Shown: in pieces, positions 1 through 64,000 of the stretch | Numbering within the stretch: position 1 is the first letter of the stretch | Layout: each line of letters opens with the position of its first letter | Origin: Tribonema minus | Taxonomy: Eukaryota; Sar; Xanthophyceae; Tribonematales; Tribonemataceae | Assembly (NCBI GenBank): GCA_017506865.1 | Contig: JAFCMP010000553.1 | Location: 248,001-312,000 of the forward strand | Direction of reading: 5' to 3' | Length of the DNA: 64,000 nt | The notes under the pieces: generated by a model | What the model was told of the DNA's origin: nothing | The model's input: only the letters and a program-made list of their open reading frames with translations | Database searches by the model: none | Position numbers and translations under genes: made by a program

Positions 1-39
1 AAATATTCAACCCCAACTTTGAAGGAGCGCAGTACCTAC

Positions 40-693
40 TTGCCTCAGGCTCGCTATCATCGTCGCCGACCTGCTCCGGCTCCGGCTCCTGCTGTGGCTC
101 TGGCTCCGGCTCCTGCTGTGGCTCCGGCTCCTGCTGTGGCTCCGGCTCCGGCTCAGCTTCAGACCCCGCTCCTCCGTGCTGCTTGTGTTGCTGCCCCCCT
201 GAGTGCCACCCGGCTGCTGTTGTACTCCTCGCAGTGACTGCGCCAGTTTGAGTTGCTGTACCCATTGAGGCGGTGTGATGTTGTACCGTGGCAGCGCCTG
301 TGAGTGTATGCACATGAGGTGGCAGATGTGTCAGTGACTTCGTACGGCAGGCAGCACAATGCTGGCGCGTAGTGCTCCGGCAGAGCTGCACATGCTGCCT
401 TGCGCGAGCTTACAACCCTGAACATGCAGCAATGTTCACCTGGATGATGGGCTTCTTGTCGCCAGTGTCAGCCAGCAGACCCAGCAGGACCTTGATGCTC
501 TCCAGACGTTTTGGTTTGGTGGGCCAGTCCACCGTCATTGTCACACTAAAGTCCTGCGGCCTGCTGCGTTGCTTCCACGTCAACCATGAGTGAGCGTCGA
601 TGACATCCTTGAATACCTTGGGTAGAGTCAGGTGTTGTTTAACGGACTGCTTCAGCAGTGTGGAGTAGAGTGCGTCCACTTGCTCCTGCATGC
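40..693 (-). pseudogene. Two-exon unknown protein fragment (left copy)
   Basis: Minus-strand exons are inferred at 693-440 and 297-40, matching the better-preserved right copy at 56688-57294. Exon one follows a CAG acceptor and ends at a CAG/GTGAAC donor; it encodes a segment rich in basic and aromatic residues (for example KVFKDVIDAHSWLTWKQ). The second exon starts ALPRYNITPPQWVQQLKLAQ and then runs into a charged low-complexity tail. Relative to the right copy, one G is missing from a G-run near 205-211, which shifts the frame into an RS-rich reading (SRSRSHSR repeats) lengthened by tract expansion. I do not recognise the family. It is probably a transposon-encoded accessory protein, damaged in this copy. 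Confidence 0.5.
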
Positions 694-870
694 CTGCGCG
701 TGAGTACATCAAATAGCATTATGTATATGTAAGTGATAGGTGATGATGACTGTCACGGCATGGGCACGTGCAGCGCGCATGACATGTGCTGCGCGGCACC
801 GCACTGCTCGCATGCCATCCAAATCAGCGGGACATGTACCAAATCTCACAGTAGGTCAGCGTATCGGATC

Positions 871-1124
871 GTATCAACTTGTTGATACAGTTGAGGAGGC
901 GAACACAGGACTTGCACTGCAGAGTAATCCGGCCTCGTCAGAGGCCATCAGTGCCGCTGCCGCTGCTCAATCACATGCCTTGAGCAGGACCACGTATTGA
1001 CTGTATCAACATTGGTGATAGAGATAACGGGGCGAGCGTAGGTGGCTCCTTTGTGGTGAACTGCCTCCTTAGCGACAGCAGCAGCAGTGTGCCACGGGCG
1101 TCAACTTTATCGACATGGTGATAA
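871..1124. promoter_or_regulatory. Three palindromic TATCAAC-type sites
   Basis: Three related inverted-repeat sites occur at 871-888 (GTATCAAC TT GTTGATAC, perfect 8-bp arms), 1004-1020 (TATCAAC ATT GGTGATA) and 1107-1124 (TTATCGAC AT GGTGATAA), spaced about 105-130 bp apart. The same three are present in the right arm near 56260-56510. Repeated dyads inside a transposon could be protein-binding sites, for example for the transposase, but no binding protein can be named. Confidence 0.35.
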
Positions 1125-1373
1125 CGTTGCCAGGAGGGGACGTATCGCTTTGCTGTCATGTTTAACGGTGCGAGTGCAGGACAGCAGCTCTCCTTGACAG
1201 CAGCAGAAAGCAGCCTCCCACCCGCGGCTTGCCAAATCGCTTACATCTGACACTTTGTCACGGGGTGAGCTCAAGACTCACCTGCAGTGCACTCCTTCCA
1301 GCCGCCGGCTGCAGTGCACCCTCCCCAGGCAGCAGATTAGTCAGCAAACCCTCTCAGCGTAGCAGCCTACCCC

Positions 1374-1451
1374 AGAAAGCACAAGCGTCGTACTTCAACA
1401 GAAAGCACAAGCGTCGTACTTCAACAGAAAGCACAAGCGTCGTACTTCAAC
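1374..1451 (+). repeat. 26-bp tandem repeat, 3 units
   Basis: The unit AGAAAGCACAAGCGTCGTAC plus TTCAAC is repeated three times at 1374, 1400 and 1426 with no visible differences between units. The partner arm holds four units in reverse complement at about 55904-56007, so the array has changed by one unit since the arms were duplicated. Confidence 0.9.
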
Positions 1452-1788
1452 TCTTGGCACAAAACACACTTGAACTTTGCAAGCAGCACCAGTACGTACG
1501 CCTTTTGGTGCCTGAAGCAATAAGGTAACCAATGCAACAATGCAATATCAGCACCATGAGTAGCGCCTGCCACCTGCCGCACTTGCAGGTGTCTGCATCT
1601 GATAAACTTAACTTATTGCCGGCCTTCGTTTCCACGCCCGCCTTCTCTCAGGGTGTATCAAGGCACACGCCAATTATGGACGCGGACACTGTGAGGAGAG
1701 CGGGTGGCGACAGATGTGAGTAAGGGCTGCTTCTGAGTGTGGTCGTAACAGTCACGAGCACACGAGAGCCATTCTTAGCAGCGGCAAC

Positions 1789-1974
1789 ATGTCAGCAGCA
1801 AGCACAAAGGACTGTGGTGCATTTGTGTGCGCAAACGCGTGGTGCCACATCCAGCAGAAGAAGTTTTCACACAGCGCGACTTGCCCACTTCAGGCAATAC
1901 ATGTTGCACATTCTCTCCACACGCCTGACACGCTGCATCGGCGAAGACCTGTAATGGAAGTTACCACATTCTAG
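1789..1974 (+). pseudogene. C48 (ULP1-like) protease C-terminal fragment
   Basis: A short reading frame carries KDCGAFVCANAWCH. This resembles the catalytic-cysteine region of C48/ULP1 cysteine proteases (DCG followed by a hydrophobic helix). ULP1-like domains are carried by several eukaryotic DNA transposons, including KDZ/Zisupton-type and some MULE elements. Upstream coding sequence that should supply the catalytic His and Asp is not legible in one frame, and a small indel near 1790 shifts the frame relative to the right-arm copy (55381-55617, minus). The call rests on one motif, so a chance resemblance is possible. Confidence 0.33.
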
Positions 1975-2250
1975 CCTTATTGTTTGCAACTGTGATTGCA
2001 GCGGCGTACGTGTCCTCTTTGTTGCTCTGCTGACACCACAGCTTTGAGCCAGCTGCGTCGACATGCTGCAATTGTGAAGCCGCTTTTTTGTATGCCGCTA
2101 CGCACCAATCAACACGCATGCAACATTTGGTGGCGCAAGCGGTGAGAGACATTGTCGAAGATAAGTACACATTGCGCCAGTTGCACAAGGCCATCACTCA
2201 GGAGCTGGCCAAGGTGCTTGAGTTTGAGCACGTCTTGTACAATGCCACTG

Positions 2251-4973
2251 CGGGGTGCAGCAGTCCCGGCAGCCGAGTATCCTGCCATACAGGGTCGTGA
2301 TTGCTACTCACCCTAGGAGAGTCACCTCCTAGAGGAGCATTACCGCGTGCTGCGCTCATGTATATAAAAACCTGTGCAAATGCGGACAGCCGCCGCAAAA
2401 GGCATTCTGCTGGTGATGGCGTCAAAGTACCAAATGCAAGCATTCCTACTTTGGCGAGCTGTGGATCACTGGCATCTTTGATTGTTGTCTTCTTGCCTCT
2501 AGCATGTTCAACTTAGTGCCAGTATGATCAATCGGGCATGGGCGTACTGTGCACAAACGTGCCAGATCCGGATTTGCATTCACGCATCAAAATAATGATC
2601 GAATGCCCTGGCAGGAAGTAAGTGGCAGGGGTATAAATCCCCCATGGTCTATTGCGGGAACTGAACTTGCGCAGTGCACCAAGTCGGAGAGAGCATCAGC
2701 ATGCATTCCACTGGCAGGATGTGTAGTCTAAGAGCTCAGGCATGATTGCTCAAGCGCTAGTGCCATTAGCAACACCAACCATGGCTTGAATGATGCAGGA
2801 GCAACTTGACATTTTGGGATCTGCAGGCTACAACTTTCTAGTCAGCCCTAGGTGCTAGAGTTAACAATTGAACATGGATTGAAGAATGTGCTATGCAGTA
2901 CTCAGTAGGCTACGGCGTATTGTCAAAGGAAGCTGCCACAGGTGAACAGACTGAGTGCACAGCCCTTTTGATTTTAATCCTAAAGTGGCAATGAGCAAAA
3001 TGTATGTGCACATCACATTTGTCAACAACCCACAACAATGGCGATATTACACCTCATCAGACTTGACACTTTAAGTTTTAACTTACCGCCACCGCACAAG
3101 CTTCTGCAAGTTGCTGGACATGAACAAGAAGGCAAACTTTAGGTGATGGCCCGGGACATGATAGCAGGTCATCAGCCCTCCTCCCCCCCTTCCCCCGCTC
3201 CCACCCAAGTCAATGCCTGTTAAACAGTTCAATGAACACAATGTCCATGTCCACAAGCGCAACTGATTGACTGATGACGCAAGTGCATGACCGAGTGCTG
3301 TTCAAAGCAGAGCAGCTCAATTTGCACGCGAATGTAGCCAAGTTCTGCAGTTGGCAGGTTGTGCAATGCTGGGCAGGCAGAGAGGCAGGGAGTTGCCGCC
3401 GTTGGTGAAACCGCCTCTGTCATCGGTTGGGGAGGGCGAGGGGTGGGGCCGTTGTAGGCAAGTTTCGTCAAGCAACTCGAAAGGACAAATACAAATGCCA
3501 GGATTGCAGGCCGCAGGACCTGCGCGACCTTGACATCAATTTAGTTGCCCTCAAACCGGCAGCAATTTTGTCTTTGCCCTGCCGAAGCTTCGCTTGAAAC
3601 CGCTTGAAACCGCTTTCGAGAAAAAAAAAGAGGGGTCCAATAGCGAATTCCAGCATTTTCCAGTGCAACTTCCAGCAACTTCTTGGGACCTTACCTTCTT
3701 CCACACAACGCACAACGCCACAACCAACTGGGCCACTCAAGCAGTACGAGCAGGAGGGCTGAAAACACGCACAACGCACAACGCCACAATCAACTGGGCC
3801 ACTCGAGCAGTACGAGCAGGAGCCTCAGGGCAGCCGCAGTTGCTGTGTGCTGTGCAATCAACGTGGAGGGTGGCAGGCACGAGGCACACTTCAGGTAGGT
3901 TCAACGCACCTACCTCTGGCCGCTCAGTCAAGAATTAGGAGCGTACCGAGCACCGAATCTAACTACGCCTAGATGTTTTATCGCGCATTCCTTTTGAGGC
4001 TTGGCGGCACCAGGTCCTGTGGTCACCCTAGTATGGCATGCACATCATGACAATGTGTTGCTGGCGAGGCACACGAAGCACAGCATGCAAAGCAGATGAC
4101 AAGTGCCATCGCACTGAATCAGATGCACACCTTCATTGCTTCCTGGTCTGGTTTGGGCCAGTGGCTGCAGGCCTGCTTACTAATAGCAGACGGAGTGCTT
4201 GGCCGCTGACTCGGAGTCATCGGCCTTGAAGTTCCTTCCTTCGCATTGTGCCTCGAAGTTCTTTTAAAGCAACTTCAAGGTGACTTAGTCTGACTCTCTT
4301 TTCGGTTCAACAGACTCTGAGGAGACAGAAGCAGACTCTGGCAGACACATGACCGCATGTCCCGCTGATGGTCATATCATGACAGTGCCCATGCATTCAA
4401 TTTGAAAGTTTGAAGGTGTCTTGCTCAGTGAGCCTGAGGGTCCAGGACCTGTTGTAATTGCGTCTGGAGCATCTGAGCTTTCTTTGCGTGATTCTTTAAG
4501 TTATTCAGTGTCCTAGTACTTTTTCTGGCCGTTGTGAATCTTTGATCGACAGGCTTACTACTAGTAGTTACTACTATCACGGCTGTACATCGAGATGCGG
4601 ATAGGTATGTAGCTGTAGCATGTAGCACCATGGCGTAGCAGAGATCATAAAAAGAATTCCATGGCGGCGGCAGGAGGCCTGTATTGCCAACTCTGAATCA
4701 GCGCAGAAATGCAAGGAATCCGATCTAGCGTGCGCACAAGCGCAGGACATTAGCACCAGTGCTGCAGATGGCAATGGCGCTTGTCAACAGGACGATGGCA
4801 CGAGTGGCAGCAGCAGAGCAACTGGAGACGGACGCGCAGCGCACAAACGCAAGAGGGTACAGAATGACGGTTGGTCAATTTCCGATCAAACAGGCGAAGG
4901 GGAGCACACGGGCGGGCAAAGTGCAGTCAAGCGCTCTAGAACAGGTCATAACAGTCTGGAACAGCAACGTCTG
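2251..4973. other. Gene-poor stretch
   Basis: No reading frame here shows a recognisable domain or convincing splice structure. Only short, compositionally ordinary ORFs occur. The one clear structure is a tandem duplication at 3704-3822. The last 200 bases (about 4760-4973) lie just upstream of the non-LTR element and may be its degraded 5' region. Confidence 0.6.
3704..3822 (+). repeat. 66-bp-period tandem duplication
   Basis: A segment beginning CACAACGCACAACGCCACAA is present at 3704-3756 and again at 3770-3822 with two visible substitutions. The two units are separated by a short non-repeated spacer. Confidence 0.85.
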
Positions 4974-7900
4974 ATGCTAGACGACGAAGCTGGAGGTGGA
5001 GGCAGTGCGGACCCGGAGTACAAGTGCAACTTATGCGACCTCATGGTGAAGAAGGGCATGTCGCTGCTCTCGTTACAGCAGAGGTTAAACGCCCACATCG
5101 CGGCGAAGCATCAGCGCGAACACCACAGTGGGACAGCAACAACGTTCCTGGAGTGTTCCGACCTCAGCACCTCGCACTTGCAAACCATCTACACCGAGTG
5201 TGCCTTGTGCAAAAACCTGTTTCATGCCAACAAGACATTCAGGGTGGACAGCAGCGATCCCAGCGCGGGCAAGCGCTGCCGCAACTGCAGGCCTATCACT
5301 TCACCCGCTGCAGTGGCGGCAACATTGTCAACAACAGCATCAGCAGCACCGCTAGCACCTGATGCATCGATGGCAACAGCTACCACGTCGCTGCCACAGC
5401 AGCAACCGGCGTGCATACCCATCGGCAACCCCTACGCAAAGGGACCAGCGCACGCGCAGCAGGCACCTGCTGCTCAGGCTGATGGTAGCAGCTCCTCCAG
5501 CAGGTCAACGAGGCCGGAACGCGGGGGCAGCAGTGCTACACGAGGGGGTCTAGGTCGCAGTGGAGGGCGCGGACGTGGCAATGGAGGACGCGTTCGCAGC
5601 GGCAGCAATGATGCAGACATCAGCAGTAGCAGAGCGACTAGCGGCAGCAGAACCGGAGGCGGCAGCAGCAGCGGTGCCGGCGGCGGCAGTGCAGCCGGTA
5701 CTAAGGACAGCGGCGCTGGCAACGGCCGCAGCAGTGATGCCAGCAGCCGCAGCGGCGGTGCTAGCAACAGCGGCAGTGGCACGCGAACTCAAAACGGCCG
5801 CGGAGGCCGTGGCAGCGGTCGCAGCAGCGACAGCGGTGGACGAGGCGGTGGTCGTGGCGGCCGCGGCGGCGGCGGAGGGGGCCCCCGAGCGGCAGGTGCG
5901 GCGACAGCAGCGGCAGCGCCTGCAGGCGCAGCAGGTGGGGCAGGTGGGCTTTTCACGTGGACCATCTCAACCCCCGCAGTCGCAGCAGTGCTTGACAGCA
6001 TCAGCCTCGATGAGCTGTGCAAGCTGCAGTTCGCGACAACTAGAAGCCTTGCTAGACCACGCAACCGCCGCTATGTGGGAGCTGCACTGGAGAACGCAGC
6101 AACACATCTGTTGGCACACACAATGACGATGTTCGTCAATGCGGCGCGGGAGCCAGATTCCGCAGGGCGGGTGCAGCGACTGCAAAGATCCACGATTCTA
6201 CACCACCTCATGCCATCACTCATCCCCTCCACCGATGGCGCACCTGGCATCACTCGCTCCGACAGAATCAGAATGTTGGCACGCGGTGAGCTTGACCGGT
6301 TGGTGCCAGCGCTCCTCGCACACGCGCGTGCGCACCGGCGCTGGCGCGCGCGCCAGCAAACGGAGGCAGCGATCAACGCCTACGTCCTACAGTGCATGGG
6401 CACACGGGGGGGGCTACAGCAGGCAGCGCGTGTCCTTCAGCCCAAAACAGTGGCGATACCTGATGATGACTGCTTTGCCGCCATGCAGTCCACACACCCC
6501 CCCGCTGCGCCAGGGGAACAACTCCATGAGCTATCCGGCATGGTTGATCAGCTTGTGGCGAAAGCAGCCGATATGCCAGCAGAACTCAGCCTGTTACAGG
6601 GGGAGGGAATTGAGCCAGAGACGGTTGCCAAGCTTATCCAGCGAGCAAGCCCTTACAGTGGAGCAGGCCCATCGGGGCTGCGCTACAGCCACCTGCAGGA
6701 TGCGCTACGCACAAGCTGGGGACGGCATGAGTTTGCTGCTGTCCTCACACGGTGGCTTCAGACCATTATGCGGGAGGCTGCGCGGCTGCCGGATGCCTTC
6801 TGGCAGTTGCATGGCGCGGGGCGCCTGACGCCACTTGCAGAACAACAGGAAGATGGTACAGCTAAGCAGCGGCCCATCGTTTGCGGCGAGGTGCTGCAGC
6901 GACTATGCACTTCGGTGTACGTGGCAGACCGCAAAGCAAAGCAAAGACTTCCTGGCGGAGCTCCTTGAGCCAGACGAGCAGTATGGGGTAGCCGTCTCAG
7001 TAGGAGCGGAGAAACCGGCCATGGCCGGCAAACTCGCGTATGAGCTTGGTCACTGGCAGTTCATGCTGGACCTCAAGAATGCCTTCAAAATGGTGTTCGT
7101 CCTGGCGGCAGCGGAATGGGTAGCAGCACAGCTGCCGGACTTCCTCGACTACTTCATCGGCACATACGTTCGCACGCGGCCACGCCTGCTGTTCCAGCAC
7201 GTCGACGGCTCCACGCGCATCATCATGTCTCAGCGCAGGTTTAAGCAGGGGGACCCCGCGGCACCGATGCTCTTCTGCGGCGCCATTGCTCAGTGCTTGA
7301 AACGGTTCAATGAGGCGGCGGCCGCGCAGCGCGCGCGGAGGCGGATCGGCGCTTACATGGACGATGCCAACGTCCGAACAGGCGCTTGCACGCTGACTCA
7401 GGATGACATACAGGCGGTGGCGCAGCTCAAACAACACTTTGCGGAGGTGGGGCTGGAGCTAAACCTCACCAAGTCACGCGCGCTGCCTGGCAGGCCCTGG
7501 GGCGCATGTGGTGACAGACCACGAGCGGCAACTGCTGCAGCAGCTGGGCGTTCAGCTAGTGGGGGATACGGATGAAAATCAGAACCGCGGAGCTGTGTTG
7601 CTGGGGGTGCCGGTGGGCCACAGCAGCTTTGTGGACGCATGGCTGCGCAGGGAAGCGGGTGCAGGCGGGGCAGGGGCTCGATTTGCAGAGCGATGCGCGC
7701 GCCTGACATCTCCGAGGGCTATGTTCAGGTTACTGCGCTACTGCGTGGTGCCTCGCATGACGTACTGCCTGCGCACCATTCCCACTACGCAGACAGCGCC
7801 AGCCGCCAAGAAGTGGGATCGGGTCACGCAGTGGGTGCTTGAGCACTCAATGGGCCTGCAGCCACCAGGCCAGACCTGGCGCCAGTTTGAGCAAAGTGGG

Positions 7901-8474
7901 GCCCACTTCCATCTGGCAGCGCACGGCCCAGCCTTACAGCAAGCGCGACTCCCAACACGGCATGGCGGCCTTGGCATTACCAGCGCCTGCGACATCGCTG
8001 ATGCTGCGTATGTGGCGGGCACGTTGCAAGCGCTGCAACCAGCACTCTCTGGATGGGCGGGGGTGCTGCAGCAGGCGGCTCCTCAAGCGGCTGCAGACAA
8101 CGCTGCTGAGGATGCGGCAGCACAAGCGGCACCGGCAGCAGCGGCAGCAGCACCAGCACCAGCAGCATCAGCAGCGGCAACTGTTACAGCGGCAGCGGCG
8201 GTTGCCAGTGGAGGCGCGACCGCTCCGGCAGCGGCAACTGCATCAGCGGCAGGCCGCGCTTATGGCGCAGCCATTCCGGCAACACACGACGCAGCTGCCG
8301 CTGGATCAGGGGCCGCGGCAGCAGCAGAGGCGGCACCAGCGGCAGCAGCAGCGGCGGCGCACGGCGCAACTACTCCGGCGGCAGCAGCAGCGGCGGCAGC
8401 AGCACCTGCTCCAGCATCAGAGGCTGCTGCAGCAGCGGCAGCACATGTTGCACCTCAAGTGGCCTCGGCGGCAT
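4974..8474 (+). pseudogene. Non-LTR retrotransposon family A, copy 1 (RT ORF, frameshifted, 3' end lost)
   Basis: The frame from ATG 4974 encodes an N-terminal zinc-finger region (CNLCDLM...HIAAKH, then CALC...CRNC), a long Gly/Ser/Arg-rich linker, and the start of a reverse transcriptase (GAGPSGLRYSHLQ). The RT continues in a second frame from about 6940 (LDLKNAFKMV, KQGDPAAP, YMDDANV with the catalytic DD) and in a third from about 7500 (HVVTDHERQLLQQ). The second shift is explained by extra bases at 7488-7503 relative to copy 2 (24306-26814). An Ala-rich tail of over 100 residues follows, then similarity to copy 2 stops abruptly near 8474, so the endonuclease end is missing. Zinc fingers, RT and the copy-2 C-terminus together indicate a restriction-like-endonuclease non-LTR element of the R2/NeSL/CRE broad group. 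The clade is not resolved. Confidence 0.85.
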
Positions 8475-9276
8475 CACGAGAAGAAGAAGTGATATTATCG
8501 CTGACACAAAACAAGGCCAGCGGGAACCTTCCGGTTCCGTATGGGCACCAGAACCTTCAAGAATTTGCTAGAACTTACTGGAGAAACCCTTAGAACTGGA
8601 CCGTGCCCTACCCTAGGGTATGCACTAAGTATTGGACAATCTTATATTCCAACAGTAGTAATTCACAATCCCTGTAGCAAACAGCAGCAAGTGGCAGGGC
8701 AGGCAGCTGTAAGCTCGCCAGTAGTAACAAGCAGCAATGAGGCTCAGTGGCAGTAGCTAGCAGCAGAAAAGCAAGAATGCAAGCTCATCAGCAGCAAACA
8801 ATCTATAACAGCAACATGTTCAACGTGATTGATGACTCCAAAGGTGTGACACGTGGTGATAAATAAGTGAACACGAGATTACATGGGCGAAATGGTTGTT
8901 CCGTAACTTTTGTTGATGTACTACTATAATATTAGAATACTATAATATTAGAAGTTGCACTTATTTCTGAGTTGACCTCAGTGGGTGGTCGTCGTCGCAA
9001 AGACCATTCTGCCGGGGAATTGTCGACATCTATCGGCAGGTATGTGCGTATGGACTTGTGTTTATAAAGGTATGTGCTTCTGCGAGCGTTGGGCGGATAA
9101 TATCATCATGCATGCTCTGTCATCGAAATTTCAAACTAACTTATCTCGTTACTGCACCAGCGAGACCACCACCTTCCTCTTTTCACAGCAAATTGAATGT
9201 ACAGATGGCTGCTGAGGGCGGTCACAGTCTCTGTGCCATGTGTCGGTGTCATACCGTCCGTGCTCGTTGCTGATGA
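8475..9276. other. Intergenic stretch after the truncated element
   Basis: No coding signal is seen. The stretch is more AT-rich than its surroundings and contains a short direct repeat of ACTATAATATTAGAA near 8921-8953. Its only recognised content is the 20-bp micro-insertion at 9048-9067. Confidence 0.6.
9048..9067 (-). mobile_element. Ultra-short (20 bp) copy of non-LTR family B 3' end with 10-bp TSD
   Basis: On the minus strand the 20 bases read TTATAAACACAAGTCCATAC. They differ by one base from the extreme 3' end of family B at about 18312-18331. The insert is flanked by a perfect 10-bp direct repeat, AGGTATGTGC, at 9038-9047 and 9068-9077. This is the structure expected of target-primed reverse transcription that stopped after about 20 nucleotides. 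Confidence 0.8.
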
Positions 9277-10453
9277 TCACTTGTTTCGGTAGTGCGATTT
9301 TAATGCAACATTACTGGCCTTAGGCAGTGTGTTGTCCATGACAATGCCCACGACCCTGTGTAGCTCGCCCTCTGTCACCTCTGCTGCCCACATCATGTGC
9401 ATGTCCTTCAGCCACTGCGCACTCTTCATCTCACCAGAGGCACGGTGTACCTTGAAGAACTTGCTGGCAATAAGGAACAGCGCGATGACGTTGATCAGTG
9501 GGCTGCCACGGGCCACAGCACGCCTGCGCCACCCGTCAGTGGCCAGCTGTATCAGAGGCTGCTGCTTAAAGTCTGCTTGTCAGAGGCGGTTACCCTCTGG
9601 TACTCTGCATCCAGCAATGAGCCAGCAAGGTCTTTGCGCGTGGGGGGCAGCAGCCCCACCACCGCCAGAGCCGCCTTCAGGTCCGTGTGGTCTGACTCGG
9701 AGGACAGGAAGCTGTGGCCGCTCTTGTACATCCAGCAGCCTGGGCAAAGCTCTCTGTAACCAGCTGCTGCTGAGATGCTGTGGTGAAGAAGCCATGGGTA
9801 GTGTGCTGCCGCTGACGGACTTGAAGGCTGCTGCTGTCGCTGGCACCGCCGCTGCTGCTCCCACCGCCGCTGCTGCCGCCGCCGCCCCGGGGCCCACCAC
9901 CGCTGTTGCTGCCCCCACGGCCAGGTGGCGCCGCGAGAGACGCATCTGATTGAGTGGCTGCCGAAGCGGCTGCAGCAAGCGCCCGCCTGTGCTTGCACGC
10001 CCGCTCAGTGAGATGCGTCTTGGCGATCTGTGACGGGTTGAGGGCCTTGAAGAGATTCTCGCACATGATGCACTTAAGCTGCACGTCCGCCACCACACCC
10101 TCCACCACCAACTCCTCGATATCGAACTCATCCCACCACTGCTGAGTGCACTTGCGCTTCAGGCCCCTCAAGTGCGACGCGAAGGCTCTGAGCGTGTACA
10201 ATATGCTCTGAAACTTGACAATTCTGGTGGCATACGGCTTGGCTGGCGTGGGAGCAGGCGGCGCGCCGCCGCCACCCCCTATGGCCTCCATGCTCAATAT
10301 GTTTGCGACAGGCATAAGCTTCTTGGACGATTTTATTAAGCCGTAGATTACGTTGTTTTCCGTACGCCGTATCAATACGCATACGCTTTGTGCCAACCCT
10401 ACTTGCTCAGTGCGTGCATCATTAAGCAACGAAATCCTGGCCACCACATGCAT
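9277..10453 (-). pseudogene. hAT-like (BED zinc finger + DUF659) transposase, frameshifted
   Basis: Minus strand. The N-terminal part (10453 to about 9690) contains a BED-like finger, CIMCENLF...HLTERACK, followed by a Gly/Ser-rich linker and GFFTTASQQQLV. The frame then shifts: the next piece (about 9750-9550) contains LKAALAVVGLLPPTRKDLAG, and a third (9516-9277) contains SPLINVIALFLIASKFFKV and VVGIVMDNT. The INV...VMDN pattern is characteristic of DUF659, the N-terminal half of many hAT-superfamily transposases. The catalytic RNase H core and the C-terminal dimerisation region are absent downstream. At least two frameshifts and the missing C-terminus make this a decayed copy. Confidence 0.75.
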
Positions 10454-13106
10454 CGACTTTCATTCAAGACCAACAGTGCAACAGCAAAGATGTAGGTTGA
10501 TGGCATTGTTGGGAACATGAACGCTATGCAAGATGTGTGGTGACCGTGGCTGTAACACTGAGCTAAAAATCTCAAGCTCGTGCACACCTAGCAGGGTAGC
10601 TGTCGCCTTCTGGGGTGCCAGGAAACCACATTCCCCGCCCTTGGCTCGGTCCCTCAAACCACCCGTAGGCTACGGATTGCGATTATTATGGTATCGCCAA
10701 CTCGACCATGCCAGCCCATATAAGAATCACGATGGTTCTCTTTGAAGTGACCAACCAGACTGGCTGCTGGAGGCGAACAGTTCTATTTTGTGGATCGGTT
10801 CATTGAAGTTCTCATACCGTTACGGGGAATGTCAAGTATCTAATGGGTAGCCGTCTGGGCACAAAGGAAAGAACCCTGCCTGGAACAGAACTTGAACCTG
10901 GCCGTTCAACAACAAAGCTCGTAGGAGAACCAACTGTGGTGACCCTGGCTTTACCAGTGAGCGACAAAGCCTGTGCACAGGGTCCTACTATTAGCTGTAC
11001 CCTTCTGCGGTGCCATGATATCAAGGTGTTTAAGGCTGGTGTGCTGTCGTTGTGCGGGGCTGAGGCATCTGGGTATCTGGATCGCTGCCGCAGCTGCTTT
11101 TGCGAGGAGCAGCGCTTTCTGCTCATACAACATGTGGCTGGCACGGGCCTGACCTGCTTTCTGACCCGATATTATTCAGCCCAGGTCTCTGTTTCATGGT
11201 AATCAAATCTGCACGTGTTGCCGTGCGTAGACCAAGTTCACACATGAGTATGGTGAAACATTCATGAGATGACAATGTAGTATAGCTTGTTCCTGTGAAA
11301 CATGTGTGCTTACCGGCCTCAAGACACTAGTCCCTGTCATAATTGTATCCCACAACTAGGCAGTGTAGCATGTAGCGAATGCGTCCGCGCTCCGCGTCAT
11401 ATTCGCCAACTTGAAATCATGATGATGAACTGTTGCATGAGCTGACTGCAGATTGAGGTATATTAGGCAGACAGACAAGCAATGCATCAAGACAACTATT
11501 TGTGCATCTACGATGAGCCATATGAGGTACATTGTTGAGGTTGAAGTGTGACATGGCTGTAGGATTCAGGTCGCGTTGGAGATCTGCGACAAACGACAAA
11601 CCAGTGCCGGCATGCCAAGGCCCCGATGCCTTCTTTAATTGGCAAGCAGCCCATATATCACGTGCCATTAATTAGAGTGTGCACTGAGGCGATAACGTGC
11701 ATCTCGGAAATCGTGATCGTACAGCTGAATTCGCATTCATGTGCTGCGGCTATGTGGGCGTGGAAGGGCTCAACAGAAAAAAGGCTCGATGGCTTGCTCA
11801 CTCGCTGTGTGAGCTTGCAGCTACTGAGCACTGATCACGGCGTGGTGTAGAAAACTAGCGTATATCATCGATGATTCATCATAAATGGTCTAGTAGTATA
11901 TATCAAGACGGAGCAAGCTAATCTAGCAACATCAGCGAGGATACAGTCAGCCGCGTGAGCTTGACCAGGCAGCGGCGGGCACGTGTCGGCAAGCGGTGCG
12001 CATTGAAAAAGCGGTGCACATCAGGGGCAGCAGCAGTAGCCAGCAGCTCGCAGAGACAGCTTCCACCTCACGTGTTCCGCCAACACAGAAGTGCATGCAC
12101 GTCGCCATCTGAGTCAAGGGCTGCGACGCCCTCTGAACGCCCACTGCGCAAGCCACACATGGACCGCTTGCCGTCTCTAACCTGCGCCACTGACGCATGT
12201 GATGCATACAGTGTAGCAACAGACGCTGTGGCGCGCTCGCTTTAACGCCGCGCAAATGAATACCATCTCGTCAGTGGAGCACTTGTGCCCTTGACAACTT
12301 GCTCACCCAAAGTGCCACCAAGTTGATTTCTTGACACCGCGCAGAGTGCCAGCCAGCGGAAGCAATATGTCCTCCTCACCTTCGTGTTGCACATCATCTT
12401 GACCAGGCATGATTGCAGAGCACCAGAGGCAGAAGAGAGTTCCAACTTGTGTGGATGCAAAGGAAGTGAGGTATTCACAGGATGCACAAGACACAAGGTG
12501 GTGGAATTGCTTCCCTACAGCACGGGGCACTAGAACTTGCCAGAACACGCAAGAACGTGCCAGAACTTGCAAGGGAAACCTAGGAAACTTCTGCAGAATA
12601 CAATGACCCTTCTACATATTCCAACAGAGCGAGAGCTCAGCTCCAGAAAAGCGCGCTGAGGGGGGGCAGGGGGGCTATTGCTTGCGCTGCGCGTCCTTGC
12701 GCCAAAAGGCGCAAGGACACCAAAAGGCGCAAGGACACGCTTGGCTCACAAAACGGCACAGACGTATGAACGCTCAAAACGCTCTTCGTAACAAGCTACA
12801 GGCGTGGCTCTTGACGGAACTCACAAAACAAATGAGGTGCGCCGAAGCTGGCTGCTGGCATTGCAGTCACAGACCCATGCGCTATTGCAAAGAGAGAGGC
12901 GGGGGAGGCTAGGGCTGTCTTGTGCATGAACAGATTTCGAGGTGGCGGCATGCACGGCTGCGGTGCCGGCCGCCGTGCGCTGCGCGCCGCATTCCGCCTC
13001 CCCAAGCATACCACGTTCGCGTGCTCGCACGCGTGGCGCGTGAGCGACTGCAGCGGTCAGGTGCTCAGCCGGCAGCGGCGCAGCACACGCGCAGCTACCT
13101 ACCTAC
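10454..13106. other. Gene-poor stretch between hAT remnant and EGF gene
   Basis: Several ORFs of 60-119 codons occur (the longest at 10843-11202, plus), but none shows a domain, a signal peptide or supported splice sites. A hairpin and short tandem repeat sit at 12693-12740. The last few hundred bases may include the 3' UTR of the minus-strand gene that ends at 13107. Confidence 0.55.
12693..12718. repeat. Perfect 11-bp-stem hairpin with tandem echo
   Basis: GTCCTTGCGCC (12693-12703) pairs with GGCGCAAGGAC (12708-12718) across an AAAA loop. The right arm with its loop is immediately repeated (AAAAGGCGCAAGGACAC, ending near 12738). The function is unknown; it could be a remnant of a foldback element. 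Confidence 0.85.
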
Positions 13107-15154
13107 CTACTTGGGTATGCCGCACAGGGCGCCCGTCCAGCCGCTTGCGCACACGCAGACGTATATGTTGGCGTCGCCGGTGTAGGGAAACAAGGCGCAC
13201 CAGCCGCCGTGTTTGCAGGGGTTCGGGTCGCACGACGTCGGCCGCGCCTTGGGCAAGCAGTCCGTGATCCAGCCGTACTTGCTGGGCATGCGCACGCACG
13301 CCTCAGACGGCTTACAGCACTTGTGGTTGGTCTCGAAGTCGTTGCTGTCGTAGTCATAGAACGAGCGGCCGCACGGCGCCGCGTCGGGCGCGCACGTGAT
13401 GCCGCAGAGCTTGCCGGCGTAGTTGCCGATCTCCGCGCAGTGGCACTGCACCTGCGGGCCGTTGCAGCCCCGCGCGTTGGCGGTGTAGGAGAGGGTGCAG
13501 CGTGCGCTGTGCTTGCATGGCTGCAGGGGGGCACAAGGGTAGGGGGGAGGGGGGGGGGGGAGGGACATGCGTGGCAAGCACGGACCTCTGCTGGCCTGGT
13601 GTGAGGTGTGAGGGCTGCGGAGGCGCGAAAGGGCGCATGACGCTACCTTCGACGATGTTAAACGCATGAACACACATCCGCACGCCATGCTGTTGAAATG
13701 ACGCAATTGCGGAAGTGCTCTGCCGGGAGAACAGTGCAGAGGCACGACCTTATACTGCATGGTTGGTGCTAGCAGCAGATGCGCTGGAAGGCGGTGCTGC
13801 ACGCGCAGCACGCGCATCCCGACACATCAATGCTCTGAATCACAAATCATTTGGCACACGGAGCCACTGGCACGAGCAGCGGTCAGCGTAGTACTCCTAC
13901 GCATCGCATTTCCAGCGCGCCTCCACGGCCACTGCGGAGCATGCATGCCGAGCACTGAAGGACGCGCTACTTGCAGCCGGAGTAAGCACTTCGAAGTCAA
14001 AATTATGAAAATAATTCAGGACGGCAGGATTTGAACCTGCGACACCCTGCTCCCAAAGCAGATGCGCTACCAAGCTGCGCTACGTCCCGTTTTTTACACT
14101 GATGTAGGCACGCACAACAATGCTTCGTGGGGGGTCATCTGCCGCCGAGCTACGCCGCATCGCTGCTCAGCAGTACACCGGCGTAGGGGCTCTTACATTG
14201 GGGCTGCACGGATCGGGGGAGGGGTGCAGGAGGCAGAACGACTTGGAAGGGTTCTTGACGTTGCAGGACACGTTGACGTCGGAGGGGAACTGGTAGCAGT
14301 TCTCGTCATTGGTGGGCAGGAGCTGCGCTAGTTCTTTTGCTCCATCCTTGCACTGCTGTGCGGTGTGGCTGCGAGAGGTGCAGGTGCGCGGGCGGCGAGG
14401 GCGGCGCAAGGCGGTCAATGCGCTACAGAATTGAAGAGCGATGCAGTATCCTTCGCATACATGTACATAGTAGTTCGTACACAGAAGTATGCATTCGCCC
14501 ACGTCCTCAAATGCGCCCTTGTCAGAACGGTCGGGCCTCCTGCTGTATCAAGTGCTCTCGCATAATAAGTTAGCATGGCAGCAGCAATAAGGTAGTGAAG
14601 CGAGTTTGGGTGGTGCGTATGATCTAATCAGGGGGCGTAGAATCTATAAGTGCGATGCAGTAGGATACTGGCAATGACTCGAAAACGATAGACATTCAGG
14701 CAGGTGTTGGACCGGCTGCACCAAGTTGCTTTGCTGTAGATAAAAAACATTGGCTGCAAACCAATGCCATGCAAGATCAACAAGACAGTGATGCAGTATC
14801 CATACGACTTACGCCGTATGGATACTGCATCACTGTCTTGTCGATAGGACAGCGCGAAGCATACAGGGCGGTGGTAATACTCACCCTTGAGGGCAGCACA
14901 CGTCGAGAGGACAGGTACCGGCACCAAACTGCTGCTGCACGGTGACCTTGGTGCCCGTCCCGCAGGTCGCCGCTGCTGCCTCTGCCAGCACACAAGGACA
15001 CACGTCGATGCATGTTTGATCGAGTTTCCGCTGCTCTGACGATGGTGAGTAACGCAGGCTCGCAGAAATCCGGCACAGGCGCCTCACCTTCAGCAACTGC
15101 AAGGTAAAGCACAGCAAGCACAGGCGCCTTCATTGTCCCTTTCATCAAGATCAT
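13107..15154 (-). CDS. Secreted cysteine-rich protein with EGF-like repeats (4 exons)
   Basis: Host-type gene on the minus strand. Exons: 15154-15088, 15035-14885, 14368-14197 and 13520-13107. All introns are GT-AG (52, 516 and 676 bp), and the coding length is divisible by three (267 residues from ATG 15154, 260 from ATG 15131). The N-terminus is a signal-peptide-like stretch (MKAPVLAVLYLAVA). Exon 2 is Cys-rich (CIDVCPC...CPLDVCCPQ). The exon 3/4 join recreates an EGF-like start, DPCSPN/PCKHSARC, ending CHCAE...GKLCG. A second EGF-like module closes the protein (CDPNPCKHGGWC...CVCASGWTGALCG). Between them is a Cys-containing spacer. The product is probably extracellular, perhaps a matrix or adhesion protein. 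No catalytic domain is seen. The start codon is the least certain part. Confidence 0.8.
14016..14089 (-). tRNA. trnP-UGG: tRNA-Pro (anticodon UGG), organelle-type, inside an intron
   Basis: The minus strand folds as a complete cloverleaf: 7-bp acceptor (CGGGACG with CGTCCTG, one G-U), D-stem GCGC/GCGC with loop AGCTTGGTA, anticodon stem CTGC/GCAG around loop TTTGGGA (anticodon TGG), and T-stem GCAGG/CCTGC around TTCAAAT. The discriminator is A and no CCA is encoded. The D-arm and T-arm resemble bacterial, chloroplast and algal mitochondrial trnP rather than typical nuclear plant tRNA-Pro. The gene lies in intron 3 of the EGF gene, on the same strand, in a locally AT-rich patch. A TTTT run about 10 bases downstream could end Pol III transcription. 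Either a nuclear insertion of organelle DNA or a functional nuclear gene is possible. Confidence 0.88.
14781..14840. repeat. Perfect 26-bp foldback (8-nt loop) in an intron
   Basis: The arm 14781-14806, starting CAAGACAGTGATGCAGTATC, is perfectly complementary to 14815-14840. The structure lies in intron 2 of the EGF gene. The core GATGCAGTATCC also appears near 14442-14452 and, as GATGCAGTAGGATAC, near 14652, so the intron holds several relatives of this sequence. It may be a minimal foldback/MITE or an RNA hairpin in the pre-mRNA. Confidence 0.9.
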
Positions 15155-15263
15155 TGCTGAGTTTACTGCTCTCAGTGTCTGAGGCCTCGCGATCGGCAAT
15201 TTCTCAAAGACCCGGAACTTGAAGTGCCTGCGGGTGGGCCGGACGGCCCTAACAGTACAGGGA

Positions 15264-18253
15264 GTGCCTCGCCAGGACTAGCTGGTGATTCAGAATCAGA
15301 TGTGATGGAACCGGCATTCGCCTATCACCTGGCCAAGGTGTTCACGACGCTGCTTGTTGAGCCCGAACTGCTGCCGGAGCAATCGCAACGGCTTCTCCGC
15401 GCCGCGGCCCTCTCAGGCATAGGACAGAAGCGGCGTCCGATCGCCTGCTCCAGTGTCTGGCGCAGACTCCTCGGGTCCACAGCGGCACGGAGTGTCAAGG
15501 GCAAGATATCGGGGCTGCTGGCCTCCATGTCGCAGTTTGGCGTAGGATACCGGTCTGGCGTCGAGCATGTGGCAGCGCGCGCGCGCGTGTGGCACGAGCT
15601 GTATGGCACCACTATCCAACTGGACTGTGAGAACGCATTTAACAGTGTGGATCGCGCCGCCATTGTGCGGGGGCTTATGCTCTTCTGTCCGGAGCTGCTC
15701 CCGCACTTTGAGTCCGTATACTGTGGTGACACTGCCCCAGAGATGCGAGTGGAGGTGAACGGTGAAGCTCGCATTATCTGCTCCCACCTAGGGTGCCAGC
15801 AAGGGGACCCTCTAGGGCCGCTGTACTTTGCAGTGGCAGCGGCCTTCCTACTCTTCTACCCTGATGGAGTGAATGCGACGCCCGGCAGTATGCCGGCCTA
15901 CGGCCACAGCACAGCGGAACCGCCAGCCCCGCACTGCGCTTTCCTGGATGACCTCAACGTGCTGCAAGCTGCCTACTTCGACGATGCAGCGGCCGCTGGG
16001 GTGGCAGAGGTGATCCGCCGGCTGGCGGCAGGGGGCCTACGCGTTCGACCAGACAAGTCGCTGGCCATCGCCATGCGCGGCACAGTGTTTGATGAAGCGG
16101 CCAGAGCACGCCTGCGCGCCCTTGACATACCGTTTGTGGACACCACCATGCCAGAATCCAGTCAGGGCTTTACGTCGGTCGGGGTACCGGTAGGGCACCC
16201 AGCCTATGTGCACGCTGCCATGAGCAAGCATCTGGTCGACGCAGGGACATGGCGATTGTCGTGGCAGCTAGCTGGAATGGCGCGGCATCACCTACAGGCA
16301 GCACAGTTCATTCTACGCAGGTCACTGACGAAGCGCATGGGCTTCTTAGCTCGGGTCGTTGACACGGCTTTGAGTGAGACATGGTTGCACGCGTTTGACG
16401 GGTTCTGTGCATGGACGCTCGAATGCATGCTGCATCTGCACGGCTGCTCTACCGCGGCAGCCATGAAGTCACACCTGCTGGCCGCCTGCACTGCTGGTGA
16501 CAATGAGGAAGCCAGCAGTGGCAGCGTGCTGGTATTGCCGCGCTTGGGCCCGCCAGAACTCACGGACATCGCAGTGCCACTGCGGGCGTCACGGTTGCCG
16601 GAGCGACGAGGCGGTCTGGGCATGCCGCTTTTGGGGCTACTGGCACCAGCCGCATACACGGCCCAGGCATGCACAACACTGAGGCCGGCAATAATTCATG
16701 CCACTGTGGCAGCAGGGGCCCTGAGGCTCGGCACTGACGAACACGGCGCAGTCACCTGGTTCGCGCAGCACTCATGCGCAATACGCGAGGACCAGGGACT
16801 GCCGCCAATCATCGAGGCCGTGCGACGCTCTACGCGAGCGCTGACAGCTGATGGCGGCGAAAAATCACGCACAGCTGTGGCCGAGCAGCTCCCAGCATCG
16901 TTGCTACGGTGGGCAGCAGATACGACGGCCGCAGCGTCGATGCTCCCCACTGCGTTGCAAGCGATCTACGCCGCAACTGCCGTCACGGAGACAGTGACCA
17001 CTGAGCCAGCCCCACACACCCACGGCATTGTGCCTGGCGCCGAGGCGGCCGCTGCGGCGGCGACCGTACCTGGCCCTCAAGCCGCTGCCGCGGCTGCCCC
17101 TTCCACGCCCGCTAAAACACAAACTAGCGCGGAAGAAAGCAGCTGCAGCGGCGGGCAGGAGGACGACCACGACGACTGGGAGGCCTATGCTGACGAGATC
17201 TGCAGGAAGGTAGTGCCCCGCCGCCGGCGCGGTCACTTCACGCACGGACTACAAGCCGGCCTTTCAAATGTTCTTTGACGTCAATACGAGGATTGCCTAG
17301 TGGAGGACCTAGAGGCTGCCTCGGCTGGTGCCGTGGGCAAGCCGACGCAGGCTGCACCTATTGGTGACTCGCGCGACACCAGCCGCCGCCGCCAACAGGC
17401 TAGCGCACGGGTCCTGGCGCAGCTGCGCAGCCAGCGTGCGTCCGGGGCAATGGCGTGGATGAGCGTGCCACCCACTGCCAATGACCGCCCGGGTGCGGCG
17501 CCCATGTCCAGTATGGCAGCAGCCACGATGATTTTGATTGCGATCTTCATAGACGGGTGGGGCATACAGGGCGAGGTGTGCCCATGGCGGTGCAGTGATG
17601 TGAGCCCCACCTCCACGCATGCGATCAGCTGCCCCAGCCAGCACATACGGGGGCACAACGCGACACACACTGCCCAAAAGCGGTGCCTGCAGCGCATCTT
17701 GAGACAGCACCATGTCTCTATTGTCCGCAATGAGGACGCTAGCATCTTCAAGGTACCGGGGTATCGGGCGGACACAGTCATTGACCCAGGGTGTCTGCAC
17801 TTTAGCAGTGCATACCGTAACAAGGGAATAGTGCTAGACACAAGTGTGCGCGCGCCCACAGCGAGCTCGTACCTGACAGGCAAAACAAATGCCTCGAACA
17901 CGGACGGCTATGCTGCTGGGGTGGGGGAGGACGCGAAGGTCAAGCACCACACCGGCACCTTGACGTCATCTTGGGCTTTTGTGCCATTCGTGCAGGAGTC
18001 GTACGGACGGCTGGGCAAGCAGACAAGCCTTTTTGTTAAGGAGTTGGCAATGCACTCAGCACTGTGCTCAGGGGGGGGGAAGGCAGATGTGTTACGCAAG
18101 GCCGGGTTAGCTAAGCGTCAGATCCTCATTGAGCTGAGCATATCGCTGGCGCGGGAGTTGGCGGAGCGCGTCATGGCGTACACACGTGGAGCGCAAATGC
18201 TGGGCTGTGTTGCGGCGCCGGTATCCAAGCTCCTAGGGCACAGCGCAGACTAG
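15264..18253 (+). pseudogene. RT + restriction-like endonuclease ORF of family B, one in-frame stop
   Basis: A single frame runs from the truncated 5' end to TAG at 18253, broken only by TGA at 17276-17278. The RT shows IQLDCENAFNSVDRAAIV (motif A, D in LDCENAF), QQGDPLGPLYF (motif B) and FLDDLNV (motif C, catalytic DD). An Ala-rich linker follows. The C-terminus has a CCHC-like knuckle (CPWRC...HAISC...H) and a restriction-like endonuclease signature (YRADTVID...GIVLDTSV) typical of R2-group non-LTR elements. Copy 2 has CGA where this copy has TGA, a C-to-T change in a CpG context. The ORF is otherwise open, so the copy is young. The protein lacks its N-terminus. Confidence 0.85.
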
Positions 18254-18331
18254 GCTGCTGCGTTGACGCAAGCTTTTCGATTGCATAGGCAACCCGGCCT
18301 CCCTTGGGCCTTTATAAATACAAGTCCATAC
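15264..18331 (+). mobile_element. Non-LTR retrotransposon family B, copy 1 (5'-truncated, 9-bp TSD)
   Basis: The element is bounded by the direct repeat GTACAGGGA at 15255-15263 and 18332-18340. Its 5' end lies within the RT ORF, so it is 5'-truncated. Its 3' end is CTTTATAAATACAAGTCCAT followed by AC. Alignment with copy 2 (33181-36440 plus 49653-49685) is near identical throughout. The duplication shows insertion by target-primed reverse transcription. Confidence 0.88.
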
Positions 18332-18340
18332 GTACAGGGA

Positions 18341-19255
18341 CAACGGAGTTTTGCCCCTCGCCGGGCGCTGAGCATCAGCGGCATAAGCTTTGCCCTTTTG
18401 GTGTACGTTTAGTCTAGCTCCTGCATACACGGCGTACGAAATGATGTCACGAGGCGCAGCAATAACCTTGATGCAAGCGCTCCATAGACGCACATGCGTA
18501 GTAGCTCATGACCCATTGCCACAGGTGCTGCCACGCATGTTGCGCGACGCGACTGTCGCAGTGCAACATCGTCGTCTGCTGCGCGTGAGTACAGGATCCT
18601 TTTTCAAGCTCCAGACAAGCAACGCCGATCGCGTTGGGTGCAGCCGCAGCAACCCAACATCTACACTGTTTGTACGCTTGCGCGCTTCACAGCCAAGCGA
18701 CTTGTGGTTGCTCACGGGCAAATTTCACCGCAACAAGCGTAATAATCATACCTCTCTCACGAGAGAAAGCGCACCTCACAGCCAGGGACTGAGAAATCAC
18801 CAGAGCCACATGACACTCAACACGTCGCTGAGCAGATGAGGGCTCGCATGTGTGAACTGGAGCTGGAACACACATGCGTGAACTATCCCCGTTCCAGCTG
18901 CAGTTCACGTCACCACTTCTGCATTCTGTGCTGCGCCTTGCAAAACGCGCTGCATGTGCCGCATGCACGCACGGCCCAGCGAGCAATGCTCTGCAACTGA
19001 ACTCCGCAAGCATGCAGCAGGATTGTTAATCCCATGGTCCCGTGGGAGTAAGGGAGTTACCAGGAGAAAGGGAGTGAGCAGGATCTGAAGTGGACTACCG
19101 GCTGCCTCCCGGCTAATCCTAGTAGAAGTTAGCCAAACCCTAGTTGAAGTTGATGTTGAAGTGGCCTGTGGTCAGCAGCATTACCCCCTCTGTTCAGCAA
19201 CAAGGCAGCGCTGCATCAAATGCTGATTCTGGGCATGCAGCAGCAGAGACATGAT
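18341..19255. other. Spacer between two inverted family B copies
   Basis: No supported gene. An ORF of 149 codons at 18390-18839 has no recognisable feature. An imperfect inverted repeat (GTGAACTGGAGCTGGAAC near 18850 and its complement near 18890, one mismatch) is the only structure noticed. Confidence 0.5.
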
Positions 19256-19259
19256 GTAC

Positions 19260-19523
19260 GTATGGACTTGTATTTATAAAGGCCCAAGGGAGACCGGGTT
19301 GCCTATGCAATCGAAAAGCTTGCGTCAACGCAGCAGCCTAGTCTGCGCTGTGTCCTAGGAGCTTGGATACCGGCGCTGCAACACAGCCCAGCATTCACGC
19401 TCCGAGTGTGTACGCCATGACGCGCTCCGCCAATTCCCGCGCCAGCGACATGCTCAGCTCAATGAGGATCTGACGCTTAGCTAACCCGGCCTTGCTTAAC
19501 ACATCTGCCTTCCCCCCCCCTGA
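19260..19523 (-). mobile_element. Non-LTR family B, copy 3: 3'-end fragment in inverted orientation
   Basis: The reverse complement matches the last roughly 260 bp of copies 1 and 2: the C-terminal coding segment starting at the G-run, the stop region, and the tail ending AAGTCCATAC. On the minus strand, GTACAT follows the 3' end (19259 down to 19254), and GTACAT also occurs just upstream of the truncated 5' end. That suggests a target duplication, but the repeat is imperfect beyond six bases. Confidence 0.88.
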
Positions 19524-20278
19524 CACATCCTCATGTACATGGAAATGGCAAGCAATTGTAGCGCACACAAATATATAGCTATAGCATAGGCCATGTCAGT
19601 GCATGTCACTGGTGGCAACCATGTCATGTACAAGGGCGATCAGCAGAGTATATGATGGCACTGCAGCACGTGAATGTAAAATTCGGCAAAGAATACCAAA
19701 GATACTAATACATGTCACGCATATTGCACACAAGCACATTGAGCTACATCAACTGCAGCAATGCTAGGTGCAACCCTCAGTCGTCCTCAGTCACTGTGAA
19801 ACGATTGGGGGCTATAGATACGGCACTCTGTCCCCAGAGAAACGCCTTGAACCATGTGGGATCGATATTGTACAGCCAAGTTGGATATATGGACTTGTAT
19901 GTTATCACACTCCCACCCTCGTCCAATGAAAAATCATAACGTTCTTGGCGTTACTACGATATACAATGATCACCAGGTACCATGTGGTATACGTTCGGTT
20001 AAAGCATTTGATATGGCTTGGGGGTATATTAGCGTAGGCAGTTACACCTCATAGCCCTTACAGGTCATCCTCCGACCCTTATGGTCAACCTAGACCTTTG
20101 CATGTGAGTAGATGTCTGTTCTAGAGGTCAGATTAGACCTGGTTCAGTAACATCGGTCACATGCCAAAGGGCACATCAGTTTGCTGTGCACAACATCAGT
20201 CCCAGAGTTAAGTGGAGCTGTGGAGCCTGTGCAAGACAGCAGCTGTAGCAGACTCCGTGAAGCCCCAAGCCTTCCTAC
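19524..20278. other. AT-richer stretch without genes
   Basis: No coding domain or repeat matching elsewhere in the window was recognised. Composition is more AT-rich than the neighbouring elements. Confidence 0.5.
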
Positions 20279-21516
20279 GTGACGCGCGCAACAATAAGGC
20301 CGATCGGTGAGCGTATCCATTTCATTCCATCCTACTTCAGGTACCAGGACTGGCGCCAGGACGACGCGGGCATGCGCGATCTGCTGCAACCTTCAGGCGG
20401 AGCTGCGGGGCTGGGCATGCGGACTCGCGCCGGCGCGCGCCGCGCTGCGCCCGCGGCGGCGCGCGAGCCAGGCTCTGCCCAGGCCCCGCCGGCCGCCGTG
20501 CTGCCGCGGCGTCAAGCCGCGCTATCACGGGTGCTAGACGCAGCGCTCGCCGCCACGCAACTGCGCCGAATTGAAGCAGCAAATGCGTTGGAAGCAGTCG
20601 CGGCGTGGCGCAGCGGCGCCTCTAAGGGGGCCATGGGTTTCTTGGCGCAACTGCCGAGCACTGACCCAGCGGAGACCATGTCGCCGCCAGAATTCCGCGA
20701 GACGCTGCGGCGCCACCTGGGCGTGGAGCGCCCCGCCTCCGCTGCGGCGCGGTGCCCCAAGTGCCATAAACCAGTGGACTCAGGTGCCCACGTGCGCCGC
20801 TGCACACAAGGGCTTAACGTCACGCGACACAACTTGCTCGCAGACGCGCTCTTTCAGCTGCTCAGGCAGGTGGACCACCTCCACGGCCTCGACCGGGACA
20901 CGCTGCCCCCTTCCGCCGCTACGCGGCGCGCCACGGGTTCAACAAGTTCATGGATATTGTCTTCGGCAGCAACCAGATCTGCCTTCCAGTCCCTAAAGTG
21001 CAGCCGAGCGCCGATGCGGTAGCGGCAGGCCGGTGCACTAAACTGCGCGGCGGCTTTGAAGTAGCTTGTTGCATAGACGCCACCATACGTGACAGCTCAT
21101 GTCCCTCCCGCCCCCGTCAGGCTCAGGGGGGCGCGCGCGATGTGCAGCGCGTGCTTGAGTCGGCTTCGCAGGAAAAGATAGACACATACGTAGTCTCAGG
21201 GGGACTGGACCCCACTACACACACCCTATTTTCCGCAGCCTTTGACCACTTCGGCGCTATGTCACGCGACACCCAAGCGCTGCTGCACGCACTCGCCGAG
21301 CAGAGCTCGCAGGGCAGCTACAATCTCGCGCAGCGCGTTGCCTTCTGGCGCCGCCGCACCTCCCTCGCGCTACAGCGCGCGCTTACACGTGTCGTGATCG
21401 ACAACTGGAACGCAGTCATTGCCCCTGATGGCGACGTCAGCGCTTACCGCCGCATCGCACTGTTACAAGTGCCACGGCCCTCGCCGGCCAGCGCCGAACC
21501 GCCGGCCCCTCCGTAG
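20279..21516 (+). pseudogene. Non-LTR family C: C-terminal zinc knuckle + endonuclease domain, frameshifted
   Basis: The frame from 20279 reads a basic segment, then CPKCHKPVDSGAHVRRC (a CCHC knuckle) and NLLADALFQLLRQV. Coding then moves by one base at the C-run near 20907-20912 into a frame reading FNKFMDIVFGSNQIC, FEVACCIDATIRDS and KIDTYVVSG, ending at 21516. The order knuckle, MDIV, then D-x-T matches the restriction-like endonuclease of the other two families here, but sequence identity is low, so this is a separate family. The RT is absent, consistent with 5' truncation. No target duplication was identified. Confidence 0.75.
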
Positions 21517-22269
21517 ATTTAGTTATTGCCCGATTTATCGTGCTCTCAGCCCATGCGGTCCAGGACATAATACACTACTTCAGCATGTTCTCTGAGCTTG
21601 TCTGCCTGCGATTGCTCTTCCAGCTTGCATGTTTGCATTTATGACAGCATCACATGGTAGCCTGTTTCAATTTGGCAACCGAGCAGTCCACTGCGCGTCA
21701 CCCCGCCTCTCGCAAAGGCAGCAGCGTGGTGATCGCTGTCTATACTTTCACCCATCATCAAAGCTTTTGAAAAGCCCGGTAGGGCCTGAGTTCAGAGAAC
21801 CACGCGTGACATCCTGCGCAAACCTTGTATGGTGTGATGATGGTCGGTATTGCAACATTCCATTGTCGCATTACCCTTGTTAGCATGTGCAGTGCGTGCT
21901 GCAGTGAGTCTAAGCGGCGGAAAGTGGCTAATTCACCTGGCCGACATTATTCTGCGTAGTAGACATCCGGGATGTGCTCGCAGTTATACGGACATGCGTG
22001 CTACTCGAGGGTAGAGATTGCAAGGTAGACGGACTGCTGATCGCAAGTCCCGCACCCTGCACTATCATGTCATTAAACTAAAGGAGACCCGGGTCTTCGC
22101 TGAAGATCCTTCAGGGGAGGACACACCATAGAAGCGTTCAGTTATCATGCAGAAACATGACAAGTAATCATATTAAGCGATGGGGTTGCGAAGTGCACTA
22201 GCCTTTCGTTAAAATAGCCTATGATTAGAGAGACCCTACCGCATGCTCTCGCGCCCACTATGCTCGTCC
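21517..22269. other. Intergenic stretch before the Fanzor pseudogene
   Basis: No gene-like frame beyond an 84-codon ORF (21629-21883) without features. No terminal inverted repeat belonging to the following Fanzor region was found. Confidence 0.5.
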
Positions 22270-23669
22270 TGCTGGCGATACGGCAACCGTCCAGATCGCC
22301 CACTGGTACACGCTCCAGAAGAAATACGTCGACGATGCGCGGAGGTCGTTCGAGAAGTGGGCGAAAGTCGCGAACGAGCGGTTCCCGGGCAAGGAGCGCA
22401 CAAAGCTAAACGGAGTGCCTTCATCAAGAGGAAGGTCGTTGGCAAGGCACCACCAAAGATCCTGGCACCGCTGCCGATGGCGCAGCCTGGTGCCGCATTC
22501 ATCAGGATCGACAAGGCAGCCATGAAGTCTCACTTCCCGGCACTCGACGTGAGGAGTGGACCGTGGGGATACCTGTCGTACCTCGACCCCTACTCCAAGA
22601 GCGCCAACATCCGTTGCTTGCGCAACAGTTCCTGGGGGCGCGGCAAGCTTTCGTTTCTCTCCGCCGTGCAGGATAGGAGCGTGACGAAGTGCCCGTGGCT
22701 ACTGGCGCCCACGTTCGAGACGGACGGGAGGCAGATCAAGCTCGCCATGATGTCGTCGGAGGGGACACGCCCGAGTCACCACGGCTTGAGCACGCTCCAC
22801 AAATCCGGATACCAGCTAGGGAAGGACGTCGTCTCGCTGGAAGCGGTAGTCAACGGCGGCGCAGGGGCGTACAACATGCGATTCGTCACGCCGGACGAGA
22901 GGATTGATGACCTCTACATCGGAGCCGTCAACCCGGCAACCATCAAGCCGGTGCAGGCCATGTTCACGACGGGCGACAACTGGGTCGAAGCCCGCCTGCC
23001 TGAGGCTGTCGGACGGACGGGTACGAGGTTCAAGTACTACGAGGTCACCGAGAAGGACATCGCGAAAGGATCGAGGCTCTACAAATCAACAACGATGAGA
23101 ACGTCGCGCGGTCGAACGGGTCACCGTACGGCGACGCCGTCGAAGAACTTCAGGAAGAGGACATCCGTCACGGCAGAGTTCCTGCGCTACTGTGGAGCAT
23201 GGCGAGCGGTCGAGGACGCCTACTGGAGGGAGATACTGCGTCCCACGCAACGGATCAAGCGGTTCCTGCGCTTCAGTCTCGTGCAGTCGCAAGCCGAGTG
23301 CATCGCTAAGGGACTTTGCAAGAGGATCAGGAGCGCGGGAAGGGGGTGCTGGTGTTCGGAGACGGCTACCTCCACGCCAAGAAGGGGCATATATCCGTTC
23401 CCACGAAGAAGGTAGTCAGGGCGTGCGCATGTCGAGTGCCCGTGATATTTCCCAGCGAGTTCGGGACTAGCATGTACTGCCCGTGCTGCGGGCAGAAATT
23501 GAATTCGATAGATGGCAGTAGAACCAGGGTTTGTTCAAATCCCCTGTGCCTTCTTAGGAATATCACCTTCGACCGGGACGACGGGGGTTCTGATGGGATA
23601 GCGATGAAGTTCGTCAGGTACATGAGATGCCAGCCGGACATCAATCAGCGCAGACGTCGCGGGGGGTAG
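22270..23669 (+). pseudogene. Fanzor (eukaryotic TnpB-like) nuclease, frameshifted
   Basis: Three frames together give a Fanzor-like protein of about 460 residues. The N-terminal helical piece (QIAHWYTLQKKYVDDARRSF) is in one frame to about 22420. The middle (from AFIKRKVVGKAPPKI) is in a second frame to about 23320. The end (VLVFGDGYLHAKKG onward) is in a third frame to TAG 23669. Visible RuvC/TnpB features: a motif I position reading YIGAVNPATIKPV, with Asn where Asp is expected (codon 22930-22932); SEFGTS with the motif II Glu (about 23456); a zinc ribbon CPCC...CSNPLC (23477-23553); and FDRDDGGSDGIA, the motif III DRD. Fanzors are RNA-guided DNA nucleases carried by diverse eukaryotic transposons. 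Two frameshifts and the motif I change indicate an inactive copy. No guide-RNA end was identified. Confidence 0.72.
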
Positions 23670-23869
23670 GTATCTTGAGGAGACAGTACGTTTCCTTACG
23701 TGTGAGACAAGTTGACCACGGGCAGCGCAGTGTGCGCCTTTGCACGTCCGTGCGTTAAGTTGACACTAATGGACTCACCAACATAATGAGAGTGCGATTG
23801 ACTCGTTTGTATCATGGTACTTGTGTGATCGACTCGACATTAGGACTCGTACTCGTATTGTAGTGAGGG

Positions 23870-24185
23870 ATGCAATGAGAAATGTCATACCTTTCCCCCA
23901 ATACTAAGAAATGGCGCACCATTTACCCATAATTTGGGAAATGGTATGACATTTGTCCCGCCCATGGGAAATGAAATCACAGCTCCCGTATTTATTGGAA
24001 CAAGAACTTTTCCGTCGCTCGGCCCCGCGTAGGGGGTGTATTCCCCTACTGTACCATTCTATTAAGAAAAACATCATCAACCCGTTCATGAATTGCCATG
24101 ATTAAACACTGTGCCATTTCCCATAAGCAAAACAAGAATATTAAAAATAGGAAATGTCACACCATATCCTCCCTGCATGGGATGT
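23870..24185. repeat. AT-rich cluster of GAAATG-type short inverted repeats
   Basis: Variants of GGGAAATG and its complement CATTTCCC recur (near 23877, 23909, 23934, 23966, 24111 and 24150). ATGTCATACC at 23882-23891 is the exact complement of GGTATGACAT at 23943-23952. The stretch is markedly AT-richer than its flanks and may be a decayed miniature element. No clear boundaries were found. Confidence 0.4.
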
Positions 24186-24305
24186 GGTGGTTCTGAGTCG
24201 TTTCCCGTTTCCCCCCCTTTGATCTACCCCCCACCGATGCGATATCGACAGATGTCGCGGAACCGGTATTTTGGTTGTCTGGACGCTCTGGCCCTTTTCT
24301 AACTC

Positions 24306-26814
24306 CCTGCGCGCGCTGCCTGGCAGGGGGCATGTGGTGACAGACCACGAGCGGCAACTACTGCAGCAGCTGGGCGTTCAGCTAGTGGGGGATACGGATG
24401 AAAATCAGAACCGTGGAGCTGTGTTGCTGGGGGTGCCGGTGGGCCACAGCAGCTTTGTGGACGCATGGCTGCGCAGGGAAGCGGGTGCAGGCGGGGCAGG
24501 GGCTCGATTTGCAGAGCGATGCGCGCGCCTGACATCTCCGAGGGCTATGTTCAGGGTACTGCGCTACTGCGTGGTGCCTCGCATGACGTACTGCCTGCGC
24601 ACCATTCCCACTACGCAGACAGCGCCAGCCGCCAAGGAGTGGGGTCGGGTCACGCAGTGGGTGCTTGAGCACTCAATGGGCGTGCAGCCACCAGGCCAGA
24701 CCTGGCGCCAGTTTGAGCAAAGTGGGGCCAACTTCCATCTGGCAGCGCACGGCCCAGCCTTACAGCAAGCGCGACTCCCAACACGGCATGGCGGCCTTGG
24801 CATTACCAGCGCCTGCGACATCGCTGATGCTGCGTATGTGGCGGGCACGTTGCAAGCGCTGCAACCAGCACTCTCTGGATGGGCGGGGGTGCTGCAGCAG
24901 GCGGCTCCTCAAGCGGCTGCAGACAACGCTGCTGAGGATGCGGCAACACAAGCGGCACCGGCAGCAGCGGCAGCAGCACCAGCACCAGCAGCATCAGCAG
25001 CGGCAACTGTTACAGCGGCAGCGGCGGTTGCCAGTGGAGGCGCGACCGCTCCGGCAGCGGCAACTGCATCAGCGGCTGGCCGCGCTTATGGCGCAGCCAT
25101 TCCGGCAACACACGACGCAGCTGCCACTGGATCAGGGGCCGCGGCGGCAGCACAGGCGGCACCAGTGGCAGCAGCAGCAGCGGCGGCGCACGGCGCAACT
25201 ACTCCGGCAGCAGCAGCAGCGGCGGCAGCAGCAGCTGCTCCAGCATCAGAGGCTGCTGCAGCAGCGGCAGCACATGTTGCACCTCAAGTGGCCTCGGCGG
25301 CATCACTAACTGCAGCATCAACAGCAGCGGCTGCGGGCATAGGCAACACAGCTGCTACAGGCCCTACTAGCCTAAGGGCTGCTGCAGCACCTGCAACAGG
25401 AGCAGCGTCGGCAGGCGGCGCCGCAACCGTGCCGGCTGCTACAGCGGCAATGGCGGTGGCAGCGGCCAATGCGGCAGGTGCTGCACCAACACCAGCGGCA
25501 GCAGCAACACCACTGGCAGCAGCAGCAACGGCAGGCGGCGCAGCTGCAGCACCAGCGCACGCAGCAGCGGCAGCCGTCAATGCAGGCGCTGCGCGTTCCA
25601 CACCAGCAATGCTACAAGGCGCAGCAGCAGCAGAGGTGGCGCGCCTGCCCCTCATGCGGACGATCGCCACAGCTGCCATATCTCTACGTGCAGCAACAGG
25701 TGACAAGCTGGAACATATACTGCCACCAGCGCTAACGCCACTGCAGCAGCAACCACCTACGCAGCAGCCGCCGCTGCGGCCGACAGCAGGTGGTGGCACT
25801 GGTGCGGATGCTGCTTGCGTACTTGACGCCAGTGCTCTGCAGTTGCAGTGTAGCCTGAAGCGCCCCCATCAGAGTGCCCTTGCAGATGCCGTCGCTACCG
25901 AGCTTGCAGATAAGGTGGAGGCGGACCTGCAACAGCTGCCGCAGGGCACGCAACGCACGCAAGCACTTGCTCGATTCCGGTCGCAGCGCCACATGCACTC
26001 GATCGGCATGGCATTCCTCAACGAGCCCATGTACTCCACAACGGCTTCGTTCGATGGCCTATCCTGGCAGCTGGCCGTCAAACGCGCCATCGGAGTAGAG
26101 GAGCAGACGGCAGGCTGCAAGCTGTGCGGGAAGTCGCCGGGCGGCACCCTGCATGCACGGCTGTGTCAAGCGCCACGCGTCAAGGCGCACGACACCATTA
26201 TCCACAATAGCGTCAAGCAGCGCCTCCTGCGGCAATACCTCAAAACGGGACTGGTGGACGAGGACTACACGCCGTTTCTGGGGTCCGCCGGGCCGCCGGG
26301 GAGTCGCAGGATGGACATCGTGCTGCCTGCCGACGCCTTCCCAATGACCGGCTACGACGACCCGACACGCCACCTACCGCTCATGGTGGACGTTACCTGC
26401 TTCGAGGCACAGGTGGCGTCGCGGGCGGCGAAGACTGCAGCAGATCCCGAGCGATGCTGCCGCGACCAAGAGGCCGCCAAGACTACCCACTATTCTGGTC
26501 ATTATGATCAGAATTGCTACAAACTTGCCACTTTGGCAATAGGGTCATTTGGCAGCATCGGGGAGCAGGGGCGGAAGCTGCTGGAGGCTGTGGCGAAGGA
26601 GTATGCCAGCAGGATGTCAGTGCCCGGAGGAGCGCGCCCTAAAGCTCTCAAGGGCATCGCCCTGGCGCGCTTACGCTCGGCACTGTCGGCAGCGCTCCAC
26701 ATGGCGTACTCTGGCCGTGTCATGATACACATGGCAGAATCCAGGGGGGGGGGGCACATGGAGGAGGACGTAGGGGAGGACCCCGAGATGCCATTTGGCG
26801 GCGGCGGCGTTTGA
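24306..26814 (+). pseudogene. Non-LTR family A, copy 2 (5'-truncated, intact C-terminal endonuclease)
   Basis: Matches copy 1 (7480-8474) nearly base for base and then continues past the point where copy 1 breaks. The frame is open to TGA at 26814. It encodes the end of the RT, an Ala-rich linker of several hundred residues (CAG/GCA-rich), then CKLCGKSPGGTLHARLC (CCHC knuckle), RRMDIVLPAD and LMVDVTCFEAQ (endonuclease acidic residues) and AAKTTHY. This is the knuckle plus restriction-like endonuclease arrangement of R2-type elements. The 5' end begins inside the ORF, as usual for truncated non-LTR insertions. The upstream reading to 24271 is probably flanking sequence. Confidence 0.85.
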
Positions 26815-26924
26815 GTGGTTGTCGTTGCGACACTTTCAGACTGTCATACGACATGTAGATTCCTTACAGCTAGATGCCAATCATCTGGGCTTTTTCGCGC
26901 CCTGAGCGAGAATTAATAAAAAGT

Positions 26925-27110
26925 ACAGACACCACACTTGCTGGCCTGACAGCTGTATGCAGGACGCGGCCCAGGAGTCCCTCTGTGAGGTGATTTCATA
27001 CCCGGATCTTAGATGACTGCCATCGGCTAAGTCGGCTTTTGTCGGCTTTTGGCGCCTTTGAGGCTGAAAACGGTCAAACTGCTGCTGCGCGCGCGCGCAG
27101 ATTCTTGTTG
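26925..27110 (+). repeat. Dispersed repeat segment shared with 59831-60016
   Basis: From GTACAGACACCACACTTGCT to GATTCTTGTTG the sequence is nearly identical to the start of the repeat at 59.8 kb (one substitution noticed). The two then diverge, here into CTG-rich sequence. It begins directly after the probable 3' end of family A copy 2. Confidence 0.88.
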
Positions 27111-27928
27111 CTCCTGCTGCTGCTGCTGCTGCTGCGCGGTGGCCTGCTTTGAGCTGGTGGTGGTGGTGCTGCTGCTGCTGCTGACGGCAGATTATCACAC
27201 CGTCTCACGCAGTAGCTTCCGGAACATCGTCTTCTGACTAAACACTGAGCTTCAGCCATCACACCCAAACAAGTGCAGCCAGCAGCTTGCAGGCAGCAGC
27301 AGTACAGAGACTGCCACAAGCGACCATGTCCCCAGTGACAGTCAGCCACACTAGCAGCAGGGCAAGTCGCAATGGGGCCGATCTGCTGCGCTTGCGTATA
27401 ATAATTTTCTCTACTGCTGCCACAACGTCCGGAACACACAGGCAGCAACAGCACCAGCAGCACGCCCTGATCATATTACCATATGGCAGCCATGACCTCC
27501 TCTATCCCTGCTGTCAGGCAGGCTTTATACCGTGTGCAGGCCAAATGAAAAAAAGCCGAGTAGCCAACATCCTGGTTGGCTGGTCTTTCGGCTTCGCCGG
27601 CTTAGCCGACCAGGCCGACTTCGGCTCAGAACACTAGTGTTGACAATTTGCAAGCATGTTGACAAAATGCAAGAACAAAAATTACATGGGAATTTTCATG
27701 TAATAGGGGGTTACACTTCGTAACCGTAATAACTTTACGAGCTTGCGCAGATGATCGGCAGCCCGATTTACGTCCGAGGCGTTATGCCTGTGAAATGCCG
27801 CGGACTTGGTGCAATATGTAACGCGCACACCCACACAGCAGGACACGCGAGAGTCGCAACACTCACACACAACAGCACCGCGACAGCAGAAACTTTTGTG
27901 AAAAACCACACAGGCGCATATTCAAACC
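27111..27928. other. CTG-rich and gene-poor stretch
   Basis: Contains short CTG runs (27112-27182) and an imperfect GCCGA-rich hairpin near 27553-27600. No coding sequence is supported. Confidence 0.5.
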
Positions 27929-28720
27929 ATGCCGTGCTCCTGCTGCCACAAGAGTGGGCACAACATCCGCACTTGCCCCAAAGCCAACGCCGACAAGTGG
28001 GCCGACATCATCGCCGAGCAGGCTGCAACATCGGCTGGCCTTCAGTCTGCGAAAGTGAGTGAACTGAGCAGCCTTGCGCGCTGTCACAGGCTGTAAGCCT
28101 TGCTGTGTGTCCCACGTACGCTAGGTACTACAAACGGATACATGAGCGTGTACACAAATTGCCGTTTTGAGGCATCTGCCAACATGCCCCCAGTACTGCA
28201 CTGCCTCTCTGATGGCGAGGGCTCCTCTGAGATTTGTCACTGGCTTTCGACGTCGCCGTAGGTTGCATGCATGGGACTAAGGCAGAACAACACGCCCTTG
28301 CATGGCTTCCAGCAACAGAGTTACTTCATGTGTTGGCACTTCCACCTTACATAATTGAGGTTTGAGCCCCTCGTATGTATGACGTCACAAGATGCTGAGT
28401 GCAGCAGTGACGGCCAGGAAGAGGCATGCACTGACCCCAGCAGCCAATGCCACCTGTGCCTGCTATGCATATGGGCGTTCATCAGTACACATCCTGTGCT
28501 TCAGAACACCTGCTAACGAGCCCTTACACGCATCATCGCACAGGAGATCATATTTGCCGGCGTGGACATGATGGCTCCAGGCGCAGGCTCTGCCATGAGC
28601 ATCATCGACAAGGTCTGGACAGCCTACAGCCTGTCGAACGGAGTCGTCAACTCCAGCAACAAAAACGCCAAGCAGCGCTCCATGGCGCAGTACATTCTGG
28701 AGATCGCCAACAACAGTTAG
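27929..28720 (+). CDS. Small CCHC zinc-knuckle protein (2 exons)
   Basis: Exon 1, 27929-28054, runs from ATG to a GT donor (AAA/GTGAGT), encoding 42 residues that start MPCSCCHKSGHNIRTCPKAN. This is a CxxC-x4-H-x4-C zinc knuckle of the kind found in plant and algal nucleic-acid-binding proteins. Exon 2, 28544-28720, follows a CAG acceptor in the same phase and encodes 58 more residues ending at TAG (EIIFAGVDMMAPGAGSAMSI...). The spliced product is 100 residues. The join is a prediction from splice signals and phase only. Additional exons inside the 489-bp intron cannot be excluded. Function beyond probable RNA or DNA binding is unknown. Confidence 0.55.
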
Positions 28721-29412
28721 GCTCTTCTTGAAGTCCAAGCCCAAGCCCACGTGAGCGTGGCGGCACCAACTTGAACTTGTAGCGCTTGCATGCATGTAAT
28801 GTGTTTGCTAATGAGTGGGGGTCATGTGGCGAGCTTGACGCCGTGGCAGTGCCACATCCGTACAGTGAAGCCGTTCAGTGCATGCTATTTGCCAAGAAGC
28901 GTCACGGCAGCGCCAGACACTGGCAGTTGCCAAGAAACAGACATTCGAATACGAAAATCAATGAAGACTTTGACTCTGAGAGACTCGGCTGTGCCGTGTT
29001 TAATGATGTTTGCCTTCATATTGCTACACAGCTTGCATCGGACTCTGCAATCATCACACATGTGCGCACATTCCTTGTCATCTGTTAAGCCTGTACATAT
29101 GTCATCAAATGAGGTTGTTGTGTACGAGCTAGCGACATGCATGGTCTGTGTGTGTGGGCACACTTATGGCAGTGTGCCTTCCGCTGAGTAACAGTTTGGG
29201 TTCATTAGGTGCACCGCAGATGTTGATGCATGATCCTGCGGTCATGATTGAGCTCTGCTGGTTTTGCACATTCTGACCAACAGTAAGCTTTGCGTTGCTG
29301 CATTCACTTCTTGATGGCAGTCGCCAGGCAAGCCAACACTGCGCACAGGGACTGGCCTCCTGCAGATGCATTTGATATTGCTCGCTGTTCTGACCATTGC
29401 CCTGCATTGTTA
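28721..29412. other. Intergenic stretch
   Basis: ORFs of 90-133 codons overlap here on both strands, but none shows a domain or spliced continuation. It may contain 3' UTRs of the convergent genes at 28720 (plus) and 29413 (minus). Confidence 0.5.
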
Positions 29413-30465
29413 CTATAGCAGCAGCATTTGGGTAGCTTCCCAGGTGGCAGGATAGGATAAATAGCAGCAGGCACCGCTGCGCCTCAGCTCTGCTGCTGTT
29501 GCACATATGTTGCAATGCCATGGTTGGAGTGTAGCAACAGCACCTAGCCAGATTTCACACGCCGCTGGTACACACTTGCCCAGTGCATGTGTGCAGGCTG
29601 CTGGCGCACTATTGTCATCATCGATGTCCATACTCTCTGCATCATCGCAGAGATGAACACAAGATTGTGAGTCAGAGTCAGAGTCTGAACTAGAGTCAAC
29701 TTCTTCCATGATATCAGCCAGCTCTGGCTGAGCCACAGTCAAGTCTGGCTCTGACTCTTTCCATACACTGTGCATTGAAACTATGGGCATTGTGGGATAC
29801 TCTGTATCATGTGCCTTGGCACAGATTCCTTGTGCCATGGCCACCGAGCCGTGCACATGTACTGGATTTTCGGCACTATTCGCAGAAATGGCATGCACCA
29901 ACGAACCGTCGCTGCCTGCCACACAAGATGGCGGTGGGCAATCTACATAATGCCGCAAAATCACGTCTGACTTGCGGAGCAAACGTACCTGTTGCTCGGG
30001 CAATGTGCAATGGCCGGAAGCCTCTATGGCCACAAACAAGTGAAACGCAATCTCTGGGATGAACAAGTCTGCAATGTACCGGATTATGTCATTGCGAGAC
30101 GCACAGTCTGGTAGACCATGATAGAACATCATGAGCACTGCCATTTCAGCAAGTGACAACACACGCGCTTCTATCACTGGACCTGCGTCCGTAGCATGCG
30201 CAACATAGTTTGCAGCAGGCCTTCCAGGCAAACTACGCACTGGACTGGGCAGCAAGCCATCAGCATTCAACACACCAGGATGCTGAGCTCTGCGTGGTTG
30301 CAAGAAGAATGTGCGTTCAGGGCAACGCAAACGAGAGCGAAAAGATGTGGGCGTGCTTTTCAGACGCTTCACAGTTATTAGCGCACCGAACCGCTGGAGT
30401 GCTTCCACTGACGCCACACCAGCTGGCACGATGAGAATGTACACTCTCTGTCTCATGCATGGCAA
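29413..30465 (-). CDS. Unassigned 350-residue protein with acidic Ser-rich tract
   Basis: An uninterrupted minus-strand frame of 350 codons starts at ATG 30465. The N-terminal two-thirds is ordinary mixed sequence, including VLSLAEMAVLMMFYHGLPDC and LFIPEIAFHLFVAIEASGHC. Near residues 260-285 there is an acidic serine tract (EEVDSSSDSDSDSQS) and then MDIDDDN. No known domain is recognised. It lies head to head with the plus-strand ORF that starts at 30594, leaving about 130 bp for a shared divergent promoter. It could be a host gene or a transposon-borne ORF. The length and mixed composition make chance unlikely, but introns near the C-terminus are possible. Confidence 0.45.
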   Translation of the reverse strand: MPCMRQRVYILIVPAGVASVEALQRFGALITVKRLKSTPTSFRSRLRCPERTFFLQPRRAQHPGVLNADGLLPSPVRSLPGRPAANYVAHATDAGPVIEARVLSLAEMAVLMMFYHGLPDCASRNDIIRYIADLFIPEIAFHLFVAIEASGHCTLPEQQVRLLRKSDVILRHYVDCPPPSCVAGSDGSLVHAISANSAENPVHVHGSVAMAQGICAKAHDTEYPTMPIVSMHSVWKESEPDLTVAQPELADIMEEVDSSSDSDSDSQSCVHLCDDAESMDIDDDNSAPAACTHALGKCVPAACEIWLGAVATLQPWHCNICATAAELRRSGACCYLSYPATWEATQMLLL

Positions 30466-30593
30466 TTCGAAATCTGAAGCCTACAGTTAGAAAAGTTCTT
30501 GAAGTTTGGCAAGAAAAGTGGCAGTGCCCAATTTTCACTGCCACCCTGCCACACACATACACGAAACAGCACACACTACACAAGACAAATAAA

Positions 30594-31044
30594 ATGGGCA
30601 AGCCCAGGCAGTTTCGGCGTGCTGGAATCGCTCCGAAGCCATCAATGCAGACGCCTGGCAGCAACAGCAGTCGCGGCAGTGTTCGGAGGGCCAACTGCCA
30701 AAAATGATGATTCATCTGACACCGACAGCAGTGACAGCTCTGCGCGTAGCTTAGAGCGCGCAGAGGATACTCAACACCTGCGTTTGGAGCTGCCCTCTTG
30801 TTCAGACGCCAGCGACGGGAGCAGGGGCTGCGAAAACTCTGCGCACACCAACAAACGCAAGGCTCAGGTTGAGGACCGCGTCATTGAGATGTTCAAGCAG
30901 ATGTCAGAAGACGGGCAGGACGTGGTCATCCTGAAGCTGGCAGGGCTTCGAGGGGTGCAGGTATCCCGTTTGATGCGATGCTGTAGTCGGCACGCGGCCT
31001 GCGATAGTTCGCTGCTTCTGGCAACACTCGAACTATCAACATGA
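30594..31044 (+). CDS. Unassigned small acidic protein, frame uncertain
   Basis: ATG 30594 (after CAAATAAA) opens MGKPRQFRRAGIAPKPSMQ, which closes at 30707. An overlapping frame continues as AKNDDSSDTDSSDSSARSLE and then KRKAQVEDRVIEMFKQMSEDGQDVVILKLAGL, with a possible donor at GCAG/GTATCC near 30960. A frame change or small intron near 30680-30700 would join a basic N-terminus to an acidic Ser/Asp tract and a helical end. The arrangement opposite the 30465 gene suggests a divergent pair. No domain is recognised. Confidence 0.3.
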
Positions 31045-31386
31045 CCACTTTCTTCTGCTCTGCACCTGCTCCTGCTGCAGTTCATGTGTGTACAGCAAGG
31101 CAACACGGGACAGAAGAGCTCAGCTGCTGTCAAGCTCGAGATAGCTGGGGGCGAGATAGCTGGGAGCTCGCTCTGGCGGAAAGGCCAATGCTGCGGACCT
31201 AATAGCAGGCGTTGTGCACACCACACTGCTCTTCTCCATCATATTCAGCACAGCATCAAACCACAACTGCCTGTGCAAAACGCAGGAGTCAGTGCTGCTT
31301 TATCTCCAGCCCGACATCCAGGTAGGTTTGAAGCCCAACGAGACACTGCAGGGTGAGTGAGCTTGCCAGCAGGAGCTGATAATCAC

Positions 31387-32037
31387 ATGTACTGGCGCTG
31401 GCGCTGGCGCTGGCGCTGCCGCTGCCGCTGCCGCTGCCGCTGCCGCCGCCGCTGCCGCTGCCGCCGGCGCTGCCGCTGCCGCTGCCGCTGCCGCTGCCGC
31501 CGCCGCTGCCGCTGCCGCCGCCGCTGCCGCTGCCGCTGCCGCTGCCGCTGCCGCTGCCGCTGCCGCTGCCGCTGCCGCTGCCGCTGCCGCTGCCGCTGCC
31601 GCTGCCGCTGCCGCTGCCGCTGCCGCTGCCGCTGCCGCTGCCGCTGCCGCTGCCGCTGCCGCTGCCGCTGCCGCTGCCGCTGCCGCTGCCGCTGCCGCTG
31701 CCGCTGCCGCTGCCGCTGCCGCTGCCGCTGCCGCTGCCGCTGCCGCTGCCGCTGCCGCTGCCGCTGCCGCTGCCGCTGCCGCTGCCGCTGCCGCTGCCGC
31801 TGCCGCTGCCGCTGCCGCTGCCGCTGCCGCTGCCGCTGCCGCTGCCGCTGCCGCTGCCGCTGCCGCTGCCGCTGCCGCTGCCGCTGCCGCTGCCGCTGCC
31901 GCTGCCGCTGCCGCTGCCGCTGCCGCTGCCGCTGCCGCTGCCGCTGCCGCTGCCGCTGCCGCTGCCGCTGCCGCTGCCGCTGCCGCTGCCGCTGCCGCTG
32001 CCGCTGCCGCTGCCGCTGCCGCTGCCGCTGCTGCTGC

Positions 32038-32088
<51 letters not shown>
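31387..32088. repeat. Long (GCTGCC)n array ending in (CTG)n
   Basis: About 640 bp of nearly uninterrupted GCTGCC hexamer, with a few CCGCCG interruptions confined to the first 140 bp. A switch near 32030 leads to about 50 bp of pure CTG trinucleotides. Read forward it would encode alternating Cys-Arg. Read in reverse it encodes Gln-Arg repeats inside a minus-strand frame that starts at 32192 with an ordinary N-terminus (MDELSNLDGAGQHHPQAQQQ). Whether that frame is expressed is unknown. Confidence 0.97.
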
Positions 32089-32310
32089 ATCTCCAATTTG
32101 TGCAACCTCACGTAGTCATCTTGGCTCTGAATCTGCTGCTGCGCCTGCGGATGGTGCTGGCCCGCCCCGTCTAGGTTGCTCAGTTCATCCATGGCGTTGC
32201 AGCTGCTGTGAAGTACCCCTTTGGGAATGGGGCGTCACTTCCAACGTGGAGCGTTGGAATGTAGCGTGAATTCCAATTACTATATTGGAAGCACCATGAA
32301 AGCTACCGGT

Positions 32311-32674
32311 GGGTGGTGGTGCCCTTTGTTCAAGAGTCCTTCGGGCGCTTGGGTGGCGCCGCGCGCGCGTTTGGCGGCGCATGCCGCTGCGCGTGTGGGC
32401 GGCAGCGAGCGTGTGGTGCAGCGGCGACGGAGTGTATTGCGCCGGCACATTGTTGTCACCCTGTCTGCAGCGCTTGCGCGCGAGCTGGCGGAGCGTGTTT
32501 TGGCGTACGTGCGCTGCGCGCAGATGGGCGGTCGGGCGGTGCGCCCGGTGTCGTCACTGCTGGCGGCGGCGCGCTGAGTGACTGTAGCATTTGCACAGTT
32601 GATGATGTCGTAGTACGCATTTGCACACCAGCCAGATGGGGCCACCCATAATAAAAAAATAAAAAAATAAAGGT
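32311..32674 (+). mobile_element. 5'-truncated relative of non-LTR family B, 7-bp TSD, A-rich tail
   Basis: The start reads VVPFVQESFGRLG, matching FVPFVQESYGRLG of family B. After a frame change near 32400-32450, ALARELAERVLAYVRCAQMG matches SLARELAERVMAYTRGAQML, and the frame ends at TGA 32577. The 3' tail is different from family B: ATAATAAAAAAATAAAAAAA and on to AAAGGT. The direct repeat TACCGGT flanks it at 32304-32310 and 32675-32681. This is a diverged sister family with its own 3' end. Confidence 0.8.
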
Positions 32675-32681
32675 TACCGGT

Positions 32682-33012
32682 CGCCCAGCTTTAAGCCCCC
32701 TACCCCCGACCCCCGACCGAACACCCGAGGGTGCTTGAAACGCCACGAAGTTGCTCCTGCGGTGTTGATGCCCGTTGTGGCACGCTAGGCATTGATTGGC
32801 AGTGGCGTATGGCATCAGCTCCACTGCTAAGCTTGTTCTGTGTCAAGCAGAACTATGAAGCTCCAGTAGACAGCCGTTTGCGCTCGCACGGCTGGTAACC
32901 GTTGTTAGCTTTGCTTGTGCGTCATCACGATGCATCGCGCGGCCTGCTGCCAGGTACTTGATTGATACACATTCACCTCCACTTCTTTTGGTTTTGAAGC
33001 AGTAGCGTTTCT
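32682..33012. other. Short gene-free stretch
   Basis: No ORF, RNA gene or repeat was recognised. Confidence 0.5.
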
Positions 33013-33019
33013 ACGTTGA

Positions 33020-33180
33020 TGCGATGGGCGAGCTGCCAGATTGGTCAGGCGCCTATATACATATGTGCCAGAGGAAGACTACTACTACTGTAGTATCCGA
33101 TACCTGTTGTGATCCAGCAAAAAAGCTCTCACAACTCATCAAGACTAGATCCAGACTAGCACAAGCAGTAATTGTAACAG
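33020..33180 (+). repeat. Left piece of repeat R, copy 1
   Basis: From GGGCGAGCTGCCAGATTGGT to AGCACAAGCAGTA the sequence is nearly identical to about 60020-60166. The unit is then interrupted by family B copy 2 and resumes at 49686. The last 13 bases, GTAATTGTAACAG (33168-33180), are the 5' copy of the target duplication. Confidence 0.9.
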
Positions 33181-36100
33181 TCCCGTCTTCGAATCGGGTC
33201 AGGCGCATGATCGCAGCGATAGGCCTGAGGATGCTGCCAGCGCAGCCGGACGGCGCCTCGAGGTGGAGGCGACAGACATACTGTCGACCTTGTCCGCAGC
33301 AGGGGCGGGGAAGGCAGGAGGGCTGGACGGCCTACGCTATGAACACCTCTTGATGGCCGCTGGGCCTGGTGCACCAGTGAAAGCAGCCACCCGCCCCGTG
33401 GGCAGTGCCTCGCCAGGACTAGCTGGTGATTCAGAATCGGATGTGATGGAATCGGCATTCGCCCATTACCTGGCCAAGGTGTTCACGACGCTGCTTGTTG
33501 AGCCCGAACTGCTGCCGGAGCAATCGCAACGGCTTCTCCGCGCCGCGGCCCTCTCAGGCATAGGACAGAAGCGGCGTCCGATCGCCTGCTCCAGTGTCTG
33601 GCGCAGACTCCTCGGGTCCACAGCGGCACGGAGTGTCAAGGGCAAAATATCGGGGCTGCTGGCCTCCATGTCGCAGTTTGGCGTAAGATACCGGTCTGGC
33701 GTCGAGCATGTGGCAGCGCGCGCGCGCGTGTGGCACGAGCTGTATGGCACCACAATCCAGCTGGACTGTGAGAACGCATTTAACAGTGTGGATCGCGCCG
33801 CCATTGTGCGGGGACTTATGCTCTTCTGTCCGGAGCTGCTCCCGCACTTTGATTCCGTATACTGTGGTGACACTGCCCCAGAGATGCGAGTGGAGGTGAA
33901 CGGTGAAGCTCGCATTATCTGCTCCCACCTAGGGTGCCAGCAAGGGGACCCTCTAGGGCCGCTGTACTTTGCAGTGGCAGCGGCCTTCCTACTCTTCTAC
34001 CCTGATGGAGTGAACGCGACGCCCGGCAGTATGCCGGCCTACGGCCACAGCACAGCGGAACCGCCAGCCCCGCACTGCGCTTTCCTGGATGACGTCAACG
34101 TGCTGCAAGCTGCCTACTTCGACGATGCAGCGGCCGCTGGGGTGGCAGAGGTGATCCGTCGGCTTGCGGCAGGGGGCCTACGCGTTCGACCAGACAAGTT
34201 GCTGGCCATCGCTGCGCGGCACAGTGTTTGATGAAGCGGCCAGAGCACGCCTGCGCGCCCTTGACATACCGTTTGTGGACGCCACCATGCCAGAATCCAG
34301 TCAGGGCTTTACGTCGGTCGGGGTACCGGTAGGGCACCCAGCCTATGTGCATGCTGCCATGAGCAAGCATCTTGTTGACGCAGGGACATGGCGATTGTCG
34401 TGGCAGCTAGCTGGAATGGCGCGGCATCACCTACAGGCAGCACAGTTCATTCTGCGCAGGTCACTGACGAAGCGCATGGGCTTCTTAGCTCGGGTCGTTG
34501 ACACGGCTTTGAGTGAGACATGGCTGCACGCATTTGACGGGTTCTGTGCATGGACGCTTGAACGCATGCTGCACCTGCACGGCTGCGCTACCGTGGCAGT
34601 CATGAAGTCACACCTGCTGGCCGCCTGCACTGCTGGTGACAATGAGGAAGCCAGCAGTGGCAGCGTGCTGTTATTGCCGCGCTTGGGCCCGCCAGAACTC
34701 ACGGACATCGCAGTGCCACTGCGGGCGTCACGGTTGCCGGAGCGACGAGGCGGTCTGGGCATGCTGCTTTTGGGGCTACTGGCACCAGCCGCATACACGG
34801 CCCAGGCATGCACAACACTGCGGCCTGCAATAATTCATGCCACTGTGGCAGCAGGGGCCCTGAGACTCGGCACTGACGAACACGGCGCAGTCACCTGGTT
34901 CACGCAGCACTCATGCGCAATACGCGAGGACCAGGGACTGCCGCCAATCATCGAGACCGTGCGACGCTCTACGCGAGCGCTGACAGCTGATGGCGGCGAA
35001 AAATCACGCACAGCTGTGGCCGAGCAGCTCCCAGCATCGTTACTACGGTGGCAGCAGATACGACGGCCGCAGCGTCGACGCTCCCCACTGCGGTGCAAGC
35101 GATCTACGCCGCAACTGCCGTCACGGAGACGGGGACCACTGAGCCAGCCCCACACACCCACGGCATTGTGCCTGGTGCCGAGGCGGCCGCTGCGGCGGCG
35201 ACCGTACCTGGCCCTCAAGCCGCTGCCGCGGCTGCCTCTTCCACGCCCGCTAAAACACAAAGTAGCGCGGAAGAAAGCAGCTGCAGCGGCGGGCAGGAGG
35301 ACGACGACGACGACTGGGAGGCCTATGCTGACGAGATCTGCAGGAAGGTAGTGCCCCGCCGCCGGCGCGGTCACTTCACGCACGGACTACAAGCCGGCCT
35401 TTCAAATGTTCTTCGACGTCAATACGAGGACTGCCTGGTGGAGGACCTAGAGGCTGCCTCGGCTGGTGCCGTGGGCAAGCCGACGCAGGCTACACTTATT
35501 GGTGACTCGCGTGACACCAGCCGCCGCCGCCAACAGGCTAGCGCGCGGGTCCTGGCGCAGCTGCGCAGCCAGCGTGCGTCCGGGGCAATGGCGTGGATGA
35601 GCGTGCCACCCGCTGCCAATGACCTCCCGGGTGCGGCGCCCATGTCCAGTATGGCAGCAGCCACGATGATTTTGGTTGCGATCTTTATAGACGGGTGGGG
35701 CATACAGGGCGAGGTATGCCCATGGCGGTGCAGTGACGTGAGCCCCACCTCCACGCATGCGATCAGCTGCCCCAGCCAGCACATACGGGGGCACAACGCG
35801 ACACACACTGCCCAAAAGCGGTGCCTACAGCGCATCTTGAGACAGCACCATGTCTCTATTGTCCGCAATGAGGACGCTAGCGTCTTCAAGGTACCGGGGT
35901 ATCGGGCGGACACAGTCATTGACCCAGGGTGTCTGCACTTTAGCAGTGCATACCGTAACAAGGGAATAGTGCTAGACACAAGTGTGCGCGCGCCCACAGC
36001 GAGCTCGTACCTGACAGGCAAAACGAATGCCTCGAACACGGACGGCTATGCTGCTGGGGTGGGGGAGGACGCGAAGGTCAAGCACCACACCGGCACCTTG

Positions 36101-36391
36101 ACGTCATCTTGGGCTTTTGTGCCATTCGTGCAGGAGTCGTACCGACGGCTGGGCAAGCAGACAAGCCTTTTTGTTAAGGAGTTGGCAATGCACTCAGCAC
36201 TGTGCTCAGGGGGGGGGAAGGCAGATGTGTTACGCAAGGCCGGGTTAGCTAAGCGTCAGATCCACATTGAGCTGAGCATATCGCTGGCGCGGGAGTTGGC
36301 GGAGCGCATCATGGCATACACACGTGGAGCGCGAATGCTGGGCTGTGTTTCGGCGCCGGTATCCAAACTCCTAGGGCACAGCGCAGACTAG
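33181..36391 (+). pseudogene. RT + restriction-like endonuclease ORF of family B, two frameshifts
   Basis: The first frame starts inside the RT at the motif GKAGGLDGLRYEHLL, which copy 1 lacks, and includes LDCENAFNSV, QQGDPLGPLY and FLDDVNV. A 2-base deletion near 34213 and a 1-base deletion near 35050 (both relative to copy 1) move the frame and then restore it. The C-terminal part carries CPWRC...HAISC and YRADTVID...GIVLDTSV, ending at TAG 36391. It has CGA where copy 1 has a stop. So each copy is broken at different places while the shared sequence remains near identical. Confidence 0.85.
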
Positions 36392-36440
36392 GCTGCTGCG
36401 TTGACGCAAGCTTTTCGATTGCATAGGCAACCCGGCCTCC

Positions 36441-36861
36441 TGTCGTGAAGCGGCATCTTCGCGTGCATGAGGATGATAGTTGCATGTCTTGGTGGTAGCA
36501 CGCCTTGGGTGGCAAGGGCTCAATTGGAGAGTTGAGCTCGTATCTTGCTACAAGTCACCTCAAGAATGATGGCAGTGCTCAGCTCATGCTGCCGTCATGT
36601 GCTTATTTTGCTGCTGTCATGTGCTTATTGGTTTGTAATCACTTCGACACCTGTAAAACCATGCTATAAGCCTTAGCGCCTTGCTCTGCTTGTACTTGCC
36701 AACCATGGTGGCCTACTTGGGAGTTAGGGGGCACACCCTTTCTCACGGCACACGGGTCATTGCTGGGTCGAGGTAGGAGCGGGTCAGGTAGTCAACAGCG
36801 ACTGGTAGCTACACACACGGCATACACACACACAGGCAACTGGCGCACCCCAGTTCCCACA
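36441..36861 (+). repeat. 5' LTR (421 bp)
   Basis: Starts TG and ends CA, and matches 49244-49652. It carries a roughly 22-bp partial duplication (GTCATGTGCTTAT repeated near 36595-36630) that the 3' LTR lacks, and it lacks a 10-bp insertion present in the 3' LTR. Substitutions are very few, indicating recent insertion. Confidence 0.93.
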
Positions 36862-37348
36862 TTGGCAACCGACAGCAGGTTGTTGAGCCTGCCGCCTAGG
36901 CTGGCGTCCGCGTGCTTGGGCGAGCGAGCAGTAATCCGGCTGATTTCCGAATTTCCGCGGCTGCATATCTTCGGCACCAGCGAGCGACAGCGACCCTTCT
37001 TGTCGCTGCTGGCGCTCCTGCGGCGTTCTTATACGTCTGCGGGAGCCGCCTTGCGTGGCGAACCGTCCATAGCGGCTGTGCGCAGCGTGTGCGCTCTCTT
37101 TCTTCTGCTTCAAGTTCCTCCTGGGGCTCGGAGAGGTGCGAGGTGAGGCACTGCTGACCACGTGCTAACGACGGGTCACGCAGGTCTTGTTCTACTAAAA
37201 CTACTTCGCTCAGGTTTCGTCCACTTCGTTTGGGTGTGCTGTGGTAAAGCACTTGCTTCGCCGTCGTTGCATCAGCTTCGACGCCGGGGGGGAATCTTTG
37301 TCACAGCACTAAACAAGCAAGGTTCGAAAGTTTGGCCAAGCAGTGGTA
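36862..37348 (+). other. Leader with candidate primer-binding site
   Basis: Directly after the LTR, TTGGCAACCGACAGCAGG provides a TGG at 36863-36865, as expected if a tRNA 3' CCA end primes reverse transcription. The priming tRNA was not identified. The rest of the leader has short ORFs only. Confidence 0.45.
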
Positions 37349-40300
37349 ATGGAGCAAGCTGGAGTTGATGCGTTTGAGCAGGGCAGTGCTGGCTTTGAGG
37401 AACAGCGTGAGGTACCTAGGGAAGTAGGCCCGCTGAGGAGGTCGGATTCGATGACGACCTCGAGAGGGACGGATGCGGATGAACGCCATGCCCTGCTGGA
37501 CAAGGTAGCGTTGGTGAAAGATGCTGGGCAATATCGTGCAGGCAGCGAACCGTATAAGTTGCTTGAAACAAAGGAGATCGAGGATAAGATTCGCCTATTC
37601 TGGCGGGAGTGCAGGTACCCCGAGAATTACTTGCAAGGCAGGCAGGAAGCTGTAGCTGACTTGAGGGAGAGGGACAAGCTTAACAACTTCTGGAATGTCC
37701 ACATGCGCACAGTTGAGAAGGGCGTACGAAACCCATATCATGCAGGCGATTTGATAGTAGTGCTGCAGGCTGTGCCGCAGAAGCGGGCTTTGGACAAGTA
37801 TGTCATGTCCATGGGCATGGTGGGACGGGATGCAGAGGGTGTCATGCACATTGAAGGAGTAGACGCGCTGAACCCAGTCAACACGCCGCGCAAACCCCTA
37901 GTTCTGCAGGAAGAGTCGGGGATGGACAGGTTGAGAGTGTGGAGGCCTGCTGGCTATGAGTGGGCAATATACCACCGTGACGCTAATCTACTAAGTCAAA
38001 CTGCGATGACAGAGATTGTGCAAGTGGCACCAGCGTGGGCGCAACCTAAAGGCCGATTCCCCCGGCACCACAAGATGGGCGACTACGTCACCGTTAGTGC
38101 TGAGGAGCGATTGCTTCTGGTGCCGACTCATACGCTCACACCATTGGTGCTCCCCAAGGGCGCACAGGTCAGGTTTGCGCTCGCAGCAGGTGATAAGCGG
38201 ACTCGCTTTGGCACCGTCGTGGAGGACTTTGTTGCTGCCTCAGAGAAGCTGTTTGTCAACCACTTGGATGCAATCAACCCGTATGTGTGGGTGCGAGACA
38301 ACGACGGGGGTCGCACTTGGCAGGTGCCAGTGTCAGAACTCGACTTGAGGGGGGATCCATGGTGGTCACGTCCGGTGCTGCCCGTAGCGCCATTCAAGGG
38401 CGAAGGGTGGAACTTGTGGCCTGGGCCCACACTGGCCTGGCTCGTAGAGAATGAGGAGGACACCTCCGTGGCCCTGTCCATCAAACCCGCTAGGCTGCGT
38501 TGGGGGATTCCAAACTACGCCCGCAAGACTGGTAGGACTATGACGATTGAGCATGTGCCAGTGCGTGCGGAATTCCTGTTCAGTGGGTGGCAGCAGGACA
38601 AGCGCAGTCCCGCGCCGGTGCTGAGGGTGAAAGATAGCGCGATAGCACCAAATTCTGGGTGGGAAGTGAGGCAGGCAATGGGTGGCAGCAGTGCGCAAGG
38701 GGAGCGGGCCGGTACAAGTGCGCACGACGCTGAAGTTGAAGTTGAGCCGCAGCGCAAGCTTAAGCCTCCTCCAGGACAACCAAGTAGTGCACGCTCATCG
38801 CTTGGGCAGCGCCAGAACGCTGAAAGCGGTAGCGGTGGGGATGGTGACGATGGTGACGCGCGCAGTACACGCTCATCGCTCAGACAGCGCAAGAACGCTG
38901 CAGGCGGTGGCGGTGGCGGTGGTGGTGATGACGATGATGACAGTTCAGACACGGATGCTGATGCGCGTCACGACAGGTCCTCGCGTAACCGCAGTAGAGA
39001 TGCAAGAGGCGGGAAGGGCGATAGGCCTCCGCGGCGTGCGCAGGGCAGATCAGGCGGTGGGGGTGGTGATGACGGCGGTTCGTCAGGAGATGGCGGCGGT
39101 GTTGAGGAGGATAGTGAGGGCAAGAGTGAAGTTGAAGTTGATGCCCTCGCCGACAACGCAGAGTTTGGCGCAAAGTCGGGGACTCACATTGTTGCCACGC
39201 AGGTCATCAAGGAAATCAAGGGCATTACGCACCCCACGCTGTACTTCAGCGAGGAGCCGCCAGATGCTAACACCGAGTACAAGAACGTTGAGAACAAGGT
39301 TGTGAGTCCGGACTCTGTGACGTGCATCATGTCAGAGTGGTTGAGCTCTTGCGAGAGTCGTGTAGTGGCAGGCGGGCAGCGCATACCGGGGCCTAGGTCG
39401 AAGGAAAGGACATGCCCAGGCTTCATTGTTGTGCTGTGGCATCAGGCTCTGTCCACTCAGCTGCGCAAACGCATCCATGCCTGGCAGAGCACCAACTGTG
39501 AAGATGACAACCTGTCTGGTGAGCAGGTGCAGAAGTTGAGGTTGTACTTGCTTGAGCTATACAGTGAGTCAATGCAGCGCGGCAAAGCCGTGAGCAAGTT
39601 GAAGCGGTTGGTGTTGGAGGCAGGTGTAGGAGTAGTGGAGTTCCTCCTGGACTATGGCAAGATGTTGGACTTCACGCTGCAGAAAGTGGAGAGGCGTACC
39701 AAATCACTGTACCGCGAGCGTTACATCTGGGGGTTGCTGGGAGTTTTTGAACGCCCCTCAGATGCCAAGGAGCGGGTAGCAGCGTTCAAGAAGAAGTTGG
39801 TGGAATACGTGAACATGTTGGAGCAAGGGCAGTCAGAGAATGTGAAGCTGTCGCAGTTGCGTGCTGACTTGGAGTTGAAGGAGAAGAAGGTGGCAGCTAA
39901 CAAGAGCCTCAGTGTGCATGCCTATCTGGCCAAGGAGAAGAAGTTGGACAAGAGACGCTCTCCTGATGCATACATGACTGACCCAATGGCATCGCAGGGA
40001 AACGATGACGGCAGCGCCGAAAGGCCTCTCGCTATGCCTGTTGCAGGTGATGAGGGCGCTGCAGGCCTGCCTTCTCAGCTTGCACCTCTGCAGGAGGGCC
40101 TCACGGCGCTCAACAACTCCATGCAAATGCTGCAATCTCATCTGCAGCAGCGCGACAGCGATGTCAACCAGCGCTTTGATCACTTCTCGCAGCGGTTCGA
40201 TCAACTCGCCGCTGCACCGCGTAGGCCAACAGACCAGGGGTATCGCAGTCCATGGAGCGACCAGCGCCGCGGCGGCGCTTACAATGCGAACACTCGCCAA

Positions 40301-43300
40301 GGCCCATATGCCGGCGGTAGCGCTCAGCGCTACCCCGGCCCAAGTGTCGCTAACTACTCTTCGTTGAGCGCTGCGCATCCCAGCACACTTGCGCAGGGCC
40401 TGTCAGCACTGGCGATGCTGCTTGGCAGTGCCGCCGGCGGTGGCGGCATCGACGGCGGCGCCGCACGACTTCTACCAGCGGTCCACCACCTGGCAGGGCG
40501 CGTCGCGGAGGGCGGCATCTACGAGTTCGAGCCCTCAATGTACTTCGCTGTGGACCCAGGTGCAGGTGATGTATGTGATTTGTGCTGCCCTGATGAGTTT
40601 GGACGTTTTGCTGCCTGGTGTGGATTTGAGGGCGGCGCTGATGTGGCGGAGGTAAGTTGCCTGGTCTGTGTCACGGGCGCACAGCCAATCAGCAGTGCAC
40701 CAGTTGCGCGGACCATGATCCTGGCGGTGGAGGCAAAGGTACATAGGGTCTTGGACGCAATCGTGCACCTGGACTCGTGCGCCGGATGCAGTGTCATGCA
40801 ATTCCGCGCATACTGCCTGCTGTTGCGTAGGCTGAAAGATGAGGATCCGCAGAAGGCAAAGGACTTGGAGCGGTCGCAGCGCCAGCCGCAGTATAAGGCG
40901 ATAAGGGGCGTGGGGCGTCACTTGGTCGCCGTCATGTTCATGGTGTCACTTGAAGTTGAACTGGCAGGTGTGCAGATGGCAGTTGACTTCCACGTCAGTG
41001 ACAAGGTTGAGCCGCAGTTCCTGATCAGCTGGGAGGTGCTGACACGTATGCGTCTGGACATCTTGGGCAGCAAGAATCCGGTGCTTGTGCAGCACCCTGA
41101 CAAGCCTGACAAGGCCGCAAAAGCGCTGAGCCCGCAAGACGTAGATAGGATCAGGGACTCGTGGCGCAGCGCCAACCAAGGTGGAGGTAGCAGAGGTGCC
41201 GGTGTGCAGAGTACGTTGTGGTCGCACTTGCGGCAGCCAGCGCAGGAGCCGACGGTGTGCAGGTACGAGTTTGGCTCTTTGCCCGCTGAGTTGCTGCAGG
41301 AAAGCCCGCTGGCAGAGGGGGAGCCGAGTCCAAAGTTTGTGCTAGGCAATGGTGCAGCACCCGTGCAGGAGCGTGTAGAGGCACCAATTGACTTGGACAA
41401 CTTGGCTGATGAGCGCATCATAAGTGTTGAGCAGTTGCCGCCTGAGGGCTGGGAGCTGGATGTGGTGTGCGCGTCCGCTGAAGCAAGCAGCGACGCGGAG
41501 CGCGAGTCTGTAGAGTCAGACTCAGACTTGGTCACAGGCGCAGGTGAGATATATGACACAGGCAGTGATGTCGAGCAATGGTGTGGTGACAGGTGCGCAG
41601 TTGAAGTTGACGCTGATGAAGTGCCTGAGGAAGTTGAAGTTGACACTGCAGATGAGGCGTCTGTTGATGGTGAAGTTGATGTTGCAGATGGGGCGCCCGA
41701 AGTTGAGAGTGGCGCTTCAGTTGAGCCGCCAGATACAGTTGAAGTTGAAGTGGCAGTTGGTGAGCTAGACGACAACAGGCGCTCAGGACATTACCCGAAA
41801 GGGGGGGGCGTAGAGTGGGTGGTGGCTGATTGCCACCCTGAGCGCTGGGGACTGATCTCAGCGGTGGAGCGCGGTGAGTACCCTGATGTGCCAGACATGC
41901 AAGTGCCTAACCTCAAGGTGGTAGATCTGGGGTGTGGCATAGGTAGCGCTGTAATGGGAGCGCTCATGGCAGGCGCACAGGTGCAGCTGGCGGTGGATGT
42001 TAGTGAAGAATACGCTGCCATCTTTCAACGCTCTCACCCGCATGTGCCGTTCATCTTGGGAGACTACACTTCGGAAGCCGTGTGGAGGAGGATTGACGAG
42101 GTGGACCCTGACATGGTGCTGGTCAGTACTCGGTGTGAAGAGGTAAGCGCCAACAAGTACAGACCGAAGGGTAGCCAGGTGGTGGAGACTGAAATTACTG
42201 AACTCACCCCAAAGCTTGTGCAGAAAGCAATTGAGCACAATGTGAAAGTGCTCTTGCTGGAGAATGTGCCACAGCTGGGCACCACCGTCAATGGCGTGCA
42301 CGCGCTGCAGGCCGCGCACGCGGCAGAGTACCACATACTCTCGTTTCTGCTTGCAGGCGAGGATGTGGGCTTCCCGAACTTGCGCAAGCGCGTCTTCTTC
42401 CTGATGGTGCGCGGCGATGAAGTCGTTGTTGACGCGTTGCGCCGCGTGGCAGGCTCACTGGAGGCGGTGAAGCACCGCAGAGGCAGCCTACAGGTAACCC
42501 TACAAGAGATGTGGGGCATCAACCATCCTGTGTACGTGCTGCCGCCCCGCAATGCGCAGGCACGCTGGACGCATGACTCAACCACCAGTGTTGTGACGCT
42601 CGTCGCCCGTCACTTTCATGCCTTTCATGAGCCCGCGCAGGCTGACTTGCGCAATGCCGATCTGCGCTACCCGGTGGAGCAGCGCTATACACCGTCTCAA
42701 GCTGACTTGCTGCGTGCTAACGGTCTGTGGTGGTTGAACGTGCCGCCTGGTGTGACGCAGTCAGTGCTCGCCAAGGGCAGTGGGCAGATACTTCTTGCGC
42801 CTGTCATGTCCTTCATCTTGCGCACCCTGCGTACTGAACCCGCGCTGTTTGACAGGCAGCACCAGCGCGCGCGCATCGAGCCGCGCATGCTGGAAGACGG
42901 CATCTTTGTGCAGACGCTCGGCCCATATGACTTGCCTGATGATCACCCATCTGCAGGCCGCGCCGTAGGGCCGCTGGTCATGTCCTCGTTGCTCGACAAC
43001 ATGCCCGTGCTCAGAATGCTGAAGAACATGCAGGGCCGTGCCATGGGAACGGGGTACAACAACAGCCGCGAATCCGGCGCGCAACCGCCGGCAGGTGCCG
43101 CGGCGGCAGCATCAAGCGACGCAGAAGGCGCGCAAACCCAAGGCAGCGACAGCGACGCCGCGGCGGACAGCGAAGATGACACGGATGGTCATCGTAGTGG
43201 AAGGGCGCGCAAACCCGGTACCCTCACAATGATGCAGGCGTATGAGCTGGCGATGCACAGAGTTGACCAACGCTTTGCTAACACGCATGTGTCAGAGAAT

Positions 43301-46300
43301 CCGGAGATTGCCGCTGCCGCCGATCATGATTTGCCTGGCTGGGATAACGTGGTGCTAGTAGCTGAGCAAGGTGCAGTGCAGCGACGTTGCGCGTCAGTAT
43401 ATCTCGCGCGAAGGTACGCGCGGGTGCAGCCCACGAAAGATGGTATGGTTGTAAAGGTCATGTGGCGCCATATGCTTGCGCCAGGCAACTACGTGCTTGA
43501 AGGCCTGGCTGATGACAAAGGGCACTGGGCCGTGCGCAGGCAACGTGTGTTGGTTGAGCCCATGCAACAGACAGCGAGCATTAATTTGACGCTTCTGGAA
43601 ACCACAAGCAGGTTGAAGTTGGGAGTGAAGTTAGGATACCTGCACTTGTTGGATGAAGATTTGTGGAATCAAGAGGCCTCAAAGCATGAGGCAGACATCG
43701 CACGCAACTTGCTACACTTGTCGTCGAAAGTTGAAGACACGTCGACTCGAGCTGCACTAGCGTCGCGCTTGGCCGCGCTGCGTAGAAATGAGCGCCTGGC
43801 CACTCTCTGCTTCATGGTTGCAGCGGGATGTCTGACTCCGGCGGAAGCCTCTTCAGTTGGGGGCGACGAGCTCAAGGCGGCAGCAGCAGCAGACCTATTT
43901 GCGGAGGCTTGCTTGCATACTCACCCCACTCGCTCTGACGCTCCCCAGGAAAGTACCACTGCCTCCTGCACCGCCGCTTGCGCAAGCTCAACTGCCGCAT
44001 CTGCACCAGGGGCTGCTACAACGGAGACAACAGCGCCAGCCAGCCCTACCCCAAGAAGTGAGACGCCGAGTGGTGACGCTCCCAAGATGCGACCCCCGGC
44101 GGAACCGCCGCCGACAGGTGAGCCCTGCACTGCCGTCCCTAACGCTCAAGCTAACGCTAAGGCAGAGGTGAAAGTTGATGTTGAAGCACAACCTGGTGTA
44201 GGCGCCGGCGCTGAGCTGGAAGAGCAATTAGACGAGGAAGCAGTGCAACAAGCGCGGGAGTTGGAGTGGTTGGCCGCGTTCAAAGTTGACAAGATGGAGC
44301 ACCTCACAAACAGACAACGGACTGAATTGGCTGAATTGTTGCGTAAAATGGCTCGCAACGGCATTTTCTCATTTGATGGCAAACCAGGCAAGGTTACGTT
44401 GGTGCGTCATCACATCGATGTAGGGGATGCTAGGCCAGTGCGTGCGCGCTTGCGCAAGTACAGCCTCAAGGAACTTGAAGTTCTTTGGAAGGAGATAGAC
44501 TTTTTGTTGAAGAAGGGTGTGATTGAACCGTCAAACTCTCCGTGGAATTCACCACTCGTGATATTGCCTAAGCCGTGTGGTGGGCTGCGAGTAGTGCAAG
44601 ACCTGAGGGCGGTTAATCAACTGGTAAAGGAGAAGGGTGGGGGCCAGGATGGTTTTCCCCTGCCGCGCATTGACGAAGTGCACTCAGTGCTCAGCGGGTC
44701 AGAGTGGTTTAGTTCCATGGATGCAGTGGCAGGCTTTTGGCATGTTGAACTTGATAGGGAGTCCAGGCCTGTAACCGCGTTTCAAACCAAATGGGGCTGT
44801 TACCAATGGAAAGTAGGACCAATGGGGCTGATGAATATGCCGTCTACATTTCAGCGTTTGATGCAACTTGCAATGGGGCATGATGCTCTTTGGGTATACG
44901 CGCTTGTGTATGTGGATGATATTCTAGTTTTCAGCAAAACTTTTAAAGAGCACATGCGGCACCTTGAGACTGTGTTGAGCCGCATGATCTCAGTAGGAAT
45001 TAAGCTTAAGCCTAGCAAGTGTCATTTTGCAATGAAGGAGGTGAAGTTCCTGGGGCACGTGGTGGATGCTAGTGGCAGGCGTGTGGACCCCACTAAAGTT
45101 GAAGCTATTGACAAAATCCCCTTGCCATCCGACTTGCATGATGTGCGGTCATTCCTATGCATGGCCGCATATTACCGCCAGTACATTGAGCACTTCTCTA
45201 CTATTACGGAGCCTTTGGTGAACCTGACGCGCAAGGGTGTGCCGTTTGTGCTCTCTGATGACTGCATCGCTGCATGGAGCGTGCTGAAAGAAGCCTTGAA
45301 AACATCCCCTGTATTAGCGCATCCCGATTTAAAAGGCATATTGAATGGCACAGTTAAGTTAGTGCTGCAGACAGACGCTTCTGACTACGGTCTGGGGGCA
45401 GTGTTGACGCAGATTTGCCCAGTCAATGGTGAGCATCCTTTGGGGTACTATAGCAGGACATTAAAAGGGGCAGAACGGAATTATGGGACATACGACAGGG
45501 AGGCATTAGCAGCAGTGGAAGGTATACATTACTTCAGACAGCTGTTGCACAACGGAAAAACCTTCACGCTCCAAACAGACCACTCAGCGTTGGCTCATCT
45601 GATGGGTGGCTCTGAACCGCGCACTAAGCGCCAAGAGCGATATATCTCTGAACTGCAGCAGTATAACATGGACATTGTGCACAGGCCAGGAAAAGAGAAT
45701 GGTAATGCTGATGCTCTCTCTCGAATCAAAGAAGGTGCATATGAACTGCTGTCTGCAGGTGTTGCCTTTACTAACGCTGCGTGTGCCTCACAGCGTGGGG
45801 GCGGGAGGCAGTCAACACCTAGCATAGCAAAAATTTTGCGTTTCGACCCCTCGCGCGCGTTGCGCACCCCGCGTGCGCCGGTAGCTGCTGCTCCACTCCG
45901 TTCGTGTGCAGGGCTTGATGAAGTTGAAGATGCAAGTTCAAGCACAAGCGGCATCGAGATAGCATCAGTGAACATCACCGCCACCGGCGTAGCGCAGCTC
46001 TGGCCCAAGGACGACGATGAGGACGCGGACCAAGAACCGACGCTCGACGATGGGGGCGACTACGACAGTGATGAGGAGTCCGGTACCCCAGTAGAAAATA
46101 GTAGTAGCAGCGCTCAACACTCGCACTCTCATGTTCAGCCAAGCGACATAGTGACTGCCCTGGTAGATGACCCAGTGTTGGGAAAGGTAGTGAAGTACAT
46201 GACTACTCAAGCAGGTGGTCCCCCTCACGGTTTGTCACCTAAGGAAGTGGAAGAGGCTCGGTCGTATGAGAAGGCAGGATATTATTTGCGTGATAAGAAG

Positions 46301-47998
46301 CTGTATTTTGCAGCAGGGGGTAGGTCACATAAGATGAGCTCTGATGTGCTAGTACTACCAAAAGTTCTGCGAGGACGTGTACTTGACGAATGTCATGATG
46401 GCGCGCTGGGAGGTGGACATAGCGGCTTTGCACGCACATATGACAAGCTGAGACGCAGGTACTTCTGGCCAGGAATGTACTCAGATGTTTTTCAGTGGGT
46501 GCTCACGTGCCTGGCTTGCCAGAAGCGAAAGTCAAAACGAGACACGCGCGTGCGCATTCACGGGTTTGGGGATATCGATTTGCAGCATGCATTCCAGTTA
46601 GTAGGATTTGATATAGTGGGGCCATTCCCAAAAACACGTAGGGGCAATAGTTACATTGTGGTTTTCACAGACTATCTGACAAGGTGGCCTGAGGCCTTTG
46701 CAATACCAGACAAGTCAGCTGCAACGGTTGCGCGGATCATTGTGAGTGAAATCATACCTAGGCATGGGTGTCCGCAAATGTTTCTAAGCGATAATGCAAA
46801 AGAGTTCAGGGGCATGTTAATGAAAGAGCTGACTCGCTTGCTGAGCATTGAGCAGCGGTTCACATCTCCATATCACCCAGCCTGCAATGGTCTGACAGAA
46901 CGCACCAATGGCACACTAGTAAACCTCCTCTCTATGATGGTAGAAGACAACCAGAGGAACTGGGATACCGTATTGCCACATGCCCTATTCAATCATCGAG
47001 CTTGCACTAATGCTACCTACAGTATGTCACCATTTCGCATGCTGTACGGTCGTGAGCCAATACTGCCATTTGAGGCCATGATAGGAGATTTGAAAACCTC
47101 AAAGTTGCCGACGAAGTGGAAATCAGCAGCTGAACATCTTCAGGCAATTCACGAGCTCATTAAGGAAGGGCACAGACTTGTTCAAACTTCGCTGCAGGAG
47201 CAGGAAGAACGGTTACGCACAGAGGCAGCGCGTGAAAAGGGGTATGCACGTAGGTTTCAGCCGGGAGATAGCGTTTTAGTTCATTATCCGCCAGTGCGCA
47301 AGGGGCTTAGCCGCAAACTGAAAGCTGAGCGTTGGTTGGGTCCATGCACTGTTGAGAGGCGCATACCAGGCCTTGATACTTATGTCTTGAAAGCAGCACA
47401 TGCGGGTCAAGTCATGCTCAAGTACATTCACTGCAGCAGACTCAAGTTGGTATCTGAAAGACGAACTGCAGCACCGCTTCCACCGAATGTACCTGATTTA
47501 TCTACTGCTGACAAGGCCCGCGCACCTGTCGATCCAGCTGATGCACCATCAACTTCAACTTCAGCTTCAAGTCGCTCGCAGTGCCCATTTGCCAAAGGTG
47601 ATATTGTGAGAGTCTCAGTAGCAGCATGGGTTGAGGGCTCTACAGATAGTTGTGATGGTTATGTGGTGCATGTGACAAATGATGGTACAGTGGAGTTCAT
47701 CACCCCTGTAGACGCAGCAGAGCCAGATGTTTTGGTAGAGCAGCTGTCAGGGTTTGTGAGTCGCTACAAGGGCCGCTGGGTCAAAGGCGATTCTCACTTC
47801 ACTAAACTCATCTACAGCCTCCACTTCTCTTCCCCTTTTTTCACTGAGCGTGTTGGCAAATTCTGGCAACCCCCTGCGCAGGCAGTTGCTGTAATGTTCA
47901 TTGACAAAGTCCAAATTCTTGCATCAGCTGTCATTTTCAAACACTGGTACTCGGCAGTCTGTACAACGTGCTGGGCGCGCAGGTCCGGTCACTCTTAG
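37349..47998 (+). CDS. Gag-Pol polyprotein with embedded cytosine-5 methyltransferase (about 3,549 aa)
   Basis: ATG 37349 is the first ATG after the in-frame stop at 37310. Residues 1-640 are unrecognised, with a Gly/Asp-rich stretch at about 450-610. About 650-880 is gag-like, helical and charged. The aspartic protease has D1142 in LDSCAG (usual DSGA). The C5 methyltransferase, about 1520-1820, has motif I DLGCGIGS (D1526), motif IV STRCEEVS (C1596; usual PCQ is RCE), ENV at 1638-1640, GFPNLRKRVFF as motif VIII, and KGSGQILLAPV near motif X. The RT, about 2370-2540, has YVDD at 2521-2524. RNase H starts LQTDASDYG (D2676). Integrase has an HHCC finger near 3012-3056 and a DDE triad D3088, D3148, E3184 (last spacing 35). 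An unrecognised tail follows. No stops or shifts interrupt the frame, so the element may be functional. Confidence 0.92.
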   Translation: MEQAGVDAFEQGSAGFEEQREVPREVGPLRRSDSMTTSRGTDADERHALLDKVALVKDAGQYRAGSEPYKLLETKEIEDKIRLFWRECRYPENYLQGRQEAVADLRERDKLNNFWNVHMRTVEKGVRNPYHAGDLIVVLQAVPQKRALDKYVMSMGMVGRDAEGVMHIEGVDALNPVNTPRKPLVLQEESGMDRLRVWRPAGYEWAIYHRDANLLSQTAMTEIVQVAPAWAQPKGRFPRHHKMGDYVTVSAEERLLLVPTHTLTPLVLPKGAQVRFALAAGDKRTRFGTVVEDFVAASEKLFVNHLDAINPYVWVRDNDGGRTWQVPVSELDLRGDPWWSRPVLPVAPFKGEGWNLWPGPTLAWLVENEEDTSVALSIKPARLRWGIPNYARKTGRTMTIEHVPVRAEFLFSGWQQDKRSPAPVLRVKDSAIAPNSGWEVRQAMGGSSAQGERAGTSAHDAEVEVEPQRKLKPPPGQPSSARSSLGQRQNAESGSGGDGDDGDARSTRSSLRQRKNAAGGGGGGGGDDDDDSSDTDADARHDRSSRNRSRDARGGKGDRPPRRAQGRSGGGGGDDGGSSGDGGGVEEDSEGKSEVEVDALADNAEFGAKSGTHIVATQVIKEIKGITHPTLYFSEEPPDANTEYKNVENKVVSPDSVTCIMSEWLSSCESRVVAGGQRIPGPRSKERTCPGFIVVLWHQALSTQLRKRIHAWQSTNCEDDNLSGEQVQKLRLYLLELYSESMQRGKAVSKLKRLVLEAGVGVVEFLLDYGKMLDFTLQKVERRTKSLYRERYIWGLLGVFERPSDAKERVAAFKKKLVEYVNMLEQGQSENVKLSQLRADLELKEKKVAANKSLSVHAYLAKEKKLDKRRSPDAYMTDPMASQGNDDGSAERPLAMPVAGDEGAAGLPSQLAPLQEGLTALNNSMQMLQSHLQQRDSDVNQRFDHFSQRFDQLAAAPRRPTDQGYRSPWSDQRRGGAYNANTRQGPYAGGSAQRYPGPSVANYSSLSAAHPSTLAQGLSALAMLLGSAAGGGGIDGGAARLLPAVHHLAGRVAEGGIYEFEPSMYFAVDPGAGDVCDLCCPDEFGRFAAWCGFEGGADVAEVSCLVCVTGAQPISSAPVARTMILAVEAKVHRVLDAIVHLDSCAGCSVMQFRAYCLLLRRLKDEDPQKAKDLERSQRQPQYKAIRGVGRHLVAVMFMVSLEVELAGVQMAVDFHVSDKVEPQFLISWEVLTRMRLDILGSKNPVLVQHPDKPDKAAKALSPQDVDRIRDSWRSANQGGGSRGAGVQSTLWSHLRQPAQEPTVCRYEFGSLPAELLQESPLAEGEPSPKFVLGNGAAPVQERVEAPIDLDNLADERIISVEQLPPEGWELDVVCASAEASSDAERESVESDSDLVTGAGEIYDTGSDVEQWCGDRCAVEVDADEVPEEVEVDTADEASVDGEVDVADGAPEVESGASVEPPDTVEVEVAVGELDDNRRSGHYPKGGGVEWVVADCHPERWGLISAVERGEYPDVPDMQVPNLKVVDLGCGIGSAVMGALMAGAQVQLAVDVSEEYAAIFQRSHPHVPFILGDYTSEAVWRRIDEVDPDMVLVSTRCEEVSANKYRPKGSQVVETEITELTPKLVQKAIEHNVKVLLLENVPQLGTTVNGVHALQAAHAAEYHILSFLLAGEDVGFPNLRKRVFFLMVRGDEVVVDALRRVAGSLEAVKHRRGSLQVTLQEMWGINHPVYVLPPRNAQARWTHDSTTSVVTLVARHFHAFHEPAQADLRNADLRYPVEQRYTPSQADLLRANGLWWLNVPPGVTQSVLAKGSGQILLAPVMSFILRTLRTEPALFDRQHQRARIEPRMLEDGIFVQTLGPYDLPDDHPSAGRAVGPLVMSSLLDNMPVLRMLKNMQGRAMGTGYNNSRESGAQPPAGAAAAASSDAEGAQTQGSDSDAAADSEDDTDGHRSGRARKPGTLTMMQAYELAMHRVDQRFANTHVSENPEIAAAADHDLPGWDNVVLVAEQGAVQRRCASVYLARRYARVQPTKDGMVVKVMWRHMLAPGNYVLEGLADDKGHWAVRRQRVLVEPMQQTASINLTLLETTSRLKLGVKLGYLHLLDEDLWNQEASKHEADIARNLLHLSSKVEDTSTRAALASRLAALRRNERLATLCFMVAAGCLTPAEASSVGGDELKAAAAADLFAEACLHTHPTRSDAPQESTTASCTAACASSTAASAPGAATTETTAPASPTPRSETPSGDAPKMRPPAEPPPTGEPCTAVPNAQANAKAEVKVDVEAQPGVGAGAELEEQLDEEAVQQARELEWLAAFKVDKMEHLTNRQRTELAELLRKMARNGIFSFDGKPGKVTLVRHHIDVGDARPVRARLRKYSLKELEVLWKEIDFLLKKGVIEPSNSPWNSPLVILPKPCGGLRVVQDLRAVNQLVKEKGGGQDGFPLPRIDEVHSVLSGSEWFSSMDAVAGFWHVELDRESRPVTAFQTKWGCYQWKVGPMGLMNMPSTFQRLMQLAMGHDALWVYALVYVDDILVFSKTFKEHMRHLETVLSRMISVGIKLKPSKCHFAMKEVKFLGHVVDASGRRVDPTKVEAIDKIPLPSDLHDVRSFLCMAAYYRQYIEHFSTITEPLVNLTRKGVPFVLSDDCIAAWSVLKEALKTSPVLAHPDLKGILNGTVKLVLQTDASDYGLGAVLTQICPVNGEHPLGYYSRTLKGAERNYGTYDREALAAVEGIHYFRQLLHNGKTFTLQTDHSALAHLMGGSEPRTKRQERYISELQQYNMDIVHRPGKENGNADALSRIKEGAYELLSAGVAFTNAACASQRGGGRQSTPSIAKILRFDPSRALRTPRAPVAAAPLRSCAGLDEVEDASSSTSGIEIASVNITATGVAQLWPKDDDEDADQEPTLDDGGDYDSDEESGTPVENSSSSAQHSHSHVQPSDIVTALVDDPVLGKVVKYMTTQAGGPPHGLSPKEVEEARSYEKAGYYLRDKKLYFAAGGRSHKMSSDVLVLPKVLRGRVLDECHDGALGGGHSGFARTYDKLRRRYFWPGMYSDVFQWVLTCLACQKRKSKRDTRVRIHGFGDIDLQHAFQLVGFDIVGPFPKTRRGNSYIVVFTDYLTRWPEAFAIPDKSAATVARIIVSEIIPRHGCPQMFLSDNAKEFRGMLMKELTRLLSIEQRFTSPYHPACNGLTERTNGTLVNLLSMMVEDNQRNWDTVLPHALFNHRACTNATYSMSPFRMLYGREPILPFEAMIGDLKTSKLPTKWKSAAEHLQAIHELIKEGHRLVQTSLQEQEERLRTEAAREKGYARRFQPGDSVLVHYPPVRKGLSRKLKAERWLGPCTVERRIPGLDTYVLKAAHAGQVMLKYIHCSRLKLVSERRTAAPLPPNVPDLSTADKARAPVDPADAPSTSTSASSRSQCPFAKGDIVRVSVAAWVEGSTDSCDGYVVHVTNDGTVEFITPVDAAEPDVLVEQLSGFVSRYKGRWVKGDSHFTKLIYSLHFSSPFFTERVGKFWQPPAQAVAVMFIDKVQILASAVIFKHWYSAVCTTCWARRSGHS

Positions 47999-48037
47999 TG
48001 CGGCGGGAGCAGCTGGATGCTTAGCGCACAGTGAGTT

Positions 48038-48781
48038 GTGGCGCGTATGACCACGGGCCTGAGAGCGCGCTCGTCAGGTGACGGCGGCTGCCCACATTTC
48101 CAAGACCAGTTGGCAGCGCTCAGCGCCAGCCCGATGATACCAGTCCGAGACACCCTTTCGCAGCGCGAAGCGCTAGCCCAGCGCGTCACCGCCCTGCCCT
48201 CTCCACAACAACACCACGTGCTGGCGGCGGATACCATCACTGACATACAACACCGCCGCCGCACGGACCTCTTCAACACCCACACCGGCATGCTGGCAAT
48301 AGGCATCAATCTTCAACATTCTACTTCACCCGCTGCCGCAGCCGAGCAACTTCATCAACAACTTCAAGAAGCCATGACGACACTTAAACTTCTACTTCAA
48401 GATGCCCTAGCGTGTGTGAGCGCGATGCCACATGGCGCGGAGCCTGCTGCGGCGAGTTGCCGAGCAGTGCTTGGGCATGGACGCGGGAGACAGCCGAGCC
48501 CTGCTCAGGGCTCGACTTGGAGCAGCAGGAGGGAGCCGCTTTTTTTTTTATGGGTCGTCAGCCTGGTTGGTGGCGCGGGAACTCGGGCGGTCTTGCTGCG
48601 AGACGTACCGCAGCCGAACTTCCAAGCCTTTTCCTGTGAAGGAAATGCGGGGGAGATTAGGCGCCAGGTGTACAGTTTTCTCCATACAGGTGCAAATGCG
48701 TGTCCACCAGCGCGCACCTCAGGCCATCCACACTATGCTATGATGGGCCTACACACAAAGGTTGTGGTGTCGGGGTTGTAG
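48038..48781 (+). CDS. Unassigned ORF downstream of pol inside the LTR element
   Basis: A 247-codon frame lies between the polyprotein stop and the 3' LTR. It has no recognised domain, and an overlapping frame (48432-48743) also shows mixed protein-like composition (MARSLLRRVAEQCLGMDAGD). A T-run at about 48540-48549 lies between them and could be a slippage or sequencing artefact. In LTR elements this position sometimes holds an env-like or accessory gene, but there is no signal peptide or clear membrane anchor here. Confidence 0.3.
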   Translation: MARMTTGLRARSSGDGGCPHFQDQLAALSASPMIPVRDTLSQREALAQRVTALPSPQQHHVLAADTITDIQHRRRTDLFNTHTGMLAIGINLQHSTSPAAAAEQLHQQLQEAMTTLKLLLQDALACVSAMPHGAEPAAASCRAVLGHGRGRQPSPAQGSTWSSRREPLFFLWVVSLVGGAGTRAVLLRDVPQPNFQAFSCEGNAGEIRRQVYSFLHTGANACPPARTSGHPHYAMMGLHTKVVVSGL

Positions 48782-49243
48782 TGGGGGGGGGGGTGCGTGC
48801 ACGCATTAGGCGGATGCGCAGTAGTGGGGGAGTGAGCGTACACGCTGCGCTGTAGTGTGTGTTGCTTGTAGGCAGGCAGTTGCCGGGGCTGGGAATGGGC
48901 CGTGTGGTGACCTTTATGAGGTACAGCATTAGAGGCATGTAACCACACACCAGCAGGGTTATTTCAGCGCCACGAAGTCAACATGTGGTGCTGCCGCCGC
49001 CGCCGCCGGTGCCGCCGCCACCATGCTGGCCGCTGTCGCCGCCCTTCCTGCTGGTGATGTGCGATCAGGTGTTGCAAACGCTTCGACGACACCTGGTCGT
49101 GCAGCAAAGTGGTGCCAGTGTGCTGTGCTAAATGGGGCCGCTTCGTGGTCCATTAACAGTAGGCCGGGATTGCAGTAGTTCCCTATGCACGCTTCACTGT
49201 TATTTGATCCAGACGCGCGTTGGGCGTCATGGATGGGGGCGCA

Positions 49244-49652
49244 TGTCGTGAAGCGGCATCTTCGCGTGCATGAGGATGATAGTTGCATGTCTTGGTGGTA
49301 GCACGCCTTGGGTGGCAAGGGCTCAATTGGAGAGTTGAGCTCGTATCTTGCTGCAAGTCACCTCAAGAATGATGGCAGTGCTCAGCTCATGCTGCCGTCA
49401 TGTGCTTATTGGTTTGTAATCACTTCGACACCTGTAAAACCATGCTATAAGCCTTAGCGCCTTGCTCTGCTTGTACTTGCCAACCATGGTGGCCTACTTG
49501 GGTTATTATGGGAGTTAGGGGGCACACCCTTTCTCACGGCACACGGGTCATTGCTGGGTCGAGGTAGGAGCGGGTCAGGTAGTCAACAGCGACTGGTAGC
49601 TACACACACGGCATACACACACACAGGCAACTGGCGCACCCCAGTTCCCACA
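49244..49652 (+). repeat. 3' LTR (409 bp)
   Basis: Matches the 5' LTR with the indels noted there. The preceding purine-rich GGATGGGGGCGCA (49231-49243) is the likely polypurine tract. The sequence after it, CTCCCTTGGGCC, resumes family B copy 2. Confidence 0.93.
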
Positions 49653-49685
49653 CTCCCTTGGGCCCTTATAAATACAAGTCCATAC

Positions 49686-51003
49686 GTACTTGTAACAGCA
49701 CCATTTTTAGAGTCATACCAGCAGTGGCAGCAGCATATGTTGCAATCAGCAGCAGAAAGGCACACGAAGCAGGAGAGGAGAGGAGAGGCAGCATCCGTTT
49801 TTAAACAGGAAGTTGAATTGAAGTTTGTGGGTGTACGTAGCAATCACAGTGTTAACGCACAGCAGTGCCGGATGAACTCAAACAGGAGGTGGGTTTGCAA
49901 AGCCCCACTTTCTGCCGCGTTTTTCGCTTAGCATAACATGGCTTACTCTGTCGCTGGAAGTTACCCAGCGACCGTTCCTTCATGGGTAGGCGCCCACACT
50001 CTGGCATGCGCACCAACGGCTTGTTGCAGACAGGCGCCTCCGCGGCGTCAGGCGCAGACCGCTTTCGCTGACTGAATAAAGGCTTGCAAGTCCTGTCAGT
50101 CTCTTGCCTGTTCCAAGTCATCTTGCTAGGCACCGCTTCGACTGCAAAGTGTGGCATCGATGCCTGGCCAGTTGGCGCATGCCCGGCAAAATATGATCTA
50201 ACTGGGCTGGCGCAACACACTGTGCATTGTTTTTGTTTTTTTTGCAAACTGGCGAAAAACTGCTGTGTAGCGCCCGACCTCTTTTACCCCCTCAGGCAGC
50301 GCGCCGGCCTACCCAATCGCACTGCTGGTGGATATGGTGGTCTGTGTCGCCTCCATCAGTGCCCGCACCGCAGCCTCCCCCCCAAACCTGTTGAGCGTCC
50401 AGCGGCATTGCTAGGGGTGGGAGTCGCCGCACTTCAATGCGCTCATTGATGTCAGCAGGCGCCGGAGACTCGTAGGTAGCGAGGTTGCAGCTGGTCCTGA
50501 ATGTATCGTGTAGCTGTGCTGCCAGAAGATGGCGCATGTGTGGAACAGCTGCGAGTCCAGGCATGTGCAGATCCAGGTGTAGATGTTAAGGGAGCATGAA
50601 GCGGCTGTTGGAGCCGTCGGGCAGAGCCGCCTGAAGGCAGAGGGAAAAAGCCATATGTCAGCACAATATTGCTGCCAGTAGTAAGTACGTGAGAAGATGT
50701 CTGCAGCGAAAGGTTGATGTAACTGACAGTTGATGCTCATCATGTTCGTGCACAAAATTCAACCACAAACGTTGTCAAGTGTATGTGGTGACATGGCACC
50801 CCAGGAAGGGGGGGGTGCCGCGCTTACCGATGGTGTGCAATCAAAAGAGAGCTGCATAATAAAGCCACAATACACAGTATGCTAGAAGTATTGTGTCACG
50901 TATTGCACTCTCATCATGCACCAAAAAATAATTCAAGTACTATTATGGTGACAAGCTTCGCTGCAATGTATTAGCAGGGGCTATAAAGAAAGAAGGTCCA
51001 ACG
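49686..51003 (+). repeat. Right piece of repeat R, copy 1
   Basis: Near-identical to 60163-61955 apart from the small TIR element and a short rearrangement in that copy, and an 8-bp indel near 50165. It resumes repeat R after the family B insertion. Similarity ends at about 51003 (AGAAGGTCCAAC). The unit may be a DNA transposon body or a larger segmental repeat. Confidence 0.92.
49852..50755 (-). pseudogene. Unassigned minus-strand coding pieces in repeat R (copy 1)
   Basis: Minus-strand frames at 50755-50411, 50564-50292 and 50247-49852 are conserved in the second copy (61706-61407, 61052-60780, 60677-60321), which suggests a spliced or decayed gene. The last piece has Cys/Lys/Arg-rich sequence (KMTWNRQETDRTCKPLFSQR). 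Its C-terminus differs between copies because of one base in a T-run (CCCACTTTC against CCCACTTTTC). Another stop-bounded break sits near 50290. No domain is recognised. Confidence 0.35.
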
Positions 51004-51209
51004 TATTCTGGACTGAGAAGTGCTATTGTGCTGAAGCAGATGTTGCCCTTTTTGTTCAACCTTGACGCAAAAAAAAAGGACATTGCCATAAACCAACATG
51101 TGGCAATCGCAGTGTTGAGGAGATTAGTTTACCTAGCCATTACCAGCGCAAGGCAACTCAAAACTTGGTACCAATGCCATGAAAAAGTGGCCGACGGCCG
51201 TCACGGCCA

Positions 51210-52330
51210 TCACTGCACGACTACAACCAATATGCGATTGGCGAGGGCCACTGTAACAGTTGCCCTGCTCAGGCGGTATTCAGTGAAGTCCAATGCCCTA
51301 GAAAGGTGTGCAGAAATACTATTGAGGCCAGTGACTGAGTGCAGGACCAAGTACTTTTCTTGCCTGCATTGCAGTACACCGCTACTCAAGTCCACCTCCT
51401 CCAGGTGGTCCACGAGCGCCTCAGCAGTGCGCAGCCGCAAAGCGTGCGTGAATCTGATGCTGGTGGCGGCGGCCTCAAGGTGCTTGCATACACTGCGGCA
51501 TGCCTGAGGGCACGAGCAGAAAAGCTCTCCCACAAGTCCACATCTGGCGGGATGCTTGGCGCTCGTGCATGTGAACCCCCCCATGGCCTTGTCTCCAGTT
51601 GAAGTGATGTAGTCGCGGTCGAGTATGAACTGGACTTGGTGCTGGTGGCGCTGGGAGCGCTCATACTATGCTATGCATCGCATGCCAAACATATTGAGCA
51701 CTGTCTTTGAGTTGAATCCTACCTCAACAAGAAGCGGTAGTGCAACCTCACAGCCGATTCAGTACGAAGGTTTGGGGCGCAGTGCTGCTCATTCTCAAGG
51801 AGTACAAACAGCAGTTGCACGATGGCATGATCATGGCAGCAACCAAAACAAATGTGGTGATGTTGGGCTGACCGCGGTCGCACTTCACAGGCATTCATGC
51901 CACAGGCATTCATGCCATGCAAAAAGCCTATGCGTAACGTAAAGTATACTTGTCACGGTGGCAAGGTCTTCAAGTGCTTGGGCCATGTCAAGCCTATAAA
52001 AGTGACTTTGCCCACCTGATGATTTCAGGCCGGCCAGCTTTTTCTGACAGTCATGAATGTAATGAGGCATGACTTTGGTGAAAAGCGGAGAGAGCAGCTG
52101 CGCCAACTGCCGAGCCTTCTTTCTCATCAAGAAGACGTACTTGAGCGTGCTATTCCAGAATTCCAGGTGGTTATTTGTGTTGACATCCATAGCAGACACT
52201 GCGGTGCGCCTATAGAATGCTCAATGCTCAGCACAGCACGCCCAGTTGTCGTTGTAGTATTGAGCCACCACTGCATGGTGTGCCCACCTGCACAACATAC
52301 ATGAGAAAGTGCGTGTTGCAAGCATCACGT
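51210..52330 (-). pseudogene. MULE/KDZ-like transposase remnant with SWIM zinc finger
   Basis: Minus strand. The piece at 52199-51885 reads DVNTNNHLEFWNSTLKYVFL, matching the TNNxLExxNxxLK signature at the end of the catalytic core of MULE-type transposases. A later piece (51584-51210) carries FCSCPQACRSVCKHLEAA, a CxC...CxH SWIM finger, which follows the core in MULE and Zisupton-type transposases. Stops separate the pieces (near 51880 and between 51660 and 51590), so introns or frameshifts intervene. The N-terminal DDE region is not legible. The neighbouring ULP1-like motif (55381-55617) fits transposon families that carry both. Confidence 0.62.
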
Positions 52331-53110
52331 CTACATTAGACAGAAAGAGAGTTAAGCTTAGCGTTTAAACTGCTCAGCATCAACCGTCAACATGGCAGTG
52401 CGCACAGCAAACAGGATGGACATCACAGGAGCTCATTGGTGCAATTTAAAGAGCAAATGCATGCCTGCAACAGAGCATATTAAGCTGTCAGTAACGTTAA
52501 GCAAGCACACACTTCACCGTATATGCTAAGCAAATTGGCTGTTATATAGGCTTAGTGCGGGAAACCTCAACTTGAAGTATTTGTGGTGACAGACCACTGG
52601 TGCGCATTACCTAAACATGCGATGTTCACGTTCATTATACCTGTGCTGCTACAGCGGCTGCCACTCGATCAAACCAGATGCCATAAAAAGTAAGGAGTAC
52701 GTACCGGGAGCATCTTCAAGTTCTAGATTCAACATGCTGACACAGCAAACGAAGCATACATGTGTGTACTCATAGTCCACTGCATATGTATTGTGACGTG
52801 GGCATGACCACGAGTATGCGCAAACACGCATTTGCATACGTCAAGGTGACTCGTGGTTTCTCAGTTTTGATTCTACGACGCTCTTTCGCCCTTTCCTTTG
52901 CCCTTGCTCTAGGTTTTTGCTTGCATAGCTTCTCTGCGCCTCACCATGAAAGCCTGGTATTCACTGTCCTCCATTTGTGTAGGCTAACACACCAACAAAC
53001 TGTTCAATGGCGACAATACTTGCACGCTGAGCTTGCACCACACTACCTTAAGACAGCCATTCATGGCCTGAAGTCAACCTCATATTTGAAGTTCGTGTGG
53101 CGTCTATCCA
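52331..53110. other. Gene-poor stretch left of the repeat array
   Basis: No supported coding sequence. A 175-codon frame starting at 52762 runs into the tandem array and has no domain. Confidence 0.5.
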
Positions 53111-53440
53111 CGAATCTTTTGTCCCATAATGCCAAAAGCAAAATGGGCAAGGGACGACGCTCTCCTGATTTCTGCATTCGCCAGAAATATTCAACTTCAA
53201 TATTGAGCTTTAGTCATTTCCCGAATCTTTTGTCGGAAATAGTTTCCACAGAGCAAAAGCAAAATAGGCGAGGGACGACGCTCTCCTGATTTCTGCAATT
53301 GCCAGAAATATTCAATATTGAGCTTTAGTCATTTACCGAATCTTTTGTCGAAAATAGTTTCCACAGAGCAAAAGCAAAATGGGCGAGGGACGACGCTCTC
53401 CTGATTTCTGCAATTGCCAGAAATATTCAACTTAAAATTC
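53111..53440 (+). repeat. Subterminal tandem array, 3 units of 111-115 bp
   Basis: Units start CGAATCTTTTGTC at 53111, 53222 and 53337. Each contains TTTCCACAGAGCAAAAGCAA (degenerate in the first unit) and CAGAAATATTCAA. The same unit in the opposite orientation forms the array at 57311-57768. Inverted subterminal arrays of this kind mark the ends of a DNA transposon. Confidence 0.93.
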
Positions 53441-53540
53441 GATGATTGTGTCAAGGATGCTTCAAATGTGGAGTGTTGTTTGACAGAGACTCTCAAATCA
53501 CTAAGGTGAGAACTTGTTCAGCATTGTGCCGTGAGAGCGC

Positions 53541-54101
53541 GTGCAAATTATATCTGCGTACACCACCATTGTAGCATGTGGAGTGTTGACGTTGTCAATG
53601 AGGTGTACAAGTACCTCGCACCAAAATGTTATTCGTTATGCAATCTGCCTCGGCCCTCTGTATACAAGGCAGCTGCCACTGAAGGGGCGATACGTACACC
53701 CATTGATGGGCTTGCACCCCAGTGTAGCGACAAGCGTGCCATGCTCCCTGTTGCCGTCAGGTGTATGGGAAGGCATTGCGACGACTAATAGCAAGACACA
53801 CGAGGTGATTCAGGCCTGGGCAATCAGTAGGGTGAATGATGCAGTCAGCGTGGTTATACGGAAGCCGAGGTACAAGGCACCACCCTGGCGCGATGGGTCA
53901 TATGAGGAGGTGCACGCCCTTTGGACTATCTCTCTTGTTGAGGCATTGGAGGCAAAGGCCAAAACCTATCGGCGAATCACATTCTTGGAGACTCAGCCTA
54001 GCATTTGCGCAGGTCCTCTCGAATGTTTGGTAACATTCAAATGGTATAAGCAACATTGCTCCCGAATGTTATGGTGTCCACGAATCTTTTGTCAAAAATA
54101 G
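53541..54101 (+). CDS. Unassigned ORF between repeat units
   Basis: A 186-codon frame. The middle (HEVIQAWAISRVNDAVSVVI, then SLVEALEAKAKTYRRITFLE) is protein-like and helical, but no family is recognised. The end runs into a solo repeat unit at 54081, so the natural C-terminus is probably lost or lies in another exon. Confidence 0.3.
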   Translation: MQIISAYTTIVACGVLTLSMRCTSTSHQNVIRYAICLGPLYTRQLPLKGRYVHPLMGLHPSVATSVPCSLLPSGVWEGIATTNSKTHEVIQAWAISRVNDAVSVVIRKPRYKAPPWRDGSYEEVHALWTISLVEALEAKAKTYRRITFLETQPSICAGPLECLVTFKWYKQHCSRMLWCPRIFCQK

Positions 54102-54209
54102 TTTCCACAGAGCAAAAGTAAACATTGCAAGGGACGGCGCTCTCCTGATTTCTGCAATTGCCAAAAATATTCATCTTCAAGTGTGAGGTTCGGCCATTCC
54201 ACGAATCTT
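54081..54209 (+). repeat. Solo subterminal repeat unit
   Basis: One unit in the same orientation as the 53.1 kb array (CGAATCTTTTGTCAAAAATA ... CAAAAATATTCA), followed by the start of another (CGAATCTTTC at 54201). It may be the left end of an inner element whose right end is the array at 57.3-57.8 kb. Confidence 0.88.
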
Positions 54210-54289
54210 TCGGCGCACGTGCCCAGTGCACAGGTGACAATGCACATCAAGCCTCATTTTTTTTTGTGCATGGTGGAGCAACTACGGCG

Positions 54290-54730
54290 ATGGTGATGGC
54301 TCCGATGACTTCGTTCGGGAGCCAGCTGATTGAGGCATGGCTGAATGTGACAGACGCACTAGGCCAAGGACACCCACCTGCCACCTACATTTCCGCACTG
54401 GCACTTGAGCTACAGTCAATGGACTACGTCGTGCACTGCCAACGCGAGGCGCCCGTCATGTACAAGCAGACGCAGATAGGAACGGTAGTGCCGGACATGA
54501 CTGTTGAGCACGACTGTGAGGTGTCTTTGGTGGGCATTGAAAGTGACGACGTGGAGTATAGTTGTCAGCTACAGCGGATGCGCGCCATGGCAAGGTGTGC
54601 CGGGTGCGAACACGCATACATGCTGAACATCTGTGATGAAGCGATGACAACTGTCAACGCACATAACGCTATGTACGAATATCACATGTTCCAGCGTCGC
54701 CGTCCATGCCAACCGATGGTGCAACCTTGA
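54290..54730 (+). CDS. GxxExxY-family protein (PD-(D/E)xK-like), diverged active site
   Basis: A 146-residue protein from ATG 54290; the longer upstream reading crosses the repeat unit and is unlikely. The layout matches the GxxExxY family: a first helix (LIEAWLNVTDALGQGH), then ATYISALALELQSMDY, a strand segment APVMYKQTQIGTVVPDMTVE, and a C-terminal HAYMLNI. In the family the core reads G..E..Y, then D...E-x-K. Here the first motif is GHPPATY (Glu replaced by Pro), and the nuclease-like residues are D (VVPDMTV) and E (CEVSL), with Ser where Lys is expected. The fold call is by pattern only. Nuclease activity is doubtful. It sits inside the repeat-bounded transposon region. Confidence 0.55.
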   Translation: MVMAPMTSFGSQLIEAWLNVTDALGQGHPPATYISALALELQSMDYVVHCQREAPVMYKQTQIGTVVPDMTVEHDCEVSLVGIESDDVEYSCQLQRMRAMARCAGCEHAYMLNICDEAMTTVNAHNAMYEYHMFQRRRPCQPMVQP

Positions 54731-54791
54731 GATACATGAGGACATAAGGGCACTGCAGCCCATGACGATTAAAGACACTTGAGACACCACA

Positions 54792-55049
54792 TCAGTACGT
54801 CACGCTCTCCAGGCCGTCGCATTCTGTCTTCCTCCAGTTCACAAATCGGGGCACGCGTGCTATTGACAGCTTGCTGTAGGGCCCGCTGGCGCAATGCAGG
54901 CCATACCTTACGTAGTCAGACACATCATCGTGAATGTCAAGGGCGCATCGGTCATGCTTGTTTGGCGCCGCATCTGTCAACTTGAAAGATTCGAATGCTG
55001 CAGGATCGGCACATGCCATGTACTTTACAAACTTGGCCATTCTTTGCAT
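54792..55049 (-). pseudogene. Unassigned minus-strand coding fragment
   Basis: A frame of 85 codons reads MQRMAKFVKYMACADPAAFE and later DDVSDYVRYGLHCASG. It lies downstream, on the same strand, of the ULP1-like fragment and just beyond the inner end of the repeated arm (55111). It may be the 3' end of the same transposon gene. No domain is recognised. Confidence 0.25.
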
Positions 55050-55380
55050 GCAACAGTTAACGCGGGCTGCCGCTGGTCAAGCGGGAGAGTATCCAAGGCC
55101 GCCGTAACACGCATTGTACAAGACGTGCTCAAACTCAAGCACCTTGGCCAGCTCCTGAGTGATGGCCTTGTGCAACTGGCGCAATGTGTACTTATCTTCG
55201 ACAATGTCTCTCACCGCTTGCGCCATCAAATGTTGCATGCGTGTTGATTGGTGCGTAGCGGCATACAAAAAGCGGCTTCACAATTGCAGCATGTCGTCGC
55301 AGCTGGCTCAAAGCTGTGGTGTCAGCAGAGCAACAAAGAGGACACGTACGCCGCTGCAATCACAGTTGCAAACACTAAGG

Positions 55381-55617
55381 CTAGAATGTGGTAACTTCCA
55401 TTACAGGTCTTCGCCGATGCAGCGTGTCAGGCGTGTGGAGAGAATGTGCAACATGTTTTGCCTGAAGTGGGCAAGTCGCGCTGTGTGAAAACTGCTTCTG
55501 CTGGATGTGGCACCACGCGTTTGCGCACACAAATACACCACAGTCCTTTGTGCTTGTCTGCTGACATGTTGCCGCTGCTAAGAATGGCTCTCGTGTGCTC
55601 GTGACTGTTATGACCAC
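55381..55617 (-). pseudogene. C48 (ULP1-like) protease C-terminal fragment (right copy)
   Basis: The frame reads KDCGVFVCANAWCHIQ, the catalytic-Cys-region pattern of C48 proteases, and ends TLHRRRPVMEVTTF. Here the segment is in one frame with LAAATCQQTSTKDCG, whereas the left copy has a shift just before it. Upstream His/Asp motifs were not found; they may lie in other exons. ULP1-like proteases occur in KDZ/Zisupton and some MULE transposons, which fits the SWIM-type transposase 3 kb away. Confidence 0.38.
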
Positions 55618-56687
55618 ACTCAGAAGCAGCCCTTACTCACATCTGTCGCCACCCGCTCTCCTCACAGTGTCCGCGTCCATAATTGGCGTGTGCCTTGATA
55701 CACCCTGAGAGCAGGCGGGCGTGGAAACGAAGGCCGGCAATAAGTTAAGTTTATCAGATGCAGACACCTGCAAGTGCGGCAGGTGGCAGGCGCTACTCGT
55801 GGTGCTGATATTGCATTGTTGCATTGGTTACCTTATTGCTTCAGGCACCAAAAGGCGTACGTACTGGTGCTGCTTGCAAAGTTCAAGTGTGTTTTGTGCC
55901 AAGAGTTGAAGTACGACGCTTGTGCTTTCTGTTGAAGTACGACGCTTGTGCTTTCTGTTGAAGTACGACGCTTGTGCTTTCTGTTGAAGTACGACGCTTG
56001 TGCTTCTGGGGTAGGCTGCTGCGCTGAGAGGGTTTGCTGACTAAGCTGCTGCCTGGGGAGGGTGCACTGCAGCCGGCGGCTGGAAGGAGTGCACTGCAGG
56101 TGAGTCTTGAGCTCACCCCGTGACAAAGTGTCAGATGTAAGCAATTTGGCAAGCCGCGGGTGGGAGGCTGCTTTCTGCTGCTGTTAAGGAGAGCTGCTGT
56201 CCTGCACTCGCACCGTTAAACATGACAGCAAAGCGATACGTCCCCTCCTGGCAACGTTATCACCATGTCGATAAAGTTGACGCCCGTGGCACACTGCTGC
56301 TGCTGTCGCTAAGGAGGCAGTTCACCACAAAGGAGCCACCTACGCTCGCCCCGTTATCTCTATCACCAATGTTGATACAGTCAATACGTGGTCCTGCTCA
56401 AGGCATGTGATTGAGCAGCGGCAGCGGCACTGATGGCCTCTGACGAGGCCGGATTACTCTGCAGTGCAAGTCCTGTGTTCGCCTCCTCAACTGTATCAAC
56501 AAGTTGATACGATCCGATACGCTGACCTACTGTGAGATTTGGTACATGTCCCGCTGATTTGGATGGCATGCGAGCAGTGCGGTGCCGCGCAGCACATGTC
56601 ATGCGCGCTGCACGTGCCCATGCCGTGACAGTCATCATCACCTATCACTTACATATACATAATGCTATTTGATGTACTCACGCGCAG

Positions 56688-57294
56688 GCATGCAGGAGCA
56701 AGTGGACGCACTCTACTCCACACTGCTGAAGCAGTCCGTTAAACAACACCTGACTCTACCCAAGGTATTCAAGGATGTCATTGACGCTCACTCATGGTTG
56801 ACGTGGAAGCAGCGCAGCAGGCCGCAGGACTTTAGTGTGACAATGACGGTGGACTGGCCCACCAAACCAAAACGTCTGGAGAGCATCAAGGTCCTGCTAG
56901 GTCTGCTGGCTGACACCGGGGACAATAAGCCCATCATCCAGGTGAACATTGCTGCATGTTCAGGGTTGTAAGCTCGCGCAAGGCAGCATGTGCGGCTCTG
57001 CCGCAGCACTACCCACCCGCATTGTGATGCCGGCCATACGAAGTCACTGACACATCTGCCACCTCATGTGTGTACACTCACAGGCGCTTTCACGGTACAA
57101 CATCACACCGCCTCAATGGGTACAGCAACTCAAACTGGCGCAGTCACTGCGAGGAGTACAACAGCAGCCGGGTGGCACTCAGGGGGGGCAGCAACTCGAG
57201 CAGCACGGAGGAGCGGGTTCCGGATCTGAGCCGGAGCCGGAGCCACAGCAGGAGCAGGAGCAGGTCGGGGACAATGATAGCGAGCCTGAGGCAA
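56688..57294 (+). CDS. Unknown two-exon protein in the inverted repeat (right copy)
   Basis: Exon 56688-56941 follows a CAG acceptor and ends at CAG/GTGAAC. Exon 57084-57294 follows CACAG and ends at A/GTAAGT; both joins keep phase. The product includes MQEQVDALYSTLLKQSVKQH, SWLTWKQRSRPQDFSVTMTV and, after the splice, YNITPPQWVQQLKLAQSLRG and a Glu/Pro/Gln-rich acidic tail (EPEPEPQQEQEQ). Upstream and downstream exons are not identified. The family is unknown, but conservation of the reading frame in both arms over exon 1 supports coding. It probably belongs to the DNA transposon. Confidence 0.5.
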
Positions 57295-57310
57295 GTAAGT
57301 ACTGCGCTCC

Positions 57311-57768
57311 TTCAAAGTTGAGGTTGAATATTTCTGGCAATTGCAGAAATCAGGAGAGCGTCGTCCCTCGCCCATTTTACTTTTGATCCGACTAAAGATT
57401 CGGGGATGGCCAGAACTTCAAAGTTGAGGTTGAATATTTCTGGCAATTGCAGAAATCAGGAGAGCGTCGTCCCTCGCCCATTTCGCTTTTGCTCTGTGAA
57501 AAGTAAATTTGACAAAAGATTCGGGGATGGCCAGAACTTCAAAGTTGAGGTTGAATATTTCTGGCAATTACAGAAATCAGGAGAGCGTTGTCCCTTGCCC
57601 ATTTTGCTCTTGCTCTGTGCAAACTATTTCCGACTAAAGATTCGGGGTTTGGCCTGAACTTCAAACTTGAGATTGAACATCTTTGGCAACTGCAGAAATC
57701 AGGAGAGCGTCGTCCCTCTCCGTTTTTGCTTTTGCTCTGTGGAAACTATTTCTGACCAAAGATTCGGG
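57311..57768 (-). repeat. Subterminal tandem array, about 4 units of 120 bp, inverted
   Basis: Units end in AAAGATTCGG near 57398, 57519, 57639 and 57761 and contain CAGGAGAGCGTCGTCCCTC and TTTTGCTCTGTG. They are the reverse complement of the 53.1 kb units. The array marks the right side of the DNA transposon. Confidence 0.93.
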
Positions 57769-57815
57769 CATCCTGTTGACAGCATCCGCCCTTGATGCCG
57801 CTCCCGCTGCAGGTC

Positions 57816-58790
57816 GTCCGCACCCCCACCAGGAAGCGTCGCATTCAGTCGCTGCTTCGTGACCGCCAGTCCTCTCAGGTGCCTGGCGTCGCGCAGGCGG
57901 TGGCTAAGGCGGTCGCCGCAGTGGACACGGTGTTCTGGGTGAGGATGGCACGGGCGGCCACTGCGGCGCGCGCTGCTCGCAGTGCCCTTCTGGCGGCGCC
58001 CACAGGCAGCAGCAGTGGCGGCAGCGGTGGTAGCGGAGGCAGCAGCAGAGGCGGCGGCAGCGCCAGTAGAGGTGGCAGAGGCGCCAGGGTGCGCCTCTAC
58101 TTTGACATGCACACGGGCGAGCTCATCAATCCCACACTCGGTGACAATGGCGAACCCATCAGCGCCGCCGACCGTGCGGCTGTGGAGGCGTTTGCCGAGG
58201 CAATCGGCCACCAGACACTGTTCAAGTATCGCTCAGCCGTGGAGGACGCCGACTGCGCTGCACTGAGCGCACACGTCACGTCTTTTTCGACGGAGGAGAG
58301 CCACAGAGCCTAGGGGAGTGACCCCGGCGGCCAGAACGACAAGATCGTGTTCGTGCCGCGGGACCTGTACAGGCTCGCGGTCGACAGCAGCGAGTTTGCC
58401 AGCGTCATGCAGCGCCCTGACAACCCCATCTTCGACACCCACATCACCACCAACAGGACGTACAACAACTACTTCAACGCTGTGCCGATGACGCAGAGCG
58501 CCCTGGTCTACGAGTGCGAGCGCCGCGTGCTGCTGCATGCCGGCGGGGCTCACCCTGGAGCGGAGTCGACAATGGCGATCATGACCTACAATCGGCAGCG
58601 TTCGGCGGAGCTCAGCGCCCACAAGGATGCGAACGAAAATGGCGGATGTGGAGATACTATCGCCACAGTTGTTACCGAATCCACGACTGCCGCCGAAGTG
58701 GAGCTCAAGCCCGACTCGGCGCACCTGCCACGCTTCTTCTTCACTGTGGAGCAAGAGGACGTATGGATTATGGCAAGAGGTAACGGGGAC
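57816..58790 (+). pseudogene. Unassigned protein of about 320 residues, interrupted by one stop
   Basis: After a CTGCAG acceptor near 57813 a frame runs VVRTPTRKRRIQSLLRDRQS, an Ala-rich stretch, a Ser/Gly linker, and then VRLYFDMHTGELINPTLGDN. After TAG at 58311-58313 the same frame continues as NDKIVFVPRDLYRLAVDSSE and HLPRFFFTVEQEDVWIMARG to a possible donor near 58776. Continuity of frame and composition across the stop suggests a point mutation. No family is recognised. It lies outside the inverted array and may belong to an outer transposon that ends near 59.6 kb. Confidence 0.45.
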
Positions 58791-59240
58791 GGTGCTGGGC
58801 TGCGGCGGCACTGCACGCACAAGGTCATCAGGAGGGGAGTGGGGAGCGCTGCGATTGCTGACTGGCGCCACTCTGCCAATTGCCGTGTAGGCAGGTTTAA
58901 TGACGTGTAGGGGTGACGGCAGCGGCAGTTGTGTAGTGAGGGTGTGCAAAGATGTTGACACTACACACAGGTGTACATAGGCGCTGCTGTGCAAACCTCC
59001 CTCAGCCATTGGCGTGGCAACGCTCACCTCTATGGCATACCTATAGGTGACAGCGATGCACAGCATAGATGTACATCAGCACTGGTGCGTTCATTGCTGC
59101 TGTTGCTGGTGCTTGCATGGCTGCCTTGGTTGTGCACACCCACATGTCTTTGTCCCCAAGCACCAGTCATCGTATGATACAACAGCGACAGCAGCATGCA
59201 CAACGCCATCACTTAAAGGGCATAGTGTACATACTTCCAT

Positions 59241-59590
59241 TCACCTGGTCTGCACAATGCACTCGCGCATCTGAGATGAGAAATCTGGATCATAATTTAC
59301 TACAGGCACATTGTCTAACATGCTGCTGTAGTTGACATACACCAGGTTGAGAGGGTGTGGCAGTCCTAATTCACCACTTTCAATGTGGCTCAGCACGCTC
59401 ATCAGGTCTGCCTCTTTTGCCGCGCGAGTCCGACGCTGGCGTACACCGTCCACATCTCTGGAGTCAGGGTTGTATCTCACGAACACCACGGGCCTGAGCA
59501 GCGTGGCCAGCGCTAATGCTTCCCCCTTGACCGCCTTCATGTCAGCATATTGACCTCTCAGCACACCCTCATGCGCCTGCTCCATCCTGC
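59241..59590 (-). pseudogene. Putative virus-type nuclease C-terminal fragment (RxNPD motif)
   Basis: The minus-strand frame reads RPVVFVRYNPDSRDVDG, then RTRAAKEADLMSVLSHIESG and HPLNLVYVNYSSM. A (V/I)(R)(F/Y)NPD strand followed by a charged helix and a final hydrophobic strand resembles putative PD-(D/E)xK-like nucleases found in algal large DNA viruses and some algal genomes. The upstream half, which should carry the remaining conserved residues, runs into a solo transposon repeat unit (59588-59633) and looks truncated. This is identified by pattern from memory, so confidence is limited. Confidence 0.38.
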
Positions 59591-59633
59591 TTTTTACTTT
59601 TGCTCTGTGGAAACTATTTCTGACTAAAGATTC
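59588..59633 (-). repeat. Partial subterminal repeat unit
   Basis: TTTTTACTTTTGCTCTGTGG followed by AAACTATTTCTGACTAAAGA and TTCGG matches the inner half of the units at 57.3-57.8 kb, in the same orientation. It may be the outer right end of a larger element that starts at 53111. Confidence 0.88.
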
Positions 59634-59830
59634 GGAATGTTCGGCATGTACGCGCATCATGCAAAATTACGTGAGCTCCTTTACAACAAGGCAGATGTCG
59701 CAGGATGATGGTACATGGCCTTCAAAAACCATCACATTCGATGACATTGTCAAAGCGTACACGCCCACCATCTAGACTCAAATCGAGCATGCATACGCAA
59801 TGTTTAGAGCATTTACATGTTTGAAGCATA

Positions 59831-61955
59831 CATGTACAGACACCACACTTGCTGGCCTGACAGCTGTATGCAGGACGCGGCCCAGGAGTCCCTCTGTGAG
59901 GTGATTTCATACCCGGATCTTAGATGATTGCCATCGGCTAAGTCGGCTTTTGTCGGCTTTTGGCGCCTTTGAGGCTGAAAACGGTCAAACTGCTGCTGCG
60001 CGCGCGCGCAGATTCTTGTTGGGCGAGCTGCCAGATTGGTCAGGCGCCTATATACATATGTGCCAGAGGAAGACTACTACTACTGTAGTATCCGATACCT
60101 GTTGTGATCCAGCAAAAAAGCTCTCACAACTGCATCAGGACTAGATCCAGACTAGCACAAGCAGTACTTGTAACAGCACCATATTAGAGTCATACCAGCA
60201 GTGGCAGCAGCATATGTTGCAATCAGCAGCGGAAAGGCACACGAAGCAGGAGAGGAGAGGAGAGGCAGCATCCGTTTTTTAAGAGGAAGTTGAATTGAAG
60301 TTTGTGGGTGTACGTAGCAATCACAGTGTTAACGCACAGCAGTGCCGGATGAACTCAAACAGGAGGTGGGTTTGCAAAGCCCCACTTTTCTGCCGCGTTT
60401 TTCGCTTAGCATAACATGGCTTACTCTGTCGCTGGAAGTTACCCAGCGACCGTTCCTTCATGGGTAGGCGCCCACACTCTGGCATGCGCACCAACGGCTT
60501 GTTGCAGACAGGCGCCTCCGCGGCGTCAGGCGCAGACCGCTTTCGCTGACTGAATAAAGGCTTGCAAGTCCTGTCAGTCTCTTGCCTGTTCCAAGTCATC
60601 TTGCTAGGCACCGCTTCGACTGCAAAGTGTGGCATCGATGCCTGGCAAAGATCCGCCAGTTGGCGCATGCCCGGCAAAATATGATCTAACTGGGCTGGCG
60701 CAACACACTGTGCATTGTTTTTGTTTTTTTTGCAAACTGGCGAAAAACTGCTGTGTAGCGCCCGACCTCTTTTACCCCCTCAGGCAGTGCGCCGGCCTAC
60801 CCAATCGCACTGCTGGTGGATATGGTGGTCTGTGTCGCCTCCATCAGTGCCCGCACCGCAGCCTCCCCCCCAAACCTGTTGAGCGTCCAGCGGCATTGCT
60901 AGGGGTGGGAGTCGCCGCACTTCAATGCGCTCATTGATGTCAGCAGGCGCCGGAGACTCGTAGGTAGCGAGGTTGCAGCTGGTCCTGAATGTATCGTGTA
61001 GCTGTGCTGCCAGAAGATGGCGCATGTGTGGAACAGCTGCGAGTCCAGGCATGTGCAGAATCTCTAGGATCCGCTCCGCTCATCCGCGACCCTGAAATCC
61101 AAGAAGCCACCGAGCGCTTATACTATAGTGAGGTCAGTCAAGACATTCAAACTGTTGAAGTTTGATGATATCAGGTTGTTGGCCTCACTCAGCCCCACCA
61201 GAAGAGCTCTTGGTTGTTGAAGTTGAGACGGGTGGAGCCGTGCTATTGCACGTTGAGCAGTGATACAACAGTTGAAGTTAGCATGAAGTTGAAGTATGAT
61301 TATCACCGTTGAAGTACAATATCACATCAGGATCAACATCAACTTCAACAAGTGAGTAGTCAGCAGATGCCCCTGACGAAGGGATACAGCATGCCATAAC
61401 CCAACTTCAATACCAGTTCTGCCCTGGAGACTTCACTATGGACAAGGGCCTCGGTTGCTTCTTGGCTTTCAGGGTCGCGGATGAGCGGAGCGGATCCTCT
61501 GCATCAACATCTACACCTGGATTCCAGGTATAGATGTTAAGGGAGCATGAAGCAGCTGTTGGAGCCGTTGGGCAGAGCCGCCTGAAGGCAGAGGGAAAAA
61601 GCCATATGTCAGCACAATATTGCTGCCAGTAGTAAGTACGTGACAAGATGTCTGCAGCGAAAGGTTGATGTAACTGACAGTTGATGCTCATCATGTTCGT
61701 GCACAAAATTCAACCACAAACGTTGTCAAGTGTATGTGGTGACATGGCACCCCAGGAAGGGGGGGGTGCCGCGCTTACCAATGGTGTGCAATCAAAAGAG
61801 AGCTGCATAATAAAGCCACAATACACAGTATGCTAGAAGTATTGTGTCACGTATTGCACTCTCATCATGCACCAAAAAATAATTCAAGTACTATTATGGT
61901 GACAAGCTTCGCTGCAATGCATTAGCAGAGGCTATAAAGAAAGAAGGTCCAACCC
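59831..61955 (+). repeat. Repeat R, copy 2 (without the family B insertion)
   Basis: 59831-60016 matches 26925-27110. 60020-60166 matches 33020-33167. 60163-61955 matches 49686-51003. At 60163-60175 the sequence GTACTTGTAACAG is uninterrupted, showing the pre-insertion state of the site that carries family B copy 2 in R copy 1. The only additions are the TIR element and flanking palindrome near 61060-61535 and a short insertion near 60648. Minus-strand coding pieces parallel those of copy 1. Confidence 0.92.
61066..61498. mobile_element. Small non-autonomous DNA element with about 49-bp TIRs
   Basis: The left end starts AGGATCCGCTCCGCTCATCC. The right end is its reverse complement, and complementarity extends about 49 bp with two mismatches. 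The interval is absent from R copy 1 (between 50570 and 50573). No ORF is seen; the interior is rich in GAAGTTGAAGT-like motifs. No clean target duplication was found. Beyond the right end lies a palindrome (AACATCTACACCTGG near 61506, complemented near 61524) that duplicates and inverts flanking sequence. Confidence 0.85.
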
Positions 61956-62426
61956 CAAGGCTGGACCATGTTTGCGGCAGCCGCATCTCTCGCGGGTCAT
62001 AGCGGCGCGGCGCTTTCTTCAGCCCTCGCGTCGGCCCAGGGTATAATTAGGGTTAGGCGCTGGCAGTATCTCCATGCCCCGATGATGCCCGTGTACGCGG
62101 TGCTCCACAAGCGTGCGGCTGTAATGGCAGCGGCCTGCGCGACGTCAAACGCCGCGTGTCGCGCGCTTGAAATCCGCCAATCACAGTAACACGCATCGCG
62201 CCGCTGTGAGCACACCGGCAACGCGCGCTGGGTGCTGCGTGTTTGCTTCCACCCCACCGTTCCCATATACAGGCCGCAACGGACCTGCTGTGTGCCCCCC
62301 CCACCTTTCCCCCCCTCATCATGCACACACAAACAGTCCCGCTCACCATTTACGGTTGCCCCTGGATCGTGCTGACTGACGCACCACCGCTCTCTCTCTC
62401 TCTCTGTCTCTCTCTCTCTCACACAG
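61956..62426. other. Stretch before the right-edge gene; TC microsatellite
   Basis: A 73-codon frame (61968-62189, starting MFAAAASLAGHSGA) may be a first coding exon but has no supported splice link. A TC microsatellite at 62391-62420 forms the pyrimidine tract of the following acceptor (ACACAG, ending 62426). Confidence 0.4.
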
Positions 62427-64000
62427 GCGGTCTGCGCGCATGCGCAAGCGCGCTTTGAGGCACAGATGCAGGCCATCGCGCTGAAGCGCCGCTACGCCGC
62501 CCTGGCATCATCGCTCAGCCAAGCGACAACGGTCGCGTCGGCCCGCCCCTGCCGCATAGCAGCAGCGCTCGACGTACCCCCCCCTGCTGAGCCATGTGAC
62601 AGCCATAGAGTTGCATCAATGCTCAGCAAAGCGGTGCAGCAGCGCTCAGCGCCTTGCTGCTGCGCGCTGCGTGCAGTAGATGAAACTGACACGCACGCTC
62701 ACGGTGAGCAGGTTCCTGGCAAACTATGACTTGCCAACAGTGTGTGACAATGTGCAAGTCACGGCAACGAGGTGTTCAAGTTGTTTGAACTGTGTTGCCG
62801 ATGCAGCTCCCCATGCATCGCTGCAAGTTGCACTGCTAAGGCGGCGGGCTCGACCTGCTGCCACTGCGCCCCCTACCGATCATCACGGCAATGTACTTTT
62901 AGCCACAATTACTTACCACACCACCTCACTGCTGAGCACTGCCAATGATGAACACCATACCTACATACTTTGAAGTACTTCAAAGTACTTAAAAACATTA
63001 CCCACTGCTGAGTACAGCTGCAGAAGTGAGCTGAACCCGCTGCAACTGCCCCACTGGCAGGCCGCAATCACGAACGCATGCGACCACAGTGACTACTGCT
63101 AGTAGGACCACTTCAGCAAAGCCCGCGCAGTTATGTCGTGACTGTGTGCACAATGCTCAATCAGCTGCGGTGGGCATAGCATCATCAGCTCTAAGACTTG
63201 CCAGCATCCAGAGCATCGTCACCAGATGTGCTGATGCTGCAGCTGTTGCTTTCACACCAGATCTGATGAACACGCGCAAGCCCCCCCCGCCACTTTGCTT
63301 ATCGCAGGCCACGACGACGAACGCTTATGACATCTACCACTTCTGAATCAGCGATGTTGCGGAGGTCCACGACGCCCCCCCTGCCCCCTCATGACCGTGT
63401 GCACAACACTCAAGGAGGTGATCGCCTTTCTTCCTTTCAGGGCTGCTGCTTACCTAGCCGGGTCACCGCAGCAGCAGCAGCAACAGCAGGCCGCTGCACC
63501 GCCGCACCGCCCGCGCTGGCCGCGGTGTGGGGGTGAGTCGGACGTCACCGCTTGCTTTTCTTCAGTGTCACAGTGACAGTAAAAATGAACCGGTGATATG
63601 ACCATCTGCGCAGTGACGGTAGGGATCTGCACTGCCATTTCAAGTGGTCGCAAAGTGCTGATCAGCAAAAAACTACTAGCAACATTGGGACTTTTTGCAT
63701 TTGCATGCCAGCGCACGTTGCGCCAAAACCAACGAACTTGAAGTGATGCTTGCATGCATCAAACTAGAGCGTGCTCATAGCATTCAATGTATCCTCTGCA
63801 GTACGCAAGCACAAGCACAACTCAACAAAATCTGTGCAAATGTGCTCCGCTGCCTCCATCTGTCGCAGCGCCAGCGGCGCCAACTACCACCAGGGGCCAC
63901 ACGCAGCCGCCGCTGCCGCCGCCGCTGCCGCGCTCATGCTGCGCGCCCCCGTGCACCACTACGAGCAGCGCGGCTGCTTCCTCACCATCACCGTCGACCT
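62427..64000 (+). CDS. Candidate host gene exons running off the window
   Basis: Three stretches look like exons. 62427-62703 runs from a CAG acceptor after a TC tract to an ACG/GTGAGC donor and reads MQAIALKRRYAALASSLSQA in its middle. 63441-63532 lies between TTTCAG and GTGAGT and reads AAYLAGSPQQQ. The last, from 63869 after CGCAG to the window end, reads ASGANYHQGPHAAAAAAAAA then VHHYEQRGCFLTITVD. The last has the most convincing protein sequence. Phases of the three do not join cleanly as drawn, so at least one boundary is wrong or an exon is missing. No domain is recognised. Confidence 0.35.

Follow-up and report, generated by a model that had tools for sequence, protein, structure and literature searches.

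Capture of DNA methyltransferases (DNMTs) by algal retrotransposons has already been published (de Mendoza 2018, PMC5890265), as the original prediction for the locus described here had supposed; Dnmt3 is the type reported in Klebsormidium and in the DIRS elements of Symbiodinium. Ty3/Gypsy and DIRS elements encoding DAM/DCM have also been placed in stramenopiles, among other groups, by a review (PMC6338049). The proline of methyltransferase (MTase) motif IV is described as invariant, and a motif IV cysteine without it is predicted to be inactive (Henderson 2010, PMC2965745); the same source describes DRM3 and DNMT3L as catalytically mutated yet functional. The locus described here bears on the question of why transposons carry an enzyme class that silences transposons.

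The window, the whole 64,000-nucleotide stretch of Tribonema minus DNA that was analysed, contains a 13.2 kb Ty3/Gypsy-type LTR element at 36441-49652 (Table 1). Its two LTRs, both TG...CA and differing by one substitution and by indels of 22 and 10 bases, are bordered by a short target-site duplication, the arrangement of an LTR retrotransposon. A single frame runs through Gag-like, protease-like, MTase, reverse transcriptase (RT), RNase H and integrase parts; the order RT-RNase H-integrase, with both H2C2 and rve present, is that of Ty3/Gypsy elements. The Gag-like part gave no Pfam match. No tRNA gene was identified for the candidate primer-binding site in a 15-base search, which returned five matching places, the window element included. 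Judged by its sequence, the window element is a young Ty3/Gypsy-type LTR retroelement with an inherited C5-MTase domain between protease and RT; to call it an intact recent copy, as was done at the outset, is fair with respect to the open frame and the LTRs.

Table 1. Features of the window element, in window coordinates, and positions of two delta elements found elsewhere in the genome
Feature	Position	Strand	Remarks
Target-site duplication, left	36437..36440	.	CTCC, 4 bp
5' LTR	36441..36861	+	421 bp, TG...CA
Candidate primer-binding site	36863..36879	+	by eye, directly 3' of 5' LTR
Single open frame	37343..47998	+	3551 codons/aa from GTG; first ATG 37349
Retropepsin-like region	40730..41062	+	residues 1130-1240; DSCAG where DS/TGA is usual
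Run of 8 G	41801..41808	+	just 5' of MTase
C5-MTase-derived domain	41912..42847	+	residues 1524-1835 (approx.)
MTase motif I	41924..41947	+	DLGCGIGS
MTase motif IV core	42128..42136	+	residues 1596-1598; Thr-Arg-Cys instead of Pro-Pro-Cys
MTase motif VI	42260..42268	+	Glu-Asn-Val
MTase motif VIII	42383..42391	+	Arg-x-Arg
Reverse transcriptase	44567..45061	+	Pfam RVT_1, residues 2409-2573
RNase H	45254..45664	+	Pfam, residues 2638-2774
Integrase zinc-binding H2C2	46358..46534	+	Pfam Integrase_H2C2, residues 3006-3064
Integrase core	46592..46879	+	Pfam rve, residues 3084-3179
3' LTR	49244..49652	+	409 bp, TG...CA
Target-site duplication, right	49653..49656	.	CTCC, 4 bp
L065	C509:276300-281000		delta Gypsy element
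L066	C224:910300-918000		delta Gypsy element

The order protease-MTase-RT had been proposed from the start. MTase and RT were placed by Pfam; the protease is the weakest call in the order protease-MTase-RT-RNase H-integrase, and it is only weakly indicated. A Pfam scan gave no match in the retropepsin-like region; its Asp is invariant in an alignment of five elements (A4), and the best match of a protease-region profile was to DDI1-type retropepsins (E 0.002). In two copies (L009 and L012) the G run at 41801-41808 is shorter by one G, a difference that shifts the frame between Gag-protease and MTase-Pol; it may be an assembly error, a polymorphism or a slippage site. The contig carrying small-subunit rRNA (C300, L064, by Rfam match) seems to miss single bases, and assembly error may likewise lie behind small frameshifts in copies. 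The rRNA has signatures that look stramenopile, and a green-alga reading was not supported; a pherophorin search was empty, with no control responding either, and carries no weight.

The MTase assignment itself was borne out. Run on the whole ORF, the DNA_methylase profile PF00145 matched residues 1524-1695 (E 1.6e-11, 44.7 bits with a cut-off of 22), which rules out a chance or mis-called motif and gives the proposed check against DNA methylase families a significant result; the three motifs that had suggested an in-frame C5-MTase between a protease-like region and RT, DLGCGIGS, LLENVPQ and GFPNLRKRVFF, begin at residues 1528, 1638 and 1676. The LTRs, the single frame and the many copies rule out a read-through host gene. 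The domain extends beyond the Pfam match to about residue 1835: motif X was reached in a 20-row alignment (A1, ten rows of which came from the protein database, P identifiers), and in hmmsearch A1 aligned over nearly its full length with Dcm and DNMT1 chains. For this reason 41912-42847 is a better span than the 41900-42830 given initially. The Gly of motif I, the Glu-Asn of motif VI and the Arg-x-Arg of motif VIII are invariant in all 20 rows; the motif X region is aligned but degenerate (GSGQ for GNAV), and the motif IV Cys is present in 19 rows, the exception being L045. The domain thus has the significant profile match and the motifs I, VI, VIII and X of the PF00145 superfamily.

As to class, a profile of ten retroelement MTases from the genome itself matched DNMT2 (7.6e-26), M.HhaI (1.8e-17) and DNMT1 (6.5e-13) in PDB, and no DNMT3 chain was among the best 60 of the 65 PDB sequences matched. 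The window domain alone had DNMT2 as its best match among PDB sequences (E 1.3e-4), and a profile comparison of the retroelement MTases with the genome's own DNMT2-like exon (L004) gave 97.8%. By sequence, the retroelement MTases appear to resemble DNMT2/Dcm enzymes more than DNMT3; in these PDB matches the window domain was not closest to DNMT3 sequences. Homologues of the MTase region of the window polyprotein were absent at E 0.001 among 2408 candidates, and homologues of the domain of a related element, L046, among 8000 candidates scored. A viral source of the MTase was considered and set aside: searches of viral_contigs, each with six short exact patterns, found no relatives there for the window domain, the L002 protein or the L039 protein.

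An RT search of the genome found eight places, the window included, with RT 97-100% identical to that of the window. A whole MTase match (99-100%) was present at six of these and a partial one (94%, on C279) at one; all seven were on the same strand as the RT and at the expected distance, while the eighth place, C157:1229863, is too near a contig end to tell its MTase state. Members identical in other respects and devoid of the MTase segment, which would have refuted the original prediction, were thus not found among the eight RT-matched places, C157:1229863 being unreadable there. The window element carries its DNMT in frame with RT, in its own polyprotein and in several copies, as expected of a DNMT-bearing retrotransposon. 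An internally deleted relative (L073, C541:590268-594452) has two LTR matches, with the 3' 3.1 kb at 98.6% identity.

A search with the LTR gave 41 matches, 24 of which are confined to the 3' half of the window LTR. In seven cases two matches on the same strand lie 3.0-3.5 kb apart; one such pair (L072, C512:225200-228800) encloses its own 602-aa frame, has otherwise no match to the window element, and is likely to be a non-autonomous element using related LTRs. Several other repeats were observed in the window. Two stretches, 15224-18253 and 33263-36391, lie ∼18.1 kb apart, both contain RVT_1 and have stretches that are 97-98% identical; a second repeat pair (7500-7799 and 24326-24625) has a 99% identical stretch. 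About 116 copies of CTGCCG (694 bp) at 31392-32085 leave frames open on both strands. A 26-bp tandem array at 1373-1451 reappears as its reverse complement 54 kb away (55905-56005), and the 115- and 121-bp arrays at 53133-53433 and 57390-57768 are apparently inverted relatives.

The description of a domain embedded in one element held for the window and understated what the genome contains. In a PF00145 search of 158 Mb in 554 contigs, 123 of 378 candidates were scored, all over the cut-off, which gives at least 123 matches. Four of the best matches were unlike the retroelement MTases: the DNMT2-like exon (L004) and three further C5-MTase frames, 367-390 aa long, that have the motif GFPCVGLS (L001, C223:936374-939871; L002, C223:701240-704740; L003, C181:38462-41956) and look giant-virus-like. 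The elements read, mostly picked for having MTase matches, make up four RT groups, in which the MTase occupies three positions: alpha (L039, L042), protease-MTase-RT with the protease placed by motif; beta (L040), MTase-protease-RT by Pfam; gamma, made up of the window element, L044, L045 and L046; and delta (L065, L066), RT-RNase H-MTase in one frame, followed by integrase in L066. In a metagenome protein (P0003), one frame contains both an MTase and a protease motif, hence this arrangement exists outside the T. minus genome. From these sequences, the window MTase is part of a large radiation of MTase-bearing elements and not a stray capture.

In the tree, a branch (91/82) separates 18 retroelement MTase rows, together with three metagenome proteins, from the database, DNMT2-like and L001/L002 rows; the reconstruction carries a long-branch warning, and as the reference set lacks DNMT1, DNMT3 and DNMT5 a single origin of these MTases is not proven. 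The delta MTase falls outside beta and gamma (97/91) in the larger tree and beside L041/L043 (86/87) in an 11-row tree, and the delta RT stands apart from the other groups. Exchange between lineages, or separate captures, is possible for delta on this sequence comparison.

The departure from canonical C5-MTases is at motif IV, where the window domain has Thr-Arg-Cys (TRC) and not Pro-Cys, a change that the original prediction had not mentioned. TRC is present in all six window-family loci with a whole domain (window counted) and in 20 of the 21 loci of the L044 family, the remaining one having THC; STRCE is common to the window family and all but one of the L044-family copies read. Over the 12 lineages read, seven retain Pro-Cys (L039, L042, L005/L007, L040, L006, L041 as Ala-Pro-Cys, and L046), four have Cys without Pro (TRC in the window and L044 families, SSC in L043, SNC in the delta elements L065/L066), and in one (L045) motif IV is deleted. 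By eye, the losses of Pro occupy three separate places in the tree. TRC is taken as derived, given the PPC of L046 on the adjacent outer branch. Of the 78 database relatives of L039, P0002 is without the motif IV region; the 77 others are readable, with Pro-Cys in 74, PSC in two and an apparent frameshift there in P0004, and TRC occurs in none of the 77. It could be thought that motif IV evolves faster than any other part of the domain; this was not borne out, as between the window and L044 the 11-residue core is conserved at 7/11 positions versus 85/150 in the rest of the domain. The wider motif IV loop is poorly conserved (13/33).

In the L045 family the stretch equivalent to window domain residues 98-121, catalytic Cys included, is absent in frame. 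A search with L045 found 27 copies at 98-100% identity, four of them in open frames of 3452-3455 aa, and the loop was absent at all six loci read (L037, L038 and L058-L061, where L038 is the L045 copy and L061 a decayed one with 3.5% DNA divergence). The match covered residues 1-411 in 11 copies and 28-411 in 16; an apparent split into two subfamilies was rejected, as the copies compared differ by G-run length near motif I and were not treated as biologically distinct. A G run longer than that at 41801-41808 is present within motif I of the loop-less family. The copies found, all counts being lower bounds, are more numerous for the loop-less family (27) than for the L044 family (20, near full length) or the window family (six whole domains). 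RT identity among the TRC and loop-deleted families is 88-92%; the RTs of canonical families are more distant from that of the window (about 60% for L046, about 36-38% for alpha). One genome thus has TRC and loop-deleted retroelement MTases on closely similar Pol, the canonical forms being found with Pol that is more distant. Should loop-less and canonical elements prove equally mobile, self-methylation would not be the purpose of the domain.

We put about equal weight for and against the reading that we prefer: that the active site of this C5-MTase-derived domain is non-canonical, that a non-catalytic role is at least part of the reason for its retention in the window element, and that it would carry out little or no canonical methylation. 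The ancestral domain, still canonical in other families, would have methylated new cDNA or its surroundings; that canonical families may methylate their own cDNA has some backing from yeast assays of Symbiodinium domains (PMC5890265). On the window branch the domain would be kept mainly for its fold, inside the Pol complex, where it might bind nucleic acid or SAM or partner another methyltransferase, by analogy with DNMT3L and DRM3. The TRC at all six whole-domain loci of the window family, the amplified loop-less sister and purifying selection on the domain (see below) favor this reading; against it are the retention of Cys, Glu-Asn and Arg-x-Arg in the window, the TRC with following Glu common to two families, and the occurrence of PSC in two database proteins. 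One could speculate further, and we do so tentatively, that a pseudo-methyltransferase is spread over the Gypsy radiation, with three or more Pol positions, the catalytic motif stripped in several lineages and the fold selected; such a DNMT3L/DRM3-like partner would bind DNA or SAM and steer active methyltransferases, those of the host or of other elements, to new copies.

A somewhat more doubtful reading is that of an active enzyme, which would still methylate cytosine, in cDNA or RNA, via the non-canonical motif IV and so tag its own copy, as the original prediction and de Mendoza 2018 propose. The catalytic Cys, the Glu-Asn and the Arg-x-Arg are retained. Because the window and L044 families have STRCE in common and the motif IV core matches the residues around it in conservation, the Cys in these families may still be used; the sharing of TRC and the Glu after it, despite near-saturated synonymous sites, suggests that the Cys is under constraint. 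In yeast, de novo CpG methylation has been shown for two SymbioDIRS-Dnmt3 domains (PMC5890265). Opposed to this, the Pro is lost and TRC is unmatched in the database set, and among the three gamma families near-identical copies are most numerous in the sister that lacks the Cys; also, methylation by the Klebsormidium Gypsy domain was not detected in yeast, a result that its authors consider inconclusive (PMC5890265).

The CpG data cut both ways for an active enzyme. In pairwise comparison of copies, transitions at CpG sites were in 1.8- to 5.5-fold excess over those at other C/G sites in all seven sets, with non-independent pairs and only one pair in three of the sets. The excess is 2.85 in the window family, 2.5 in the L044 family and 4.5 in the canonical beta pair L040/L053; but it is equally 4.5 in the non-canonical beta pair L043/L054, among the lowest (1.9) in canonical alpha, 1.8 in delta, and highest (5.5; four loci, one decayed) in the loop-less family. 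The excess fits host or trans methylation of the elements and does not track the motif IV state of the element itself; the loop-less family could be served in trans. Self-methylation was also sought as CpG depletion and rejected, as no element-specific depletion was seen: CpG observed/expected is 0.82 in the element interior versus 0.85 and 0.78 in the flanks, with 0.54 in the 421-bp LTR, and in eight other loci it is 0.69-0.99, unrelated to motif IV. The suggestion made at the outset that the element may methylate its own DNA copy was not supported, given motif IV without Pro, 27 near-identical loop-less copies and a CpG excess independent of the canonical motif.

We consider it improbable that the domain is a decaying passenger, left over from an old capture, on its way out and now without a role. 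Motif IV differs from Pro-Cys in five of the 12 lineages, the L045 MTase has no Pfam match at E 0.01, and MTase dN among the window, L044 and loop-less families is 0.23-0.34, four to five times the RT dN of 0.047-0.072. However, MTase dS in these three families is 1.42-1.61 (Nei-Gojobori), near saturation as in RT, and the resulting dN/dS of 0.16-0.22, read with that saturation in mind, is not 1; it indicates a domain that is constrained, though at a level four to five times below that of RT. When the pairwise dN was split, the smallest MTase branch value fell to the loop-less family (0.073, with 0.154 for L044 and 0.186 for the window), and the frame is open through the domain in the four long-frame loop-less copies. 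Five elements were picked by RT, with no MTase match in the PF00145 search: the domain is full-length in three (L069 being frame-broken), a remnant in one and absent in one broken copy, of which 6 kb were read.

Changes since the loop loss favor the preferred reading, marginally. Nonsynonymous and synonymous changes number 7:8 in the live lineage and 13:2 in the decayed copy L061 (Fisher p 0.050), with nine unpolarised codons set aside, several sites polarised by one outgroup only and one codon of mixed polarity counted with L061; by these sequences the difference in selection would rest on few sites. Least probable of all is a structural spacer or co-folding part, kept for Gag-Pol processing and not for MTase-like binding: the domain does lie inside one frame and the adjoining linkers are also long, but the segments with motifs I-III, VI-VIII and X have 0.59-0.86 identity versus 0.41-0.56 in two downstream linkers, as expected for a ligand- or DNA-binding fold.

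Compared with described systems, the window domain has partial counterparts. Sola1-1_Ec32 of Ectocarpus is likewise a transposon with a DNA MTase, believed to modify the sequence of the element itself; unlike the window element, it is a DNA transposon, and its MTase is predicted to make N4-methylcytosine or N6-methyladenine (PMC12477816). For the stramenopile elements of the review, the available text states neither the order of domains nor the motif IV state or class of the MTase with which to compare, and it does not separate adenine from cytosine MTases (PMC6338049). DNMT3L and DRM3 resemble the window domain in having lost the motif IV Pro-Cys with the fold kept, and OsDRM3 even in keeping Cys without Pro; they differ as host regulators of the Dnmt3/DRM family that are not retroelement-borne (PMC2965745), and that the window domain might work with a partner MTase is only an analogy.

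The literature searched yielded no description of a retroelement C5-MTase whose motif IV is altered or deleted, of a DNMT2/Dcm-like MTase in Gypsy, or of three Pol positions in one genome. SymbioLINE-Dnmt and SymbioDIRS-Dnmt3 of Symbiodinium are similar in that many DNMTs are retroelement-borne, the DIRS type having two domain orders; in contrast, they belong to other retroelement classes, their key DNMT residues are reported as conserved and two of the DIRS domains are CpG-active (PMC5890265). KnitGypsy-Dnmt3 of Klebsormidium nitens shares with the window element a C5-MTase in a Gypsy-type Pol frame and purifying selection on the domain (PMC5890265). According to the same source its MTase is Dnmt3-type with key residues conserved and its repeats are DIRS-like, whereas the window element has ordinary LTRs, a DNMT2/Dcm-like MTase (by the PDB matches given above) and an altered motif IV.
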